A stretch of DNA of 64,000 bases from Promethearchaeota archaeon Loki_b32 (GTDB lineage: Archaea; Asgardarchaeota; Lokiarchaeia; Sigyniarchaeales; SOKP01). Location of the stretch: positions 1 to 64,000 of the forward strand of contig NJBH01000007.1 of the NCBI GenBank assembly GCA_005223125.1, written 5' to 3'. Under the pieces are notes generated by a model. The model searched no databases. It was not told the DNA's origin and saw only the letters and a list, made by a program, of their open reading frames with translations. Positions 1 to 64,000 of the stretch are shown here, piece by piece (position 1 is the stretch's first letter; each line of letters begins with the position of its first letter). The position numbers were made by a program, and so were the translations under genes.

Positions 1-1
1 A

Positions 2-220
2 GATGAACCATTCCCTATGAAAGCTTTGGCCGCTAGAATAGCAACCATATTTTCTAAAGGGCATGTAAACTATATTGAAGATCAAAATATTATTTCTATT
101 TTAAATGGTAAGATCATAGTTGATGAGGATGAAGTTAGAGGATCCGGTCCTTCAGCAGAACGGGTAAAAAAGATTTTCGAACAATTTAAAATGGATTTAG
201 AAAGCCCACCAGAAGAATAA
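2..220 (+). CDS. C-terminal fragment of an unidentified protein
   Basis: The reading frame is open from the left edge (D-E-P-F-P before the first Met at 17), so this is probably the last 72 residues of a gene that begins outside the window. It has a short helix, a beta-like stretch (ISILNGKIIV), then a charged helix and an acidic tail. I do not recognise a family. The next gene is convergent, so this one ends its own transcription unit at the T-rich run after 220. Confidence 0.5.
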   Translation, partial: DEPFPMKALAARIATIFSKGHVNYIEDQNIISILNGKIIVDEDEVRGSGPSAERVKKIFEQFKMDLESPPEE

Positions 221-249
221 CTTTTTTTTATTTATTAATTTTGAGGATT

Positions 250-753
250 TTATTCGTTTTCAAATAAATTAATTAAATTTTTAAGCTGTAAATCCTTGAT
301 GACATTTTTCATAGTAGCTTTTCCTAAAGGTGTAACTTTTATTATTCCAAATTCATCAAACACCCTCAAATAATCGTTATTGATTAAAAAATGAACATCA
401 TTATCCCATACTTCTTTAAAGATTTCTTTCAAATCCTCAATTTTCATATTTTCATCAACTTCCTTACTTAAAGCAATTATTAGTGCTAAAACGCCATACT
501 GAGATGGTGTAATATTATCCTCCTTACCTTCCGACGTTAATACATAGTAGATATGATCTTGAAAGTGTGTTTTTATAAGTTCAAAACCAACTTTATTTAA
601 TAGTTCATAAACATCGTTAAAAATTGTATCTAAATCTAAATCTAAAGGGCGATCGTAGAGATTTTTCAGATCAGCTTTTCGAATCATTTTTTGAGGATTT
701 GTTAAAATGAGTGTTGCTATTCTTTTTACAAATTCTTCACGGTTATCTATCAT
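250..753 (-). CDS. Small winged-helix-like protein (kite/MAGE-like candidate)
   Basis: A 167-aa protein, last of four tightly spaced minus-strand genes. It starts 19 bases after the coiled-coil gene before it. The predicted pattern is two helix-rich halves: residues 1-75 with a strand pair near YYVLTSEG, then TPSQYGVLALIIAL followed by an acidic helix and a strand pair (FGIIKVTPLGKATM). Paired winged helices of this size are typical of the kleisin-associated 'kite' subunits (ScpB, MukE, Nse1/Nse3) of SMC complexes, and the upstream genes look SMC-like. The kite assignment is inference from size, predicted fold and context. A plain transcription regulator is the alternative. Confidence 0.5.
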   Translation of the reverse strand: MIDNREEFVKRIATLILTNPQKMIRKADLKNLYDRPLDLDLDTIFNDVYELLNKVGFELIKTHFQDHIYYVLTSEGKEDNITPSQYGVLALIIALSKEVDENMKIEDLKEIFKEVWDNDVHFLINNDYLRVFDEFGIIKVTPLGKATMKNVIKDLQLKNLINLFENE

Positions 754-772
754 TCTTATTTCATCGTTTATC

Positions 773-1729
773 TTAAATAGTTAGTACATTTAAATTTTTT
801 ATTTGTTCTTTCATTGCCAAATTAGACAATATGAAAATCAGATTAAAACTCTTAAGATTATTTTCTCTCTCGAATACAGGAATGATTTTTCTTAAAGTTC
901 GAAAAATCGAGCCTCGTTTATTATATGTTTTTGGTAATAATATGTTTGAAAATATTATATTTTTAAAATTGAACATTATTTTAATTGAAATGTAAAATAC
1001 AATCACAAAAAAGACTTTTTCGGGGGTAGTTAATTCATTAAAGGAGAGAATTGTCTTTTTTCTAACTTGAAAAAAATTAAGTTGAAATTCTATATTTTTA
1101 TTATCTTGACTAATCATAGTCTCTATTTCTAATTTTAAATAGATTTGTAGAAGGAAATTATTCAATAACTTCTCCAAATTTTGGATTAAATTCTCCATTT
1201 GCTTAAAATTTTCAATACATTCAATTATTTCGGTTTCTTTTAATAGAGTATTAATTTCTTGATTATCACTAATTTTAATTTGTAAAGATTTGAATTCTTC
1301 CTTAATTTTTAAAAAAATATTTGGATGATTGATATTGAGGAACTGATTTGATTTACGAATAGAGTACATTTCATCTTCAATTTTTTGAATTTGTTTGTTA
1401 ATTTCTTCAGTCGATTTTAGGAGATCTGATATCCTAAATTTATCTAAATTTTCATTTAATTTGTTTCCTAATTCCTTTTTTATTTCGTTTTGTTTATTTT
1501 TATCAGTGTTTAAATGATTTAGCAGATCTTGATAATTTAATTCCAAAATATCAAATCTAGTAGTATATTTCTCTAATTCTAAACGAACATTATTTAGTTT
1601 TTCAGAGGTTTTTTTGATTTTGTATTGAAAATTTTTAGCTTGTTTATTTAATTCTTGGAATCTTTTCGAATACGATAAATTATTGTTTTTTTTTTCATTT
1701 TTTATTGGATATTCATCCATTTCCTCCAT
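773..1729 (-). CDS. Coiled-coil protein with degenerate SMC-like C-terminal head
   Basis: A 318-aa protein. Residues about 15-220 are a long charged coiled coil. The C-terminal 90 residues are hydrophobic and resemble the C-lobe of an SMC/Rad50 ATPase with lost catalytic residues: LSFNELTTPEKVFFVIVFYI stands where the ABC signature (LSxGEK) and its helix would be, followed by strands IIFSNILL and FNLIFILSN where Walker B and the D/H-loop strands would lie. No catalytic Asp-Glu is present. Together with the 177-aa gene upstream it could form a split pseudo-ATPase. It lies 63 bases after that gene. The head resemblance is by eye and uncertain; the coiled coil is clear. Confidence 0.5.
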   Translation of the reverse strand: MEEMDEYPIKNEKKNNNLSYSKRFQELNKQAKNFQYKIKKTSEKLNNVRLELEKYTTRFDILELNYQDLLNHLNTDKNKQNEIKKELGNKLNENLDKFRISDLLKSTEEINKQIQKIEDEMYSIRKSNQFLNINHPNIFLKIKEEFKSLQIKISDNQEINTLLKETEIIECIENFKQMENLIQNLEKLLNNFLLQIYLKLEIETMISQDNKNIEFQLNFFQVRKKTILSFNELTTPEKVFFVIVFYISIKIMFNFKNIIFSNILLPKTYNKRGSIFRTLRKIIPVFERENNLKSFNLIFILSNLAMKEQIKNLNVLTI

Positions 1730-1792
1730 GATCTTACCAATTTGATTGATACATTCTTTCTTAAATCCTTCTAAATTCTTAATTTTAATATT

Positions 1793-2326
1793 TTAATTAT
1801 CAATTGCTTTTTTAATTTCATTTATTCTATTTCTTTCTTTTAAATAATCCTCTTCAAAATATTTTAAATTTTGTTTGCTTAAAATAGTGGAATCATTTAA
1901 TTTTTTTAATTTCTCAATTATCTCCGTTGACTCACTCATTGAATTTGTTTTTTTTAAGATTTTTTGTTGTTCTAACAAAGTTTCCTTTTCTTTTATAAAA
2001 GAATTATACTTTAAAATAGAAATATATGATAGAATAAGCCCGTTATAGAGATCAATAATATTAATATTATATTTTGTAATTGAACGAAATTTTATTAATA
2101 TTTCTAACATTTCTAATGATTTATCAATATCCTTATATTGATTTTTAAATATTTTAACAAAACTAATGATAGGTATAACTTTAAAATCTTTTATTATGCT
2201 AAATAAATCTAGGTCTTGAATTTGGTTTGAGATATCCTCATTAAATTTTCCTTGGATAAGACTAAATCGATTTCTTATTTCAATTTCTTTATTATCAATA
2301 TCTAGTTTAAAAATTATTAGGATCAC
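1793..2326 (-). CDS. Possible N-terminal partner of a split SMC-like protein
   Basis: A 177-aa protein with a GTG start at 2326 that overlaps the stop of the upstream gene (GTGA), preceded by AAGGAGTG, so translation is probably coupled. It opens with beta-like strands (ILIIFKLDI) and then FSLIQGKFNEDISNQIQ, which sits where an SMC N-lobe would have its Walker A strand-loop-helix but lacks GxGKS. Residues 110-177 are coiled coil. I infer an ATP-binding-dead N-lobe. A simple unrelated coiled-coil protein remains possible. Confidence 0.45.
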   Translation of the reverse strand: MILIIFKLDIDNKEIEIRNRFSLIQGKFNEDISNQIQDLDLFSIIKDFKVIPIISFVKIFKNQYKDIDKSLEMLEILIKFRSITKYNINIIDLYNGLILSYISILKYNSFIKEKETLLEQQKILKKTNSMSESTEIIEKLKKLNDSTILSKQNLKYFEEDYLKERNRINEIKKAIDN

Positions 2327-3219
2327 TCCTTCTTTTTATTCTTAATTTTCTTCAGGTATTCTTGATATTTTTCTTCTCTTTTTTTCCTTAGTTCTCTTAT
2401 TAACGCAATTGGATCTTGTTGATCATCTCTGGGAATGAAATATTTCTCTTTAAATTCACTTCCTAATTTAGATTTGAATTCTTCAATTTTTTGTGAAACA
2501 TCTTTAGTAACTTTAGTGGATATCTCTGGTTTTTCTTCAAGGATCTCTAGACTTTCTCTGCTTTCTCTACGCCGTCTTCTTTTAAATTCTTTTTCAGAAT
2601 ATTTTAAATATTCCTGATATTTATTTAATTTTTGGCTGAATTTTTTATCTAGTAACTTATTCGAATTTTCTATCTCTTCTTTTTCTTTAATCATTTTCTC
2701 AGTTAATCTGAATTTTAAAATTTCAAGGAATTCTGCAACTTTTTGCAAAATTGATAAAAATATTGAATTGTGTTTTAGAGAATTAGATAATGATATCCAT
2801 TGATCCGAATTTAAAGCTAGTACAAAAGAGGTTTTTTCGATAATCTTACATATATTTTTGTTTTTAATTAAAAATAAACCAATTTTATGTACCACATCAG
2901 ATTGGTTTAATTCCAAGTTCTTTAGATCTTCTTTAAAACTACTTTTATATTTGGCGATTAAGTTGTCTTGAAAATTAAGAAATTTATATGTGTTTGTTGT
3001 CGTTATTTCAGCTAATTCTCTATATACTTCTTTTATATTATTATTTATATCTTGAATTTCATTAAATTTATCTTCCTTGAAATCTTGAGTTAATATATTT
3101 TTGTTTTCATCAAAAAATTCATGTAGTTCTTCCAAATTATTTAATTTTCCCTGTAATTCTCCAATTGGACTTGTAATTTCTTTAATTTTTTCAAGATTAA
3201 ATATTTGGTTTTCTACCAT
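2323..3219 (-). CDS. Coiled-coil protein, first gene of a four-gene operon
   Basis: A 298-aa, strongly charged, helical protein. Segments around residues 20-75 and 175-215 look coiled coil. There is an Arg run (FKRRRRRESRES) near residue 212 and a Lys-rich C-terminus. I recognise no family. The stop overlaps the GTG start of the next gene by four bases. The 220 bases upstream, AT-rich and without another gene, should hold the operon promoter. Given the SMC-like and winged-helix neighbours, it could be a linker (kleisin-like) subunit, but no motif proves that. Confidence 0.45.
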   Translation of the reverse strand: MVENQIFNLEKIKEITSPIGELQGKLNNLEELHEFFDENKNILTQDFKEDKFNEIQDINNNIKEVYRELAEITTTNTYKFLNFQDNLIAKYKSSFKEDLKNLELNQSDVVHKIGLFLIKNKNICKIIEKTSFVLALNSDQWISLSNSLKHNSIFLSILQKVAEFLEILKFRLTEKMIKEKEEIENSNKLLDKKFSQKLNKYQEYLKYSEKEFKRRRRRESRESLEILEEKPEISTKVTKDVSQKIEEFKSKLGSEFKEKYFIPRDDQQDPIALIRELRKKREEKYQEYLKKIKNKKKE

Positions 3220-3441
3220 ATGAGATTAACTATTAGTTTTTAATAATACTAGTCTTTATTCATATAAATTATAGAAAACTTTTAAAATTTTTAATTATCT
3301 CTTTCTTTTCTACTCATTTCACGTACTATGATGGGACTATTCTTTTTATTTACCCTAAGAATTTTTTTTAACATTAAAAAATCAATATGTGTTCATTAAA
3401 AATTTCCTTATAATATAAATTAAAATCCCTCGGGTTTATAG

Positions 3442-4881
3442 TTAAGTTAATGCTTTCCTTATATCATTCATTGCTTTTTCTAATTCGTTATTGTTAGAGT
3501 AAACTTTGATTTCAGCAAATCCATTCGATTTGTATGCAGTTGCTTTAAATGTACCATTTTTTATGGAAATATAATGATCATACTCCTTAATCGCTGCAAT
3601 ACCATTTAATTTTTCCACTAATAATTCTAAGGAGTTTCTTGTTCTAATCAACCCGACACGCATTTCAGGTTTTATGGGAGTTTGGCTAAATTCTTTCTCA
3701 AATATCATATTTTTGCATGTATTAACTTCAAACCGGAATGGAGAGTAATTTCGAACTATACAAGCACCTCTCATTAAGCGAGTATTGATACATTTTAAAC
3801 ATGAATTACAGCTATTATAATCAATAAATAAGGTATCCTCTTTAATACTCATTGATTTACAAAATGCAACACACGCACCACAGCCTACACAATTAAGAGC
3901 CTTTTCTACAAGAATTTTCACTTTTTGTCTTTGAAGCTTTTTCTTAATAACAATTGAATTCCGAATTATCTCATAGTCCTTTGATAAAATAGGAATTACA
4001 TTCTCCACTCTTTTAATTTGGTGTGAATTCTCTAAGTTTATAAATGTAATTTCAGGCATAACTTCAATTTTACCTTTTAATTCAGAGTTTTGTGGTCTTC
4101 TATAGGCTGTCCATTTATGATTTTTAATAAAGTCATCTATATTTTTAATACCAAGCCCCTTGCAGTATTTAAAAATAATTCTTAATGTGTTTTGGAGAAA
4201 TATATATTTGTCAGGGAAATGTTCTTCGATTATATTCCAATCTGTTTTAGTTTTAAAAGGGCAGGGCCAACATCCTACTCTTTTAAATCCTAATTTGTAC
4301 AATGGATTGGTTGGTAATTTGTTTGTGTGAATATATGCCCAAACTTCTTGATTTGACCAATCAAGGATAGGATTTATTTGCTTTATTTTAATATGTTTAT
4401 TCATATCGTTTTTCTTATAGTTCTTGCGTCGTGCATGTTCTTCCCCCCTCAAACCAGTTACATAAGATACGATTTTTTTTTCTCTAGCAAAAATAGCTAG
4501 AGGTGAAAATTTATAAACCTTACAACACCATCTCATTGATCTCGAAGGGAATCCAATTTTATGTACAAGTTCAAAAAATGGTACCGGAGCAGTCACTGAT
4601 TCCACCTTTATATCATAAAATTCTTCTACTCTTCTAATGTAATCAATAGTTTCTTGAAATTCCATAGTTGTATCGCAAAATACAACACTATCAATTCCGG
4701 TTTTAATGGCTAAATCAAGGGCGACTAGACTATCTTTACCCCCTGAAAAACATACACAAGCATTTTTATTATACTTTTTAAGAAAATTTATAGATGTCTG
4801 TTCTTTCAATTCAAAATCCTTTTTCATGAATAACAAAGGGATTTCGAATATATTAATTTTAATATCCAGGACATTAAGCAA
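3442..4881 (-). CDS. PP-loop (PAPS reductase family) protein with ferredoxin domain
   Basis: A 479-aa protein. The PP-loop pyrophosphatase motif SGGKDS is at residues 46-51. The PAPS-reductase-like core continues with WCCKVYKFSPL, a TGLRGEEHARR segment and PILDWSNQEVWAYI. A Cys pair, GCWPCPFK, follows. Near residue 335 is a ferredoxin-type cluster site (CVGCGACVAFCKS) and a second Cys group (CNSCLKCIN). The family activates a substrate with ATP for sulfur or thiol transfer; archaea carry such ferredoxin-fused members, and DndC of DNA phosphorothioation is a relative. The next gene encodes a DGQHR protein, so a DNA-modification role is possible, but a housekeeping sulfur role is equally likely. 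The start could be the Met at residue 19. Confidence 0.75.
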   Translation of the reverse strand: MLNVLDIKINIFEIPLLFMKKDFELKEQTSINFLKKYNKNACVCFSGGKDSLVALDLAIKTGIDSVVFCDTTMEFQETIDYIRRVEEFYDIKVESVTAPVPFFELVHKIGFPSRSMRWCCKVYKFSPLAIFAREKKIVSYVTGLRGEEHARRKNYKKNDMNKHIKIKQINPILDWSNQEVWAYIHTNKLPTNPLYKLGFKRVGCWPCPFKTKTDWNIIEEHFPDKYIFLQNTLRIIFKYCKGLGIKNIDDFIKNHKWTAYRRPQNSELKGKIEVMPEITFINLENSHQIKRVENVIPILSKDYEIIRNSIVIKKKLQRQKVKILVEKALNCVGCGACVAFCKSMSIKEDTLFIDYNSCNSCLKCINTRLMRGACIVRNYSPFRFEVNTCKNMIFEKEFSQTPIKPEMRVGLIRTRNSLELLVEKLNGIAAIKEYDHYISIKNGTFKATAYKSNGFAEIKVYSNNNELEKAMNDIRKALT

Positions 4882-4919
4882 ATTTTATAAATTTATTTAG
4901 CAATTGGAATTAAAATATG

Positions 4920-6413
4920 TCAATGTTCCAGTAATTTTCTCCATTCATCATAAACTTTTCCGATTATTAATTCTTCAGGATTATATTGAGAATTTTGAGT
5001 ATAAATCTTTATTAAATTTTCGGTTAAAGTTTTTATATCAGCTTGATTGTTTTTTAAGTTTAGTAACAACGGACTGTTTACATTAAAACTTACTCTTTCA
5101 TCCTCTGAAATTTTTAGATTTTCTCTAACAATCTCCTTAAATCTTGTATTGCGATCAGAAGATAATGCAATTGAAATATGCAAAATTTTACCAATAAGCA
5201 TAGAAAAGCTAGAAAGTACTAACCTACTACGCAGTCTTGAATTTTGTACTAGTTGTTCCCATTCAGATGAATAAATATACTTGATGGCATTGAAGTAATC
5301 TTTAATCAATTCTAGATTAAACTTATAACGACTATCAATTTCAGGAATAGGTAAATCTTCCTTATTAAATGCCTCATATTCTAAAATTTCTTGGATTATA
5401 TAATTCATAGCCCCCCACGATATCAATTCTCCTTGAATTCTTGGTAATCCTCGATTTTTCATGTCAATTATACCGTTAAAAGGGCTATCTTTATCTGTAT
5501 TCAAATACCTAATTAGTGAGGAAATTAAAGCATCTTTTTTATCTTTCTTAGTCATTGTTTCTTGACTATAATCATCTAACGTGCCTATTAAATCCTTCCT
5601 GAAATTCTTAGGAAGATTTTGTGTTTTATTTGCATGTGAAAAAGTTCTTCGAATAAAATTAAGTTTAATTCCTGTATCCTTGTTGTAAAATTCCCCAATA
5701 GCAATAGTTACTGGTCCTACCAATTTCAGAGAATCTGGATCTTCTGAAGCTATAGCTATATTTTCTAAAGCCCACATTCTTTGCTGTCCATCTAAAATCC
5801 AGCCTGGTTTTTCAGCATCATATACATGGCCATCATAAGTAATAATTATAACTCCTATTTCTTGACCATTATAATCTCGAAGTTTAGTATATTCTATTCT
5901 GTTTAAATCAAAATAAATAATTGCTGTAGACCACATTTCAGCTTTGGAAGATTTTAACCCCTCCTTTAATTCCTCAACCCATTTGTCATGCCTTTGTCTT
6001 TGTACACCCATACCAATTTCGTTTATTTTATCTGGTGAAGTATACCTATGAATTCCACAAATTTTTCGTAGATCATAGAAATTAATTAGCCCAACACACT
6101 GAAATAAGCTGAATTTAAATTCATTATCTGTTTCAAAATTTTCTTCTCTTTCTAAATTCCTCTTCATCCATTTTCCTATAACAAGAATTTCTATGGTCCC
6201 TTCGTCTTCGATTTTTTTATACATATATAAATTTTTTGTTCCAGGCCCCTGATTGATTGGTTCAATTTCTCCTCTATTTACCATTTGAGGTATAATTGTT
6301 CTGGTAGTATTTATATTTAGTTCTGCAATTTGAGATATTTCTCTCGCTGTCAATGGGAGGTACGCCCTACTTAAAACTGATAAAATTTTATCTTGTGATG
6401 TTAAATCCGACAT
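4920..6413 (-). CDS. DGQHR-domain protein (DndB/DpdB-like) with N-terminal winged helix
   Basis: A 497-aa protein. Residues 1-65 form a winged-helix or MarR-like segment (LTAREISQIAELNINTTRTI, then VNRGEIEPI). The core carries WILDGQQRMWAL, with DGQQR at 208-212, the hallmark of DGQHR/ParB-like proteins that include DndB and the DpdB-type proteins of DNA modification systems. A SHANKTQNLPKNFR segment follows, similar to the 'FxxxN' region of the family. The ATG is preceded by GGTGA. It is divergent from the HerA operon, with 160 AT-rich bases between. Context suggests a DNA-modification or regulatory subunit. Another ParB/DUF262-type nuclease activity cannot be excluded. Confidence 0.7.
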   Translation of the reverse strand: MSDLTSQDKILSVLSRAYLPLTAREISQIAELNINTTRTIIPQMVNRGEIEPINQGPGTKNLYMYKKIEDEGTIEILVIGKWMKRNLEREENFETDNEFKFSLFQCVGLINFYDLRKICGIHRYTSPDKINEIGMGVQRQRHDKWVEELKEGLKSSKAEMWSTAIIYFDLNRIEYTKLRDYNGQEIGVIIITYDGHVYDAEKPGWILDGQQRMWALENIAIASEDPDSLKLVGPVTIAIGEFYNKDTGIKLNFIRRTFSHANKTQNLPKNFRKDLIGTLDDYSQETMTKKDKKDALISSLIRYLNTDKDSPFNGIIDMKNRGLPRIQGELISWGAMNYIIQEILEYEAFNKEDLPIPEIDSRYKFNLELIKDYFNAIKYIYSSEWEQLVQNSRLRSRLVLSSFSMLIGKILHISIALSSDRNTRFKEIVRENLKISEDERVSFNVNSPLLLNLKNNQADIKTLTENLIKIYTQNSQYNPEELIIGKVYDEWRKLLEH

Positions 6414-6490
6414 AATTTCACCTTTTATTTTTATTTACTATATATAATATAATAATTTTCATATAAAAATCTTATTTAAGTTAATAATAT

Positions 6491-6504
6491 CGAAATATTT
6501 ATAA
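6491..6504 (+). promoter_or_regulatory. Putative BRE/TATA promoter of the HerA operon
   Basis: CGAAATATTTATAA reads as a purine-rich BRE followed by an archaeal TATA box. It lies about 70 bases before the TTG start at 6574, in the divergent intergenic region. The surroundings are very AT-rich, so this is only a plausible match. Confidence 0.35.
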
Positions 6505-6573
6505 GTATTAATTTTAATTATATTATTAAAAAAGTTAATATATAATTATTAATTAATATGAGGAGGTAGTTAT

Positions 6574-6909
6574 TTGAGAAGTTCTACTTTTTTTTTAAAA
6601 TTTAAAGAAGAAAATGGCTTCAATTACAGGAAAATTGTAAATATCCTAAATAACTTAAAATTTGATCATATTATTTATTTTGATGAAATTAATTTTTTGA
6701 CAGAGGAATTCTTACACCAGTATTCTTTATTAGAACGCCAAATTATTATAAAAAATCTTATTTCTGAAAATTATTCTCAATTGGAAATTACATTTGAGAT
6801 ATTTTCGAAATTTTGGGGAGAAAAGAATGATCCATTATTACTTAATAAAACAACATTAGATGTGTTAGATTTAATCAAAAAATCTGAAGGATGTTTAGAA
6901 TTGTATTAA
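6574..6909 (+). CDS. Unknown 111-aa partner preceding HerA-nuclease
   Basis: The start is TTG with a strong ribosome-binding site, GAGGAGGT, seven bases upstream, which decides this start. The product is a small, helical, acidic and aromatic protein with no recognised motif; YFDEINFLTEEFL is its most distinctive stretch. It lies 21 bases before the HerA-nuclease gene, so the two are surely cotranscribed. Small accessory subunits commonly precede HerA-type ATPases (NurA is the classic case), but this one is too short for NurA and lacks its fold signature. The function is unknown. Confidence 0.6.
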   Translation: MRSSTFFLKFKEENGFNYRKIVNILNNLKFDHIIYFDEINFLTEEFLHQYSLLERQIIIKNLISENYSQLEITFEIFSKFWGEKNDPLLLNKTTLDVLDLIKKSEGCLELY

Positions 6910-6930
6910 TAAAATGAGAGGAGATATAAA

Positions 6931-9270
6931 ATGAATCAAATTAAAAAATCTGTTAGTGATTTATTAGATAAAGGTTATGGTAGACTAATATGTGAGCAGG
7001 GTGGAAAGCGGGGAAGAGTTTTACATCAAGTATCCACAACATATTATAAAAGAATTTTTAAAGGGGGGAATAAAAGAAATAAAGTGAATTATAGAATTTT
7101 CAGTCAGAATTTAACAAAGCAAAAGATAGATATCTTAGCAGATATCAAAAAGAATCCTGATTATGAAATATATCAAGAAGATGTTAAGATTCTCTTAGAT
7201 AAAATACATTATAACATACGTATGATTGCCAAAACACATAGTAAAATTAATTATGCGATTGTTATACCAAAAAAGATTGAAATTGAATTCTTTGGTGGAG
7301 AAGCTTCTTTTGAAGTTGAAGAGGTTGGAAAAATTGGTGGATTGAAAATCAATGCTCGAGTTGATTGTCTGATTGAGTTAGATTCAGAGAAATTTATAAT
7401 AAGAGAATTTAAATCATATGAATTAAACAAAGATGATGAAGTGAGCAATTTAAAATCAAAAAATCATAGAGAATTTATGCAAACTTGCCTATATGGAATT
7501 ATTTTTGAAAAAGCAAGGCATCAGAAATGCGGAGCTGTTCAATTAGTGTATTTTCCAAATAAAGTTGTCTCCTATAATTTTACGGATGATTTAAGGGAAA
7601 CTGCTATAAAATTTGCAATGAATACAGCATTTGAAGGATTTAACGGTATCAATTTTGAGTTTACCTCAGAAGATGATGAAGATCATAATGATGTTAAAGA
7701 TAGCCATACCAAAATGAGTGATTTGCATATTAAATCTGCATCTACCACCTCATTTAGTGATCCATGGAATCATTATAATACTAACGGGAAATCTGAAGAT
7801 GAGGAAGGTTGTCTAGGAAGCATTAACACTGTTAAGGGAAAACCTCTTGAGCTTGTTATGGGTGGTGATAACCAGATGAAAGGATATTTATATCCTAATA
7901 AAGCACACCTCATAAGAGATGGATATTGCGTGATTGTTGAAAAAGAGGAGGATGGAGTGAGAATAATGTGCATTGTTAAAAAAATAGAATGCTCTGAAGA
8001 CCATTTTCCTGGAGAAACTTCAAGTCACAAAGAAGATAACTATAAAATTACTTTGAACCCTGTTGGGCAATTTACACCAGAAGGTTATCAGGCCTTGAGA
8101 CCTCAAACGGTAATTGGTGGAAAAATCAAAATACCAACGCAAAATGAGTTCTGCGAATTTAAAAAAATTCCCCAAAATGGAATGGAAATTGCAAGCGTAG
8201 AAGGATTAAATGCAGGAATTCCATATTTACTTAAAATAAGAACATTATATCAAAGTGTGTTCATGAGTGGGCAACAAGGTTCTGGGAAAACATCTGCATT
8301 GAAAGTACTATCACTTTTAATTGCTCAAGAGAAAGATTCTCCTGCACAAATTATTCTTGATAATGAAGGAGAATATGGTGATTTAGCAATTATTCCTTCT
8401 ACCAAACAATCAGCGAAATTAATGAGAATACATAGAATTAATGCTCTTAATCTCAATAATTTTAGGTTTATTAATATAGGCACAGATGAGGGTTTTTGTC
8501 TTACATTAAAAGCGATTGATCCTGTTGATTTACCTTATTTCATACATGAATTAACGCCAATATCTCACGATACCTTGCAAACAATAATTTATGATATTAT
8601 TGAAGAAAATAAGGGAAAGGAGTTTACACTTCCAGAACTAAAGAAATTTATTTTCTATTATATGGAAAATGAGATATATAGCGCGACATCTGGAACTAAA
8701 TCCGCAATAAGAAGGGCGTTAAATTCCATCTCTCTAAGAATTTTCGATTTATCCGATGTAGAACCAATCGATTTTGAATCTATGTTAATCCCTGGCAAAA
8801 TAACAGTAATTAATTCATACAATTTGAGAGATTCACATCAAAGAATTGTAGGGTTATATTTATTAGCTATTCTTCATAAACGTGCTTTAAAAGGAAAAGA
8901 AAAGCTTAAGGTTTTCTTACATTTGGATGAAATCCAACGCCTCCTTCCCAAATCGAGATCACAATCAGATTCGGAATACTTAAAACGTATTGTTAAATTT
9001 TTAGACGAAATTGTACATCGCGGTAGGAAAAGGGACTATGGAGTAGCATTTGCAACCCAGAGTATCATGGATGTGAAAAAAGAAATCATTGATCTGTGTA
9101 ATACTAAAATTTTCCTTCAGACACAAGGAAGTGGAAGCAACTACTTGAGGGAGTACTTTAATAACAAGCAAGATATAGAACGATTAAAGCGCCTTCCCCA
9201 AGGACATGCTTATATTACGAGTAAGGGGAAGCATGATCCAGTAGAAATCAAATTTCCTTATATAAATTAA
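6931..9270 (+). CDS. PD-(D/E)xK nuclease fused to HerA-type ATPase
   Basis: A 779-aa protein. The N-terminal 230 residues look like a RecB/Cas4-type nuclease: R143-V-D145 on one strand, then REFKSYEL with E159-x-K161, followed by a helix with Q184 (MQTCLYG). Residues 300-430 form a HAS-barrel-like region. The ATPase follows: Walker A SGQQGSGKTS (447-454), IILDNEGEYG, Walker B VFLHLDEIQR (661-670), arginine-rich EIVHRGRKRDYG, and sensor FATQS. HerA ATPases form hexameric DNA pumps. Fused to a nuclease, this is typical of defence or end-processing machines (compare DptH of Dnd systems, HerA-NurA). ATG preceded by GAGGAGAT. It is not the housekeeping HerA, which is shorter and has no nuclease domain. 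Confidence 0.85.
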   Translation: MNQIKKSVSDLLDKGYGRLICEQGGKRGRVLHQVSTTYYKRIFKGGNKRNKVNYRIFSQNLTKQKIDILADIKKNPDYEIYQEDVKILLDKIHYNIRMIAKTHSKINYAIVIPKKIEIEFFGGEASFEVEEVGKIGGLKINARVDCLIELDSEKFIIREFKSYELNKDDEVSNLKSKNHREFMQTCLYGIIFEKARHQKCGAVQLVYFPNKVVSYNFTDDLRETAIKFAMNTAFEGFNGINFEFTSEDDEDHNDVKDSHTKMSDLHIKSASTTSFSDPWNHYNTNGKSEDEEGCLGSINTVKGKPLELVMGGDNQMKGYLYPNKAHLIRDGYCVIVEKEEDGVRIMCIVKKIECSEDHFPGETSSHKEDNYKITLNPVGQFTPEGYQALRPQTVIGGKIKIPTQNEFCEFKKIPQNGMEIASVEGLNAGIPYLLKIRTLYQSVFMSGQQGSGKTSALKVLSLLIAQEKDSPAQIILDNEGEYGDLAIIPSTKQSAKLMRIHRINALNLNNFRFINIGTDEGFCLTLKAIDPVDLPYFIHELTPISHDTLQTIIYDIIEENKGKEFTLPELKKFIFYYMENEIYSATSGTKSAIRRALNSISLRIFDLSDVEPIDFESMLIPGKITVINSYNLRDSHQRIVGLYLLAILHKRALKGKEKLKVFLHLDEIQRLLPKSRSQSDSEYLKRIVKFLDEIVHRGRKRDYGVAFATQSIMDVKKEIIDLCNTKIFLQTQGSGSNYLREYFNNKQDIERLKRLPQGHAYITSKGKHDPVEIKFPYIN

Positions 9271-9380
9271 TTCTTTTCTTTTTTTTATTTTCTATGTATG
9301 TTATGTGGAAAGATATAAAAAAGAATAAAAAGAATAATATAAAAATGTTTTATAACAGAAGAAAATAGGGACTATTAGAA

Positions 9381-10136
9381 ATGTTGAAAAAAGAGAGAAT
9401 GGAAATAATAAAAGAACTAAAACATTTAAAAAACAGACAGAATGAAAGCAATAAGGAGGTAAAAAAGCTACAAAATGAATTTTCCTATATGAAAAGCAAT
9501 ATTAATAAAAATGATGATGAAATAATGAAGAATAGTCTCAAATTAAATGAGTTGTACAACAAGAAAAATGAACTTAAGAAGATTAATACGTCGCTCATTA
9601 ATGAAGAAATAGAAAAACGACGAGTTGAAATTGAGGCTTTATACGAATCTCAAAGTGATAAACTACTAAATTTAGGTGGATTTAAAAAAGATAAAGATAG
9701 GCTTAATGCTGTTTTAAAAGAATTGAAAAAGGCACAAGAAAAACAAACTTTATGTTGGATATGTGGTAGTAATAACATAGGCAGAGACCATATTGAAAAA
9801 GAGTTAGAAGATTTAAATAAACTAATTAATCCACTTCAGGATAAATTAGATTCTATTAGAAAAAAAATTAGGATAAGTAAAGAACAAATTCTAAAGAACC
9901 AAGAATTGAAAAAAAGAAAAAATTTAATTCTTGATATTCAAAAACATATCAAACCCATTTTTGAATATACAGCGAAACTACAAATGGATAAAGATATTCA
10001 AGAAGAAAAAATAGAGCGCATCATAGCAGAAATACCTGCAATTGAAGCAAACATAGAATCACGAGGAAAAAGGATACAGCAAAAGGAACTGGAATTAAAA
10101 GTTGTCGAAGATAAAATTAAAAAAATGTTAGACTGA
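9381..10136 (+). CDS. Hook-only zinc-hook coiled-coil protein (no ATPase head)
   Basis: A 251-aa, almost wholly coiled-coil protein with a Rad50-type zinc hook CWICGS at residues 125-130, exactly in the middle, so the chain should fold as an antiparallel hairpin. No Walker or signature motifs are present. The hook region matches that of the SMC-like protein at 14423-16432 residue by residue in spacing (L-x-EL-x-K, C-W-x-C-G, I-x-R, IE, L). Rad50 hooks dimerise through one Zn and four Cys, so I infer that this protein pairs with that SMC-like protein's hook. It lies 110 bases after the HerA gene. Confidence 0.7.
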   Translation: MLKKERMEIIKELKHLKNRQNESNKEVKKLQNEFSYMKSNINKNDDEIMKNSLKLNELYNKKNELKKINTSLINEEIEKRRVEIEALYESQSDKLLNLGGFKKDKDRLNAVLKELKKAQEKQTLCWICGSNNIGRDHIEKELEDLNKLINPLQDKLDSIRKKIRISKEQILKNQELKKRKNLILDIQKHIKPIFEYTAKLQMDKDIQEEKIERIIAEIPAIEANIESRGKRIQQKELELKVVEDKIKKMLD

Positions 10137-10162
10137 TATATTTAAGATTTTAAAAGATATAG

Positions 10163-10837
10163 GTGTTTAAAATAACAGCTTTAGAAAAATTAACGAGAAC
10201 AAAATTAATATCCTTAGCTAAAGAATGTGGTATTACGCTTAAAACTCAATATAAATTAAATAAATTAGATATTATAAGAATAATTAGAAAGTCTAAAATT
10301 GAAAAGAACAAGCTACAAGACATATTTTTACAATATGTAAATTTATATTACTGTGAATTTTGTAGACAGGATCATTATTTTAACAGCGATATAGGAAGAA
10401 GACATCTAAACTATACAAAAGAATTAAAAGCAGAAAGATATAGAGCTGCTAATCAAAAAACAATCAGATCGAGTAATAATCATGTCATTTGTAAACATTG
10501 TGGAAAGAAATATATGGATGAAAAGTTTTTAAAAAAGCATATAAATAATGCTCATTTTGCTCCAATCGATTTACACAGAATGTCTCTTAAAGAAGCAATT
10601 TTTTATGTAGAGGAAAAATTAGAGGAGTGTATTGATCGTGGAATAGGTGGCTTAAAATTAATACATGGATATCATCATGGCACAATACTTCAAGAATATT
10701 TCCGTTCTGAAAAGTTCAAAATAGATATGAAGCGCGTTGGGCTTTTTATAAGTATATCCAATATTAGAGACTTAGGTTATACACTAGTAAAAATTAATAT
10801 GGAAGAGCTTCAAAAATGTAAGTATCATCTATCTTAA
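10163..10837 (+). CDS. SAP-like and C2H2 zinc-finger protein
   Basis: A 224-aa protein with a GTG start (an in-frame start at this position is needed to keep the N-terminal motif). Residues 5-45 resemble a SAP/Rho-N helix-extended-helix DNA-binding motif (LTRTKLISLAKECGI, then KLNKLDIIRIIRKS). Two zinc-finger-like segments follow: CEFCRQ near residue 71 and a clear C2H2 finger, CKHCGKKYMDEKFLKKHINN followed by AH. The C-terminal 90 residues (LIHGYHHGTILQEYFRS) look like the end of a small mixed domain; HGYHHGT resembles a Smr-type motif (compare HGxGxG). Possibly a DNA-binding protein with a Smr-like end. The gene is in the HerA operon, 26 bases after the hook protein. Confidence 0.6.
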   Translation: MFKITALEKLTRTKLISLAKECGITLKTQYKLNKLDIIRIIRKSKIEKNKLQDIFLQYVNLYYCEFCRQDHYFNSDIGRRHLNYTKELKAERYRAANQKTIRSSNNHVICKHCGKKYMDEKFLKKHINNAHFAPIDLHRMSLKEAIFYVEEKLEECIDRGIGGLKLIHGYHHGTILQEYFRSEKFKIDMKRVGLFISISNIRDLGYTLVKINMEELQKCKYHLS

Positions 10838-10908
10838 ATAGGTTAGGAAATGTTGAAAATGATATAAAATTAACAAATTATAATAGAAATATTAAAATTA
10901 ATTATTAT

Positions 10909-11565
10909 TTGAAGAATCTAAAAGGGTCAATTTTGAAAAAAGAAGAAAGATCTTTCGATAATAGAGCTGAATTTAGAAAAAGCGTAAGAGATTTATTGAA
11001 GAAACATAAGAGATTAGATCGAATCAAACTTTTTTGCCCTTCTTGTGAATCTCAATCAATATCTATTGCAATTAACAAAAATGTAACCGAAGTAAAATGC
11101 TCTACCTGTTTTATTACAGAAAGGATAAAAAAAAAGTACATCGCTTACGATCTAATTGATATATATGGAGATTTCCTTGATCTAATTAATGCAGACCAAG
11201 AGATTCAGAAATTAGAAAAGCGTATTATAGAATTAAAGAAAGAAAGTAAGTATGAATTAAAAAAAGATAACGAGTATAGTAGTAAAGTGCTCTGCTACTC
11301 AAAAATATCGGATATATGTAGGGCAAAAACGGCATCACTAGAGTTGTTACTAGAGGACAAGGACGATGTTGATAAGGAGGAGAAAGATAATTGGAAAATA
11401 AAATTAGAAAAGTATAAGAGACTTGAAAAAGAAGCAGAGAATAACTTAGAAAGAGAAAATAAAATCAATGAAGAATCTTTATTTACTGAAAGTGAAAAAA
11501 ATGATAAAAAGGAAGAGAAGAAGATAGTTGATATATTTTCAGACCCGGGGTTTTTAGATTTTTAA
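10909..11565 (+). CDS. Divergent Elf1-like zinc-ribbon protein
   Basis: A 218-aa paralog of the gene at 23482-24075. Residues 40-70 hold a zinc ribbon (CPSC, then CSTC), followed by YDLIDIYGDFLDLINADQEI, which corresponds to the SEPVD.(F/Y).D(F/W)ID segment of Elf1/ELOF1. A charged helical region follows, and a C-terminal tail EESLFTESE...DIFSDPGFLDF nearly identical to its paralog. Elf1 binds RNA polymerase and aids elongation through obstacles. This copy has lost the basic MGRRK N-terminus and the SEPV residues and is longer in front, so it may act on a different partner. TTG start at 10909; a later in-frame TTG is also possible. Confidence 0.65.
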   Translation: MKNLKGSILKKEERSFDNRAEFRKSVRDLLKKHKRLDRIKLFCPSCESQSISIAINKNVTEVKCSTCFITERIKKKYIAYDLIDIYGDFLDLINADQEIQKLEKRIIELKKESKYELKKDNEYSSKVLCYSKISDICRAKTASLELLLEDKDDVDKEEKDNWKIKLEKYKRLEKEAENNLERENKINEESLFTESEKNDKKEEKKIVDIFSDPGFLDF

Positions 11566-11620
11566 GAAGAATTGAAAAACTAATCGAAAAACAAGAAAAA
11601 AGCTAAGGGGAGAAGTAAAA

Positions 11621-11938
11621 ATACCAAAAAGAAAGGTAAAAGACCCCATTGTCATTAGGAGGAATATTGATGAAGCTTTAAAGCGAATTCACCGATCTCA
11701 AGGAGTTTTTTACTGTGCGTGTGGAATTTATCGTTCAAAAAAAAAGAATTTAATTTACCATCTTAGTCAAAATCCTGATTGTGTTTCAAGATTACTAAAA
11801 ATAGAATTCGATAAAGGAGAAACAAGTTTGTATAAATTTTCTTCCTTATCAAGTTTAGAAAATAATATATGTGATATTTGTGGTCGAGAATGCGCTAATG
11901 AAGCGGGTGTAAGGATTCATAAGAGCAAAGTACATTGA
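11621..11938 (+). CDS. Small C2H2 zinc-finger protein with a non-AUG start
   Basis: The frame from 11576 to the TGA at 11938 is open and encodes two Cys/His clusters: FYCACGIYRSKKKNLIYHL with a later Cys, and a textbook C2H2 finger, CDICGRECANEAGVRIHKS with a terminal VH. No ATG, GTG or TTG lies in frame ahead of the first cluster. The best initiation site is ATA at 11621, eight bases after GGGGAG (105 aa). It could instead be a 5'-truncated gene, or part of a frameshifted longer one. Two C2H2 genes in one operon suggest sequence-specific DNA binding in the island. Confidence 0.55.
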   Translation: MPKRKVKDPIVIRRNIDEALKRIHRSQGVFYCACGIYRSKKKNLIYHLSQNPDCVSRLLKIEFDKGETSLYKFSSLSSLENNICDICGRECANEAGVRIHKSKVH

Positions 11939-12122
11939 GTGTGAATATTAAAATTTGAAGAAAGTAATTTTCATCCCAAAAAAAAAGTTAAAAAGAAAGC
12001 GCGAACTTCTAAATGAAAAGAGATTCTCTCAACATTATCTACAATATTACATAAAAGTTCAAGATTTTCTTCAAGGTCTTCTATTTTTTTTTAAGTATAT
12101 CTTTTTGTCTTTTTGGATCCAT

Positions 12123-13175
12123 TTAAAAATATCTCTCTTTAGTGCTTTTTATAAATTCCCATAAATATCTTAGACGAGATTTTTCCATCATTTTATCAAT
12201 GAATGTCTCATAAGCACCCCAACCTTGTTTAATCAACTCATGAGATTTCTCTTCTTCCTGTTCCATTACCCATTTATTATGAATTGCTCTAATTTTCCAA
12301 TCAGAACATAAATGTTTCCATCTGCGATATCCATGTTTGGATATTTTTCGGCATTCGGGGCACCTACATTCGACTAATTTTTTCTTTTCATCATCAGAAA
12401 AGATTTTATTATAAGTCAATCCATTTTTAGTTTTTAATCCAAAAGTAGCACTTCCATTACCTGCATATCTTTCTGCTGTTTGGGGTAATACAATTTTTCC
12501 ATATGCTGCTTTTCTTCTATAACCTGAAGAATCAGAACTTTTTATTTCGCAAAAAGCTGCAAAATGATAAGTTAATGGAGATGCTCCAACACCAAAAACA
12601 TGAATATCAATATCTAATTTTTTTCCTAATGAACTAAGGTATAGAAATGCCTCGTAAATATTTTTATTTGGTTGGCGATCACCAAAAAAGCCCTTGAAGT
12701 TTTCTTTAAGGATAAAAGCACTTCCTAAGGCAATATAGTTAAAATCCTTTTTTTGTAAAACATGAATGTTTTTATCTAAAGTAGTTTTATTCCATCCATG
12801 TAATGCGGGAATAAGATTAAGATTTGTACTATTATCCCAATAATCAATGTTTTCTATGGTTTTCTGCCAATTGTTCTTCATCTTCCTAATATCCATTTGA
12901 GGATCTAAAGGGTAATCAAAAGGAACTGTATATCTTGGTTTTAATTTCTCTTGAATATCAATAATTGTATCTAAATTAATAGATACCTTTTTCTTCTTTT
13001 GATGATAATTATTTTTAAAGATAGCAAAAGCACCATTGTCTAAAAATAAATTTTCATATGGATATTTTATTTTAGGCTCATCTGATTTCAAAAAGTTATA
13101 TACACTATCCATGACATTGCCATGTTGTATTCCTTCTATGAAATTATTTCCTAATTCCCCTGCCCAATAGTCCAT
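12123..13175 (-). CDS. dpdA: TGT-fold 7-deazaguanine transglycosylase, DpdA type
   Basis: A 350-aa protein. The fold markers of tRNA-guanine transglycosylase are present: FLDNGAF (D46), VPFDYPLD (D87), LIPALHGW, YIALGSAF, HVFGVGASPLTYHFAAF, then DSSGYRRKAAYG with D215 in the nucleophile position, and the zinc site C270-x-C272-x2-C275 with H299. It lacks the PUA and C-terminal domains of archaeal tRNA enzymes (arcTGT, usually over 480 aa) and matches the short DpdA enzymes that insert preQ0 into DNA. The gene follows an ArcS-core gene by nine bases at the end of a long operon, next to an HerA-nuclease. The TGT superfamily is certain; DNA as substrate is inferred from size and context. Confidence 0.8.
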   Translation of the reverse strand: MDYWAGELGNNFIEGIQHGNVMDSVYNFLKSDEPKIKYPYENLFLDNGAFAIFKNNYHQKKKKVSINLDTIIDIQEKLKPRYTVPFDYPLDPQMDIRKMKNNWQKTIENIDYWDNSTNLNLIPALHGWNKTTLDKNIHVLQKKDFNYIALGSAFILKENFKGFFGDRQPNKNIYEAFLYLSSLGKKLDIDIHVFGVGASPLTYHFAAFCEIKSSDSSGYRRKAAYGKIVLPQTAERYAGNGSATFGLKTKNGLTYNKIFSDDEKKKLVECRCPECRKISKHGYRRWKHLCSDWKIRAIHNKWVMEQEEEKSHELIKQGWGAYETFIDKMMEKSRLRYLWEFIKSTKERYF

Positions 13176-13183
13176 AAAAATCC

Positions 13184-13786
13184 TTATTTTACTGACTTAA
13201 GTTTTTCATCTAATTTTTTTAAATTATCTTCTAAAATTAATAATAAATCAGTGTCTGCTGTCTCATGCAATTTTCCAGATATTTTTATAACTTCAAAATT
13301 TAAACCTAATTTATTGAAAGCAATTTCTAATGATTTAAGCGATTCTGAGCCATTTCTTAAATAAGATATGAATTTAATATAATCATTAATTTTTTTAGCG
13401 TTAAAAAAACCAAATATTCTTTTACTTATAATCTCAATATATTCTTTTTTAATTTTATCAGTTTCAAATAGAGGATTCCAATCATAAGAATCAAAAGGAT
13501 ATCTATCACAGAATTCATAGGGTATTATACCTGCATTGGAGATTATGATTTTTTGGATATTTTTATATTTATCAATAACTTCATTAAAAGCACGATGGAT
13601 TGGTGAATTATAATAAGGTTTTATAGCAGCACACGGTAAAAATATTATGGTTTTGGTATTCTCTTTTATTATATAATCCTCCTTAAAATAGGATTGCCAA
13701 ATCTCAAAATGAGGATGGATCAATTGTGCCTTCCCCACGCCATTTAATCCAATGAAATCTTTTTCTAATATATCTGGTGGTTTCAT
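13184..13786 (-). CDS. Stand-alone archaeosine synthase core (ArcS, DUF5591-like)
   Basis: A 200-aa protein. It carries the ArcS signature PC-x3-KPY-x2-S-x2-H exactly: P51-C52, K56-P57-Y58, S61, H64, in FLPCAAIKPYYNSPIH. Full ArcS proteins of tRNA archaeosine synthesis add a TGT-like N-terminus and a PUA domain; here only the catalytic core remains. ArcS attaches lysine or an amine to the nitrile of preQ0, and the radical SAM partner RaSEA then releases archaeosine. Directly upstream of dpdA and cotranscribed with it, this enzyme would modify preQ0 already in DNA. No RaSEA is evident in the island, so the end product may depend on the host enzyme or be a lysine adduct. Confidence 0.8.
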   Translation of the reverse strand: MKPPDILEKDFIGLNGVGKAQLIHPHFEIWQSYFKEDYIIKENTKTIIFLPCAAIKPYYNSPIHRAFNEVIDKYKNIQKIIISNAGIIPYEFCDRYPFDSYDWNPLFETDKIKKEYIEIISKRIFGFFNAKKINDYIKFISYLRNGSESLKSLEIAFNKLGLNFEVIKISGKLHETADTDLLLILEDNLKKLDEKLKSVK

Positions 13787-13869
13787 AATCGTTTATAATC
13801 TTAAAAGGAAATTTAATATTATTACTAAAATAAACAATTTAATTTAATTAAACATTTAGGAGAGGTTCC

Positions 13870-14328
13870 TTAAATCTTTTCTGACGGATCATCCCAAACC
13901 TTTCCAATAATAAAATCATGATTAGTAACATGAGAAAAATATGATGGTTTCTTGTTTGTTATTATATTTCTAATGTAATTATCAAATGTAATCACAAATT
14001 CTTTCAAATGTTCTAATTTACCTAAATATTCATAAAGAATCATAGCCCCAACAGCAGAATTTCTTAATTTTGGTTTAGATATTCCTGGTATATCAATTTT
14101 TAATGGATTTTTAATTAGTGAATAGTGAAGTGGAGTAATTATTTCAGTATTATAATTACTCATTTCTTTCATTTTCTTCGGAATATTTGGGCTGCCTCTA
14201 CCGCTTGGATATTTTGGGGGACATATTCCTAAAAAAGCTTGTCTAATTGAATTTGGAACATTTTTCGATTTTTGTGAATCATATTGAAATTCAATAATTA
14301 CTAAAATATATCTAGTTTTATATTTCAT
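13870..14328 (-). CDS. Unknown 152-aa protein, paralog of 16553-17014
   Basis: A soluble mixed alpha/beta protein. It shares with the 153-aa protein at 16553-17014 the pattern YDS.KSKN(V/I)PN..R(Q/E)AFLGI.PPK.P.GRGSP, then P..(Y/F)SLIK.P.KID.PG, and a region N(S/T)AVG..ILYEY(I/L)G. The two copies bracket the SMC-like gene. I recognise no family. The conserved PPK-GRGSP loop could bind nucleotide or nucleic acid, but nothing shows it. The ATG is 94 bases after the SMC-like stop, and the gene lies ahead of the ArcS core. Confidence 0.6.
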   Translation of the reverse strand: MKYKTRYILVIIEFQYDSQKSKNVPNSIRQAFLGICPPKYPSGRGSPNIPKKMKEMSNYNTEIITPLHYSLIKNPLKIDIPGISKPKLRNSAVGAMILYEYLGKLEHLKEFVITFDNYIRNIITNKKPSYFSHVTNHDFIIGKVWDDPSEKI

Positions 14329-14422
14329 GTAATATGGTGATGGTATTTTAAATTCTTCTATTTTTAAACTTCATTTTAGGTTAAAAAGTTTGAAAATGAA
14401 GATATTTAATATTAATACAAAT

Positions 14423-16432
14423 CTAAATCTCTTCTTTTATTAAATCTTCATCAGTAACCCTGGTTAATATCACAAACCAATCATTTTCCTTAGCTATATT
14501 CTTTAAATAATTATAGAAAATTTCTCTACGTTCATTATCCATTTTTAAAATTATATCATCTCCAACAATAAAGGGTATCTCTGGATTATATGTTTCTTTA
14601 GCAGATATTTGTAATAATGATGAAACAATAACTCTCTCACCCGCGCTCAGAGAATTTATTGCTTGTGGATTAGGATTACCTTTTCTAATAATTTTTAATT
14701 TATTATTATCTTCAATATCTAGATATATTTTTTCGAACTTCGGCAATTTAAGTTCCTCTATTATTTTTTCAATATTTTTATTGAATTTATGTGCGGCTCC
14801 TTCTCGTTGTTCTTTTATATTTTTTTCTAGATGAGAATTAATAGTAGTAAATATTTCATCAAATTCTTGAACAATTTTTTTTGCTTTTAGAAGATCAAAT
14901 TCTTGTTTTAAAATTTCTATACTTTTACAATCATCTATATTTAATTCTAAATTTGAGATTTGGTTTTCAATAGCACCCTTTTTCGTATTTTGTTTTTTTG
15001 TTTCTTCCCTTGTTTTGTTTATTTGAGTATCATCAATTATTTGTTTCTCGAGTTCATTTCTTTTTTCTACTAATTGATTAATGGTTTTCTTCCGACTCTC
15101 AATGATTTTTGTAAACTTCTTTACTTCCATATCTTCCTTATTTTTTTGTTCTTCTTTACTACTATTTTCTTCTGCAAGTTCTATTAATTTACTTCTTAAT
15201 AATTCAATTTTTTTCTTTACATCAGGAAGGTTTGCTTTTTTTGCTTTTTCTTTCTGTTTAATATTTATAATTTCCTTATTATCTTCGATCTGAGTTTCTA
15301 AATCTCTATAATTTTTGCGATAAGGAGTTAATTCATCTTGTGTACTTTTTAAATCATTTTCAATATCGTTTCTATCTATTTCTTTACCCCCACAAACCCA
15401 ACAGATTACTTTAGTTTCTTTGGTCTTATCCAATTCTCTTAAAATACCTTCATACTTCTTCTCGTGGTTTTCTAGTATACTAATCTCGGGTAATAATAAC
15501 TTTTGTTTTTCAAAATTCTTCTCATTTTCTTCATGTAGTTGATTTATTTCATTATTTAATTTACTCATATCTATTTTCATATAATCGTTTTTTTCCTGTT
15601 CCAATTTATCCATATTTTTTGTTTCATCTTCAATTGTATTTTTGTTTTCTTTTATCTTCTTATCTAAATCATTAACAGTTTTCTTTAGACTTAGGAATTT
15701 CTTCTCAGTATCTGAATTCAATCTTTGTTTATCCTTGATTTCTTCAATAATTTCCTTACGTTTTTTTTTCATTTCTGTATTCGATTCAATTTTTTCTAGC
15801 TCCTTTTCAATATTAACTTCCAGCTGTCCTATTTTCTTTATAACTTCCTCAAGTTCCGTTTTATTCTTTTTTAATTCTCCCTCAAACTTCTTTTTATTAT
15901 TCTCCTTTGTCTCAATTTCTTCCTTTTTAGCAGTAATTAAATCTGAATAAGATCCAACAATGTCTTCTATTGATTCATAATCTTTTGCTAAGGACATTTC
16001 AGTTACTATCCATGAAAAATCAGATAATCCATGATCAATATAATTCTGTATTTTAGAATTTTCTACTAGCATACTACAATAAATAAATTTTTGGTTACCA
16101 GGAATATTTATTTTTTCAGAACCATCTCGATTTAGTTCAATAAATTTTTTAACATCATCATAATGAAGTTCAATATTGGCTTTTTCTTTATTATAATTTA
16201 AGAGGGGTGAAAATATTGCATTATCTGCTTTGGCAATTCCAAAGCTTATAGCAGTATTCCTAATTTCTTCTGAGTTTATTGGAATTGATAAAGCTAATGC
16301 ACAAGATTTAAGTATTCTGCTTTTGCCAGAAGCTGTTCGTCCTCTGATCTCTGTTACTACGCCACTATTAAATTCCCAAGTTTCTTCCCCTTCTCTTTGC
16401 CCAATATTCACTAATTTTAAGACTGCTTTCAT
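14423..16432 (-). CDS. Rad50/SMC-like ATPase with zinc hook
   Basis: A 669-aa protein. The N-terminal Walker A is GRTASGKS (31-38), after VVTEIR. Coiled coil runs from about 155 to 540, interrupted by a zinc hook CWVCGG at 344-349. The C-terminal signature is NSLSAGERVIVSSLL, Walker B is IPFIVGDDIILKMD, and the last segment (WFVILTRV) fits the H/D-loop strand. The Walker B second acidic residue is D rather than the usual E. It is shorter than true Rad50 (about 880 aa), and no Mre11 gene is nearby, so it belongs with the archaeal SMC-related proteins. The start overlaps the stop of the 45-aa gene (ATGA). Confidence 0.85.
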   Translation of the reverse strand: MKAVLKLVNIGQREGEETWEFNSGVVTEIRGRTASGKSRILKSCALALSIPINSEEIRNTAISFGIAKADNAIFSPLLNYNKEKANIELHYDDVKKFIELNRDGSEKINIPGNQKFIYCSMLVENSKIQNYIDHGLSDFSWIVTEMSLAKDYESIEDIVGSYSDLITAKKEEIETKENNKKKFEGELKKNKTELEEVIKKIGQLEVNIEKELEKIESNTEMKKKRKEIIEEIKDKQRLNSDTEKKFLSLKKTVNDLDKKIKENKNTIEDETKNMDKLEQEKNDYMKIDMSKLNNEINQLHEENEKNFEKQKLLLPEISILENHEKKYEGILRELDKTKETKVICWVCGGKEIDRNDIENDLKSTQDELTPYRKNYRDLETQIEDNKEIINIKQKEKAKKANLPDVKKKIELLRSKLIELAEENSSKEEQKNKEDMEVKKFTKIIESRKKTINQLVEKRNELEKQIIDDTQINKTREETKKQNTKKGAIENQISNLELNIDDCKSIEILKQEFDLLKAKKIVQEFDEIFTTINSHLEKNIKEQREGAAHKFNKNIEKIIEELKLPKFEKIYLDIEDNNKLKIIRKGNPNPQAINSLSAGERVIVSSLLQISAKETYNPEIPFIVGDDIILKMDNERREIFYNYLKNIAKENDWFVILTRVTDEDLIKEEI

Positions 16433-16566
16433 TGTTGCTTTTCACCAAGATATTTCTCTATTTTATTTCGAAATTCTTTAATAAAAATTGCTTCATCTAA
16501 ACCTTCTCGAACTGAAGATTCAATATACTCAACAATTTCATCAATTAGTTTTTTATTTTGCGACAT
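16429..16566 (-). CDS. 45-aa microprotein overlapping both neighbours
   Basis: The ATG at 16566 lies inside the end of the 153-aa gene (14-base overlap), and the TGA overlaps the ATG of the SMC-like gene (ATGA at 16429-16432). The product, starting MSQNKKLIDEIVEYIESSV, is a charged helical peptide. Double overlap in the same frame order as the operon supports translation by coupling. It may be a small subunit of the SMC-like ATPase. No family is recognised. Confidence 0.55.
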   Translation of the reverse strand: MSQNKKLIDEIVEYIESSVREGLDEAIFIKEFRNKIEKYLGEKQQ

Positions 16567-17014
16567 CCTTTAAATCATAACCTATAATTAGTTTAATTGA
16601 AGTGATTTCTGAATACCATTTTGGTTTTTCACTTTTTTTTTCTAAAAATTCAGCTATCTTAAGGCAACAATCTTTATAATCTTCAAGAAGACCAATATAT
16701 TCATAAAGAATAATTGTTCCTACAGCTGTATTTTTTAATTTATATTCTCTTTCTCCAGGCAAATCGATTTTTACTGGCTTCTTAATTAAAGAGAAGTAGA
16801 TTGGATATAGAACTTCTTCATTAGGATTGCATAAGTTATTAAGATCTCTTAAAATTGGACTCCCTCTCCCTTTTGGGTGTTTAGGAGGATATATCCCTAA
16901 AAATGCTTCTCTAACTTCGTTTGGTATATTTTTACTACTCTTAGAGTCATATTTAAACTCAATAACTACAGAGAGATATTTTGTATCATAGTCTAAATCA
17001 AACACTTTTGCCAC
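16553..17014 (-). CDS. Unknown 153-aa protein, paralog of 13870-14328
   Basis: GTG start at 17014 preceded by AAAAAGGTG. It shares the conserved core described for 13870-14328: IEFKYDSKSSKNIPNEVREA, then GRGSP and NTAVGTIILYEYIG. It sits between the AAA+ ATPase and the SMC-like ATPase, ten bases after the AAA+ stop. Keeping two diverged copies around one ATPase suggests a heteromeric partner or adaptor, as an inference. No known fold was recognised. Confidence 0.6.
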   Translation of the reverse strand: MAKVFDLDYDTKYLSVVIEFKYDSKSSKNIPNEVREAFLGIYPPKHPKGRGSPILRDLNNLCNPNEEVLYPIYFSLIKKPVKIDLPGEREYKLKNTAVGTIILYEYIGLLEDYKDCCLKIAEFLEKKSEKPKWYSEITSIKLIIGYDLKDVAK

Positions 17015-17024
17015 CTTTTTCTAT

Positions 17025-17660
17025 TTAATCTTTTAAAATATTCTTATCTTTTAATATTTTACTTAAATCTTTTATTATTTTAATGAAATTAACGAATTCA
17101 TCGTTACTCGATTGAAGATAATCATTTTTTAAACCCTCTCGATGTTCTAGGATTTCTTTAATCAAACTTAAGATTGGTATTAATTTTGATGAATGATTAA
17201 CTAATTCATCGAAATCTTTAACATTGATATCTAAATCTAGTTTTTGTAAGTTATCATCACTTTCGTTTAAATTTTCATAACTTGTAACTGGCGTACTAAG
17301 GATTTCTTGCCGATCAACATGAATTTCCGTCCCTCCAACAAGTTCTAATGATCGGTATAGCATGTTAAAATCTAATTTTTCGGTGATTGGAAATGCACCA
17401 ACAGCTTTGAATAATGCTACTCTAATACCTCTTTCAATATCAGAACCAGAATACCCATGGGTTAATGTTATCACCCCATTTACATCCTGTCGTCTTAATT
17501 CTTCTATTAAAAAATCATCATTTCTTATAAGATCACTACTTTCTTCAATCTCTTTCTCAATTGAATAAATTTTTTCGTATTCTATATCGATTTCATCAAA
17601 TATTAAAGCATCAACATGTATTTCAGCATCACTTATTCTGTTTATGAATGATTTTAACAT
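17025..17660 (-). CDS. C-terminal part of a frameshifted AAA+ ATPase
   Basis: A 211-aa frame that begins seven bases before the stop of the upstream frame. Its start continues a AAA+ domain just after the sensor 1 region: INRISDAEIHVDAL stands where the arginine-finger and following strand normally lie, and LTHGYSGSDIERGIRVAL is the sensor 2/lid motif (GYSGSDI). The tail (residues 150-211) is helical. A -1 shift in the A-run (CAAAAATG) at 17660 joins both frames into one protein of about 380 aa. Either a real frameshift, programmed slippage, coupled reinitiation at the ATG, or a homopolymer sequencing error. Confidence 0.6.
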   Translation of the reverse strand: MLKSFINRISDAEIHVDALIFDEIDIEYEKIYSIEKEIEESSDLIRNDDFLIEELRRQDVNGVITLTHGYSGSDIERGIRVALFKAVGAFPITEKLDFNMLYRSLELVGGTEIHVDRQEILSTPVTSYENLNESDDNLQKLDLDINVKDFDELVNHSSKLIPILSLIKEILEHREGLKNDYLQSSNDEFVNFIKIIKDLSKILKDKNILKD

Positions 17661-18175
17661 TTTTGTTCTAAACTCGTAGCTAAGGGAAGACCTTTATAAT
17701 TAACAATATCGATTGTCTGTAAAAAGGCAATCACAGCTCGTTTAATCTCCCCAACTTCATGTACATTAGACCTTTCGGACCCAATAGCATCAATTTCATC
17801 AAAGAATAATATGAAGTTACCATTCCCTTCAGCTATATCCGCAGCTGTTTCTATCACTTGACGAATATTTCTTATTGTATCCCCTAATAATGATGAAACC
17901 AATCTATTAGATTCTACAACACAAACTGGAATCTTATATTTTTGAGCAAAAGCCCTTGTTAATGAGGTTTTTCCTGTACCTGGGGGACCAAATAATAGCA
18001 TTGTTAAATTGGGTGCTAATTTTGTATTTTTTAATCTCTCAGCGAAACGTTCATAATTATCTAATGCTCTAAAAAAATCTTCTAATCTTTCCTTTTGTTC
18101 TTCATTACCAATAATATCATCTACTTCTTCAATTATATCCATTTCAAAGTAAACAGTACCATAATTACCTAGCAT
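17654..18175 (-). CDS. N-terminal part of a AAA+ ATPase (Cdc48/FtsH-like class)
   Basis: A 173-aa frame. VDDIIGNEEQKERL is the typical opening of a AAA module, with Walker A LLFGPPGTGKTSL and Walker B FILFFDEIDAIGSER. The second region of homology begins before the frame ends at LATSLEQKC. The rest of the domain is in the next frame. An alternative start is ATT at 18214, six bases after a good AAGAGGATGA site, adding ISQDKYNHEEIKA; the ATG at 18175 has no such site. Single-module AAA+ proteins of this kind remodel protein complexes; the substrate here is unknown. Confidence 0.75.
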   Translation of the reverse strand: MLGNYGTVYFEMDIIEEVDDIIGNEEQKERLEDFFRALDNYERFAERLKNTKLAPNLTMLLFGPPGTGKTSLTRAFAQKYKIPVCVVESNRLVSSLLGDTIRNIRQVIETAADIAEGNGNFILFFDEIDAIGSERSNVHEVGEIKRAVIAFLQTIDIVNYKGLPLATSLEQKC

Positions 18176-18228
18176 TGCTTTAATTTCTTCATGATTATAT
18201 TTATCTTGAGAAATTTTTACTCATCCTC

Positions 18229-19437
18229 TTATTTTTTTTCTTTATTAATTTTTTCGCAAAATAATGCTATTTCATTAATTAAATCTTTCAAATTATCAAT
18301 TTGAGAACCAATAAAATTGAAGATCTCCTTTCTGTATTGTACACTATCCCGGATCTTCATTTTATCCATTCCTAAATAATTTGGAAAACATGACAATTTC
18401 ATTAAATTTGGTAAAATTTTTTCATTAGTTTGTAAATCTTTAAAAATACTATAGAAGATATTATCATCTGAAAGTTTCCATTTTAAAATACCCATATAAA
18501 TTAATAACGCAAAATTCATTGAGATCCAGTTTACCAATTCTTTTGATAAAAATCCCCTTCTTATAGAAGCAATGGCTAAATAATATAATAAGAGTGTTTC
18601 ATTACTAAATTGAGGGATATATCTTGTTTTACCATCCTTCTGAATATCTTCTCTTAAGAAATTATTAGCTAATAAAATATCAACAAATGATTCTTGTGGA
18701 GCTAAAAAAATCTCATCGATTATTCGTAACCCTATTCTTTCAGCAATACTTTTTACCGCTTCTTCTTCAGCATTAGCTATTGAGTCAATATATGGCTCAA
18801 ATACGTCATTTGTTAAAAGCATTGGAATCTCATAATTAGTTTTTTCAGGGAAATCACCATAATTGGGGTCTAAATTGTAAAGAGAAGTAATATTATTAAT
18901 AATTTGATACACTTTTGGAGAAACACTGGGAATAATGAAATAATCTGGATTTTTTAATTTATCTCGATAAAATGTATGTGTTAATAATATATGCCTTTGA
19001 CACTCATAATAGTCTTTAGATTTATCTAATAATTTCTTATAAATCGTTTGTAAATTGAATCCTCTTGGAAATACAATTTCTTCAATAAACTTAACTAATC
19101 GATATAGATATGTATTTTGGAAGTTTTTTTGATCAGGATTAGTAATTTGCTGTAAAATTTTTAGAGCTTCAATGGATTCTTTTAAATGCTCTATAATAAA
19201 ATCTTTTATCTCAATTGTTGAGATTTTATTTCTAAATTTAATTATAAAATTCTTTATTATCTCATAAATATTAGATCTATACATTGCTGAAAATTCTGAT
19301 AAGGCTCTTACTTTTCGAATGTTCCTTTTTTCCTCTTCTTCACGTATTTTATCCAATATTTCTAACTCAGGATCTAAAAATAACTCGTGATCTAGATCGA
19401 TAATAATCCTACGAGTTTCTCTCAATATAGGTCTCAT
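18229..19437 (-). CDS. Unknown 402-aa helical protein of the dpdA operon
   Basis: A helix-rich soluble protein without recognised motif. The N-terminus is charged, the middle is leucine-rich, and the C-terminus ends IALFCEKINKEKK. The frame is open upstream of the Met at 19437. A GAGGAG site at 19540-19545 sits six bases before an in-frame ATT at 19533, which would add a basic 32-residue stretch (KKFRERIRPGRRREKW) and close the otherwise long gap to the previous gene. I think the ATT start is likely. The stop lies just ahead of the AAA+ gene, so the two are cotranscribed. Confidence 0.6.
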   Translation of the reverse strand: MRPILRETRRIIIDLDHELFLDPELEILDKIREEEEKRNIRKVRALSEFSAMYRSNIYEIIKNFIIKFRNKISTIEIKDFIIEHLKESIEALKILQQITNPDQKNFQNTYLYRLVKFIEEIVFPRGFNLQTIYKKLLDKSKDYYECQRHILLTHTFYRDKLKNPDYFIIPSVSPKVYQIINNITSLYNLDPNYGDFPEKTNYEIPMLLTNDVFEPYIDSIANAEEEAVKSIAERIGLRIIDEIFLAPQESFVDILLANNFLREDIQKDGKTRYIPQFSNETLLLYYLAIASIRRGFLSKELVNWISMNFALLIYMGILKWKLSDDNIFYSIFKDLQTNEKILPNLMKLSCFPNYLGMDKMKIRDSVQYRKEIFNFIGSQIDNLKDLINEIALFCEKINKEKK

Positions 19438-19559
19438 ATGGCTAATGAAGGTTAGATATCTAGGTAAAATGTCTGTCCACTTTTCCCTCCTTCTACCCGG
19501 CCTAATCCTTTCCCTAAATTTCTTACTACTAATTATTATCTCCTCATTTTCTTTAATTC

Positions 19560-20795
19560 TTATGTATCTTCATCACGATCAAGACCTAAAGTTACCTCTG
19601 TGAATATATTGGCAATTTCTACAAAGATTGGTATTTCAACTCGACATAAATTCCCAAGGATCCATTTATTTACATCTTTTAGAAGAAATCTTATTTGATT
19701 ATGAATTTTTTTATTTATATCAGTATCAATTATATTATTCAACCAACGCCCCCCACCTAGCCTAAAAGCAACAATTTTTATTAGAGGTTCGAATAACGAT
19801 TCTAAAATTTGTCTCATCATCCATGATTTTGGAATTATACTCATGTTGTCATTATCAAAAGATGGATCTTTTAATATTGGGTGATTGACTCTTACAGTAA
19901 GCTTAGGCATAAAGCTTAATAGGAGGATCAGGGCAAAAATAGCCGATATACCATTTATGGTAAAGGAACCTCCTATTTTTTCGAGATCTTTTCGATTAAT
20001 CGCTAAATTTGCTAAAAAAAGGCTAATAAACACATTTCTATCGAATGCTTCTGAAATATGAGCATATACTAAATTGTTTTTCTCACTTTTTTTATTGATA
20101 CTGATACCGAGCTCAATTTCCCCTCCATCCTCTCCTATTTCATTCCTATTTTCTTCATTATCAGTTTTATCGATGATTATATATTTTTCCTGCAAAATTG
20201 CTAGTATTCCTGGAGGAAATGTATAGAAAGTATAAACTTTTTTCTCGCTTGTTCTCTTATCTCTATCAACTATATGTTCTTTTGACACTAATCCAAATAA
20301 ATTGATGAGTTCCTGAAGTTGTTTTTTAATATAGCTTCTGGGGTTATTTGGATCTCCGAACATTGCATAAAATTGGTGATCAACTATATGAAAATCATTT
20401 CTATTAGCAAAGGCTTCTACAATTCTATCTATTATTGGTCCTTGAGCATAGGATGCAATCGCTTTAGCTTTTGAAGTTATGAAACCATTTAATAATTCAT
20501 TTATGATAAAATCTTGCTCGTGAGTCCTAGATTTGAGGATTTTACTAAAGGCCACAGCTAAATTCGATGTATTAGGAAAGAAAGCATTTTGAATCGTGTT
20601 ATCTATTGCTCTTTTGAGAAGCTCTCCATCATTTCTAGGAAATTGAGTCCGTAGAATATCTAATCTATCTAATAGAGCATCTCTAGCTCCAGGAATATTT
20701 TCAACATTTTTGTTTTTTAATTCTACAATTGCTTCTTCTAATCCTTCAGAAAAAGCTTCCAATAATTCCTCCCATTTAGATTCTAGAATTGACAT
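19560..20795 (-). CDS. Unknown 411-aa protein
   Basis: A helical protein with a hydrophobic stretch near residues 265-305 (ISAIFALILLLSFMPKL) that could be one membrane or buried helix. It also has a segment with strand-like character (VYTFYTFPPGILAILQEKYI) and an acidic linker (DKTDNEENRNEIGEDGGEIE). No family is recognised. It starts 29 bases after the zinc-ribbon gene upstream and is in the same operon as the AAA+ and SMC-like genes. The function is unknown. Confidence 0.6.
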   Translation of the reverse strand: MSILESKWEELLEAFSEGLEEAIVELKNKNVENIPGARDALLDRLDILRTQFPRNDGELLKRAIDNTIQNAFFPNTSNLAVAFSKILKSRTHEQDFIINELLNGFITSKAKAIASYAQGPIIDRIVEAFANRNDFHIVDHQFYAMFGDPNNPRSYIKKQLQELINLFGLVSKEHIVDRDKRTSEKKVYTFYTFPPGILAILQEKYIIIDKTDNEENRNEIGEDGGEIELGISINKKSEKNNLVYAHISEAFDRNVFISLFLANLAINRKDLEKIGGSFTINGISAIFALILLLSFMPKLTVRVNHPILKDPSFDNDNMSIIPKSWMMRQILESLFEPLIKIVAFRLGGGRWLNNIIDTDINKKIHNQIRFLLKDVNKWILGNLCRVEIPIFVEIANIFTEVTLGLDRDEDT

Positions 20796-20824
20796 TTAAA
20801 TTAACTCTCTATCATTTTTTTTCC

Positions 20825-21778
20825 CTATTTTAAATCAACTGATACTTTTCTCAAGGCATTAATTAGCGGTTTAATTAATTTTCTATCATATATATTAGGA
20901 GATGCAATTCCTCTCTGAGTTTTCCAACCCATTTGAGTACCTTCTCCCATTTCTCTTTGTCCAGACTTTAAAATGTTACTAAGATCTCGTATCCACCAAT
21001 AAAATCTTAACCACTTTTTATTAGGGTTATCTTTCGAATAGATCACTACTAATGCCTTCCATTCACCCATCAACCATTTCACAGTGATCCCACTTACCGG
21101 CAAATAAAAGTTAATAGGAAAATTTCCGTGAAAATGCAGATCGAGATCAGTTGAAGTTACATTGAAAATTGGTTGATTATATCCTTCCAAGATAACAATT
21201 TCTCCACAATGTTGGCATTCATAATGAGATTTCATTTTATCCATTTTATGTTGGCATTTTGGACACGTTCTATTCTCAATAATTCTATATTTGATGATTT
21301 CCAAATTTTTTTCTTTTTCTAAGTCCTGTTTTGTTTTAGGCTCTTTTTTTCCATATTCTCCTTCCCAACCCCAAAATTCATCAAAATAATCCTCAAATTT
21401 TTCTAAGGCAACAATGAAATTATTAAGAACATCTTTATCATAGATTTTAAACATACCTGCATGCTGATAATTCTTCCACCAAGACAATCTAATATATTTC
21501 TCATTTTTTAGGTATGCGCTATGACAAACTAATACAGCAAATAATCGATTTTCTGTTTTATTAATAATAATTCCTTTCTCACAAATTTCATATTGTTTAT
21601 TTAAGCTGGCATTTTTATGAAAATATTCTCCATTTTGAAAAATTCCCTTTTCGATTTTTGATTTTTCCTTTACCTTAGCATCTTCATCTTTCTGTTTAAC
21701 AATTTTTTTACATTGAGGACATTGAAAGATTCCTGAAACAAGTGAATCCATTTTTACATTACATGCAGGACATTCCAT
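20825..21778 (-). CDS. Protein with two zinc-ribbon plus sensor-like repeats
   Basis: A 317-aa protein built from two similar halves. Half 1: zinc ribbon CPACNVKM with CPQCKKIV, then a strand-rich part with SWWKNYQHAGMF. Half 2: zinc ribbon CPKCQHKM with CQHCGEIV near 170-200, then strands and YWWIRDLS with GWKTQRGIASPNIYD. The repeated W-W and the ribbon-plus-beta layout suggest an internal duplication. The upstream gene ends only five bases before it. Such proteins often bind nucleic acid or scaffold complexes; the role is unknown. Confidence 0.65.
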   Translation of the reverse strand: MECPACNVKMDSLVSGIFQCPQCKKIVKQKDEDAKVKEKSKIEKGIFQNGEYFHKNASLNKQYEICEKGIIINKTENRLFAVLVCHSAYLKNEKYIRLSWWKNYQHAGMFKIYDKDVLNNFIVALEKFEDYFDEFWGWEGEYGKKEPKTKQDLEKEKNLEIIKYRIIENRTCPKCQHKMDKMKSHYECQHCGEIVILEGYNQPIFNVTSTDLDLHFHGNFPINFYLPVSGITVKWLMGEWKALVVIYSKDNPNKKWLRFYWWIRDLSNILKSGQREMGEGTQMGWKTQRGIASPNIYDRKLIKPLINALRKVSVDLK

Positions 21779-21783
21779 TATAA

Positions 21784-23373
21784 CTATTCCTTATTATTTT
21801 TTGTAATTTGAATCATTCTCTTTTCTATCTCTGTAACTGAATTCCTTGCTCCTTTTATGTTTTCTCTAATTTCATCTAATATTTGCTGAGAAATATCACT
21901 CTCAGAACTGTCTGATTGTATTTCTAATAACTGTTTATATGACCTTTCTAATTCATCTTTATAGTTAGATAATATTTGGAAATCTGCATTTGATAGTCTC
22001 AATCTAATGATTTTTTCTGAGACTTTAAGCTTAAGAAAAATTTCAGCAATTTCGAGTGTTTTATTTCTAATATCTTTAATGATATCTTCATTTCTTTCTA
22101 ATGTTTTTTTAATTTTACTAATAACAGGTTTATTGCTCATAATAGGATTAAAAATCCTTATAAAGTTAACGGCTTTATCTTTAATTTCTTTACAATGCTG
22201 AATTAAGTCGTCAATTGTAGAATCAGCATCAATATCTTGATATTTAACTTCAATTTTCTCATGGACAATATCAAAATCATCAGATGGTTTTGCTTTAATT
22301 CTATTTTCTAAATCTAATATTGCTTTTTTTGCTCCTGATGCGTTATCTCTAATCTTTATTAATGTTTCTTGAATCATTTCAATTTCCATAGGTATTTTTT
22401 CAAGAAATCCGAGATATTCCTGATTTCCAGAGTAGTTAGATTTTATTTCTAATAATTGTTTATTTATTACCTCCATTTCATCTTTATAATTTGCTAATAT
22501 TTGAAAGTCTGAATCTGATAATGTTAGTGTAATATTCTTTTCTAACAATTTAATCTTGATTGAAATTTCTATTATTTCGATTTTTTTTCCTTTTTTATTT
22601 ATTTCTAAAGCCTTGGTAAGCTTTTTAATAATCTGGTCATTATTTAGAATTGGGTTAAAAATCATGACAATGTTAACAATTCTATCCTGAATTTCTTTGC
22701 ATATTTGAAGTAATCCATCAGATGTCGGTTCAATTTTAATGGCCTGGTAAATATTACCAAATTGATCTAGAAGATCATAAAGATCATTAGACAAAACATA
22801 TTCATTATCTCCAACTTCATAAATAAAGCGATGTATAGCACTAGTCGACTCACATCTTACTTCTTTTAATTTGGTAAGGCCCAATTCAAAATCTTTTTGA
22901 GGTATTAATTTAAATCTCTTCGAAATCATATTGTAAAGTGTATTTTTTGGTGTAATTATTGTACTTTTTTCGATAGTTATCGTATATTCTCCCATTTTTA
23001 GAATAAAATCACCATCTTTCTGATCATATTCGGCACGGCTTCTAATATTCTTAAATAACCCTAAGTCTATTATTTTTTCAATAAATTCTTGATCCCAAAG
23101 TAATTCAACATTATTCTTATAAATATCATCCAAGATTATTACTCTTTCATATCTATCTATTAGATCCTCATCTAAATTGTTAAATAAGTCTTTTCTAATT
23201 ATGTATAAATAGAGAATCGTGTATTTAGTATTTATATTATTTAGGATGCTATTGATTAAATTTCTATCATATTCTAAAGATAATTTATTATGTTCCAAAC
23301 CTAAAATCCACTCCTTATTATTAAAATTGCTATAACAATTCAGTGAAAAAGAGTAATTAGAATAATTAATCAT
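21784..23373 (-). CDS. Unknown 529-aa protein with two tandem helical repeats
   Basis: First gene of the long minus-strand operon. Residues 1-210 form a mixed domain. From about 218 there are two copies of a 130-residue unit: CKEI.D...N...IFNPI..N...I.K..K.LE.N, then I..I.LKL...I.L.LS..DFQIL.NYKDE......QLLEI, and a helical tail (ENIKGARNSV / DNASGAKKAI). The repeats are predicted helical and could be extended scaffolds. No family is recognised. The ATG lies 108 bases from the divergent Elf1 gene, so the promoter must be in that gap. Confidence 0.6.
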   Translation of the reverse strand: MINYSNYSFSLNCYSNFNNKEWILGLEHNKLSLEYDRNLINSILNNINTKYTILYLYIIRKDLFNNLDEDLIDRYERVIILDDIYKNNVELLWDQEFIEKIIDLGLFKNIRSRAEYDQKDGDFILKMGEYTITIEKSTIITPKNTLYNMISKRFKLIPQKDFELGLTKLKEVRCESTSAIHRFIYEVGDNEYVLSNDLYDLLDQFGNIYQAIKIEPTSDGLLQICKEIQDRIVNIVMIFNPILNNDQIIKKLTKALEINKKGKKIEIIEISIKIKLLEKNITLTLSDSDFQILANYKDEMEVINKQLLEIKSNYSGNQEYLGFLEKIPMEIEMIQETLIKIRDNASGAKKAILDLENRIKAKPSDDFDIVHEKIEVKYQDIDADSTIDDLIQHCKEIKDKAVNFIRIFNPIMSNKPVISKIKKTLERNEDIIKDIRNKTLEIAEIFLKLKVSEKIIRLRLSNADFQILSNYKDELERSYKQLLEIQSDSSESDISQQILDEIRENIKGARNSVTEIEKRMIQITKNNKE

Positions 23374-23481
23374 TCCTAAAAAATTTTACTAATTCCTTCG
23401 AAATTTTTAACATAAAAGCAAAAATATTTTAGTTTTTCTTTTCTTTATTCTAATTGAATATAGATTTAATTATATTAAAAT

Positions 23482-24075
23482 TTGGTAGAGATACTTATGG
23501 GAAGAAGAAAACGTAAACAAGTTTCACCGAAACGGGTAAAAAGAGTACCGAAAATTTTCACCTGTCCAGAATGCGGTGAAAAAAGTGTTAAAGTCACTGA
23601 TATTAAGAAAAAAGGTGCTTTTGCCACTGTTAAATGTGGAAATTGTGATTTAACTAAAGATGTATTAATCAATTCTATTTCAGAACCCGTAGATGCGTTT
23701 GGAGATTTTATTGATATATTTTATGCAGACCAAGAATTACAAAGATTAGAAAGAAGAATAAAAAAAATAAAAGAAGAGCATGAATGGGGTGAATTAGCAT
23801 TAGCTTATTCTATTTTATCAGATCTTTGTAAAATAAAAGCAGCTATATTATTAGATGAAGAAGATGTTAACTTAGATGAAGTTAACGATTGGAAAATAAA
23901 AAGTGAGGAATATAAGAGACTTGAAAAAGATACTATATTAAAATTAGATACCGAAGAATTAGAACGTGGAGTTCGAACTGATGAAGAATCTTTATTTACT
24001 GAAAGTGAGACAAAAATAAAGAAAGAGCGCAAAATTGAGGATATATTTGACGATCCTGGATTTTTAGAATTTTAG
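23482..24075 (+). CDS. elf1: Elf1-family transcription elongation factor
   Basis: A 197-aa protein. The N-terminus MGRRKRKQVSPKR is basic as in eukaryotic Elf1/ELOF1. A four-Cys zinc ribbon follows (CPEC, then CGNC), then ISEPVDAFGDFIDIFYAD, which matches the ELOF1 SEPVDVYSDWID motif closely. The remaining 110 residues are a helical charged extension ending DIFDDPGFLEF, not found in ELOF1 (about 83 aa) but shared with the diverged paralog at 10909. Elf1 binds the polymerase near the downstream DNA. This copy keeps all family residues and is probably the functional factor. Confidence 0.85.
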   Translation: MVEILMGRRKRKQVSPKRVKRVPKIFTCPECGEKSVKVTDIKKKGAFATVKCGNCDLTKDVLINSISEPVDAFGDFIDIFYADQELQRLERRIKKIKEEHEWGELALAYSILSDLCKIKAAILLDEEDVNLDEVNDWKIKSEEYKRLEKDTILKLDTEELERGVRTDEESLFTESETKIKKERKIEDIFDDPGFLEF

Positions 24076-24092
24076 AATTCATTAAACCGTAT

Positions 24093-25844
24093 TTAACTAT
24101 TTTGTTGTATCATTCTTGTCGTTATATTTTTGGGAATATACTTCCAGATTGGTAATTTTAAAAGATAATTAAAGAACTCATTCCGATTCATTCCTTTTTT
24201 TAATATGAGAAAACTCCAATTATGAAAAGCTAATCTATTAAATAATTTCATTAGATGGGTACCAAAAGGATTGTATTTAGATGCTAAAAAACGAGCAAAA
24301 TAAGTCCAAGGTCTTTTAGTTTGGGGAATTGATTCGGGATACACTGATTCAAACAATGGTCTATTGAAAATTTCATATATCGCTATTATTGGTAAGAGTT
24401 TATTTAGCAGTTCAGTAATGTTCTGTTCATAATTCTCATCATCTATATGGATCATTAATAATTCATTTAATTTATTTAACGCAAATTTGAACTGTCTTTC
24501 TTTGAAGGGTAACCACATTTTAGCTATAATCTCTTGTAATTGCTCTATTTTATCCATAACTTCTACTTCCTCAAAATTGAACTTATGCTTTTCTTCATAT
24601 TTTTTAATAAATGACAACAAAACTGAATTAACGTCTTGTTGTTTATAATCATCAGTTTTTTCTCTTTTTTTATTTGTTTCTTTTAAATTCCCTCTCCCTT
24701 CTTTGGAATTATGGGTTCCATGTTTATATATTGGTGTCGTAAACAATAATTCTCTAACTTTTTCCAGTAATGTCTTATAATGACCGTATATATCTATAAT
24801 AGGATATTTTTTTGATAATTTCTGAGACATTCTAGCAAATTCTTTCGCGGAATGCTTCGATTGTTCCAATCTAAATTTAATTTTGTCTTTCTTATTTAAT
24901 TTACTAATGAGAGCATTTCTCCTTTCTCTGTAGAAATTTAGCTTTTTAATTAATGTTTTATTTACGTCTAAAAGAGTTTTACCATAAGAATTGAAATCAA
25001 CACCATAATTTTTGATGATAGAATCATGAGTAATTAAGGGGAGGGATAAGATCCTGCCAACATTATTCCTTTCAATTCTCATAGCATGATCTCCGATAGA
25101 ATAAGAAAAAGTAGAATTTTGAAGAACATTATCTAGAGAAGAAAATTTACCTAATATTTTAGCCTCATTTTTAAAATATCCATGTAATAGTGTATCAATT
25201 CCCTTATATATATTATTAGCAAATTCAGAAATAATAACGGATTCAATTTCACCTGGATGATGTCTTTTAGATTTTAAACGTTTATTTCCAACTACTATAG
25301 CTTGATTGGCTCTATGACATACTGTATAACTCCATTTTAATAATGGATCAAAAATACTAGCAAGTTTAAATTTATAGTGGTAGAATTCAGGTCCAAAATA
25401 AATTGGAAAGCCAAACCCCCGTGAAGTAGAATATAGAAATTGAAATATATTTCTTACTTTTTCTCCTTTTAATAATCCGGGAAATTGAAATTGAAGCACG
25501 ATGCGAGGATAAAGTGCTTGGATCCCTAAATGCATCCACGCTTCAAAGAGTATGATGCTATCTGGAAATTTAAAAGAATCCTTCCTGTTTAAAAAATCGC
25601 CACTTAAAGAGTTTAAGGCATTTGGAAGGCTTTGAAGCCATGCTTTATTGTCTTCTATTTTTTTTAATCTTTCTTTGAATTTTCTTATGATTAATGGTTT
25701 TATTTGGTTTTGGAGTTCTAATTTTCTTTTATAATAATTATTCATGACTCTTAAAAAGGAAGTCATTTCAAGTAGTTGTCTTTGCAGATCATGAGCTACC
25801 TGAATGGTTGTATTTTTTGAGGAGATTTCTTTTGTAATATCCAA
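24093..25844 (-). CDS. Unknown 583-aa helical protein
   Basis: A long basic, aromatic and helix-rich protein, convergent with elf1 (17 bases between the stops). The N-terminal coiled coil (residues 10-70) is followed by a region with many Tyr, Phe and His residues (FPIYFGPEFYHYKFKLASIF), a low-complexity charged linker (SKEGRGNLKETNKKREKTDD), and a helical C-terminal domain. No catalytic motif or known family is recognised. It has no membrane segment. It may be part of the island or a lineage-specific gene. A 250-base AT-rich gap lies upstream, with no gene seen. Confidence 0.5.
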   Translation of the reverse strand: MDITKEISSKNTTIQVAHDLQRQLLEMTSFLRVMNNYYKRKLELQNQIKPLIIRKFKERLKKIEDNKAWLQSLPNALNSLSGDFLNRKDSFKFPDSIILFEAWMHLGIQALYPRIVLQFQFPGLLKGEKVRNIFQFLYSTSRGFGFPIYFGPEFYHYKFKLASIFDPLLKWSYTVCHRANQAIVVGNKRLKSKRHHPGEIESVIISEFANNIYKGIDTLLHGYFKNEAKILGKFSSLDNVLQNSTFSYSIGDHAMRIERNNVGRILSLPLITHDSIIKNYGVDFNSYGKTLLDVNKTLIKKLNFYRERRNALISKLNKKDKIKFRLEQSKHSAKEFARMSQKLSKKYPIIDIYGHYKTLLEKVRELLFTTPIYKHGTHNSKEGRGNLKETNKKREKTDDYKQQDVNSVLLSFIKKYEEKHKFNFEEVEVMDKIEQLQEIIAKMWLPFKERQFKFALNKLNELLMIHIDDENYEQNITELLNKLLPIIAIYEIFNRPLFESVYPESIPQTKRPWTYFARFLASKYNPFGTHLMKLFNRLAFHNWSFLILKKGMNRNEFFNYLLKLPIWKYIPKNITTRMIQQNS

Positions 25845-26092
25845 TTAGCTTTACCAATTATCAATAAACTTGATATTTAATTAGGTAAGTTTTCAGAATT
25901 TTTAATTTTAATTGAAATTTATTTTAAAATGGACATATTAAGATTTTTAATTTTGCTTGGGGCATAAATATTACTCAAAAAGTAGTAAAAATTAAAGATA
26001 TCGTAATTAATCTATAAATTTATTTTAAAATTTTAATTTCTTTTTAATTAATAGAAAAAATATTGATTGATTTTGTTGTTTGACAGCACTCC

Positions 26093-26539
26093 TTAACCCG
26101 ATTGATTCTTTCTTTTTGCGAATAGAGACTTAAGCTCGCCCATTATAGCCCCTCTAAGTGAAACTGGACTTGCTGGGCGACTTGGGCCTGGAGCGGGACC
26201 TGGCCCTCTTGGACCCCCTGGTGGACCTCCCGGTGGTGGTGGCGGAGGTGGACCTCCTGGCGCTCGTGCAGCTGCAGGAGCAGTTGGGGCTGGAGCTGCT
26301 GCTGGAGTTCCTCCTGATCCGGATTGAAGTGATGTGATTTGACTATTCAAAGAATTTAATTGGTTTTGTAAATTCGAAACTTTCTCGGTTACCAAGCCAA
26401 GTGACTGATCTACCAAATCGGGTATGCGTAAAACAATTGACATGATTTTTTCAATGATATCGCCAAATGCGCTCAATTTCTCTTCCAAAGGTGCTTTTCG
26501 AGTGTTATCTAAGAAGGTTGCAAATTCTTCGGCACACAT
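26093..26539 (-). CDS. Coiled-coil/polyproline protein, possible profilin ligand
   Basis: A 148-aa protein in three parts: helix and short coiled coil (residues 1-72, VTEKVSNLQNQLNSLNSQI), a Pro/Ala/Gly-rich stretch (79-125) containing seven prolines in a row at 97-103 followed by GGPPGGPRGPGP, and a basic amphipathic C-terminal helix (LRGAIMGELKSLFAKRK). The layout resembles eukaryotic actin regulators such as WASH-complex CCDC53, Ena/VASP or formin FH1 regions, where polyproline recruits profilin and the C-terminal helix binds actin. Asgard archaea have profilins that bind polyproline. The function is inferred from layout only. Its DNA is strikingly GC-rich against the AT-rich background. 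Confidence 0.6.
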   Translation of the reverse strand: MCAEEFATFLDNTRKAPLEEKLSAFGDIIEKIMSIVLRIPDLVDQSLGLVTEKVSNLQNQLNSLNSQITSLQSGSGGTPAAAPAPTAPAAARAPGGPPPPPPPGGPPGGPRGPGPAPGPSRPASPVSLRGAIMGELKSLFAKRKNQSG

Positions 26540-26664
26540 TTCTACTCTTTATATCTTGTAATTTTTTATTTTTTCTATTAATTTAATAGATTTGTGTTTA
26601 ATAAATTTAAGTTTAAGCTTTACTATTTTTTTATTTAAAATAAAAAAAGAAAGAAAAGTTTTGT

Positions 26665-27288
26665 CTAATTCAATTCCGTTATACTGTCTTTTAATTTAAT
26701 CCACAATGCATTAATCTCATCTCTTACTTCAATAAATTGATAAATTTTTTTTAATAAAATATCTCGAGCTCTATCAAATTCTCTTTGAACATCGTTTAAT
26801 TGCTGGTCGAGGATGTTTAATTTATCACCATCAATTAATTTATTTTTTGCTTTTTCAACATCTAATGCTTTCTTTATTACATTTGATCTTCTATCAGCAA
26901 CTTCTGCTAGGGCATCGACAAATTCTTCTTTTTTTTGAACGAGATATTCTTTTTGTACTGCAATATCTTTAATCGCATTTAGATATGTATTGTTACCTTT
27001 GATAAAATCGTCGTTTTTTTGGATTATTTCTTTATATAACTTAACTTCCTCATCTTTAATATTAGATCTATGTTCTCGAGCAAGAGTTTGCATTTGTTTT
27101 AATACATCTCTAAAAGTTCTATTTAAAATATCCCTAGAATTATTCATTTTAGCTATATTTTCTGCGTATTTTTTTTGGGATCCGATAAGAGCGCTTTGCG
27201 CTTTAGCCAGTTTCTTAAATTGGGAGACTAATTCTTTTTCCATTTTAGCGAGTTCTAATTCATCCTCATGGGTTATAATTGGACTCAT
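26665..27288 (-). CDS. BAR-like helical coiled-coil protein
   Basis: A 207-aa, almost entirely helical protein with long coiled segments separated by breaks near residues 95 and 150. The length and helix pattern suit a BAR-type bundle: a first helix EKELVSQFKKLAKAQSAL, a middle pair with KKEEFVDALAEVADRRSNVI, and a last helix DVQREFDRARDILLKKIYQF with IEVRDEIN. BAR proteins dimerise and bend membranes. The similarity is in pattern, not in proven sequence identity; an ESCRT-III-like or plain scaffold coiled coil would fit nearly as well. It sits upstream of, and codirectional with, the polyproline gene (125 bases). Confidence 0.45.
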   Translation of the reverse strand: MSPIITHEDELELAKMEKELVSQFKKLAKAQSALIGSQKKYAENIAKMNNSRDILNRTFRDVLKQMQTLAREHRSNIKDEEVKLYKEIIQKNDDFIKGNNTYLNAIKDIAVQKEYLVQKKEEFVDALAEVADRRSNVIKKALDVEKAKNKLIDGDKLNILDQQLNDVQREFDRARDILLKKIYQFIEVRDEINALWIKLKDSITELN

Positions 27289-27380
27289 TTCAAATCATAC
27301 TCTTTAACTTTGTAATGTATCTATAAATTTCTAATATGATTTACTTATTTTGATTAATATAAAGTTTATAATATTTAAGT

Positions 27381-28415
27381 TTATATTGAAAAATATGCTG
27401 TTAGAATATTATCCTTATAGTTGGCTTTTATAACTTTTGCTTCAATTTCTTTTCCAAGTAGTTTTTCGGGTTGTGGGATTGGATAATTTAAAAGTACTTT
27501 AATACCAAAATTATTATTTAATTTGCCAATATATTCCCTTTTCCATCGTCCTTTAGAGATAATTGTTAATTTAATGCGATCATTTTTTTGTAAATTCAAG
27601 GAAGCAACAACTTTTCTTTTATGGATTCCAAAATCTTGTGGTCCTAATTTTAATTTAATTTTAAATTTTTTCTCAAGCATGGATAATTGTTTATAAAAAA
27701 AATCCCAACCTTTAGGTCTAATCTTTTTTAATTTTCTCCCTGTTTTATAAATTAAGTATTTTTGAATCCCGATTTGAATTTTTTTTTCTGAAAAACCCTT
27801 GTTTCTTAGTTTTAGAACATATTTTATAATTTCTTCAATATCGTCATCATTTTCTCCTGGAAACCATACAGGGGCTATTAATACATCAATTTGTGTACTT
27901 AGTAAAAGTAAAATGTTATTTAGAAGCTTTTCTATATTATAATTTTCACAATTACATAGGAAATTAGCTTTTTCTTGATTTAATGAATTTAGGCTAATAT
28001 TAATTCTTGTGACCTTAGTCTCTTCTAATTGTTTAATCACATCCTCATTTAATAATAATCCATTGGTCTGCAAAGATATAATTTCAATTCCTTTTATGTT
28101 CCACAGCTCTTTAATTAAGTCAAATAATCCTGGATAGAGCAAAATTTCGCCATACGGAGCAAAATGTATTTCAATTTTATGATGTCCTTTAATCTCGACC
28201 ATGTTTCTAATTTTTTTAAGTAGATAATTAGGATCGACAATAAAATCAGTATCATAACTTCCAGCACTAACGAAACAATATTTACATTTCAAGTTACATA
28301 AAGTTATAGGTTTTACTTCAATAACATTGGTTCCTCTATCAATTACACCAATAAAATCTACTCCATATAATGGAATTTTTGATTTTTCATCCACATTAAT
28401 TATAGAGACGGACAT
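27381..28415 (-). CDS. Radical SAM protein with C-terminal TRAM domain
   Basis: A 344-aa protein. The radical SAM cluster motif is CNLKCKYCFVSAG near residue 38, followed by EIHFAPYGEILLYP (the GGEP-like position) and ISLQTNGLLL. Residues 260-344 look like a TRAM domain: strands LKLGPQDFGIHKRK, then KNDRIKLTIISKGRWKREYI and a terminal strand. This matches the archaeal COG2100-type family, presumed RNA-modifying. The ATG is nine bases from the Pelota gene, so the two are one transcription unit. The substrate is unknown. Confidence 0.75.
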   Translation of the reverse strand: MSVSIINVDEKSKIPLYGVDFIGVIDRGTNVIEVKPITLCNLKCKYCFVSAGSYDTDFIVDPNYLLKKIRNMVEIKGHHKIEIHFAPYGEILLYPGLFDLIKELWNIKGIEIISLQTNGLLLNEDVIKQLEETKVTRINISLNSLNQEKANFLCNCENYNIEKLLNNILLLLSTQIDVLIAPVWFPGENDDDIEEIIKYVLKLRNKGFSEKKIQIGIQKYLIYKTGRKLKKIRPKGWDFFYKQLSMLEKKFKIKLKLGPQDFGIHKRKVVASLNLQKNDRIKLTIISKGRWKREYIGKLNNNFGIKVLLNYPIPQPEKLLGKEIEAKVIKANYKDNILTAYFSI

Positions 28416-28424
28416 GTTTAATAA

Positions 28425-29498
28425 TCAGAGTTTATATCGCAATATTCCTATAATTGAACCTAGATCTACTAATTGTTCTCCAGTGATATTTTCTGTACTC
28501 ATAATGTTAATTTCTCCACCAGAGTTTTCAACATTCGTTATAATTTCTTCTATTTTTAATTTATCTTTTTTTGATAAACCTCTAATTAAGACATCTGCTA
28601 TTAATAAAAGTTTTATCGCGCCCTTTTCTGAAGCTTTAGACACTTCATTAAGACCAATAACGATAAGATCAGCGTCATTTACAAATTGCGTCATAATATC
28701 TTCAATTTTCCCAGTTTCTTGTAGAACTTTAATTTTATTTTTGAGTTTAGTTAATTTCTTTGATTTTAAAGTTTCTCTAATAGCACTTTCTGTTCCTGAA
28801 CTTGCATGACAAGTTTCTATATTTCCTTTAAAATTAAATTCAGAATCTTTTTGAAGAAATTTTATGAAATAATCTTTAGTATTTCCAGGTCCACAAAAAA
28901 TAATTAAATCAATTTCTGAATTTTTAATATTTTCAATCAAGACTTTTTGAATTTCACTAAAAAACTCCTCCAAAGCCTTATTGCGATATGTTTGTTTATA
29001 TCTTTTACCTGGAATATTTTTTCTGATGGTAGCAATTCTATTATGACTAAAATTTGTAATAAGTGCTAATGTTGCTAGACCAGTTTCAATTGCACTTACT
29101 AGAATTATGAAATTAGATTCGAATTTTGAGGTTTTTTTTAGTCGATTTATTTCGTGATTTAACCAATTTTCTTTAATAATTGTTATTTTTTGGGATATTT
29201 CAATATTAAAAGTGTGGTAGGTTCCGAAGCTGACAAAATCCTCCGGACCTTCTAAAATTTTGCCTTTTATTCTCAATCGATTTGAAAATTCATGAAAGGA
29301 GACATCTTCAACTTTTAGTTTTAGTCTCATTCGTTTACGTTCACCCTTAGTTCCCTCTCTAAGAACAACTCTTCTCTGAGTTAAAGCACTCACCTCATCA
29401 TCTTTATTAATAACATTATAAAGAGACCATAAGTCGTAAAGATTTTCAGTCTTTACACTGACTTCTCCATGTTTTTGATCAAGATTTAAAATTTTCAA
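28425..29498 (-). CDS. pelA: Pelota/Dom34 ribosome rescue factor
   Basis: A 357-aa protein, normal length for archaeal Pelota. Domain A (residues 1-130) is the Sm-like fold (ILNLDQKHGEVSVKTENLYD, DLWSLYNVI); domain B has the eRF1-like TGLATLALI and a KRYKQTYRNKALEEFF segment; domain C has CHASSGTESAIRETL and VNDADLIVIGLNEV. Pelota with aEF1A/Hbs1 clears stalled ribosomes. The gene follows a WH2-like microprotein and leads a two-gene unit with the radical SAM gene. Confidence 0.9.
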   Translation of the reverse strand: MKILNLDQKHGEVSVKTENLYDLWSLYNVINKDDEVSALTQRRVVLREGTKGERKRMRLKLKVEDVSFHEFSNRLRIKGKILEGPEDFVSFGTYHTFNIEISQKITIIKENWLNHEINRLKKTSKFESNFIILVSAIETGLATLALITNFSHNRIATIRKNIPGKRYKQTYRNKALEEFFSEIQKVLIENIKNSEIDLIIFCGPGNTKDYFIKFLQKDSEFNFKGNIETCHASSGTESAIRETLKSKKLTKLKNKIKVLQETGKIEDIMTQFVNDADLIVIGLNEVSKASEKGAIKLLLIADVLIRGLSKKDKLKIEEIITNVENSGGEINIMSTENITGEQLVDLGSIIGILRYKL

Positions 29499-29638
29499 AT
29501 CCTTAAGCTGACTCTACATAAATTCTTTTATTATATAAAATTAATATAAAATTAAAGAAAAGCTTAATTTAATCCTTATCAAAAAATAAAAAAAATAAAA
29601 AAGATAAAAAATAACTCTATTAGATATTGTTATATCTT

Positions 29639-29791
29639 TTAATTTTCTCCTAAAGATTCTTTAACTTTTTCTAATTCTTCCATACGTTTCTTTTTCTCTT
29701 CTTCTCGTCGCTTTAACTCTTCTTCATCGACTTTTTGAAGGGAAACGCCTTTTTTAATTTCTTCTTGAAGTTCTTTATCTGCTGGAGCCAC
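29639..29791 (-). CDS. 50-aa microprotein with WH2-like actin-binding motif
   Basis: The frame runs from a GTG at 29791 to a TAA at 29639, with AAAGGTGT about nine bases upstream of the GTG as a ribosome-binding site. The peptide carries ELQEEIKKGVSLQKVD at residues 7-22, which fits the WH2 pattern (L-x2-I-x2-G-x2-L-x-K-V), and then an acidic/basic helix (EELKRREEEKKKRMEELEKV). WH2 and beta-thymosin peptides bind G-actin. The match rests on one short motif but is unusually complete. Asgard actin and WH2/thymosin-type regulators are known. It lies in a 387-base gap upstream of Pelota's neighbours and would otherwise be overlooked. Confidence 0.55.
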   Translation of the reverse strand: MAPADKELQEEIKKGVSLQKVDEEELKRREEEKKKRMEELEKVKESLGEN

Positions 29792-29885
29792 TTTTAACTT
29801 ACACCTTTTATTTTAAATTCATTAAAAATAATTAAATTGATATTTACAGATATTATAATAGAATTTATTTATAAGTTTTAGTTTA

Positions 29886-30350
29886 TCAAGAGTAAATATC
29901 AAGTTCCATTAAGTAAGCGCCTTCCCCAGATTGATAATAATTTTCACACACTATTGGATTTTTTTTAAAATTGAATTTCTCGTACAATTTAATAGCAATT
30001 AAATTACTTATTTGAACATTTAATACGATTTTATTGATGTTCTTTAATTGTTTGATTTTTTCTATAGTTTGTTGTAAAAGGTATGAACCATATCCCCTAT
30101 TTTGAAACTTTGGATTAATAAGAAGATTAACAATATTGACCATTTCTTTTTGATCTTTTATAACTATTATAAAACCAATTAAATGCTTTTTTAATTTACT
30201 GATCTCTAACTTTAAGAAGAGGAAATTCTTTGCTATAAATTTTTCCATTAAGTCCTTGGAAAAGGCATCCTCCTTAAAAATTTGGTGCTCGAGGTACACA
30301 ATTTTTTTTAAATCTCGTGGATTTACCTCTTTAATTACCATTAAAACCAT
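29886..30350 (-). CDS. GNAT family acetyltransferase (RimI-like)
   Basis: A 154-aa protein (an earlier ATG at 30371 adds seven residues). GNAT features: N-terminal strand VIKEVNPRDLKKIV, acetyl-CoA loop NPKFQNRGYGSYLLQ (R/Q-x-x-G-x-G/A), and a C-terminal strand with AIKLYEKFNFKKN. The R-G-Y-G-S-Y-L-L block suits RimI/N-alpha-acetyltransferases, which act on protein N-termini. The start lies inside the end of the radical SAM gene, so the two are coupled. The substrate is unknown. Confidence 0.75.
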   Translation of the reverse strand: MVLMVIKEVNPRDLKKIVYLEHQIFKEDAFSKDLMEKFIAKNFLFLKLEISKLKKHLIGFIIVIKDQKEMVNIVNLLINPKFQNRGYGSYLLQQTIEKIKQLKNINKIVLNVQISNLIAIKLYEKFNFKKNPIVCENYYQSGEGAYLMELDIYS

Positions 30351-31482
30351 ATTCTTCTTTGAATAATTCAATAGGAGTCTTTTCCGTTATTTGCTGGTAT
30401 TTTGAAAGTCTAAAAGGCGTGGTCTCAACAATAAAACCTTTTAATTGATATTTTTCTAGAATAGATAAAACTTGACCTTTAATTGAAATGTAGAAAGGAA
30501 TTTTAATATTTTTCTCATCATAAGATATGAATTTATTCTGAATTTTTAGATTGAATAATAGGTTTTTATAAAATTTATCTAATTCTTTTTTATCACCCTC
30601 AATTTGCCCAAATACTAAAAGTCCTTCTTCAGTAATTACTTCATACGGTAATTTAATATTTTTAGCTCTTCGAATGTATCTGTTCTTCAACTGATAATAA
30701 TCTTTAGCCCTTATGGAGCATAAGTGCATCTTTATAGATACTTTAGCTCCTATTTTTCTAATTAAATCAAGACCTGTTTCTTGACTATTGATGACAGAGG
30801 CAATAGAGCCATTTTTCAGTTGAAAACCCCGCTCCTTTAGAGCTTGACTATTAGGAAAGCAGTATTCAAATTCATTTAAGTTAATAAAATCTGCTCCAAT
30901 AGTATTTAGGTAAATAATCAATTTTTCAAGTGTTTCTATCTCCTCTTTCTCTGGGATAACGGGCAGTTCTGCTCCAACTTTCATTTTTTTATTTAGAGCT
31001 TTTTCTATATTAACCCAATGTTCTTTAGCAGGATGGAATCTGATTTCATCAAGCCCTGCCATAGATAATTTATCGGCTTTATTTTCATTAAAATCAATTC
31101 CATTAGTGTAGAGATGAATATGAAACTTTCTTCCCTTATTTAGCTTAACATATTTAATATAATCAAGTGTTTTTTCAAAATTTATCTCTGATAGTGGTTC
31201 TCCACCAGTAATACTCATTCCTTGGGCATTTATCATTTTTATTTCTTTTAGTAATTCTTCTTTAGTAATAATTTCTATTTCATCAGCAAAAGTTATGTCT
31301 TTATCTCTCCTTTCTTCTGAGATTGGGCAATACCAAGAACAATGGTCTGGTTTTTGACAAATGCCATTTAGAAATAATACAGCCTTACTTCCTTTTAGGC
31401 AATACTTACACCCTTTAGGTATGCTCCTACCTTTTATAAAATAAGTTTCTTCTTCTGATTTGGTTAAATTTATTTTTTTCAT
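30331..31482 (-). CDS. Radical SAM protein, COG2108-like
   Basis: A 383-aa protein. After GCKYCLKGSKAVLFLNGICQK comes the cluster motif CSWYCPIS and SITGGEPLSEINFEKTL (GGEP), then FHIHLYTNGI. The N-terminal CKYC with a later CQKPDHC suggests a second metal site. This organisation fits the archaeal COG2108 proteins related to pyruvate formate-lyase activases; the substrate is unknown. It overlaps the nucleotidyltransferase gene by four bases (ATGA) and the GNAT gene at its end, so three genes are probably one operon. Confidence 0.75.
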   Translation of the reverse strand: MKKINLTKSEEETYFIKGRSIPKGCKYCLKGSKAVLFLNGICQKPDHCSWYCPISEERRDKDITFADEIEIITKEELLKEIKMINAQGMSITGGEPLSEINFEKTLDYIKYVKLNKGRKFHIHLYTNGIDFNENKADKLSMAGLDEIRFHPAKEHWVNIEKALNKKMKVGAELPVIPEKEEIETLEKLIIYLNTIGADFINLNEFEYCFPNSQALKERGFQLKNGSIASVINSQETGLDLIRKIGAKVSIKMHLCSIRAKDYYQLKNRYIRRAKNIKLPYEVITEEGLLVFGQIEGDKKELDKFYKNLLFNLKIQNKFISYDEKNIKIPFYISIKGQVLSILEKYQLKGFIVETTPFRLSKYQQITEKTPIELFKEEYGFNGN

Positions 31483-32186
31483 TTTTTGAATAATTTTTTC
31501 CTTATGATAGATTTACTTTTAGCTAATTTTTTTAAAGCTTCTTCAGTAGTTTCATTAATTTGAAGCTGTCTTTTTAAAAATACTCCAGTTCTTCCATGTT
31601 TTTCTCTTCTTAAAAGCACTTTAGTACGTTCTTTTAATGTATCCATAGTAATTCCTACTTCTTTTGTAGCTATAACTTCATTACCAATAATTGAGATTTC
31701 TTCGTGCCCTTTGGGTGTTGGTTTGATTAAAACTAATCTTTTATCAATACCTGCTACTCTCAATTCTAATTTCAATTGATCCAAGTTAATTTTTCCACCA
31801 AAATCATAAAATTCTAAAATTCTTTTATCTAATTTTGATAAGGGCAGAGTTATACTCTCTAATTCACTTAAATATATATATAGTTTTATTGAATCTAAAG
31901 GAGTAGCCATAATAATTTCTCTAAAAAAATTTTCATAACCATTTTTATTTAAAATGAATTCAATCTGAAATGAAGGTATTTGTTGAGTAAAGACAATATC
32001 AACATCACTATTTTCATGAACATCACCACGTGCAATACTCCCGTAAACAAATGGGTTGAAACCTTCTTTTGTGAATATTTCTAATAATTTAATTGCATTT
32101 AATCTTTTCTTGTTTAAGAGAGCCCAGTCATTTTTAGAATATATTATTGAATTATAATGGTTTCGTAAAATTTTATTTTTTTTCAT
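31479..32186 (-). CDS. Predicted nucleotidyltransferase (MNT/NTase fold)
   Basis: A 235-aa protein. The NTase fold core is FVYGSIARGDVHENSDVDIV: G-S, then D-V-D for the two metal-binding Asp residues. The N-terminal half is typical of archaeal COG1665-like predicted nucleotidyltransferases, and the C-terminal half is basic and helical (SIIRKKLFKK). It may transfer a nucleotide to protein or RNA. First gene of the GNAT-radical SAM-NTase operon. Confidence 0.7.
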   Translation of the reverse strand: MKKNKILRNHYNSIIYSKNDWALLNKKRLNAIKLLEIFTKEGFNPFVYGSIARGDVHENSDVDIVFTQQIPSFQIEFILNKNGYENFFREIIMATPLDSIKLYIYLSELESITLPLSKLDKRILEFYDFGGKINLDQLKLELRVAGIDKRLVLIKPTPKGHEEISIIGNEVIATKEVGITMDTLKERTKVLLRREKHGRTGVFLKRQLQINETTEEALKKLAKSKSIIRKKLFKK

Positions 32187-32195
32187 AAATTGATT

Positions 32196-33032
32196 TTAAG
32201 TTTTCAATTTTAATATATTATTTTTAATAACGTCAATGATCATTCCCAAAACAATAGTTTCATAATATTTATATGATTTTTTGGCTTTTTCTATGGTTAG
32301 AAGTTTTAATTCAGTCAATTTTTGATATTGAATATTGGTTGTTAAACATTTTAAGTTTTTATTAGGAAAATTGAGTAGACCTTTTTTACTAAATATGATA
32401 TAGAATTTATTTTTATTAATGGAATTATCATAAACGTTTAAAAACTTTTTATAATTTATATTATTTACTTTAGGATTAATCAAAATTATTCCTTTATTTC
32501 TTGCATCTTCCAAAATTGCTTTATAGGGTATTATCAATCCCGATTGGTTTAATATGATATAATTTTGATTGATATTTGGATCCTTTTTTTTATACCAGTT
32601 AATTATTGTAGAAATAAGTGTAGTTAGTTCATCTGTTACAGTTTTTTCTAGTTTATCATCGTCTGGATTATTTTTAATATCAATTTTAGATGATATAATA
32701 TTGAAACCGTTAGTCCCTAAACCCTCAGATAAAATCCTAAGTAGTTTCCTCCGATGATTAGTTCTCAAAATTAAAATGACTGGATTTTGATCATTTTGTT
32801 TTTTTAATGAAGAATCCCTAATTAGTTGTATTTTTTTTATAGTAACAAATTTATTTCCAACAAATTTTTGGGTTTCTGCAAAGTGAAATCTATCTAAAAA
32901 TGCATTAGAAAAAGATGATCGCCATCGATGGGTTGATTTGAAAATCTTTACACTAACTAAGAGTAAAATTAATAGTAATATTATAATAGTATCGATAAAA
33001 ATCCAATCGACTTGAAAAATATCATTTAGCAT
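32196..33032 (-). CDS. Membrane-anchored unknown protein
   Basis: A 278-aa protein with one N-terminal transmembrane helix (WIFIDTIIILLLILLLVSV, about residues 9-30). The rest is a soluble alpha/beta domain with regular strands (PVILILRTNHRRKLLRIL, NYIILNQSG, IILINPK) suggestive of a Rossmann-like hydrolase or esterase, but no catalytic triad is seen. Topology: N-terminus out or in is not determined. It ends ten bases from the nucleotidyltransferase gene on the same strand. Confidence 0.5.
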   Translation of the reverse strand: MLNDIFQVDWIFIDTIIILLLILLLVSVKIFKSTHRWRSSFSNAFLDRFHFAETQKFVGNKFVTIKKIQLIRDSSLKKQNDQNPVILILRTNHRRKLLRILSEGLGTNGFNIISSKIDIKNNPDDDKLEKTVTDELTTLISTIINWYKKKDPNINQNYIILNQSGLIIPYKAILEDARNKGIILINPKVNNINYKKFLNVYDNSINKNKFYIIFSKKGLLNFPNKNLKCLTTNIQYQKLTELKLLTIEKAKKSYKYYETIVLGMIIDVIKNNILKLKT

Positions 33033-33084
33033 AATCTACTTTATAAAATCTTTTCTCTTCGACCACTTCTCTTATCTATTTTAA

Positions 33085-33399
33085 TTATTCTACAGATTCT
33101 TCTATCCATTTTAAATACGTTTCGGAACCCTTTTCTATCTTAAAGCCAATGCATTCTGGTTCAGAATAAGAATGAATTTCATTTATTTTTTGGATAATAG
33201 CTTCAGAGTTTTTTTCGACTGTTTTAATTATTAATAGATTTTCATTATCTTCCTCAATTTTTCCTTTCCATCTATATATAGAAATAATATTGCGAATAAT
33301 ATTTACACATGCCGCGAGTTTATTTTCTACCAGAATTTTCGCTATTTTTTGACCTTCTTCAATATTCGGTACGGTTACTAGAAAAATATAGTGATTCAT
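33085..33399 (-). CDS. cutA: CutA1-like divalent cation tolerance protein
   Basis: A 104-aa protein when started at the Met-Asn-His-Tyr (33399); the upstream frame adds 19 residues that have no family match. CutA features: IFLVTVPNIEEGQKIAKILV, LAACVNII (conserved AACVN), SIYRWKGKIEEDNENLLIIK and HSYSEPECIGF. CutA1 forms trimers with a ferredoxin-like fold; its true role is uncertain. Isolated gene beside the repeat-containing region. Confidence 0.85.
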   Translation of the reverse strand: MNHYIFLVTVPNIEEGQKIAKILVENKLAACVNIIRNIISIYRWKGKIEEDNENLLIIKTVEKNSEAIIQKINEIHSYSEPECIGFKIEKGSETYLKWIEESVE

Positions 33400-33630
33400 A
33401 GTACTCAACTTTTTAATTTTAGTAATTCTGTTTATTGTGATACTTAATATCAACATTTTAAGATTTATTAATTTTATATAGTACCTTTGAATCTATTCGA
33501 ACATGTGTAATAGTTTTTATTAAAAAGTGTGAAGTAGATTATTGAGCCAGAAAATCTTAACATTATGATTGATATATTTTCTTAACTTATATTTTGGAAA
33601 AATCATCTGTCTTTTTCATCAAAAGCATCA

Positions 33631-33828
33631 ATTATTCCCATATGAAGAGATATTTCCAAATATATCATAAGAAATTTGACTATACAATACTTCTGCTAAT
33701 TAAATCCTTTTTATTAATAAAAAAGAGACAGGTTAAAATTAAAAAAAATTTTTAATCTGCACTATTATAAAAACTACAAAATTATTCCAATCCCATTTAT
33801 AACTTGAAGACAAATTACTATATATATT
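33631..33828. repeat. 198-bp direct repeat, copy 1
   Basis: Matches 35911-36108 base for base at a constant offset of 2280, with four mismatches seen (at about 33635, 33642, 33757 and 33803). It begins with the last codons of a TPR-like gene (P-Y-E-E-I-F-P-N-I-S-stop) and continues through AT-rich sequence. The two copies bracket the surface-protein gene. Confidence 0.85.
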
Positions 33829-34218
33829 TCTAACTCATCTATAGTAAGAGAAAAGTTGAGGCTATAATTCCATAGTTGTAAACCATGTCCCTCAGACGCA
33901 AGTAATAAAAATTCATAAAACAACGAGGATATTTCTTCAAGAATAAAATTCATTTTTCTTACTTTCTTTTTCTCATTTCATGTTTTTAGATATATTCGAA
34001 ATATAGCTTTATCAAATAAGTAACAATCATAGATTTTTATTTAAATAGACATGATTCAAATTAATTCAAATCTTTCTAAACTTCTTATAATTATTTATTA
34101 CTTTTCGAATGTGAAAATATTTAATCGGATGGAAAATATTAGCCTGATCCAAGAATATATTAGCCTGATCCTTGATATCGTGCGATTTTTTACAACAAAA
34201 TTTCGAATAAAAAAAAAA
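33829..34218. other. Intergenic, no gene seen
   Basis: AT-rich, without a convincing coding frame. One less AT-rich patch at 33855-33900 can pair (TGAGG with CCTCA, with an inner CTAT/ATAG hairpin), so a small RNA is possible but unproven. At about 34137-34172 a 15-base unit, ATATTAGCCTGATCC, occurs twice. Confidence 0.4.
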
Positions 34219-35649
34219 TTAATTTTTTATGTTTGACTTTTTAATAATTACGATTATAGAAATCACCGATATAACGATTATCACAAATGTTAGATTATAT
34301 CCAATACTAGAAGATGACCCTATTGTAAAATGTTCACTAAATTCATGGACACTCTTATCCGTTGCTTCTATCACTAGATAATATTCACCATGAGGTAAAT
34401 CCATGGGGATAGTCCATTTATAATATCCAATATTAGGAACCGAAGGAATAGTTAACACCTTATCCGCATCAGAACTACCTTGAGGTTTATGGTATACTTT
34501 TATTTCTAGAGTTTCACATAGAGTATCTGTCTCCCATTTGATTGTCATTATTTCACCATGTTTATAGGATAAAGAACTACTAGGCTCTAATATAGTTAGA
34601 GATTTCACATTTGTAATTTCAAAATATTCACTAAAACTGTATTTGGTAGAGTACACATCCCTTATTTTAATCCTATAATCTGTCCCTTGAGGAATAATAT
34701 TCCACATATATCCATTTTTTTCATAGTAATGTGGAACCCAAGAAAATGAACCATCATTTTCAGTTTTAGATGAGAGTTCTTTTAATAGTTCAGTTCCTTT
34801 ATAAAGTTCAATCTTTACGTCATTAATTGAGCCTGTGCTTTCCCAAAGAATTGTATGAGTTGTTTTAGGAACAACCATAGACGTATTTGTTGGTTCTAAA
34901 ATGGTTATTGATTTCACTTCAATAATGGTAAAATAAGAACTATAATCATATATATTTGGATCTGAAGTCTCCGTAATTTTTATTCTATAATCAGATGCTT
35001 CAGGGCAATTTCCAGGGACAATCCAAGTCTCTTGACCATCATTGGAAGTACTAGAATGGATTGTTGTATATAATGAACTACCTTTATATAATTCAATTTT
35101 AAGATTTCCTACTGATCCTTGAGTCGACCATCTTATAGTTTGGCTAGAACCAGTTTGATAACTAGATGAAGATGAAGGTGCTATTACATTGATTGCTGGG
35201 GGACGACTATCACCCACAAAATTCGCATTATAAGTTACTAGTGTATTTTGACTACCAACTTCATCATTCCAAAAAACAATATACCAAGTATTACCTTCGG
35301 GAACATTAAAGGTTCCAGAATCACTAGAGTCAGTTGAAAGGAGATGTCCTGTTGCACTTTGCCCTGCAATCCATAAAGAATATTGAAATGCATCCAAAGC
35401 CCATACATTAATAATCTGAGAAGGAAAGGTTGAAAAACTCCAAGTAACATATTGATCAGCATATCCATGAAGTTCTGCATGATCATCATGATCGAGACCC
35501 TGTGAGGGTGAAGATCGCAATTTATCGAAATTCACTAAATTCGTAGAGTTATTATTATTAAAGTTCTGTGCAATAGTTATCAAAGAAAAGCCTGCAAACA
35601 AAATTAAAATAAAAAACTTTCTTGAAAATTCTCTTCCTGTTCTTGGCAT
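34219..35649 (-). CDS. Surface protein with Kre9/KNH-like repeats
   Basis: A 476-aa protein. It has an N-terminal signal segment (FFILILFAGFSLITIAQ), an N-terminal Ser/Thr-rich part, three beta-sandwich repeats of about 95 residues (each with ...SQTIRWSTQGSVGNLKIELY..., ...DYRIKI.... and ...YSSYFTI), and a C-terminal transmembrane helix (FVIIVISVISIIVIIKKS). This layout matches cell-surface proteins with Kre9/KNH-type domains. It would be outside the cell, anchored by its C-terminus. The gene is bracketed by direct repeats and oriented opposite to the TPR remnant. Confidence 0.75.
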   Translation of the reverse strand: MPRTGREFSRKFFILILFAGFSLITIAQNFNNNNSTNLVNFDKLRSSPSQGLDHDDHAELHGYADQYVTWSFSTFPSQIINVWALDAFQYSLWIAGQSATGHLLSTDSSDSGTFNVPEGNTWYIVFWNDEVGSQNTLVTYNANFVGDSRPPAINVIAPSSSSSYQTGSSQTIRWSTQGSVGNLKIELYKGSSLYTTIHSSTSNDGQETWIVPGNCPEASDYRIKITETSDPNIYDYSSYFTIIEVKSITILEPTNTSMVVPKTTHTILWESTGSINDVKIELYKGTELLKELSSKTENDGSFSWVPHYYEKNGYMWNIIPQGTDYRIKIRDVYSTKYSFSEYFEITNVKSLTILEPSSSLSYKHGEIMTIKWETDTLCETLEIKVYHKPQGSSDADKVLTIPSVPNIGYYKWTIPMDLPHGEYYLVIEATDKSVHEFSEHFTIGSSSSIGYNLTFVIIVISVISIIVIIKKSNIKN

Positions 35650-35806
35650 TTTAATTCACTTTTTTGAATTTTAGATTCAAGATTTTTGAATTTTTGTATT
35701 AAATATTAATTTATATCAAATATTATTTAAATATAACGGAATCAGGTTAGAAAGATAGCAGATCTCTATAGCATCGATTATTCCCTTTGACTCTTGTCGA
35801 GCTAAA

Positions 35807-35950
35807 ATGGAAAAATATTCGTTATTCGAACTCTATAGAGAACAGGCAGGAATCTTACTCAACATGAAAAATAATGAAGAGGCTCAAAAAGTAATAAAAA
35901 AAGCGAGGCAATTATACCCATCTGAAGAGATATTTCCAAATATATCATAA
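35807..35950 (+). pseudogene. TPR-repeat C-terminal fragment
   Basis: The frame from an ATG at 35807 ends at 35950 and encodes 47 residues: EKYSLFELYREQAGILLNMK, then NNEEAQKVIKKARQLYP and the tail SEEIFPNIS. That is one TPR helix pair plus a C-cap. Upstream in frame only a few more codons remain before a stop. The same tail (P-x-E-E-I-F-P-N-I-S) recurs in repeat copy 1, so both are remnants of one ancestral TPR gene end. Confidence 0.55.
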
Positions 35951-36108
35951 GAAATTTGACTATACAATACTTCTGCTAATTAAATCCTTTTTATTAATAA
36001 AAAAGAGACAGGTTAAAATTAAAAAAAATTTTTAAGCTGCACTATTATAAAAACTACAAAATTATTCCAATCCCATTTATAATTTGAAGACAAATTACTA
36101 TATATATT
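35911..36108. repeat. 198-bp direct repeat, copy 2
   Basis: Direct copy of 33631-33828 (offset 2280, same orientation, about 98% identical). It starts within the TPR fragment and extends into AT-rich non-coding sequence. The remaining bases to 36244 hold no recognisable gene. Confidence 0.85.
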
Positions 36109-36244
36109 AAAATATCAATAAAAATTTTTTTAACAATTTAACCATAAAATTACATATATTCTCAATGAAGAAATTTAAATTATCATAATTTATTAAATAT
36201 ACAACAAAGAACATAATATTAAAATAATAAGAGAGGTTTTAACC

Positions 36245-36970
36245 TTGCTACATAATGTATACCTCATTCATCAACATACAGGCATCTGTTTAATCCATCG
36301 GAAATATGGGAGTATTGAATTTAACCAAGATTTAGTTAGTGGTTTTCTCACTGCTTTAAAAGATTTTTCTGTCGAATTCTCAAAAGGGAGTGGTGAGCTT
36401 AAAGTAATAGATATGCAAGTTTTTTACTTGCTTTTAGTCTTTAAGGAGGGTGTGTTAATAACTGCTGCAGCTGATAAGAACGATGATGCAAAAATTACTC
36501 ATAAGGCGTTAACAGGTATTATTGATAAGTTTGTTGACCAGTTTGGAGATCAGCTTAAGAGATGGTCTGGAGATGTTCGTATTTTCCGGGATTTTGATCA
36601 AATAATTGACGAGATTTTGCAAAATGGTAAACTCGCTGAGATCCAATTAAAACTTCCTATACTGAAGATTTTCAAGAAATATTTTATTAAATCACAGAAG
36701 CAAATTGCGAAGAAGGGGTTAGTGTTATCAGAGGGAGATTTACGCGAAGTTAAGGACGTGAAGCCAGAATGGACTACCAAGCGACTTCCCAAACAAATTA
36801 TTACACAGGGATTTTTGAATAAGAAAGAGTTTAAAATCGCTCATTTAGCGGACGGATTTCATACAATAGATGAGATTGCTGAGGAGAGTGGACGTCCAGA
36901 GGGAGAGATTCAGCGGATAATAGGGAGTTTAGATGATTTGGGCTTACTTTCGTTTATAGAAATAAAATAA
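36245..36970 (+). CDS. Longin/roadblock-like domain with C-terminal winged helix
   Basis: A 241-aa protein with a TTG start and GAGAGG seven to twelve bases upstream. The N-terminal 120 residues have the alternating strand pattern of longin or roadblock domains (VYLIHQHTGICLIHRKYG, then MQVFYLLLVFKEGVLITAAA and VDQFGDQLKRWSGDV). The C-terminal 60 residues look like a winged helix (FKIAHLADGFHTIDEIAEES, EIQRIIGSLDDLGLL). Such proteins are common in Asgard archaea as partners of small GTPases. It may link GTPase signalling to DNA or RNA binding; this is inferred. Confidence 0.65.
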   Translation: MLHNVYLIHQHTGICLIHRKYGSIEFNQDLVSGFLTALKDFSVEFSKGSGELKVIDMQVFYLLLVFKEGVLITAAADKNDDAKITHKALTGIIDKFVDQFGDQLKRWSGDVRIFRDFDQIIDEILQNGKLAEIQLKLPILKIFKKYFIKSQKQIAKKGLVLSEGDLREVKDVKPEWTTKRLPKQIITQGFLNKKEFKIAHLADGFHTIDEIAEESGRPEGEIQRIIGSLDDLGLLSFIEIK

Positions 36971-37092
36971 AATATAAATCCTTTTTTTAGAAATTACATA
37001 CTATTTTATTCATTCTACTGATTTTTTATTTCTTGAATGTTATTATTTTAAATGAAAAGATTTTTGAAAACTGTTTAACTTATAAAGTTAAG

Positions 37093-38565
37093 ATGAATGT
37101 TAATAAAATTGCTGACAATATCTACGAAATTCCTCCAAAAACATTAATGGCAAGGGTTAAAGGGAATATTGAGAAATTTCAGATGAGAGTTCCAGTAAAA
37201 ATTTATGCGAACGATTATATTTTAGAGAAAATAAAACAAGATAGAACATTAGATCAAATTTGTAATGTTGCTTGTCTACCAGGAATTCAAAAACATGCTA
37301 TTGCACTTTCAGATGCGCATCAAGGATACGGATTTTGCATTGGAGGTGTCGCTGGAACTGATGCAGAGACCGGAATGATTTCTCCTGGCGGTGTTGGGTA
37401 CGATATAAACTGTGGGGTTCGCCTCCTTCGAACAAATTTATATTTTAAAGAAATTAAGGGCGTATTACCAAATCTCTTAAATACTATCTTTACTAATATC
37501 CCCTCGGGTTTAGGTTCAAAAGGGAAATTAAACATAAGCTATTCAGATTTAGATAAGGTTCTAAATAATGGAGTGAATTGGGCATTAGATAATAATTATG
37601 CTATTGAAGAAGACCTTAAGAATTTAGAGGAAAATGGTTGTTTGAAGGATGCGGATGCAAATTTCGTTTCACAAAAAGCAAAACAGCGTGGTATTAAACA
37701 ACTTGGCTCATTGGGAAGTGGAAATCATTTTTTAGAAATTCAAAAAGTTGATAAAATTTATAATGCAACTATTGCTAAAACTCTAGGCATAAATGAAAAG
37801 AATCAAGTGACTGTTATGATACACACAGGGAGCAGAGCTCTCGGACATCAAGTGTGTACAGATTCATTACGTACTATAGAGCAAGCAATGAAAAAATATG
37901 ATGTTAAAGTTCCTGATAGAGAGTTAGCATGTGTTCCAGCTGATAAACCTGAAGCAAAGAATTATTTGAAGCAAATGGCTTGTGCAGCTAATTTTGGGTT
38001 CACAAATCGTCAACTTATCACTCATTGGTTAAGAGAATCCTTTCAGAATACATTTAAAAAGGATATTGATGATCTAAATATGCATTTAATTTACGGCGTT
38101 TGTCATAATATTTTAAAAATAGAAGAACATGAAGTAAATGGTAAAAAAATGAAATTAAATATACATAGAAAAGGTGCTACAAGAGCATTCCCTCCTGAGC
38201 ACCTTGATTTACCAAATGATTATAAGACAATAGGACAACCTGTATTAATCCCAGGAACGATGGGTTCTGCGTCTTATCTATGCGTGGGTAAAGAAAATGC
38301 TATGAATCTTTCATTCGGTTCGACAGCTCACGGTTCTGGCAGGGTAATGTCAAGAACGAAAGCAAAAAAGAAATACTGGGGAGAACGTGTCAAAAACGAT
38401 TTAAGCAAACAAGGTATCATGGTTCTAGCTGCTTCAATGAAAATCATCGCTGAAGAGGCACCTGGTGCTTATAAGGACATAGATCAGGTTGTTCAAGTTA
38501 GTCATGATCTTGAAATCGTTGAAAAGGTGGTAAGACTAATTCCAATTGGTGTAGTGAAAGGTTGA
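37093..38565 (+). CDS. rtcB: RtcB tRNA-splicing RNA ligase
   Basis: About 490 aa from the ATG at 37093; an upstream TTG at 37033 adds 20 residues without family match, while MNVNKIADNIYEIP fits the usual RtcB N-terminus. Conserved motifs: SDAHQGYGFCIGGVAGTD, GVGYDINCGVRLLRT (metal-binding Cys), GSGNHFLEIQ, HTGSRALGHQVC, HNILKIEEH, RKGATRAFPP and the nucleotidylated-His context FGSTAHGSGRVMSR. RtcB joins 2',3'-cyclic phosphate and 5'-OH ends, completing intron removal from the many intron-containing tRNAs here. Its cofactor gene archease is the next gene, convergent. Confidence 0.95.
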   Translation: MNVNKIADNIYEIPPKTLMARVKGNIEKFQMRVPVKIYANDYILEKIKQDRTLDQICNVACLPGIQKHAIALSDAHQGYGFCIGGVAGTDAETGMISPGGVGYDINCGVRLLRTNLYFKEIKGVLPNLLNTIFTNIPSGLGSKGKLNISYSDLDKVLNNGVNWALDNNYAIEEDLKNLEENGCLKDADANFVSQKAKQRGIKQLGSLGSGNHFLEIQKVDKIYNATIAKTLGINEKNQVTVMIHTGSRALGHQVCTDSLRTIEQAMKKYDVKVPDRELACVPADKPEAKNYLKQMACAANFGFTNRQLITHWLRESFQNTFKKDIDDLNMHLIYGVCHNILKIEEHEVNGKKMKLNIHRKGATRAFPPEHLDLPNDYKTIGQPVLIPGTMGSASYLCVGKENAMNLSFGSTAHGSGRVMSRTKAKKKYWGERVKNDLSKQGIMVLAASMKIIAEEAPGAYKDIDQVVQVSHDLEIVEKVVRLIPIGVVKG

Positions 38566-38647
38566 ATTATCTCTTATTATATTTTCATTTTATTAACATT
38601 ATATGAATTAAAATTCTTAAGGTAAATAGCTGATTTAATTCCTACTT

Positions 38648-39085
38648 TTAGATGTCGAAAACAATGTTAATTTTAACACTATTTTTTTTTTCTTCTATTT
38701 CCATAAAAGAATAAGTTATAGCCTTTACTTCACATCCTATTTCATGTTTATTTTTATCGAACTTTTCTCCTCTAACAATAGCCCTTATTTGATACTTTTC
38801 TTGATCTTTTTTGATTGTTTCAATTTTAATATCATTAAAGACTAATTGTTCTACATCAAATATATAGAGAAATTCTGATAAAAAATCAAACAATAATGCT
38901 TCTTTATCTTCAGCTTCAATTTTAATGATTTTTTTAGTTATGGGGGAAATTAGTTTTAAGTTTGGAGTAATTGTTTCTATTAAGCTATATGCAGTTTGTT
39001 CAAAAGCTTCTTCTAAACTTCTGCCTCGACTTTCGACTAAAACATCAGCTGTGTGATCTAGAAATCTATATCCGACTTTCTTCAT
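38648..39085 (-). CDS. Archease, RtcB cofactor
   Basis: A 145-aa protein of family length. Diagnostic segments: YRFLDHTADVLVES, SLEEAFEQTAYSLIE, ALLFDFLSEFLYIFD, and VKAITYSFMEI. Archease accelerates RtcB guanylylation and turnover. The gene converges on rtcB with about 80 bases between the stops, an unusual but meaningful neighbourhood given the number of tRNA introns in this window. Confidence 0.9.
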   Translation of the reverse strand: MKKVGYRFLDHTADVLVESRGRSLEEAFEQTAYSLIETITPNLKLISPITKKIIKIEAEDKEALLFDFLSEFLYIFDVEQLVFNDIKIETIKKDQEKYQIRAIVRGEKFDKNKHEIGCEVKAITYSFMEIEEKKNSVKINIVFDI

Positions 39086-39200
39086 ATTTTGTTAACAGTT
39101 CTATGAAAATTTATACTCCTTAGATAGTTTCATTATAGAATATTTTTGTCATTATATAAATTTCCTTGTACTTTAAATTGATAATAGAGAATATTAAAGT

Positions 39201-39701
39201 ATGTTTTATACGATTGCGGATGATTTGATTTTTTATCAACTTTTATCATTCATTAAAAAATATACAAATTATGAACTTAAATTACGTGAATATTTTCATA
39301 ATAAAACCAAAGGAGTATATCCAGAATTCATTGTAGTAATAAACCAATTTATCTTCTTTTTCGTTAAAAAAAAGGATTACCTTAACTCCAATATGCATAT
39401 AAACTCAATGAGGAGGCAGATTACCAAAAGAAAGATATTAATTATAAGAATTGAGAAAATTCTTATCAATCTCTTGTTTAGTTTCTTTCCCGATTTAAAT
39501 ATTGATGATATTAAAATAGAGTTTGATGATCAATCTGGTAATAGAGAAATATCTGTGTATTTTTTGTTTTATGAAGAAAGAGGAAGAGCAATCGGTCGCA
39601 ATGGAGATTACATTAGAGCAGTAAATCATATATTTGAAAACCAAGTTGTTTTTGAAAATAATAATATTCCATTAAAGGTTAAATGTAAATTCAAGAAATA
39701 A
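39201..39701 (+). CDS. Unknown 166-aa protein with KH-like segment
   Basis: Basic protein. Residues 1-90 are helical with a hydrophobic strand (EFIVVINQFIFFFV). The C-terminal region has GRAIGRNGDYIRAVNHIF, which resembles the GxxG loop and following helix of a KH (NusA-like) RNA-binding domain, then a basic tail (LKVKCKFKK). I consider RNA binding likely. Divergent from archease (116 bases). Confidence 0.5.
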   Translation: MFYTIADDLIFYQLLSFIKKYTNYELKLREYFHNKTKGVYPEFIVVINQFIFFFVKKKDYLNSNMHINSMRRQITKRKILIIRIEKILINLLFSFFPDLNIDDIKIEFDDQSGNREISVYFLFYEERGRAIGRNGDYIRAVNHIFENQVVFENNNIPLKVKCKFKK

Positions 39702-39719
39702 TTCTAAGTTATAAGTCTT

Positions 39720-40490
39720 TTACCAAGGGACGTCTTTTAAACCGATTAAATAAGCAATATTATTCGCGATAACACTAACAGCAGGAGTTAAAATTATCAG
39801 GAATATTATGATATAAAAATCAGGAAGCATGAAGAGATTTGGAAGAATAAATCCCGGGATCGAAACAAATAACAATGCTATTAAGGCGAAATCTAGCTGA
39901 TCCACAATCCAAAAAGGCGCTCCGCTTTTGATATCAAATCTCCTCTTAAGAAAAGAACCAATTAAGTCTCCTACTACTGCCCCATACGACGCTAATACAA
40001 TTCGTATAATTAAAACAAGAAAATTAATTGGAAATTCGCCACCTATGAAATAAAACTCAAAAATTTTGATATCATTATAAAGGATATATTGTCCTTGAGC
40101 AGCGGCATCAATAATAAGGTCTTTTATTGGTACCCATAGAATGTTAAAAAGGAGAAAAATGAAAAAAGAGATTGGAATTCCAATGTAAAGTGGTCCTTTT
40201 AATCCATTCCAAGTCTTATGATCCCCTAAAATTCTCCTACCATCTCGAAAATTTCTCCCTCCATCAATAGGTTTACCTCCACCAGTTATAACCATTGAAG
40301 CATTCGATATGTATGCTGGAACAATAAACAAGAGACTAAATATTAAGAGAGCTACCCAATCTGCCCAATTAAATACAATCGCTATAATAAGAAAGTTAAG
40401 TAAAATTAGACAAGCGAAAGTTATAGCTAAGATAACAGCAATCTTTTTCTGGGTTTTTTCTACATCAGTTAGGTTATTTTCGGACGACAA
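39720..40490 (-). CDS. carS: CDP-archaeol synthase
   Basis: A 256-aa integral membrane protein with about six hydrophobic helices. The family signature is DGGRNFRDGRRILGDHKTWN, followed by a GDLIGSFLKRRFDIKSGAPF motif and a WIVDQLDFALIALLF segment. CarS transfers CTP to unsaturated archaetidic acid to give CDP-archaeol, the branch point of ether lipid synthesis. It lies divergent from the Cdc6 gene and convergent with the KH-like gene (18 bases). Confidence 0.9.
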   Translation of the reverse strand: MSSENNLTDVEKTQKKIAVILAITFACLILLNFLIIAIVFNWADWVALLIFSLLFIVPAYISNASMVITGGGKPIDGGRNFRDGRRILGDHKTWNGLKGPLYIGIPISFFIFLLFNILWVPIKDLIIDAAAQGQYILYNDIKIFEFYFIGGEFPINFLVLIIRIVLASYGAVVGDLIGSFLKRRFDIKSGAPFWIVDQLDFALIALLFVSIPGFILPNLFMLPDFYIIIFLIILTPAVSVIANNIAYLIGLKDVPW

Positions 40491-40810
40491 TGTTTTATAA
40501 TTCCTTATATTAAGAAAAAAGAATAATTAAACAAATATTGAATTAAATTAAACTTTTTTTAATTAAAATCTCCATTTATTAATAAGAACTTAATAAATAT
40601 TGCTTCATAAATAATATTCTTTTAAAACCCCGACAATAATAATACATATTATTGAAAAGATTCATCAAAATTAGCTATTAAGGGTTTAACATTTTTCTAC
40701 TAAATTAAAGATTAATAATTAATTTTAAATATGCAATTGAAATACAGTATATAGTTTATAATTTCGAGTGCAAACAATTCTGTTAAAAAAATGAAGCACT
40801 GGTGTCATAA
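40491..40810. other. 320-bp AT-rich region upstream of cdc6
   Basis: No gene seen. Contains an inverted repeat CAATAATA...TATTATTG at about 40633-40653 and long A/T runs. In archaea the replication origin often lies next to cdc6, and this gap (or the 234-base gap at 44629-44862) is the most likely site. I could not find a classic ORB consensus, so the origin is a guess. Confidence 0.35.
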
Positions 40811-42115
40811 TTGTTGAAGAATAATAATAGTTATCAATTTAATATTGATAAATTTTACAAAAACTATCTTAAAGGACCAAGAATTTTTAATAATCGAGAT
40901 GCTTTAGAGTCGTCATATATTCCTGATGATCTTCCTCATCGTGATTCTCAGATAAAAAGTATTGCCGAGAAAACAGCATGTGCATTACTAGGTGATACAC
41001 CTCCAAGTTTTCTATGTTATGGAATGACAGGTACAGGTAAAACGGCAACTATAAGATATGTGAGTCAAAAATTAGCTCAACAAAACTCAGAAATTAAACC
41101 ATGGTGGATCTATATTAACTGTAATATTGTATCAACTCCTTATCGTATTTTAGCTCACATATATAATACAATATCGAGAAAGGAGAAGATTCCGCCCACA
41201 GGTCTTCCAAAAGATATAATTTTTAAAAGATTGCTTGGATTATTAGATTCAAAAATCGGGAATTCAATTTGTTTTTTGGTATTAGATGAAATAGATATAT
41301 TAGTTGGGAAGAAAGGTGGTAATGAAATCTTATATGATTTAACTAGGTTGAATGAGAATTTGGACAATTGTAAATCGAGTATAATAGGTATTTCAAATAA
41401 ATTAAAATTTAGAGAGAATTTAGACCCGAGAATATTATCGAGTTTAGGGGAAGAACATATTGTTTTTCCTTCTTATGATGCTAGTGAGCTTAGAGATATT
41501 TTAATTAAAAGAGCGAAAATTGCTTATCAAGAAAATATTTTAAAGGAGGAAGTTATTCCATTATGTGCTGCTCTTGCAGCAAAAAACCATGGTGATGCAA
41601 GAAAAGCCCTACAATTATTAAGGAAAGCTGGTGAATTAGCTGAGAGAGGTCAAAATATAATAGTCACAGCTAAGCATGTAGAAAAAGCCCAAGAAGAATT
41701 AGAAAATGATCACATTAAAGAATATATAAAAGGTATGCCGCTCCAAGCACAATTAATTTTAGCATCGATATATTTAATTTCAAGATTTAGTCCCGAACAT
41801 ATTATAATATCCGGGGACATCTATGATGTTCATTCAGAAATTAGAGGATTGATACCAGGGATTAGAGAACTGACCAAAAGAAGAATAAGTGATTATATCA
41901 ATGAATTATCATTAGCAGGAATAATTTCTGCTGAAGTTAAATCTATGGGACATTATGGAAGAACCAAAATAATAAAATTAGACGTTGCAATGGAGCTAAT
42001 TGGGAATGTAATATTAGAGATTAATAAATTTCAAGGTATTATGAATTATAAACCCGCTTTTTTACAAGCAGACAAGGTGAAACTAAAAAATAATATTTTT
42101 AAAAAGTTAATCTAG
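40811..42115 (+). CDS. cdc6: Orc1/Cdc6 replication initiator
   Basis: A 434-aa protein, TTG start. AAA+ domain: Walker A FLCYGMTGTGKTATIRYVSQ, Walker B LVLDEIDILVG, sensor 1 IIGISNKLKF (GISN), and HGDARKALQLLRKAGELA (sensor 2 region). The C-terminal winged helix spans about 320-420 (TKRRISDYINELSLAG, IISAEVKSMGHYGRTKII). It binds origins and loads MCM. The stop overlaps the convergent SWIM-protein stop by four bases. Confidence 0.95.
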   Translation: MLKNNNSYQFNIDKFYKNYLKGPRIFNNRDALESSYIPDDLPHRDSQIKSIAEKTACALLGDTPPSFLCYGMTGTGKTATIRYVSQKLAQQNSEIKPWWIYINCNIVSTPYRILAHIYNTISRKEKIPPTGLPKDIIFKRLLGLLDSKIGNSICFLVLDEIDILVGKKGGNEILYDLTRLNENLDNCKSSIIGISNKLKFRENLDPRILSSLGEEHIVFPSYDASELRDILIKRAKIAYQENILKEEVIPLCAALAAKNHGDARKALQLLRKAGELAERGQNIIVTAKHVEKAQEELENDHIKEYIKGMPLQAQLILASIYLISRFSPEHIIISGDIYDVHSEIRGLIPGIRELTKRRISDYINELSLAGIISAEVKSMGHYGRTKIIKLDVAMELIGNVILEINKFQGIMNYKPAFLQADKVKLKNNIFKKLI

Positions 42116-42795
42116 GATGTAAAATCCCAAGTATTAATGTTTTCCGCTAATTTGCTTAGAAAGAATTCAGCAATCGTTTCATCTTTATCTTTTAATAATA
42201 AAAATAACTTTGTTAGATGTTTGCAAAATTTTTTGTTATCAGCTCTTCTTGTTACGAAATCATGGCAATTGTGACATACTAGTTTTTTTTTAGTATTTAT
42301 TTCTATTATATAAGATTCTTCTTTAGACCCTTTTACTCTTGATTTTAGAATTCCTTTAGCGCTATCACATTCTAATATTTCAAATGCAGTGTCAGATATG
42401 GACACAGATCTATTTAAAGTTCCTTTATCAGTGAAACTATTAATTAAGACATTAAAATTAGTAGATTTTTCTTTTCCAGTATCACTTTGTATTTGGGTAA
42501 TTTGTTTAGAGGATATGATTTTTTTTAAGACTGCTTTTTTTCTTTTCTTTTGCCAATTTTTTAATTGTTGATTTAGATTTTTTGATAATGTGAAATTTAG
42601 ATTATTATCTTTAACAAGCAATTGATTATCAAGGCAGTTATTAATAAAGCTTATTGCTTCATTGGGTGGAAAAAGAAATAACTCAAATGAAATTTTGTAT
42701 AACAAATCATTTTGTGATATTGTAGGGATATCAATTATTTTCCAGATATATAATAACATTTCTGAATTATTATTACGAGGAATTGAGAAATTCAT
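42112..42795 (-). CDS. SWIM zinc-finger protein
   Basis: A 227-aa protein. The C-terminal SWIM-type motif is LVCHNCHDFVTRRADNKKFC followed by KHLTKLFLLL, i.e. C-x2-C with C-x-H. The middle portion has a strand-rich segment (GILKSRVKGSKEESYIIEIN) as in SWIM proteins, and the N-terminal 90 residues are helical. SWIM domains bind DNA or proteins. It follows the PolD small subunit by 39 bases on the same strand and abuts cdc6, so a role in replication or repair is likely but unproven. Confidence 0.65.
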   Translation of the reverse strand: MNFSIPRNNNSEMLLYIWKIIDIPTISQNDLLYKISFELFLFPPNEAISFINNCLDNQLLVKDNNLNFTLSKNLNQQLKNWQKKRKKAVLKKIISSKQITQIQSDTGKEKSTNFNVLINSFTDKGTLNRSVSISDTAFEILECDSAKGILKSRVKGSKEESYIIEINTKKKLVCHNCHDFVTRRADNKKFCKHLTKLFLLLKDKDETIAEFFLSKLAENINTWDFTS

Positions 42796-42834
42796 GATAT
42801 TTAATTAGTTGTATTTAATATTAAAGAAGAATAA

Positions 42835-44628
42835 TTAAACATTGCTTTTTAAGTCTAATTGTGTTCCTCTTAAATTATCCAAATCAACAATGGATAAGAT
42901 GCCTGGAGTAGGTTTAATACCCAAGGATTTCATAAATTCTGTTTGGCTTTGGAAACATCCTGAATTGGCTAATAAAATATTGTAATATGACCCCATATCA
43001 TTAATGTGAATATGTCCTGTGTGAAAAATATCGGGGATTTTATCTATCACAAGCCAATCTTTATTAGTAGGAGCTATTTGTGTCTTCTTTCCATAAATTG
43101 GAGCTAAGTGTCGGCATAATAACAATTCTTTCATCGTTTCTACTGGTTTATTGTTTTCTAAACCGGGTATCAACATATTTAGATCAAGAAGACTATCACC
43201 ATGAAAAACCAATGTGTTTACACTGTGTGTTTGAATAAGTGAGGGATTTCCTATACATGTAATACCATTATTTATAAGATCTGAGGAATATTTCTTTGGT
43301 ACAGCCGGTCTTGGAATTGCATTTCTCACAGGTTCATGATTCCCTGAACTATAAAAAATTTTAATGTATTCTGGGATATTCGAAAGAACTTTTGTTGCTT
43401 CTTCAAATTGTTTATATATATCAGATATGATTAAATCACTTTTTTGTTTAGGATAAACTCCAATCCCATCAACTAAATCGCCATTAATCACGATATACTT
43501 AATTCTACCAGCTCGCTCTCTTTGGTTCTTATTTCCTATTTTTCCATTTAGAAACTTTATAAATCTATTCCATAATTTTTCTTCAAATTCTTTGCTACCA
43601 ATGTGAGTATCTGATATTAAAGCAATAGATAAAGGATCAGATGACTTATTTGGTTCATAATCTTTCGGAATATCAATTTTAGAAATATAATTACAGTATA
43701 TAACCCCCCTTTTACTCCTTTCACCAGGATTATAAGTTCCTTCAATGTAAATCATTTGATCATTGAGAGTTCTATTAGTTAATTTTACATTTTCCTGATT
43801 TTCTGAATCTTTACGGACAATAACATTAATAACACCAGTAAGATCCTCTATTGTTAAAAAGAAATTTTTATTCTTAGTTTTGCGAATTTGATTAACCATT
43901 CCGATTACAGAAACTTCTACTTTATTATTTAATCTTAAAATATTATTAATATTATTAGCAGAAAGAACTTCTGGTCTTTTTCTCATTAAGTTTCGGAGTT
44001 TATTGAATTTATCGATTGTAAGATTGTAAAAATCTTCAAAATCTCCATTTGTATATAGTTTACCTGTAGGATCTTTTAAAATTTTAAAATTGGACTCAAT
44101 ATCCTTAGCTATTGGTTTAAACCTTATTGTTGATTTTGACCCTTCAGCAAGATTTATTTTAAATTTGCTCTTCGTTGCCGCTTTAGGCAGTTCTTCGTTA
44201 CTTTTATTTAATATTAAAGGATCTTCTTGAAAGTCTAATTGTTGCTTAAGTTGAACTTCTTTTGCAGAAATTTTAAGACCTTGTGGTTTTAATGTTTCAT
44301 CTCCTTTTAAATTCAATGAATTTGTTAACCGTGCACTGCTTTCTCCTTGAACTTTTTTCTCTTTTATGGGTTGTGAAATAACCTCTTTTAATAGCACTTT
44401 TTTCAATGCATCATGTAATTCCTTATTTGATATTTGTTGTAAAACTTCCACTGTAAGATGACTGTTAAAGCTAGGAAGAAAACTTACATTCTTAATAATT
44501 AATTTAAGTATCTTTAAGGGATCATCTAAACTCGTAAGAAAATCTAATAGTGATGGAGTTACATTAATCCCAGAATTAAGCAATTCTTTGATAAGAATTG
44601 TTTTTTCATTTAAATTATCGGCTTTCAA
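42835..44628 (-). CDS. polB: DNA polymerase D small subunit (DP1)
   Basis: A 597-aa protein. The N-terminal 200 residues are charged and flexible. An OB-like region (VSVIGMVNQIRKTKNKNFFL, ITIEDLTGVINVIVRK) precedes the Mre11-type phosphoesterase: LISDTHIGSKEFEEKLW, IVINGDLVDGIGVYP, IFYSSGNHEP, VFHGDS and DIFHTGHIHINDMG, so all metal ligands for the 3'-5' exonuclease are in place. Replicative polymerase with DP2, whose gene is divergent 234 bases away. Confidence 0.95.
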   Translation of the reverse strand: MKADNLNEKTILIKELLNSGINVTPSLLDFLTSLDDPLKILKLIIKNVSFLPSFNSHLTVEVLQQISNKELHDALKKVLLKEVISQPIKEKKVQGESSARLTNSLNLKGDETLKPQGLKISAKEVQLKQQLDFQEDPLILNKSNEELPKAATKSKFKINLAEGSKSTIRFKPIAKDIESNFKILKDPTGKLYTNGDFEDFYNLTIDKFNKLRNLMRKRPEVLSANNINNILRLNNKVEVSVIGMVNQIRKTKNKNFFLTIEDLTGVINVIVRKDSENQENVKLTNRTLNDQMIYIEGTYNPGERSKRGVIYCNYISKIDIPKDYEPNKSSDPLSIALISDTHIGSKEFEEKLWNRFIKFLNGKIGNKNQRERAGRIKYIVINGDLVDGIGVYPKQKSDLIISDIYKQFEEATKVLSNIPEYIKIFYSSGNHEPVRNAIPRPAVPKKYSSDLINNGITCIGNPSLIQTHSVNTLVFHGDSLLDLNMLIPGLENNKPVETMKELLLCRHLAPIYGKKTQIAPTNKDWLVIDKIPDIFHTGHIHINDMGSYYNILLANSGCFQSQTEFMKSLGIKPTPGILSIVDLDNLRGTQLDLKSNV

Positions 44629-44862
44629 TATTCTACTATCTGAAATGGAATTATAACAATTATTGAAAGATTAAATTAAATCATTTATTATTAAAGAAAA
44701 AACATTTTTCTTTTTATAAGAAGAGACTGTAGAAATTTTGCATTCCCTCTAAATTTATTAATGAAATAGCTGATTAATAATTGATTTTAATTTATCTCGG
44801 AAAATAAGTATATTAATTCAAAATTTCTATAAATAATCTCAATTTTAAAAGTAGGATATTCT

Positions 44863-47800
44863 ATGTCAAACATGAGCAGAACGATGGAACTATATTTTAA
44901 TCAAATTCAAGAACAAGTTGATAGATGTTATTCAATTGCTGAACACGCACGTCAAAAAGGGCTTGATCCTGAATTAGAAGTAGAATCCCCTCAAGCAAAA
45001 GATTTGGCTGGAAGGGTTGAAAAGTTAATAGGCCCTAAAGGTGTAGCTGAGGTAATAAGAGAATTAAAAATGAAAGGATTATCTGAGGATGAGCTTGTTT
45101 TTAAAGTTGTTACTGATATATTAGATAAAAAAATTGGGAATATTGAAACTTTGGAGGCTCGAGTGGACAGAGCTATTAGAGTAGGATTAGCAATAAAGAC
45201 CATGGGTGTTGTAAGTGCTCCGCTTGAAGGCATTTCTAAGATTTTAATCCGAAAGGACAATTTAGGGAGGAAATATCTATCCTTATATTTTGCTGGACCC
45301 ATTAGAGCTGCAGGTGGAACAACTGCCGCCTTATGTGTATTAATTGCAGATTATGTTAGAAAGAAATCAAATATTCCGAAATATGAAGCATCTGAAGCGG
45401 AAATTGGAAGATTTGTTGAAGAGGTTAAATTATACGATAGAAGAGTACATTTACAATATCCATCATCTAATAAAGAAATTCGCTATGCTGTAAGTCGATT
45501 ACCAGTAGAAATAAATGGAGATTCAACAGAAGATGAAGAAGTTTCAGCATTTAGAGATTTACCTAGGATTGAAACCAACAATATACGAGGTGGTGCTTGT
45601 TTAGTTTTAAATGATGGTATTCTTCTTAAAGCACCAAAATTACTTAAGATTGCAACCGCTATGAATTTAAAGGGTTGGGATTGGTTAGCAGAACTAAAGA
45701 ATATTGCCCAAAAGAAAGAAAAAAATGAGAAAAAAGATAATAAAAAAAAATCAAATGAAGAGAGAATCTCTCCAAATTCTAAATATGTTGCTGATATCAT
45801 TGCTGGGAGACCTGTATTCAGCCATCCTTCAAAAGTAGGAGGTCATAGAATAAGATATGGCCGATCTAGAAATACAGGATTAGCTGCCGCAGGAATTCAT
45901 CCAGTTACAATGGTTGTTTTAGATGAATTTATAGCAATCGGAACACAATTAAGAATTGAACGTCCAGGAAAAAGTACAAGTGTATGTCCGGTGAATAGTA
46001 TTGCGCTTCCAATTGTAAAACTGAAAAATGGCAATGTAATAAGAATTTCAAGTATTAAGAAGGCTAAAAAACTTTTTCCTGAAATTGAAGAAGTGTTATT
46101 CTTAGGGGATATATTATTTGGTTTTGGTGAATTTACTGAAAACAATCACATATTATTACCATCTGGATATGTAGAAGAATGGTGGGCATTAGAGTTAGAG
46201 AAATCTATAAAGAGTTTTGATAAAATTGATGAGAAAGTAGAAGATTTTATTAAAAATCCTTTTGAAAATGTTCCCATTGCTGAAGAAGCTGTTCATCTTT
46301 CCAGAAAATTCGATATTCCTTTACATCCTTCATATTTAGATTTCTGGGGGAATTTAACAGTAGAAGAGTTGGATTTATTACGAAATGTATTTGCAAAGAA
46401 TTTTTCTGTTACTGAACAAGAAATTGTTTTAGATTACGAGGAACCAATTAAGAAAATTCTTGAAAAAGCATTTATCTTACATAAAACAAAAGATAATAAG
46501 ATCTTTTTTAGTAGAAAAATGAATTTTATATATAGGACGATTTTTAATCTAGAAGATAAAAATCCTATAAAAATCGAGAAAGGAGATAATGTTTTTACTT
46601 ATTTACATAAGACTTCTTTACTCAAGATTAAAAATAAAGCACCCTATTTCATGGGGTCTAGAATGGGACGTCCCGAAAAATCGCAGAGAAAAAGTATGAA
46701 GGGAGTTCATGGATTATTTCCTTTAAGTGATGTTGTCGGTAGTTCAAGATTATTTGAGAAAGCTATGGGATATAGTGCAAGGAAGAAAAACGAAAATGAA
46801 ACTATACCTAAAAAGAGCAATTCTTTCGAAATGGAAAGCAAAAGAAATATTGTAGAGACAGGAAAGATCAAAATTGACATATGCAGAAAGAAATGTTCGA
46901 AATGTGGGAAATCTAGTATTTTTAACATTTGTCAAAATTGTGGTGCTCATACAGAAATACAAAAAATATGTTCACGATGCAAGATACTTTACCCTACATT
47001 TGAAAATATCTGTTCAAAATGTAATGAACCTCTGAAAACCGCGTACGAAGCAAAATTTAATATTAAACAGTATGTCAATCAAGTTTTGGAATCACTTAAT
47101 ATGCAGTTACCTAGGAAATTAAAAGGGATTATAGGTCTTACTAATGAATATAAAGTACCAGAACCTATCGAAAAAGGTATCTTAAGAGCAAAAAATGATG
47201 TATTAGTTTATAAAACTGCAGAGATACGATATGACGCTACTGATATACCCTTAACTCATTTTAAACCCAATGAAATTGGTACATCTATAGAAGTATTAAA
47301 AAATCTAGGATATAAGGAGGATATTAATGGAAACACTCTCAATAATGGTAATCAGATTTTAGAATTGAAAGTGCAAGATATCATTCTTTCTGATGATTGT
47401 GCTGAATATTTTATTAAAGTCGCTAATTTCCTAGACGATGAATTAGAGTTATTTTATAAAATGGAGCGTTTTTATAAGGTTTCAGTTAGAGAAAATTTAA
47501 TAGGGCATTTAGTGGTAGGTTTAGCTCCTCATACTAGTGCCGGAATAATAGGTAGAATAATAGGTTTTACCCCTGCGAGATCTATCTATGCCCATCCTTA
47601 TTGGCATGCTGCAAAGAGAAGAAATTGTGATGGAGATGAAGATGGGGTTATGTTACTCTTAGATCCTTTATTAAATTTTTCAAGACATTATCTTCCAAGC
47701 AAAATAGGTGGTAGAATGGATGCAACTCTCGTAATAGGCACAAAACTAGATCCGAATGAGATTGATGTAGAAGCTCATAATATAGATACATTGTATAAAT

Positions 47801-48384
47801 ATCCATTAGAGTTTTACGAGGCAACTGAACGATACTCTACTCCTTCTGAAATAGAACCTATAATGAACTTGGTTAAAAGTCAATTAGGTACATTTGATCA
47901 ATATGAACATATAGGTTATAATATTCCTACTGATGATATTAATGAAGGACCAACTACTTCAGCTTACAAATTATATGAAACCATGGATGACAAAGTAACT
48001 GCTCAATTACACCTTGCTAAAATCATAAAGGCTGTAAAGGCAAAGAAAGTAGCTGAAAAAATTTTGACTACTCATTTTAATCCAGATATATTAGGTAATT
48101 TACGCAAGTTTTCGGTTCAAGGTTTTCGATGTGTTAAATGTAATGAAAAATTCAGACGAGTTCCGATATCGAACAGTGGTAAATGTCCAAAGTGTGGAAA
48201 TAGAGTTATCTTAACAGTTAATCGTGGAGGAATTGAAAAATATATACCTCGTGCTTTAGATTTATGTAATGATTTTAATTTAGATGATTATACAAAACAG
48301 AGAATGGAATTAATAGAGGAATATGTAGAGAGTTTGACAAATAATCCAAAGATTAAACAACATAAGTTATCAGACTTTTTTTAA
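44863..48384 (+). CDS. polC: DNA polymerase D large subunit (DP2)
   Basis: A 1173-aa protein, full length and without intein. Conserved: YFAGPIRAAGGTTAALCVLI, catalytic segment HAAKRRNCDGDEDGVMLLLD (the paired Asp), PEKSQRKSMKGVHGLFPL. A zinc cluster is near 665-725 (CRKKCSKCGKSS, CQNCGAHTE, CSRCKI, CSKCNEP), and a C-terminal zinc finger CVKCNEKFRRV with CPKCGNRV. It is the polymerising subunit of the archaeal family D replicase. The C-terminus ends LSDFF, without an obvious PIP-box QxxL pattern before it; the last residues KQHKLSDFF do fit a degenerate PCNA-binding peptide. Confidence 0.95.
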   Translation: MSNMSRTMELYFNQIQEQVDRCYSIAEHARQKGLDPELEVESPQAKDLAGRVEKLIGPKGVAEVIRELKMKGLSEDELVFKVVTDILDKKIGNIETLEARVDRAIRVGLAIKTMGVVSAPLEGISKILIRKDNLGRKYLSLYFAGPIRAAGGTTAALCVLIADYVRKKSNIPKYEASEAEIGRFVEEVKLYDRRVHLQYPSSNKEIRYAVSRLPVEINGDSTEDEEVSAFRDLPRIETNNIRGGACLVLNDGILLKAPKLLKIATAMNLKGWDWLAELKNIAQKKEKNEKKDNKKKSNEERISPNSKYVADIIAGRPVFSHPSKVGGHRIRYGRSRNTGLAAAGIHPVTMVVLDEFIAIGTQLRIERPGKSTSVCPVNSIALPIVKLKNGNVIRISSIKKAKKLFPEIEEVLFLGDILFGFGEFTENNHILLPSGYVEEWWALELEKSIKSFDKIDEKVEDFIKNPFENVPIAEEAVHLSRKFDIPLHPSYLDFWGNLTVEELDLLRNVFAKNFSVTEQEIVLDYEEPIKKILEKAFILHKTKDNKIFFSRKMNFIYRTIFNLEDKNPIKIEKGDNVFTYLHKTSLLKIKNKAPYFMGSRMGRPEKSQRKSMKGVHGLFPLSDVVGSSRLFEKAMGYSARKKNENETIPKKSNSFEMESKRNIVETGKIKIDICRKKCSKCGKSSIFNICQNCGAHTEIQKICSRCKILYPTFENICSKCNEPLKTAYEAKFNIKQYVNQVLESLNMQLPRKLKGIIGLTNEYKVPEPIEKGILRAKNDVLVYKTAEIRYDATDIPLTHFKPNEIGTSIEVLKNLGYKEDINGNTLNNGNQILELKVQDIILSDDCAEYFIKVANFLDDELELFYKMERFYKVSVRENLIGHLVVGLAPHTSAGIIGRIIGFTPARSIYAHPYWHAAKRRNCDGDEDGVMLLLDPLLNFSRHYLPSKIGGRMDATLVIGTKLDPNEIDVEAHNIDTLYKYPLEFYEATERYSTPSEIEPIMNLVKSQLGTFDQYEHIGYNIPTDDINEGPTTSAYKLYETMDDKVTAQLHLAKIIKAVKAKKVAEKILTTHFNPDILGNLRKFSVQGFRCVKCNEKFRRVPISNSGKCPKCGNRVILTVNRGGIEKYIPRALDLCNDFNLDDYTKQRMELIEEYVESLTNNPKIKQHKLSDFF

Positions 48385-48392
48385 AAAATATC

Positions 48393-49586
48393 TTAATTAT
48401 TTGAGTCAATACTCTTTAAAGCGTGATAACAAATATTTAAACATCCGTTTAGATTTTCTACAGAGCATTTGTCAGGTGTATCTCTTAATGAATGAATATA
48501 TTTAGAATCCTTACTTGAAAGGAAACAACTCACTTGAAATTTACTTCTGGTTTTTCTAGCAAATTTTCTAAAAGATTTATAATCACTTTTAGGTGAGATA
48601 ATTTTATTGTACTTTCTTATGGAGATTTTTAATTGGTTAGCCGATGCTTCTAGAATATCATTAAAGTTTTTATTTATTTTTCTTCTAAATATACCTGATT
48701 TATTTAAAAGTCCAATATATGTCCCGACCATATCTAAATTGATATTGAGAGATTTATCAAGATCATAATTTTGTTTTAGAATTTTATAATATTGATCACA
48801 GAAACTCTTAGAACCTTTTAAACCCCATTCTTCGGCTCCAAACCATAAAAACAGAACATCTATGTTTTCAAATGGGTTTCTTTTAATAAATTTTACCATT
48901 TCAATCAAAATAGCAACACCACTTGCATTATCAATCGAACCTGATGATGGTCGTTCAACAAAAACTAAATATATTATAGGAATTGAAACAAATATTCCAC
49001 TAACTGAAGTAAAAGTTATTAAAAGTACAGTAAAATAGGTGAGAGGAACAATATCTAAGTAATCAAGAATAAAAATAAGGAAAAATAGTATGATAATTAA
49101 GGCATAAAAGTAAACTATAAGTCTATAAATAAAAAATATAACAACCTGTAATTTGTATGGTAAATTTGTTGAAATAGAGTCATAGTGAGCAGAAAATATA
49201 ACTAAGGGGCGGTTTGGCTTTCTTTCTTTAGCAGAGATTTGAGCAAATATATTTTTCGATTCTTCCTTTTTTACAAATGAAACTTCACGAGTTTTTTCAA
49301 ACATAAATTTTATTATGAAATAAACAATAACAACCAAAAATAAGCGAAATAAAAGGAATAAAATAAGAATAAGAACATAACTTGTTCTCATTAATATCCT
49401 CATAGGTCCCGTCCAATTAAAGTATTCAATTTCAGATTTAATATTAGAGTCTTTTAACTCTTTTTCTATATATTGTAATGCTTCTGTTTCTCCGGTAGAA
49501 GAAGCTGTACGGTTAAAAGCTAATGCTTTAACATGTTCAATAGTTCCATCTTCACGATATATTTGTAAATTAGAAATTAGAATCAC
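48393..49586 (-). CDS. M28-type metallopeptidase with inserted membrane helices
   Basis: A 397-aa protein, GTG start. Zn-peptidase ligands: FSAHYDS, GSIDNASGVAILIE, WFGAEEWGLKGSK (catalytic E and ligand E), INLDMVG, and a C-terminal H (YIHSLRDTPDK). Two transmembrane helices lie near residues 65-95 and three or four in a block between the HYD and DNASG motifs (residues 145-210), so the membrane block is inserted inside the catalytic domain. Convergent with DP2 (eight bases). Membrane-bound aminopeptidase is likely; the catalytic side relative to the membrane is unknown. Confidence 0.8.
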   Translation of the reverse strand: MILISNLQIYREDGTIEHVKALAFNRTASSTGETEALQYIEKELKDSNIKSEIEYFNWTGPMRILMRTSYVLILILFLLFRLFLVVIVYFIIKFMFEKTREVSFVKKEESKNIFAQISAKERKPNRPLVIFSAHYDSISTNLPYKLQVVIFFIYRLIVYFYALIIILFFLIFILDYLDIVPLTYFTVLLITFTSVSGIFVSIPIIYLVFVERPSSGSIDNASGVAILIEMVKFIKRNPFENIDVLFLWFGAEEWGLKGSKSFCDQYYKILKQNYDLDKSLNINLDMVGTYIGLLNKSGIFRRKINKNFNDILEASANQLKISIRKYNKIISPKSDYKSFRKFARKTRSKFQVSCFLSSKDSKYIHSLRDTPDKCSVENLNGCLNICYHALKSIDSNN

Positions 49587-49708
49587 ATATAAACTGTAAT
49601 TTAAGAATTATTTATGCTAAATATTAAAATCGTTTTTTACTAATTTAAATTGCCTTTTTACTAATATCTGTCAGAATATTTTGAATATTTAGTTAATTTT
49701 TAAAAATA

Positions 49709-49857
49709 TGCAGGAGGTGGGATTTTCCATCGAAAAGCGTATAATTTACGTCGATTTTTGAACCCACGAAGACCTATGTCACTAGAGCCTCAGTCATGCC
49801 ATAAACGTATAATAACGTTATATTCTAGCACCGTAGACCCGGCTTGGCTACTCCTGC
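49709..49857 (-). tRNA. tRNA-Leu(GAG) with two introns
   Basis: Acceptor stem GCAGGAG/CTCCTGC with discriminator A. D-arm GCC...GGT. Anticodon stem CTAGA/TCTAG encloses loop CTGAGGC (anticodon GAG) after removal of a 30-base intron at 49794-49823. The long variable arm TGACATAGGTCTTC is typical of Leu. The T-stem GTGGG/CCCAC encloses 41 bases instead of 7, so a second, roughly 34-base intron lies inside the T loop (within 49722-49762). Both introns form hairpins (AACGT/ACGTT; ATCGA/TCGAT). No CCA is encoded; a T-rich run follows. Confidence 0.85.
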
Positions 49858-50176
49858 GATTAAAATTTGCTTTTTTAAGTATTGAATATAGATAATGTAT
49901 TTAGTTTTTAAAATTTTTTTACCTTAATGATTAAATTTAAATGAACAGTCATTAGAAAAATGAAACAAAATCCAAAAGGAAATTAATATAAAAATTTTTC
50001 CTTTAAGTCAATTCAAGATTAGAAAAAGTATTTCTTTTTAATTCTAAACTTTTAATTCCCATTTCTTTGAGGATTATCTTTTTCTATAAATTTTTATAAC
50101 AAACCAATTATATAAAAAATATATTTAGATTATTTTATATTACACTTGAAAACAAACTTTAAAGGTTATCGAGTCC
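49858..50176. other. Intergenic, no gene seen
   Basis: 319 AT-rich bases between tRNA-Leu and the divergently oriented roadblock-GTPase gene. It should hold both promoters; several TATA-like stretches exist, none clearly best. Confidence 0.4.
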
Positions 50177-51190
50177 ATGTCAGTCGATCGAAAAAAACTT
50201 GAAGCATTACTAAAATGGTATAAGCAAGAAATAGGAGAAAATTTAATTGCGGCTCTTATCGTGAATAGAGAAGGGTTAGTAATGTCTGCTTTAAAAGGGT
50301 CTTCTGAGGCAGAGGTAGAAGAAGATGTGATTGGCGGTGTTAGTGCACTGGTAGAACCCGTTTTAACTAGAATCACAGAAGAGTTTAGTTCTGGTTCTTT
50401 TGGAACTGGAACCTTTGATACAGAAGAACAAAGGTTCATTTTTTGTGAAGCTGGTCCAGAAGCTATTTTTGTGACAGTTTTAACTTCAGTTTCAATGGTG
50501 GATCCTGTCTTTCCATATGCATATTTAGCTGCTGAAAAAATTGCCAGAATTTTTGATGGAAGAACGGTAAGTCCTGTAATTCCTAAATTAGTCTCTGAAA
50601 TGGAAACTAAAAATATTGAAAGGAAAGTAGATACGCTTCAAAAAATTAAGGTACAGTCTGGAGAATATGCCTTTAAGCTTATCCTAGGTGGCGAAGGGGG
50701 AGTGGGAAAGACAAGCTTGGTTCATCGTTTTGTTGAAGATGCATTTCAAACTGACTATAAATCTACAATTGGAACATCAATAATGAAAAAAGAATGTGAT
50801 TTTCAAGGATTAGAATCAAAAGTTCGCTTTGTTATCTGGGATTTAGCAGGACAAGCGCAATTTAAACGTGTAAGGCAAACATATTTAAGCAATGCCGAAG
50901 CAGGTATTTTAGTTTATGATGTAACTCGCAAAGAAACCTTCGTTAAATTAGAGAATTGGTTCAATGAAATTAAGGAGGTTTCTTCAACGATTTCACTAAT
51001 CCTAGTGGGAAATAAGATAGATCTAGAAGATCAACGTGTTGTATCGCTTAAACAAGGAGAAGAACTCGCACAAAAATTGAACCTTTCATATATTGAAACA
51101 TCGGCCAAAACAGGGGAAAATATAAATGATGCATTTAAAATGCTCGGTTTACAATTGATTAAACGTTATGTTTTTACTGAAGAAGTATGA
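50177..51190 (+). CDS. Roadblock domain fused to Ras-like small GTPase
   Basis: A 337-aa protein. Residues 1-130 are a roadblock/LC7 domain (LIAALIVNREGLVMSAL, then IFVTVLTSVSMVDPVFPYAY). A 30-residue linker follows, then a complete Rab/Ras-type G domain: P-loop LGGEGGVGKTSLV (GxxxxGKS/T), switch I with T (KSTIGTSI), switch II WDLAGQAQF, VGNKIDL (NKxD), and ETSAKTG (SAK). All five G motifs are intact. The C-terminus lacks a prenylation Cys. Roadblock domains dimerise and regulate GTPases, so this fusion puts regulator and switch in one chain. This is a strong Asgard marker. Confidence 0.9.
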   Translation: MSVDRKKLEALLKWYKQEIGENLIAALIVNREGLVMSALKGSSEAEVEEDVIGGVSALVEPVLTRITEEFSSGSFGTGTFDTEEQRFIFCEAGPEAIFVTVLTSVSMVDPVFPYAYLAAEKIARIFDGRTVSPVIPKLVSEMETKNIERKVDTLQKIKVQSGEYAFKLILGGEGGVGKTSLVHRFVEDAFQTDYKSTIGTSIMKKECDFQGLESKVRFVIWDLAGQAQFKRVRQTYLSNAEAGILVYDVTRKETFVKLENWFNEIKEVSSTISLILVGNKIDLEDQRVVSLKQGEELAQKLNLSYIETSAKTGENINDAFKMLGLQLIKRYVFTEEV

Positions 51191-51194
51191 TGAA

Positions 51195-51296
51195 AGCCTC
51201 TGGGGGGAATTGAACCCCCGACCTACAGATTACGAATCTTTAGCATTTTCTTCAAAGTGACATTTAATGTTGCTATACCCACTAAGCCACAGAGGC
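51195..51296 (-). tRNA. tRNA-Thr(CGT) with an intron in the anticodon stem
   Basis: Acceptor GCCTCTG/CAGAGGC with discriminator T, as archaeal tRNA-Thr usually has. D-arm GCTTAGTGGGTATAGC. T-arm GGGGG TTCAATT CCCCC. The anticodon stem 5' side starts ACA and resumes as GA after about 29 bases (51239-51267). The loop TTCGTAA then holds anticodon CGT with TCTGT closing the stem. The intron is at about 29/30, a non-canonical site. Spliced length 73. Confidence 0.85.
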
Positions 51297-51362
51297 AAGA
51301 AATTTTAAAAATACGAGTTTCTTCAAAAATTATAATTGTAATAAAATTTTAAATGTTATTTA

Positions 51363-52388
51363 ATGAATAATAATCTTCAGGTAGGAAATTTAGGAGAAAT
51401 AAAAATAATAAAGCTTATAGAAGAACTGGTTTTGAAGAAAACCGGAAAAGAACTATTAAGAGATGATTCTTTTTTTTTTGAATTTAAAAACGAATATTCA
51501 AATAGAAACATTGTTTTAAATTCTGATATGTTAGTCTCCACAACAGATGCCCCACCTCAAATGAATTCATATCAGATCGGTAGGAAATCTGTATTAATGA
51601 ATGTGAGTGATTTATTGGTTAAAGGTGTTAGACCAAGTGGTTTAATTATATCTTTTGGTCTTCCAAGGGAATTGAAAAAATATGAGTTTATTGAATTATT
51701 AAATGGGATTATTGATTATAGTGTTAAATTTAATCTGGATTATATTGGGGGAGATGTTAATGAAACAAAAGAATTAATCATAAATCCAACTGTATTTGGT
51801 TTTAAAAATCCTTCAGCAATAATTTATAGGAAGGGGATAAATGTAGGTGATATCTTAATAGCTAATAATAAATTTGGTTTAACTGGAGTAGGGTTTGACA
51901 TTCTTTTAAACAAAAGAGGCGATTATCATGAGTTTCCAAATTATGAAAGATCTATTATGAGTGTCTTAGAGCCTAAAATCACCGGAAATGAAGCGTTCAT
52001 ATTATCAGAAAGAAATATAGCAACTTCAAGCATAGATTCCTCTGATGGATTATCAAAGTCTTTACAAGATTTGATGCTTTCAAATCCAAATGTGGGATTT
52101 GAAATTAATTTTAATGAGGATCTTATTGATAATGAAGCGTTAAAATACTCGAATGAATTCAATGTTTCTTTAGAAGAATTAGTTTTAAATGGCGGAGAAG
52201 AATTTATTCATTTATTTACTTTAGATCCTAAAGATTTTAACGCAGCTCAAAAAGAAATTCAATCGAGAAACGGACAGATTTTTAGAATAGGAAAAGTGGT
52301 TTCTGAGGAAAACGTTATTATTGTTAAAGAAGGGGAAAAAAAAGAAATTAAGAGTTATGGTTTCGAACATTTCAGTAAAAAGGCTTAA
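51363..52388 (+). CDS. thiL: Thiamine-monophosphate kinase-like (ThiL)
   Basis: A 341-aa protein of the AIR-synthase/ThiL fold. Features: GKELLRDDSFFFEF, LNSDMLVSTTDAPPQM, GRKSVLMNVSDLLVKGVRP (the conserved NxSDxxAMG-like segment), DYIGGDVNETKEL, and SIDSSDGLSKSLQDLM. Family members phosphorylate thiamine monophosphate with ATP. The first motif departs from the usual GDDAA form, so substrate change is possible. ATG start. Downstream of tRNA-Thr, upstream of tRNA-Lys, all separate units. Confidence 0.7.
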   Translation: MNNNLQVGNLGEIKIIKLIEELVLKKTGKELLRDDSFFFEFKNEYSNRNIVLNSDMLVSTTDAPPQMNSYQIGRKSVLMNVSDLLVKGVRPSGLIISFGLPRELKKYEFIELLNGIIDYSVKFNLDYIGGDVNETKELIINPTVFGFKNPSAIIYRKGINVGDILIANNKFGLTGVGFDILLNKRGDYHEFPNYERSIMSVLEPKITGNEAFILSERNIATSSIDSSDGLSKSLQDLMLSNPNVGFEINFNEDLIDNEALKYSNEFNVSLEELVLNGGEEFIHLFTLDPKDFNAAQKEIQSRNGQIFRIGKVVSEENVIIVKEGEKKEIKSYGFEHFSKKA

Positions 52389-52513
52389 AATTTAGTATAT
52401 TTTTATATATTATTTAAAAATTGAAGGAAAGAAACTCATTTAAATAAAATTTTTATATTATAATGGATTTATTCTTATACAATTCACGCCTAAACATAAA
52501 TTAAAATCGTTAT

Positions 52514-52617
52514 GGGCTATTGGCGCAGGCAGGTAGCGCAGCAGGCTTTTAACCTGACATTTATGGGAAGATCTCCCTTAAAAAGAAAGGTCAGGGGTTC
52601 AATTCCCCTATAGCCCG
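52514..52617 (+). tRNA. tRNA-Lys(TTT) with an intron in the anticodon stem
   Basis: Acceptor GGGCTAT/ATAGCCC, discriminator G. D-arm GCGC...GCGC. Anticodon stem GCAGG, loop CTTTTAA (anticodon TTT), then CCTG, interrupted by about 30 bases (52557-52586) with a GGGA/TCCC hairpin. The variable region AGGTC and T-arm AGGGG TTCAATT CCCCT follow. The intron lies on the 3' side of the stem near position 42/43, again non-canonical. Spliced length 74. Confidence 0.85.
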
Positions 52618-52767
52618 TTTATTTTATATATATGTTGTATATAGTATATCCATATTTTTTTACCTTCCGTCTCAGAAAAGGTAAAAGAAATAATACTTAG
52701 ATAAAAAAAGATTTATGAGATCTTTAACTTTATTATTAATAAAACACTCCCTTCGCAACTATTTATC

Positions 52768-53772
52768 ATGGAAAATTTAGAGTGTAAATTACCTTCCGAT
52801 GAACCTGAACAATTAATAGTTAAATCCCAGGATAATTCTGACCCAAATTATGGATATGATCCTGAAAAAAGAAGTATTGAATCCCTTCTCCAATATGGAG
52901 TAATAAATCTTGACAAACCAAGTGGTCCAACTAGTCATGAAGTAGTATCATGGGCTCGGAAAATTTTGGGGATTTCAAATGCGGGTCATGGTGGAACTCT
53001 GGATCCAAAAGTTACTGGTGTTTTACCTTGTGCTCTTGGAAAAGCTACGCGTGTATTATCAGCACTGCTAAATGCTGGAAAAGAATATATAGGTGTAATG
53101 GATTTACACACTCCAGAAAAACGAAAAAGGATAGAAAAAATATTTAAATTATTTACGGGTAAAATTTATCAAAGGCCTCCTTTAAAGTCATCTGTGGTGA
53201 GAAAATTAAGGATAAGAGAAATTTATTATAGCGAGGTTATTGACGTTGATAATAATCACGTATTATTTCGTATTGGATGTGAAGCTGGAACCTACGTAAG
53301 AAAATATTGCTTTGATTTAGGAGAAGCTCTTTGTTCAGGAGCTCATATGCTCGAACTAAGACGAACAAGGGTGGGTGATTTTAAAGAAAATGATAATCTA
53401 ATAACTTTACAAAATTTAAAAGATGCTTTTACCATTTATCAAACAGAGAGAGACGATAAATATTTGAAAAAGTTAATATTTCCAATGGAAAAGATGGTAT
53501 CTCATTTACCAAAGATTTATGTCAGAGATACTGCTGTAGATGCTTTATGTCATGGAGCAGGTTTAGCATCTGCGGGTATTTGTTATATAGATGCAAGAAT
53601 AAAGTCAAATATGTTAATTGCACTTATGACATTAAAAAAGGAATTAATAGGGTTTGGGATTGCTCTCAAAGACGCGTTTCAAATTAATAAAGCTAAATCT
53701 GGAATACTCGTAAAATCTAATAAGGTTTTTATGGAGAGAGGAATATATCCACGATGGGTTGAGAAAAAATAA
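52768..53772 (+). CDS. cbf5: Cbf5-type pseudouridine synthase with PUA domain
   Basis: A 334-aa protein. GVINLDKPSGPTSHEVVSWA is the TruB/Cbf5 opening. The catalytic motif is AGHGGTLDPKVTGVLP (Asp). KIYQRPPLKSSVVRKLRIRE binds substrate, and RIGCEAGTYVRKYCFDLG follows. The C-terminal PUA domain spans about 255-330. Cbf5 is the catalytic core of H/ACA RNPs, acting on rRNA and tRNA. It has an extra 30-residue acidic N-terminus. ATG start. Confidence 0.9.
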   Translation: MENLECKLPSDEPEQLIVKSQDNSDPNYGYDPEKRSIESLLQYGVINLDKPSGPTSHEVVSWARKILGISNAGHGGTLDPKVTGVLPCALGKATRVLSALLNAGKEYIGVMDLHTPEKRKRIEKIFKLFTGKIYQRPPLKSSVVRKLRIREIYYSEVIDVDNNHVLFRIGCEAGTYVRKYCFDLGEALCSGAHMLELRRTRVGDFKENDNLITLQNLKDAFTIYQTERDDKYLKKLIFPMEKMVSHLPKIYVRDTAVDALCHGAGLASAGICYIDARIKSNMLIALMTLKKELIGFGIALKDAFQINKAKSGILVKSNKVFMERGIYPRWVEKK

Positions 53773-53797
53773 TTTGATTTAATTAACTTAATTTTTT

Positions 53798-54436
53798 ATG
53801 ATGGAAAATAATAGTAACCATTATTATAGTAAATTTCCTGATGCTAATGTAAAAATTCATACAATTTCAGAAAGCTTAAGACGACATCTTTACATTTTTA
53901 AAACAATTACGGGTGTATTTTCTTATAAAAGACTGGATTTAGGCACTAAGGTTTTTATCGAAAATATATATATCCCCGAAGAAACGAGTAATTTACTTGA
54001 TTTAGGATGCGGTTATGGTCCAATAGGAATTGTCTTGAGTTATGAATCACCTCAAAGTTCTGTTTATCTAATAGATATAAACAAGCGAGCTGTTTGGTGT
54101 ACAAGGGAAAATGTTAAATTAAATCTTCAAGAGAGAAAAAAAAATATTTATAGTTTATCAGGTAATTATTTTGAACCAATTAAAAACAAACATTTGAAAT
54201 TTGATGGTATTTATATGAATCCTCCTTTACGGCAAGGAAGAAAAGAATTTTTGAAGGTAATGCATGATATTTCTTCGTATTTAAAAACAAATGGTTCCTT
54301 TCAATTTGTAATAAAGAAAAAAATGGGAGCAGCCTATATTTTAAAATATTTTAAGGATACCTTTCCAGATGAAAATATCGAGATTATATGTAAAAGAAGT
54401 GGTTATTGGGTTTTTAAATGCTTTCATCAGCTATGA
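53798..54436 (+). CDS. RsmC/MTS-type methyltransferase
   Basis: A 212-aa protein. SAM-binding motif NLLDLGCGYGPIGIVLS, motif II VYLIDINKRAVWCT, and catalytic NPP motif YMNPPLRQGRKEFL. The MTS-family NPPL segment points to methylation of an exocyclic amino group (guanine N2) in RNA or DNA. 25 bases after cbf5 on the same strand, so likely cotranscribed and possibly rRNA or tRNA directed. Confidence 0.8.
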   Translation: MMENNSNHYYSKFPDANVKIHTISESLRRHLYIFKTITGVFSYKRLDLGTKVFIENIYIPEETSNLLDLGCGYGPIGIVLSYESPQSSVYLIDINKRAVWCTRENVKLNLQERKKNIYSLSGNYFEPIKNKHLKFDGIYMNPPLRQGRKEFLKVMHDISSYLKTNGSFQFVIKKKMGAAYILKYFKDTFPDENIEIICKRSGYWVFKCFHQL

Positions 54437-54544
54437 TTTATTAAAATCCTCGTTTGTTATGAGAAAAATGGGGAAAAAATGGAAAAATTTTTTAGACTGG
54501 TATCATTTCATTAGTTATAATTCATAAAAAGAGTTGATTTTTCC

Positions 54545-54802
54545 TTGACAAAAAAAAAACGGATAGATGTTTTACTCCATAAATTTGTCCCTAAGCATGT
54601 CCTTTTAACTAAAGAAGAATCGCAAAATCTTTTAGAAAAATATCGAATTGAAGTAAATGATTTACCACAGATGTTTGAAAAAGATCCGGTTGCGATCGCC
54701 ATCGGGGCAAAAGAGGGGGATATTGTAAAAATAATTCGAGATTCTAATACAACTGTTAAATCAGTAAATTATTACCGTTATGTAAAAAAGGAAAAAGTTT
54801 AG
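54545..54802 (+). CDS. rpoH: RNA polymerase subunit H
   Basis: An 85-aa protein with a TTG start. The Rpb5 C-terminal fold is clear: DVLLHKFVPKHVLLTKEESQ, LPQMFEKDPVAIAIGAKEGD and VNYYRYV. It precedes rpoB by 45 bases. Confidence 0.9.
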   Translation: MTKKKRIDVLLHKFVPKHVLLTKEESQNLLEKYRIEVNDLPQMFEKDPVAIAIGAKEGDIVKIIRDSNTTVKSVNYYRYVKKEKV

Positions 54803-54847
54803 TATAATTTTTTATGAAAATGAATAGATAATATGGTTTTATGAATT

Positions 54848-57800
54848 TTGAGCTCAGAAAAATTATCAAATACTGATAAATGGATTATTTTAAAAAGTTT
54901 ATTTGATGAAAAAGGTTTAGTACGTCAACACCTGGATTCATATAATAGCTTTATCGAATATGAAATGCAAACGATTGTTGATGAGTCAGGTGAAGTGATT
55001 CCTGATATTCCAGGTTTTAAAATTAAATTTGGAAAAATTAAGATTGGAGTACCAAAAGTTAGAGAAGCTGATGGTGCTACTATGGAGATTACTCCAATAG
55101 AAGCAAGAATTAGGGAATTAAGTTATGCTGCAGATATTACCTTAGAAATGACTCCAATAACTATTGATGAAAGAACACAGAGAGAAGAAGCAGAGGAAAC
55201 TTTAGATATATATATTGGAAAAATTCCGATAATGCTTAAGAGTTGTCGATGCCCATTAGAAAGCCTCTCAGAACAAGAGCTTATTAATAGAGGAGAAGAC
55301 CCATTAGATCCTGGAGGGTATTTCATAATAAATGGAACTGAAAGAGTTCTTGTTACTCAAGAAGATCTTGCACCAAATAGAATATTAGCTGAAGAAGCTA
55401 GTAGAAGTTCGAGTGCTACTCATCAAGCTAAAGTTTTTTCGACAAGAAGTGGTTTTAGAGCACCTGTCACAATAGAGCGAAAAAAAGATGGAAACCTTAG
55501 AGTATCTTTTCCATCAGTTCCAGGAAAAATACCCTTAGCAATTTTAATGCGTGCTCTAGGATTACATTCAGATAGAGAGATTTTTGAAGCAATCTCAGAA
55601 AATGATGAAATTCAGAAAGAATTAATACCAGTAATAGATGTTGCTTCTGAGATCCAAGTATTAAAAGATCCAGAGAAATCTCAACAAAATGCTCTTGATT
55701 ATATAGGAAAAAGAGTTGCAATTGGTCAAACAAAAGATTATCGTATTAGAAGAGCACTTCAAGTTCTAGATCGATATCTTTTACCGCACATAGGTAATGC
55801 GGAAGAGGATAGAATTAAAAAAGCATATTATTTAGGACAAATGGCACAGAAAGTAATGGAACTTGCTTTGAGTTTAAGAGAACCTGATGATAAAGATCAT
55901 TATGCAAATAAAAGATTAAAATTAGCTGGAGAATTATTCACATCTCTATTTAGAGTGGCTTTTTTAAATCTTGTTAAAGATATTAAATATCAATTAGAAA
56001 GAACAGCTGTTCGCGGAAGAGCTCCAAATATAAAAACTGCTGTAAGGGCTGATGTTATTACAGAAAGAATTAGACATGCATTAGCCACGGGTAATTGGGT
56101 CGGAGGTAAAGCAGGTGTTAGCCAGCTTTTAAATAGAACTAATCATGTTGGTACGTTAAGCCATTTGAGAAGAGTTATATCGCCCCTAAGTCGTAGTCAA
56201 CCGCATTTTGAAGCTAGAGATTTACATCCGACTCAATGGGGAAAAATTTGCCCTGCAGAAACTCCTGAAGGTCCAAATTGTGGATTAGTTAAGAATTTAG
56301 GGTTAGCTTCAATAATATCCGTAGGAACAGATGAGAGAATAATTGAAAATATATTAATTGATTTAGGAGTCATCCCCATAAATGAAGTTAAAAATATAAA
56401 AGGAGATAAAGTAAAAGTTTTTCTAAATGGGAAATTAGTAGGTATACATCAACAATATAATCCATTCATACGCCAACTTAGAGAAAAGCGAAGAAAAGGT
56501 GAGATTGGTCAACATGTAAACATCGGTTATTATCACGATTCAAGGGAAATCCAAATAAATTGTGATGCTGGTAGAGCAACTCGACCTTTATTTGTCTTGA
56601 AGAATAAAGACTTACTTGTTTCAAAAGAAGATATTGATAAATTAATACAAAAGAAGTACATTTGGTCAGATTTAATTCAAAAGGGTGTCATTGAATATTT
56701 AGATGCTGAAGAAGAAGAAAATGCTTACATTGCTATGTTTGAGGAAGATATATCTCCAGAACATACTCACTTAGAGATATCTCCTGCCGCAATTCTTGGG
56801 ATTTGTGCTTCTATTATTCCTTTTCCAGAACATAACCAGTCCCCTAGAAACACATATGAAGCAGGAATGGTAAAACAAGCGTTAGGTTTATTCGCAGCAA
56901 ATATGCACTTAAGATTAGACACTAGAGGACATACATTACATTATCCACAACAACCACTAGTAAAAACTAGTCCCATGGAGATCATTGGAATAAATAAACG
57001 ACCTGCTGGTCAGAATTTTATCATTGCCATGATGAGTTTCGAAGGATTCAATATTGAAGATGCGATAATTATAAATAAAGCCTCAATTGAGAGAGGTCTT
57101 GCACGTAGTCATTTTTTCAGAACATATGATGCCGAGGAAAGAAAATATCCTGGTGGAGAGGTTGATAAATTTGAGATTCCAGAAAGAGGTGTAAGAGGAT
57201 TCAAATCAGCTGAATCATATAGATTACTATCAGAAGTAGATGGAATAATAGAACCAGAGACTCAAGTAAACGGAGGAGATGTACTAATTGGTAGAACTTC
57301 TCCTCCCAGATTTATAAAATCATATGAAGAATTTGAGCTTATGCAACCAAACAGGCGTGAAACTTCAAAAAATATGCGACATAATGAACAAGGTATTGTT
57401 GATACGGTAATTATTTCTGAAACTGTAGATGGAAATAAATTAGTCAAAATAAAAGTTAGAGATTTAAGAATTCCAGAATTAGGAGATAAGTTTTCGTCTC
57501 GTCATGGTCAAAAAGGAGTATTAGGATTAGTTGTTGAACAAGCAGATATGCCTTATACGGCTTCTGGTGTAATTCCAGATATTATTGTAAATCCCCACGC
57601 AATGCCTTCGAGAATGACTTTAGGACAATTATTTGAAGGAATCAGTGGAAAAATAGCATGTACAACAGGGAAATTAGGAGATGCAACCGCTTTCGAATGG
57701 ACTGATATAACAAAGCTTCAAGAACAATTAGTAGAGGCGGGATTTGAATTTAATGGAAGAGAGGTTATGTACAATGGTATTACAGGGGATAAATATGAAG

Positions 57801-58219
57801 CAGGAATTTATTGTACTCCAATCTACTACCAGAAATTATATCATTTAGTCGCTGATAAACTCCACGCAAGAGCGAGAGGACCTGTTCAAATTTTAACTCG
57901 ACAACCCACAGAGGGTCGTGCTCGTGAGGGAGGATTAAGATTTGGAGAAATGGAGAGGGATTGTTTAGTTGGTCATGGTTCTGCGCTATTATTAAAAGAA
58001 AGATTATTAGATGAATCTGATAGAACTGTAATATTGGTATGCGAAAAATGTGGGCTTTTAGCTGTGTATGATCGAAACCGCGACAAGCGATATTGTCCAG
58101 TATGTGGAGAGGGAACTATCATTTCTAAGGTTGTTTGTTCATACGCTTTTAAATTATTACTACAAGAGATGATGAGCTTAGGTCTAGCTCCAAGACTTAA
58201 ATTAAAAGAAAAAATATAA
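54848..58219 (+). CDS. rpoB: RNA polymerase subunit B (unsplit)
   Basis: A 1123-aa protein with a TTG start. Not split into B' and B''. Conserved: SCRCPLESLSEQELINRGED, RTNHVGTLSHLRRVISP, PAETPEGPNCGLVKNLGLAS, GDKFSSRHGQKGVLGLV (active-site lysines and Arg), HARARGPVQILTRQPTEGRA, and a zinc ribbon CEKCGLL with CPVCGEG near the end. The archaeal operon order is usually rpoH-rpoB-rpoA1-rpoA2; here a convergent membrane gene follows instead, so rpoA genes are elsewhere. Confidence 0.95.
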   Translation: MSSEKLSNTDKWIILKSLFDEKGLVRQHLDSYNSFIEYEMQTIVDESGEVIPDIPGFKIKFGKIKIGVPKVREADGATMEITPIEARIRELSYAADITLEMTPITIDERTQREEAEETLDIYIGKIPIMLKSCRCPLESLSEQELINRGEDPLDPGGYFIINGTERVLVTQEDLAPNRILAEEASRSSSATHQAKVFSTRSGFRAPVTIERKKDGNLRVSFPSVPGKIPLAILMRALGLHSDREIFEAISENDEIQKELIPVIDVASEIQVLKDPEKSQQNALDYIGKRVAIGQTKDYRIRRALQVLDRYLLPHIGNAEEDRIKKAYYLGQMAQKVMELALSLREPDDKDHYANKRLKLAGELFTSLFRVAFLNLVKDIKYQLERTAVRGRAPNIKTAVRADVITERIRHALATGNWVGGKAGVSQLLNRTNHVGTLSHLRRVISPLSRSQPHFEARDLHPTQWGKICPAETPEGPNCGLVKNLGLASIISVGTDERIIENILIDLGVIPINEVKNIKGDKVKVFLNGKLVGIHQQYNPFIRQLREKRRKGEIGQHVNIGYYHDSREIQINCDAGRATRPLFVLKNKDLLVSKEDIDKLIQKKYIWSDLIQKGVIEYLDAEEEENAYIAMFEEDISPEHTHLEISPAAILGICASIIPFPEHNQSPRNTYEAGMVKQALGLFAANMHLRLDTRGHTLHYPQQPLVKTSPMEIIGINKRPAGQNFIIAMMSFEGFNIEDAIIINKASIERGLARSHFFRTYDAEERKYPGGEVDKFEIPERGVRGFKSAESYRLLSEVDGIIEPETQVNGGDVLIGRTSPPRFIKSYEEFELMQPNRRETSKNMRHNEQGIVDTVIISETVDGNKLVKIKVRDLRIPELGDKFSSRHGQKGVLGLVVEQADMPYTASGVIPDIIVNPHAMPSRMTLGQLFEGISGKIACTTGKLGDATAFEWTDITKLQEQLVEAGFEFNGREVMYNGITGDKYEAGIYCTPIYYQKLYHLVADKLHARARGPVQILTRQPTEGRAREGGLRFGEMERDCLVGHGSALLLKERLLDESDRTVILVCEKCGLLAVYDRNRDKRYCPVCGEGTIISKVVCSYAFKLLLQEMMSLGLAPRLKLKEKI

Positions 58220-58245
58220 TGAATTGAAAGCTATTCAGTTCTTTT

Positions 58246-58283
58246 TAAAAAAATCTTTTTTCTTTGAAAAGAAAAAAAAAAAT
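58246..58283. terminator. Possible bidirectional terminator
   Basis: A T-rich/A-rich inverted repeat (TTTTTTCTTTGAAAAGAAAA) lies between the convergent stops of rpoB and the membrane gene. Oligo-T in both directions suits archaeal termination. Confidence 0.4.
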
Positions 58284-58315
58284 AAATTATTTACTTTTTA
58301 TAATTTCAGTTTGTT

Positions 58316-58756
58316 TTAGAACCCGACTCCTAAAAATGTGTATAATTCAGGTATTAAACAATAAATTATGTATAGTATAAACAGTGTCAGTAGAGAGATC
58401 CACACAGAATTATCCCACGGTATATCTATTAGGAATTTTACCAGAACTAATAAAATTAGAAATCCGAAGATTGGAACTAAACGAATTAAAAAATCCTGTC
58501 CACCATCATCAATTGCGTTTCTAATTTCAGCTAAAGCACCTCCAATAGTACTTAAAACGGTTCCTATTGCATTTAAAACAACTGGCAAAAGCAAAACAAC
58601 AATAAATGCTAATAAAATTATCAGAAATTTCTTATCAGAAGCTTTAGTTTTAGATTCTAGAAGTAGTACAACGATATAAATGATAAGTGTGACTACAACT
58701 GTTGCTAATATTAACCACAATACAAAAAGTAAAGGCTCTGGGTCTTGAAAAAGCAT
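58316..58756 (-). CDS. Four-helix membrane protein, unknown
   Basis: A 146-aa protein with four hydrophobic segments (LWLILATVVVTLIIYIVVLL; FLIILLAFIVVLLLPVVL; LVPIFGFLILLVLVKFLI; ISLLTLFILYIIYCLI). A short charged linker lies between helices 1 and 2 (SKTKASDKK). No family is recognised. Confidence 0.5.
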   Translation of the reverse strand: MLFQDPEPLLFVLWLILATVVVTLIIYIVVLLLESKTKASDKKFLIILLAFIVVLLLPVVLNAIGTVLSTIGGALAEIRNAIDDGGQDFLIRLVPIFGFLILLVLVKFLIDIPWDNSVWISLLTLFILYIIYCLIPELYTFLGVGF

Positions 58757-58946
58757 ATTAATAATCCTATTTATGTGTTTTTAGTTAATTTTTAATTTAA
58801 ATAATTTGTAATAAAAATATTACACTTCTTCTCTTTTAAATATTGACAAAACAAATTATAAAAGTGATAAATTGAAGAAATAAGGAAGGAAACCCTTTAG
58901 TTGTTGAAAAATAATTCTTGATTTAATGGATATTTAGATACTTGAA

Positions 58947-59153
58947 TTATATTCCCCATGATAACAAGAAAAAATGAAGAGCAAATCCAAGGAATATTGA
59001 TGCAATCACTATACTAATGATTGATAGTCGGACAGATACTTCTCTTCCATATTTAGTATATAATATTAAAATTGTTAAAGATACTAACCCTATAATAAGA
59101 AATAACCACGCAAAAACCCATAATGATAAAGAAGGAATACTAGTCATAACCAA
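58947..59153 (-). CDS. Two-helix small membrane protein
   Basis: A 68-aa protein with two hydrophobic helices (LWVFAWLFLIIGLVSLTILI and SIVIASIFLGFALHFFLLSW). No family is recognised; it follows the four-helix gene's upstream region by 190 bases. Confidence 0.4.
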   Translation of the reverse strand: MVMTSIPSLSLWVFAWLFLIIGLVSLTILILYTKYGREVSVRLSIISIVIASIFLGFALHFFLLSWGI

Positions 59154-59301
59154 TTAAAATAATTTTTTTGTGTTCTGTATTTTTAGATATATTTTATATT
59201 TTTTTAATTTTATTAATGAATAAAATTTATAATTATAATCTTTTGATATTAAATAAATAGAACTAAAATTTAATTTAGAGAAAATTAAACAGATAAAAAA
59301 G

Positions 59302-60084
59302 ATGCATTTTCTAAAAAATGTTGTTGAAACACCGATTCTGGATGATCCAGCAAGAAATCATAAGAATATTCATCGACATTTCTACAGATATTCCAGAGGA
59401 GATTTTGTAGGTCCAGCTTTGAAAATTTCGCAAACGAAGGCAAAATTAACTCTAAGAGGAAGCCATGAATATGAGGATTTGATTCTTGAGATAGTTGCAA
59501 GTGGAATTTCTAATCCAGATGATATTTTTGAAATTATAGGGAGATTAATTTCGGGATCAGATATAAGTGATATTATTAGTGATTTAGGACTTAATTGGAA
59601 TCTTAAACAAACCACTGGTCAAACTAAAAAATACAAAGCGGAGATAATTGATAACATAAGTAAAAATCCTTTATTAGAGAGCATTGAAGCTTTTCGTGAA
59701 AATAGCTATTTATTATTATCATTTAATATAAATCCAAATTGTAAGGTCACCACCAAAAAAAATATACCCCAACCTTCAAAAAAGAAAGCAGAAGATGATG
59801 ATGTAAATAAAAGAATTAAATTTTGCACGGGTTATATCAACAATACTGAAAGAAACCATATCAATATTTTTGAGAATGTACTCCCTGATTTTAAGTCAGA
59901 GCTCCCTAAAAGTTGGAAGACACTAACAATTTTTAATAATTACAAGATTACTGAAATTGAACTCCCTAAAAATGTCACAAATTCAAAATTATTGAGAGTA
60001 ATGGCAATACGAAAAGGAAAATTATTTCGAACACTTGATATAGACGGGGAACTTATAGAAAAACAATATTCTATTGTCGTCTAA
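59302..60084 (+). CDS. Unknown 260-aa protein
   Basis: Soluble protein. N-terminal charged helix region (NHKNIHRHFYRYSRGDFVGP), two helix-strand parts (DLILEIVASGISNPDDIF; RLISGSDISDIISDLGL), a Lys-rich linker, and a C-terminal beta part (LTIFNNYKITEIELPK; RVMAIRKGKLFRTLDID). No family recognised. ATG start, ends 91 bases before the TFE gene. Confidence 0.5.
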   Translation: MHFLKNVVETPILDDPARNHKNIHRHFYRYSRGDFVGPALKISQTKAKLTLRGSHEYEDLILEIVASGISNPDDIFEIIGRLISGSDISDIISDLGLNWNLKQTTGQTKKYKAEIIDNISKNPLLESIEAFRENSYLLLSFNINPNCKVTTKKNIPQPSKKKAEDDDVNKRIKFCTGYINNTERNHINIFENVLPDFKSELPKSWKTLTIFNNYKITEIELPKNVTNSKLLRVMAIRKGKLFRTLDIDGELIEKQYSIVV

Positions 60085-60175
60085 TGAATAAAATCAAATT
60101 ATTTAAAGAGACATTTTAACAAAAATTTAATTCTTATGAAAAATAATTATATTTCATATTAAAATCAAAAATTGA

Positions 60176-60766
60176 ATGAGGCTAAGTCATATTAAAGAAT
60201 TAAATCCTTTCTTGCGATCTTTTCTATACATTATCAGTGGCGATATTGCAATTTATGTAGGAATGGAACTTCTAAATTCTGAATCTGTAGATATCACCGA
60301 CGAAGATATAACGGAAAATATAAAGGAAAGTATTAAAGGTTCTGATATTGACTTTGAACCAAATGATTCTGAAATCTTAAAATTGAATACTGTCCGTAAA
60401 ACACTTTATAAACTATATTCTGAAAAACTGGCTCAATTTAGGCGCATTAGAGATAAATCAACGGGATGGTTTATTTACTATTGGTGGCATGAATTTGATT
60501 TATTTGAAGAAATTCTTCTGGAAAAAAAAAATTTAATTGAAAGTAAATTGCGAGATAGATTACAATTTGAACAAAATAACTATTTTTTTTATTGTAAAAA
60601 TTGCCAAGAATCAAATATTAAATATAATTTTGATAAGGCATTTGAACTAAATTTTAGGTGTCCTGATTGTGGAAATCCTCTCGAAGCTCAAGATAATCAA
60701 TCTATCATTGAATATTTAAAGAATAAAATTGGCGTAATTCAAAATATTAAAATTTCAATTGATTAA
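60176..60766 (+). CDS. tfe: Transcription factor E alpha
   Basis: A 196-aa protein. The winged-helix part has NTVRKTLYKLYSEKLAQFRR, and DKSTGWFIYYWWHEFD is the classic TFE signature. The C-terminal zinc ribbon is CKNCQE...CPDCGNP. It helps open promoters with TBP and TFB. The winged helix contains a short acidic insertion (ESVDITDEDITEN) between its first helices. Confidence 0.9.
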   Translation: MRLSHIKELNPFLRSFLYIISGDIAIYVGMELLNSESVDITDEDITENIKESIKGSDIDFEPNDSEILKLNTVRKTLYKLYSEKLAQFRRIRDKSTGWFIYYWWHEFDLFEEILLEKKNLIESKLRDRLQFEQNNYFFYCKNCQESNIKYNFDKAFELNFRCPDCGNPLEAQDNQSIIEYLKNKIGVIQNIKISID

Positions 60767-60856
60767 GAAAATCATTTGTAATTAACATATTACTATGAAA
60801 AGAATATTTTTTTAATTAGTACACAATCTATTAGAATAATTAGGTTAAGCTATTTT

Positions 60857-62896
60857 ATGATAGAGAAGATAAGCCCCAACAAAATTAGATTTGGAACATG
60901 TACAAAGGACTGCTACGGTTCATGTGTGTTTAAAGGAATTTGGGATGACGAAGCTTTAGAATACAAACTTTTATCTACTCGTCCCTTGAAAGAACATCCT
61001 TTTACAAATGGGTTTTTTTGTCCAAAATATAAACAAAGAGAAAAATTACTATATCATCAGAAAAGGTTGAAAAATCCTATAATTAGGACTGGTCCAAAAT
61101 CTGAAAATAAGTTTGAGAAAATATCTGTGAAAAAAGCATTTGAAATCATTGTTGAAAAAATATTAGATATTCAAAAAGGGAATGACCCATCGTCTATTCT
61201 AGGGGCTTTCTATGCAGGTAATTGTGGGTTAATATCGCAGTATGCCCCATTAAGATTCTTTAGGAAAATTGGAGCCACAATCACTACAGGGGGAATCTGT
61301 AATGAAGGAGGTTGTGCAGGATTAACAGAACTGTTTGGTACATATTCTACTGCAAATCCTTTTCAGTTAATTAACCCTTCAACTAGATTAATCGTGATAT
61401 GGGGAAGTAATCTTTCAGAAAGTAATAATCATGCATATTATTTGGTAAAGCAAGCTTTAAAAAAAGGGACAAAAATTGTGGTTATTGATTCACGATGCAC
61501 ACTTATAGCTGAAAAAGCTGATCTTTTTCTACATATCTTCCCGAGTACTGAGCAATTATTAGTAAAAATGATCGTTAATGAATTAATGGCTTGCGATGCC
61601 TATGATGAATTATTTTTGAAAGATTATGTTGATTCATACTCATCAATTTTTACTGAAGCTGCGAAAGTTGAGAAAAAAAGACTCTTAAGTCAAATTGGAA
61701 TTAATTATCAAACATTTCAAAATTTTGTTGATTATTTAATCAAATTCAAACATCAAACGTTATTTAATATCGGGTATGGGGTTCAAAAAGATTTCTATGG
61801 GGGAAGAATAGTAAAATCTATTGCTTTAATTCAAATTATACTTGGAAATATAGGAAAACCTGGTACGGGGATAATTTATTCTCAAAGTGATTTTTTAAAA
61901 CCTGTTCTTCGACCGATTCAAACTTACATTACCCAAAATGAAAAAAATTCTAAAATAAAAAAAATTCCTATAATAAAACTAGGTTCGGCTTTATCTTCTG
62001 AGAAATACAAAATGTTATTTATATACAATTTCAATCCAGCAAGTTCACTACCTAATCAAAATTTATTAAGAAAAGCATTATTAAATAAAGATCTATTTAT
62101 AGTGGTATTAGATATGTTTCTAAATGAAACAACGAAATATGCTGACATAGTTATTCCGGCTAAATTTGATTTAGAATCACATGATATTGTATCTCCTTTT
62201 TATATACCAAGTCTATCTATAAATATTGGAGGGCCCTGTCCCTATCAAAATTGTATGTCAAATTATGAGTTTTTTCAACAATTAGCATGGAAAATAGGTT
62301 ATGAGGATTTATTTTTTCAGGAATCGGAAGAGACAATTTTTGATAATTGTTTAAAAATGTTGCCTTTAAAAATTCAAGAATACATTGATTTACAAGGTTA
62401 TTATTTATTATTCGATAATAATTCTGTTCCTTTTAATAATTTAGAATTTCCTACTTCTAATTATCGGATTCAAGCTAGAGGTCCTCATTTTAAATTTGGA
62501 AAAAATGAATTAAAGCGTAAATTTAACAAGAAGAAAAATGAATTTCTGCTTATCACACCCTCTCATTATTACTTCTTACATTCTCAATTTGGACAATTAA
62601 ACACAAAATATTTAGAAGTATTTAGTAAAATATTTTTAACTTCAGAAGATATTAAAGCATTGGATTTAGTGATAGGAAGTGAAGTGTTGGTTTCTAATGA
62701 ATATGGAAATGAAGTATACATCTTAGCAGAATCCCCTAATTTAAAACCGGGAACAGCTTTGATATATTCTGGTTTATCTTCAACTTTAAAGAAGAATCCA
62801 AATGTGAATAATTTTATACCTGATGACCCAGAAGAACTGGGATATTCAGGTGCGTATAATTCGGCTATAGTTAAAATTACCAAAGTAAAATCCTAA
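60857..62896 (+). CDS. Molybdopterin (bis-MGD) oxidoreductase family protein
   Basis: A 679-aa protein. N-terminal 4Fe-4S site CTKDCYGSC with a later NGFFCPKYK; molybdopterin-binding regions AFYAGNCGLISQYAP, TGGICNEGGCAGLTE (possible metal-ligand Cys) and LIVIWGSNLSESNNHAYYLV; C-terminal dinucleotide-binding fold PSHYYFLHSQFGQLNTKY and GSEVLVSNEYGNE. No partner subunit gene is nearby, so the electron acceptor is unknown. The substrate cannot be named from sequence. Confidence 0.8.
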   Translation: MIEKISPNKIRFGTCTKDCYGSCVFKGIWDDEALEYKLLSTRPLKEHPFTNGFFCPKYKQREKLLYHQKRLKNPIIRTGPKSENKFEKISVKKAFEIIVEKILDIQKGNDPSSILGAFYAGNCGLISQYAPLRFFRKIGATITTGGICNEGGCAGLTELFGTYSTANPFQLINPSTRLIVIWGSNLSESNNHAYYLVKQALKKGTKIVVIDSRCTLIAEKADLFLHIFPSTEQLLVKMIVNELMACDAYDELFLKDYVDSYSSIFTEAAKVEKKRLLSQIGINYQTFQNFVDYLIKFKHQTLFNIGYGVQKDFYGGRIVKSIALIQIILGNIGKPGTGIIYSQSDFLKPVLRPIQTYITQNEKNSKIKKIPIIKLGSALSSEKYKMLFIYNFNPASSLPNQNLLRKALLNKDLFIVVLDMFLNETTKYADIVIPAKFDLESHDIVSPFYIPSLSINIGGPCPYQNCMSNYEFFQQLAWKIGYEDLFFQESEETIFDNCLKMLPLKIQEYIDLQGYYLLFDNNSVPFNNLEFPTSNYRIQARGPHFKFGKNELKRKFNKKKNEFLLITPSHYYFLHSQFGQLNTKYLEVFSKIFLTSEDIKALDLVIGSEVLVSNEYGNEVYILAESPNLKPGTALIYSGLSSTLKKNPNVNNFIPDDPEELGYSGAYNSAIVKITKVKS

Positions 62897-62910
62897 TATT
62901 AAAAAGTGGT

Positions 62911-63444
62911 TTACTTCTTCTTTTTAATAAATGCGAGATCACCGAGAGAAGTTCCGCTAGATTTTTTCATGTATTTATTATTAGAAACATCAGCTTCAAT
63001 CTCAGTAACTTTTTTTATGATTTTTATTTTATACACATCTTCTATTTTTTTTGCCAATTTAATTGTAGGTTCTACTTTTCCCGTTTCAATTCTTCTAAGT
63101 AAGGAAGGTTTTTCATTTAACTTCTGAGCAAATTGATCTTGATTAAGGCCTAGTATATTCCTCGCATTTCTTATTTTTTTAGCATAATCTGGAATTATTT
63201 CTAGATCATCGATGCGAGGTTTTTTTAGAGCTTGGCGTTTTGGACGAATTGCTCTATCACGGGAGAATGAGCTTTTAATATATGTACTGGTAGAGTGTTT
63301 TTGAATTTTTACACCATGTTGGGCACAATTATGACAAACTGTAATTTTCGCTCCTTCTAATAGAACTCTTTGCCCCTTACCCCAAATTATACTCCCACAT
63401 ACAGGACATTCTTTATCAATTTCATCGTATTGTGGTTTTGGCAT
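62911..63444 (-). CDS. mbf1: Multiprotein bridging factor 1 (MBF1)
   Basis: A 177-aa protein. N-terminal zinc ribbon CPVCGSI with CHNCAQHG, then a Lys/Arg-rich linker, then a helix-turn-helix core (YAKKIRNARNILGLNQDQFA, KPSLLRRIETGKVEPTIKL). The layout is the archaeal MBF1 form, with a ribosome- or transcription-linked role. Divergent from PAN. Confidence 0.9.
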   Translation of the reverse strand: MPKPQYDEIDKECPVCGSIIWGKGQRVLLEGAKITVCHNCAQHGVKIQKHSTSTYIKSSFSRDRAIRPKRQALKKPRIDDLEIIPDYAKKIRNARNILGLNQDQFAQKLNEKPSLLRRIETGKVEPTIKLAKKIEDVYKIKIIKKVTEIEADVSNNKYMKKSSGTSLGDLAFIKKKK

Positions 63445-63687
63445 AAAATCATCTCAAATCAGATTTGTTGAAGAAAAGCTTTATATGCATAGAATTTGAT
63501 TAAAAACTCTTATAATTTACGGTTAATTAGGATTATATTTTATAATCTATAAATTTTTTAAAAATTGACATTTTTAAGTAATAGTACAGAAGTAACCTTA
63601 AATTTAAATGATTAAAAGTTTATTAATAAATTAAAGTAATTTCTTAAAAATGTACATTAAAGTGAGAAAAGAAGGGGTACACTTTTT

Positions 63688-64000
63688 TTGACTACGATTA
63701 AAGAAAAAAAGAAGAAAGAAGAAGGTAAAGATGGAGAATATCTTATAACCTATACTAGACACTTAGAGAAGCGCCTTCGAAACTTAGAAACAGAAAAACA
63801 ATTATTAGATGCAGAGCGATTAAGATTAGAACAAGAATTACATAGTCTGAGAAATGAAATTGATAGATTAAGAGAACCTCCATTAGTGTCTGCAACAATT
63901 ATAGATTTCTTAGATGAAAAGGGTAGAGCAATAGTAAAAAGTTCTACAGGACCAAGTTTCGTTGTTAATACTAGTAGAAAAGTTAAAAATGAAAAATTAG
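63688..64000 (+). CDS. pan: Proteasome-activating nucleotidase PAN, N-terminal part
   Basis: Incomplete at the right edge (104 codons seen). TTG start after a GAAGGGG site. Residues 20-65 are the N-terminal coiled coil (RHLEKRLRNLETEKQLLDAE), and from 68 the OB-like domain (VSATIIDFLDEKGRAIVKSS, GPSFVVNTS). PAN unfolds substrates for the archaeal 20S proteasome. The AAA+ domain is outside the window. Confidence 0.85.
   Translation, partial: MTTIKEKKKKEEGKDGEYLITYTRHLEKRLRNLETEKQLLDAERLRLEQELHSLRNEIDRLREPPLVSATIIDFLDEKGRAIVKSSTGPSFVVNTSRKVKNEKL

Follow-up and report, generated by a model that had tools for sequence, protein, structure and literature searches.

A stretch of Lokiarchaeal DNA of 64,000 nucleotides (the window) holds, side by side, a gene for a TGT-fold enzyme and a gene for the core of ArcS. 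The question raised by this arrangement is whether the two proteins modify DNA, which base they would leave there and what the modification would serve. The original prediction was that they likely form deoxyarchaeosine in the DNA of an Asgard archaeon. No description of an Asgard genome with 7-deazaguanine in its DNA was found in the open literature searched.

Results

Identity of the two proteins

Both open reading frames were found on the minus strand at the predicted positions. The first (12123-13175) encodes a TGT-fold, DpdA-type transglycosylase of 350 residues without a PUA or other arcTGT C-terminal domain. The second (13184-13786) encodes a stand-alone ArcS core (DUF5591) of 200 residues, in which the full architecture of the tRNA enzyme, with its TGT-like N-terminal and PUA domains, was not found. 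The genes are separated by 8 nt and not by 9 bases as first given. Comparison with the close relative G151 gave dN/dS values of 0.09 for DpdA and 0.18 for ArcS. The two reading frames are under purifying selection and are therefore not chance ORFs; both genes are maintained.

The 350-residue protein matched the Pfam TGT family above its cut-off (8e-10) and PHROG 887 (1.5e-8), while the PADLOC/NCBIfam DpdA models gave weak matches (0.005). The curated bacterial DpdA HMM, NF041059, scored 15.9 bits, below its cut-off of 200, and the protein is therefore called DpdA-type only and not a bacterial DpdA equivalog. The residues of note are D46, D87, D215 and a zinc site formed by C270/C272/C275/H299. 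The proposed catalytic aspartates, D46 and D215, align on D89 and D264 of E. coli Tgt, and the zinc site aligns with the tRNA TGT ligands C302/C304/C307/H333, as had been predicted. The AlphaFold model (pLDDT 84.5) matched arcTGT 1iq8 best among PDB entries (1.2e-10). H192 aligns with the conserved H196 of phage 9g; arcTGTs have the histidine too, so this residue does not discriminate DpdA. Position 47 is Asn in the window protein and Ser in nearly all of its relatives.

The possibility was considered that the protein is a tRNA arcTGT. In a maximum-likelihood tree, which is unrooted and contains long branches, the arcTGTs lie on one side of a branch with a support of 100/99, and the window protein is grouped with its G151 orthologue and a protein from a viral contig (100/98). 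Forcing this trio into the tRNA TGTs was rejected by the AU test (p=0.011). An arcTGT identity, which would have refuted the original assignment, is thus rejected by the tree and the AU test. Furthermore, four positions separate the DpdA-type rows of the alignment from the tRNA TGTs: P123 (44/44 vs 0/11), H126 (44/44 vs 2/11), S213 (41/44 vs 0/11) and G226 (75% vs 9%). All four residues are present in the window protein and in four phage DpdAs, including those of 9g and CAjan. Both phages carry 7-deazaguanines in their DNA, and in CAjan the modification requires the CAjan DpdA (PMC6884629). We infer that DNA is the substrate of the window DpdA.

A tblastn search of the window DpdA against phages gave no match, nor did viral scans with the single protein and with the A3 alignment. 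The haloviral candidate DpdA, gene 69 of HVTV-1, was tried as a member of the family and set aside, as it had no HMM match and a branch length of 4.3 that made it unusable. An archaeal-virus group, DpdA4, has reportedly been defined.

The 200-residue protein matched Pfam DUF5591 at 3.9e-14 (53.2 bits, cut-off 26) and NCBIfam ArcS at 5e-13, and the predicted ArcS motif, PC-x3-KPY-x2-S-x2-H, was located at residues 51-64 (PCAAIKPYYNSPIH). The top PDB match of its AlphaFold model (pLDDT 85.3) was AF0587 2q07 (3.7e-7). In the ArcS tree a branch (99/97) separates the stand-alone cores from the full-length tRNA ArcS proteins; a few members of the full-length side are arcTGT paralogues that match the core only weakly. 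The window core belongs to a supported set of 7 (99/99) that includes the ArcS of Vibrio phage nt-1, itself a long branch. This joins into one family the stand-alone cores encoded by archaeal chromosomes, by STSV viruses and by phage nt-1.

The T. kodakarensis ArcS attaches lysine to the nitrile of preQ0 and is active on the preQ0 nucleoside and 5'-nucleotide, but not on the free preQ0 base (PMC11298593). Since the nucleoside and 5'-nucleotide suffice, tRNA is unnecessary for this enzyme (PMC11298593), and action of a PUA-less core on preQ0 in DNA is chemically plausible. By analogy with this enzyme, it is plausible that the window core works on preQ0 already present in DNA, most likely with lysine as the donor.

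Recurrence of the pair

The occurrence of the pair was surveyed by HMM search of fetched loci. A DpdA-like gene with a stand-alone ArcS core as its immediate neighbour was found in the window and G151, in four genomes of one family (G056, G057, G060 and G062), in two of another (G169 and G170), in G171 and in a divergent form on a Loki contig (L148). The same arrangement was seen in Archaeoglobales (L135), Hydrothermarchaeum (L136), an uncultured archaeon (L140), Methanodesulfokora (L141) and Nitrosopumilus (L143), as well as in STSV1 and STSV2 (L113, L114), STSV4 (L080) and the viral contig L130. The two genes are thus adjacent in about ten or more separate lineages, in both gene orders and often as overlapping ORFs. 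With one such gene among ~4000, chance adjacency is of the order of 1e-3 per genome, and the recurrence of the arrangement therefore suggests a joint function of DpdA and the stand-alone ArcS core. The list of pairs is biased because it was partly gathered by searching with DpdA. When Asgard genomes were searched with ArcS, DpdA adjoined 6 of the 9 short ArcS-core ORFs among the matches listed.

Each gene also occurs alone. Relatives of DpdA without ArcS were found in SIRV-like rudiviruses, Poribacteria and some Heimdall and Loki genomes, and ArcS cores without a recognised DpdA beside them in L071, L072, L076 and L131. A zinc-less TGT relative with no ArcS neighbour is encoded on L115-L129, a set of viral contigs some of which are rudivirus-like (with the length of SIRV1/SIRV2).

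The part of the original prediction that concerned an Asgard DpdA-type transglycosylase and its ArcS partner is supported by the trees, by the signature residues and by the repeated occurrence of the pair in archaea and their viruses.

The island and its other genes

The DpdB-like gene, HerA and the island context described below had been missed earlier; with them, the likely role of the two genes is no longer that of an isolated modification pair but that of components of a Dpd-like system. The pair lies in an island of approximate extent 3220-17020. The DpdB-like protein (4920-6413, minus strand, 497 residues) has a DGQHR domain and matched PADLOC DpdB at 8.9e-28. The NCBIfam matches were to DpdB at 3.3e-22, below the curated cut-off, and to DGQHR at 4.5e-22, above the cut-off. 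A DndB identity for this protein was discarded, the PADLOC matches being to DpdB models only. The DpdB-like gene accompanies DpdA in two related genomes only, and no DpdA was seen near three other Asgard DGQHR proteins within the stretches read.

A HerA/VirB4-like DNA translocase is encoded on the plus strand (6931-9270), preceded by a gene for a 111-residue protein (6574-6909, plus strand) that is conserved in the related G151 island. The N-terminal domain of the HerA protein contains a D...ExK-like motif in a region, GGLKINARVDCLIELDSEKFIIREFKSYE, that resembles a PD-(D/E)xK core when read by eye, and the domain may therefore be a nuclease. No DUF328/DpdC match was obtained among the island proteins scanned, and the ArcS core stands in its place. 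Similarly, where bacterial Dpd systems have DpdD-K, the PADLOC scan of part of the island ORFs showed a HerA-type protein.

The remaining genes include a BrxP/SspD-like protein of the PAPS-reductase family with a ferredoxin-like domain (3442-4881, minus strand; BrxP 1e-52, SspD 5e-22) and an archaea-specific SMC-related protein, ASRP (14423-16432, minus strand; NF045487 3e-58). The ASRP gene is flanked by genes for two paralogues on the minus strand, a 152-residue protein of the ASRP module (13870-14328) and a 153-residue protein (16553-17014). The ASRP, PAPS-reductase and 152/153-residue unit occurs without DpdA, ArcS and HerA in G112, at the same site, and in G115, elsewhere; it may therefore be a separate system, and the PAPS-reductase protein and ASRP probably form a module of their own. 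Together with the 152/153-residue proteins they resemble a mobile module of the defence type.

Three plus-strand genes between HerA and DpdA (9381-11565) encode an ASRP-like zinc-hook coiled coil, an Smr/C2H2 zinc finger and an Elf1-like zinc ribbon, and are missing at that position in G151. Beyond ASRP, an apparent out-of-frame deletion has split a gene for an IteA-like anti-phage AAA ATPase (17025-18175, minus strand) into ORFs 17654-18175 and 17025-17660; G151 and G112 have intact copies, of 404 and 412 residues. An Rfam gathering search of window positions 1-30000 gave no match.

The independence of the ASRP module raises the appreciable possibility, although it is not the favoured one, that two unrelated systems share the island: DpdA and ArcS, with or without DpdB, on one side, and ASRP, the BrxP-like protein and HerA on the other, with another mark such as phosphorothioate and a HerA that is blind to 7-deazaguanine. 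The BrxP and SspD matches of the PAPS reductase are its best ones, and relatives of HerA in G100 and G116 have no adjoining DpdA or ArcS. However, HerA adjoins DpdA-like genes in many unrelated contigs (L069, L135-L138, L140, L141 and L148), among them contigs of Archaeoglobales, Hydrothermarchaeum, Korarchaeota, Loki, Bacteroidota and Calditrichota, with NurA in addition in L137 and L138. Moreover, the window and G151 islands both hold the DpdB-like gene and HerA with the pair.

Chromosomal setting and exchange of the island

The window genome and G151, which holds the closest relative of the locus, belong to the same family, in which the pair was found in these 2 genomes only. In the sister genomes G117, G124 and G125 the orthologues of the flanking genes lie close together and the intervening genes are missing. 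Pelota and other flanking genes are syntenic with the sister genomes, and the locus is therefore chromosomal. Between the window genome and G151, dS for seven island genes was 0.3-0.99 (PAPS reductase 0.99, ArcS 0.95, DpdA 0.89), whereas pelota and the neighbouring radical-SAM gene were at or near saturation and the gene at 18229 gave 1.84. The low dS of the island relative to the near-saturated flanking genes indicates lateral exchange; on these substitution rates, the simplest reading would be that the island was exchanged between the genera after their split. The region downstream of pelota (about 3220-29500) behaves as an integration hotspot, with different islands in the window genome and G151 than in G112 and none in G117, G124 and G125.

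Lateral movement would also be expected if the pair were a virus-derived anti-restriction tool lodged in the chromosome, protecting the DNA of a mobile element without a restriction partner. STSV1, 2 and 4 carry the pair, and outside this island the genes most closely related to the window pair are those of the viral contig L130, where ArcS is 48% identical. We regard this explanation as unlikely: in both genera the island occupies the same place in the chromosome, near pelota, no capsid, terminase or integrase was recognised among the island proteins scanned, and the DpdB-like, HerA, ASRP and BrxP-like genes are typical of defence islands. The L130 contig (3162-6606) also encodes a C39 peptidase with a pseudomurein-binding repeat, which hints at a methanogen virus.

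Host preQ0 and archaeosine genes

Outside the island, the host genome additionally encodes an arcTGT and RaSEA, along with two ArcS-like frames. Because the host has its own arcTGT, ArcS and RaSEA, the DpdA-ArcS pair is not needed for tRNA, and access to preQ0 is implied. QueD was not found in the window genome (95.5% complete), and the QueC matches were partial. The earlier statement that RaSEA is absent holds for the 64-kb window but fails for the genome, in which RaSEA is encoded on another contig (G000:C44, 345.8 bits) beside the tRNA ArcS. Two radical SAM proteins of the window (27381-28415 and 30331-31482) were considered as RaSEA candidates and dropped, as NCBIfam did not identify them as RaSEA. 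In the control genome of S. acidocaldarius neither DUF5591 nor RaSEA was matched, so in STSV viruses the modification by the core may end with the lysine adduct.

It is improbable that the pair modifies RNA instead, with the divergent TGT inserting preQ0 into a tRNA or some other RNA, where the ArcS core would turn it into the lysine adduct or G+. In favour of this reading, the relatives of known structure in the fold search all act on tRNA, short bacterial TGTs without a PUA domain work on tRNA and the host has RaSEA. Against it, the window protein lies outside the tRNA TGT clade and carries the DpdA signature residues, the genome is already provided with arcTGT and two ArcS-like frames, and the pair, confined to 2 genomes of its family, is carried elsewhere by viruses and by islands that have HerA/NurA genes.

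Discussion

The favoured reading, to which we assign a probability of about 0.68, is that the island is a Dpd-like DNA-marking system of the Lokiarchaeon in which ArcS replaces DpdC and HerA attacks unmarked DNA. In the proposed mechanism, DpdA would exchange guanine in DNA for preQ0, probably assisted by the DpdB-like DGQHR protein. The ArcS core, in the place of the bacterial DpdC, would then add an amine, most likely lysine, to the nitrile of preQ0 in DNA. The DNA is predicted to end up with a 7-deazaguanine amidine, either preQ0-lysine or, if the chromosomal RaSEA acts on DNA, archaeosine. DNA without the mark would be attacked by the HerA protein with its nuclease-like domain, in a putative restriction role.

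Deoxyarchaeosine, the product originally predicted as likely, is a possible rather than an established end product. ArcS gives a lysine adduct and G+ formation needs RaSEA, which in the host sits beside the tRNA ArcS and outside the island; further conversion to dG+ by the chromosomal enzyme is possible but unsupported. The base that could be measured is predicted to be the lysine amidine of preQ0, which earlier LC-MS searches for dPreQ0, dADG and dG+ may not have targeted. A broader proposal, which we consider rather doubtful, is that dPreQ0-Lys is a stable DNA base of the archaea and archaeal viruses that have DpdA and a stand-alone ArcS core, serving as the self-mark of the Lokiarchaeal system with its HerA-nuclease effector. 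If this is true, modification in STSV1 and STSV2, whose hosts are apparently without RaSEA, would stop at the lysine adduct.

Comparison with known systems

The combination of DpdA and ArcS has already been published for Vibrio phage nt-1, the DNA of which contains dPreQ0, dADG and traces of dG+; viruses with 7-deazaguanine genes also include two Bicaudaviridae and twelve Ligamenvirales (PMC6884629). Phage nt-1 resembles the window in having a stand-alone ArcS core with a DNA transglycosylase, and the two ArcS proteins share a supported clade. However, its DpdA2 is very distant from the window DpdA and is not matched by the family HMM, and nt-1 is a phage with its own preQ0 synthesis genes rather than a chromosomal island. 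The STSV1, STSV2 and STSV4 viruses have a two-gene unit like that of the window (e.g. ORF18/ORF19 of STSV1), with overlapping ORFs and a TGT protein of the same HMM family. Unlike the window pair, the STSV proteins have lost the zinc site, the gene order is opposite and no DpdB or HerA is annotated in the stretches read. The DpdA1 proteins of tailed viruses (9g, CAjan) share the P123/H126/S213/G226 signature and the catalytic Asp positions, but they are separated by long branches, mostly lack the zinc ligands and have preQ0 genes or Gat-QueC as partners.

HerA with a TGT-family protein has been published as the BREX-Related Capture (BRC) systems, without DpdB or DpdC (PMC12839542). The window likewise combines a HerA translocase with a TGT-family protein. 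However, BRC loci contain PglZ, DUF6079, a STAND NTPase and DUF4007, whereas the window has the DpdB-like protein and ArcS and no recognised PglZ. Neither PglZ nor DUF6079 was found in Pfam scans of the window proteins, the sole BRC component found being the HerA-type protein. In the openly accessible literature searched, no locus with ArcS, DpdB and HerA was described, and none in Asgard genomes.

Related gene clusters were also seen elsewhere. Contigs of Bacteroidota (L137:3389-10511) and Calditrichota (L138:1499-8657) encode a DpdA-like protein with NurA, HerA and a protein of ~1065 residues, without ArcS; these are a possible bacterial counterpart. In Heimdallarchaeum endolithica (L134:6001-13161) genes for a type II methyltransferase and for a DEAD helicase resembling DpdJ/BrxHI/DruE adjoin a DpdA-like gene, and a Haladaptatus plasmid (L236:877-8767) has a Dpd-like cluster of a TGT gene with DUF6884, a PLD nuclease and a DEAD helicase.

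In the bacterial Dpd system (dpdA-K), as in the window, an island that encodes a DNA-translocating protein also holds a DpdA-type transglycosylase and a DGQHR protein of the DpdB-like kind. The two differ in that the bacterial system has DpdC (DUF328) where the window has the ArcS core, and the recognised DpdD-K set where a HerA protein was seen among the island ORFs scanned. The combination of DpdA, ArcS, the DpdB-like protein and HerA would extend Dpd-type DNA marking to the Asgard archaea with a different tailoring enzyme, and the island would then represent, in an archaeon, a variant of the self-marking defence known from bacteria.
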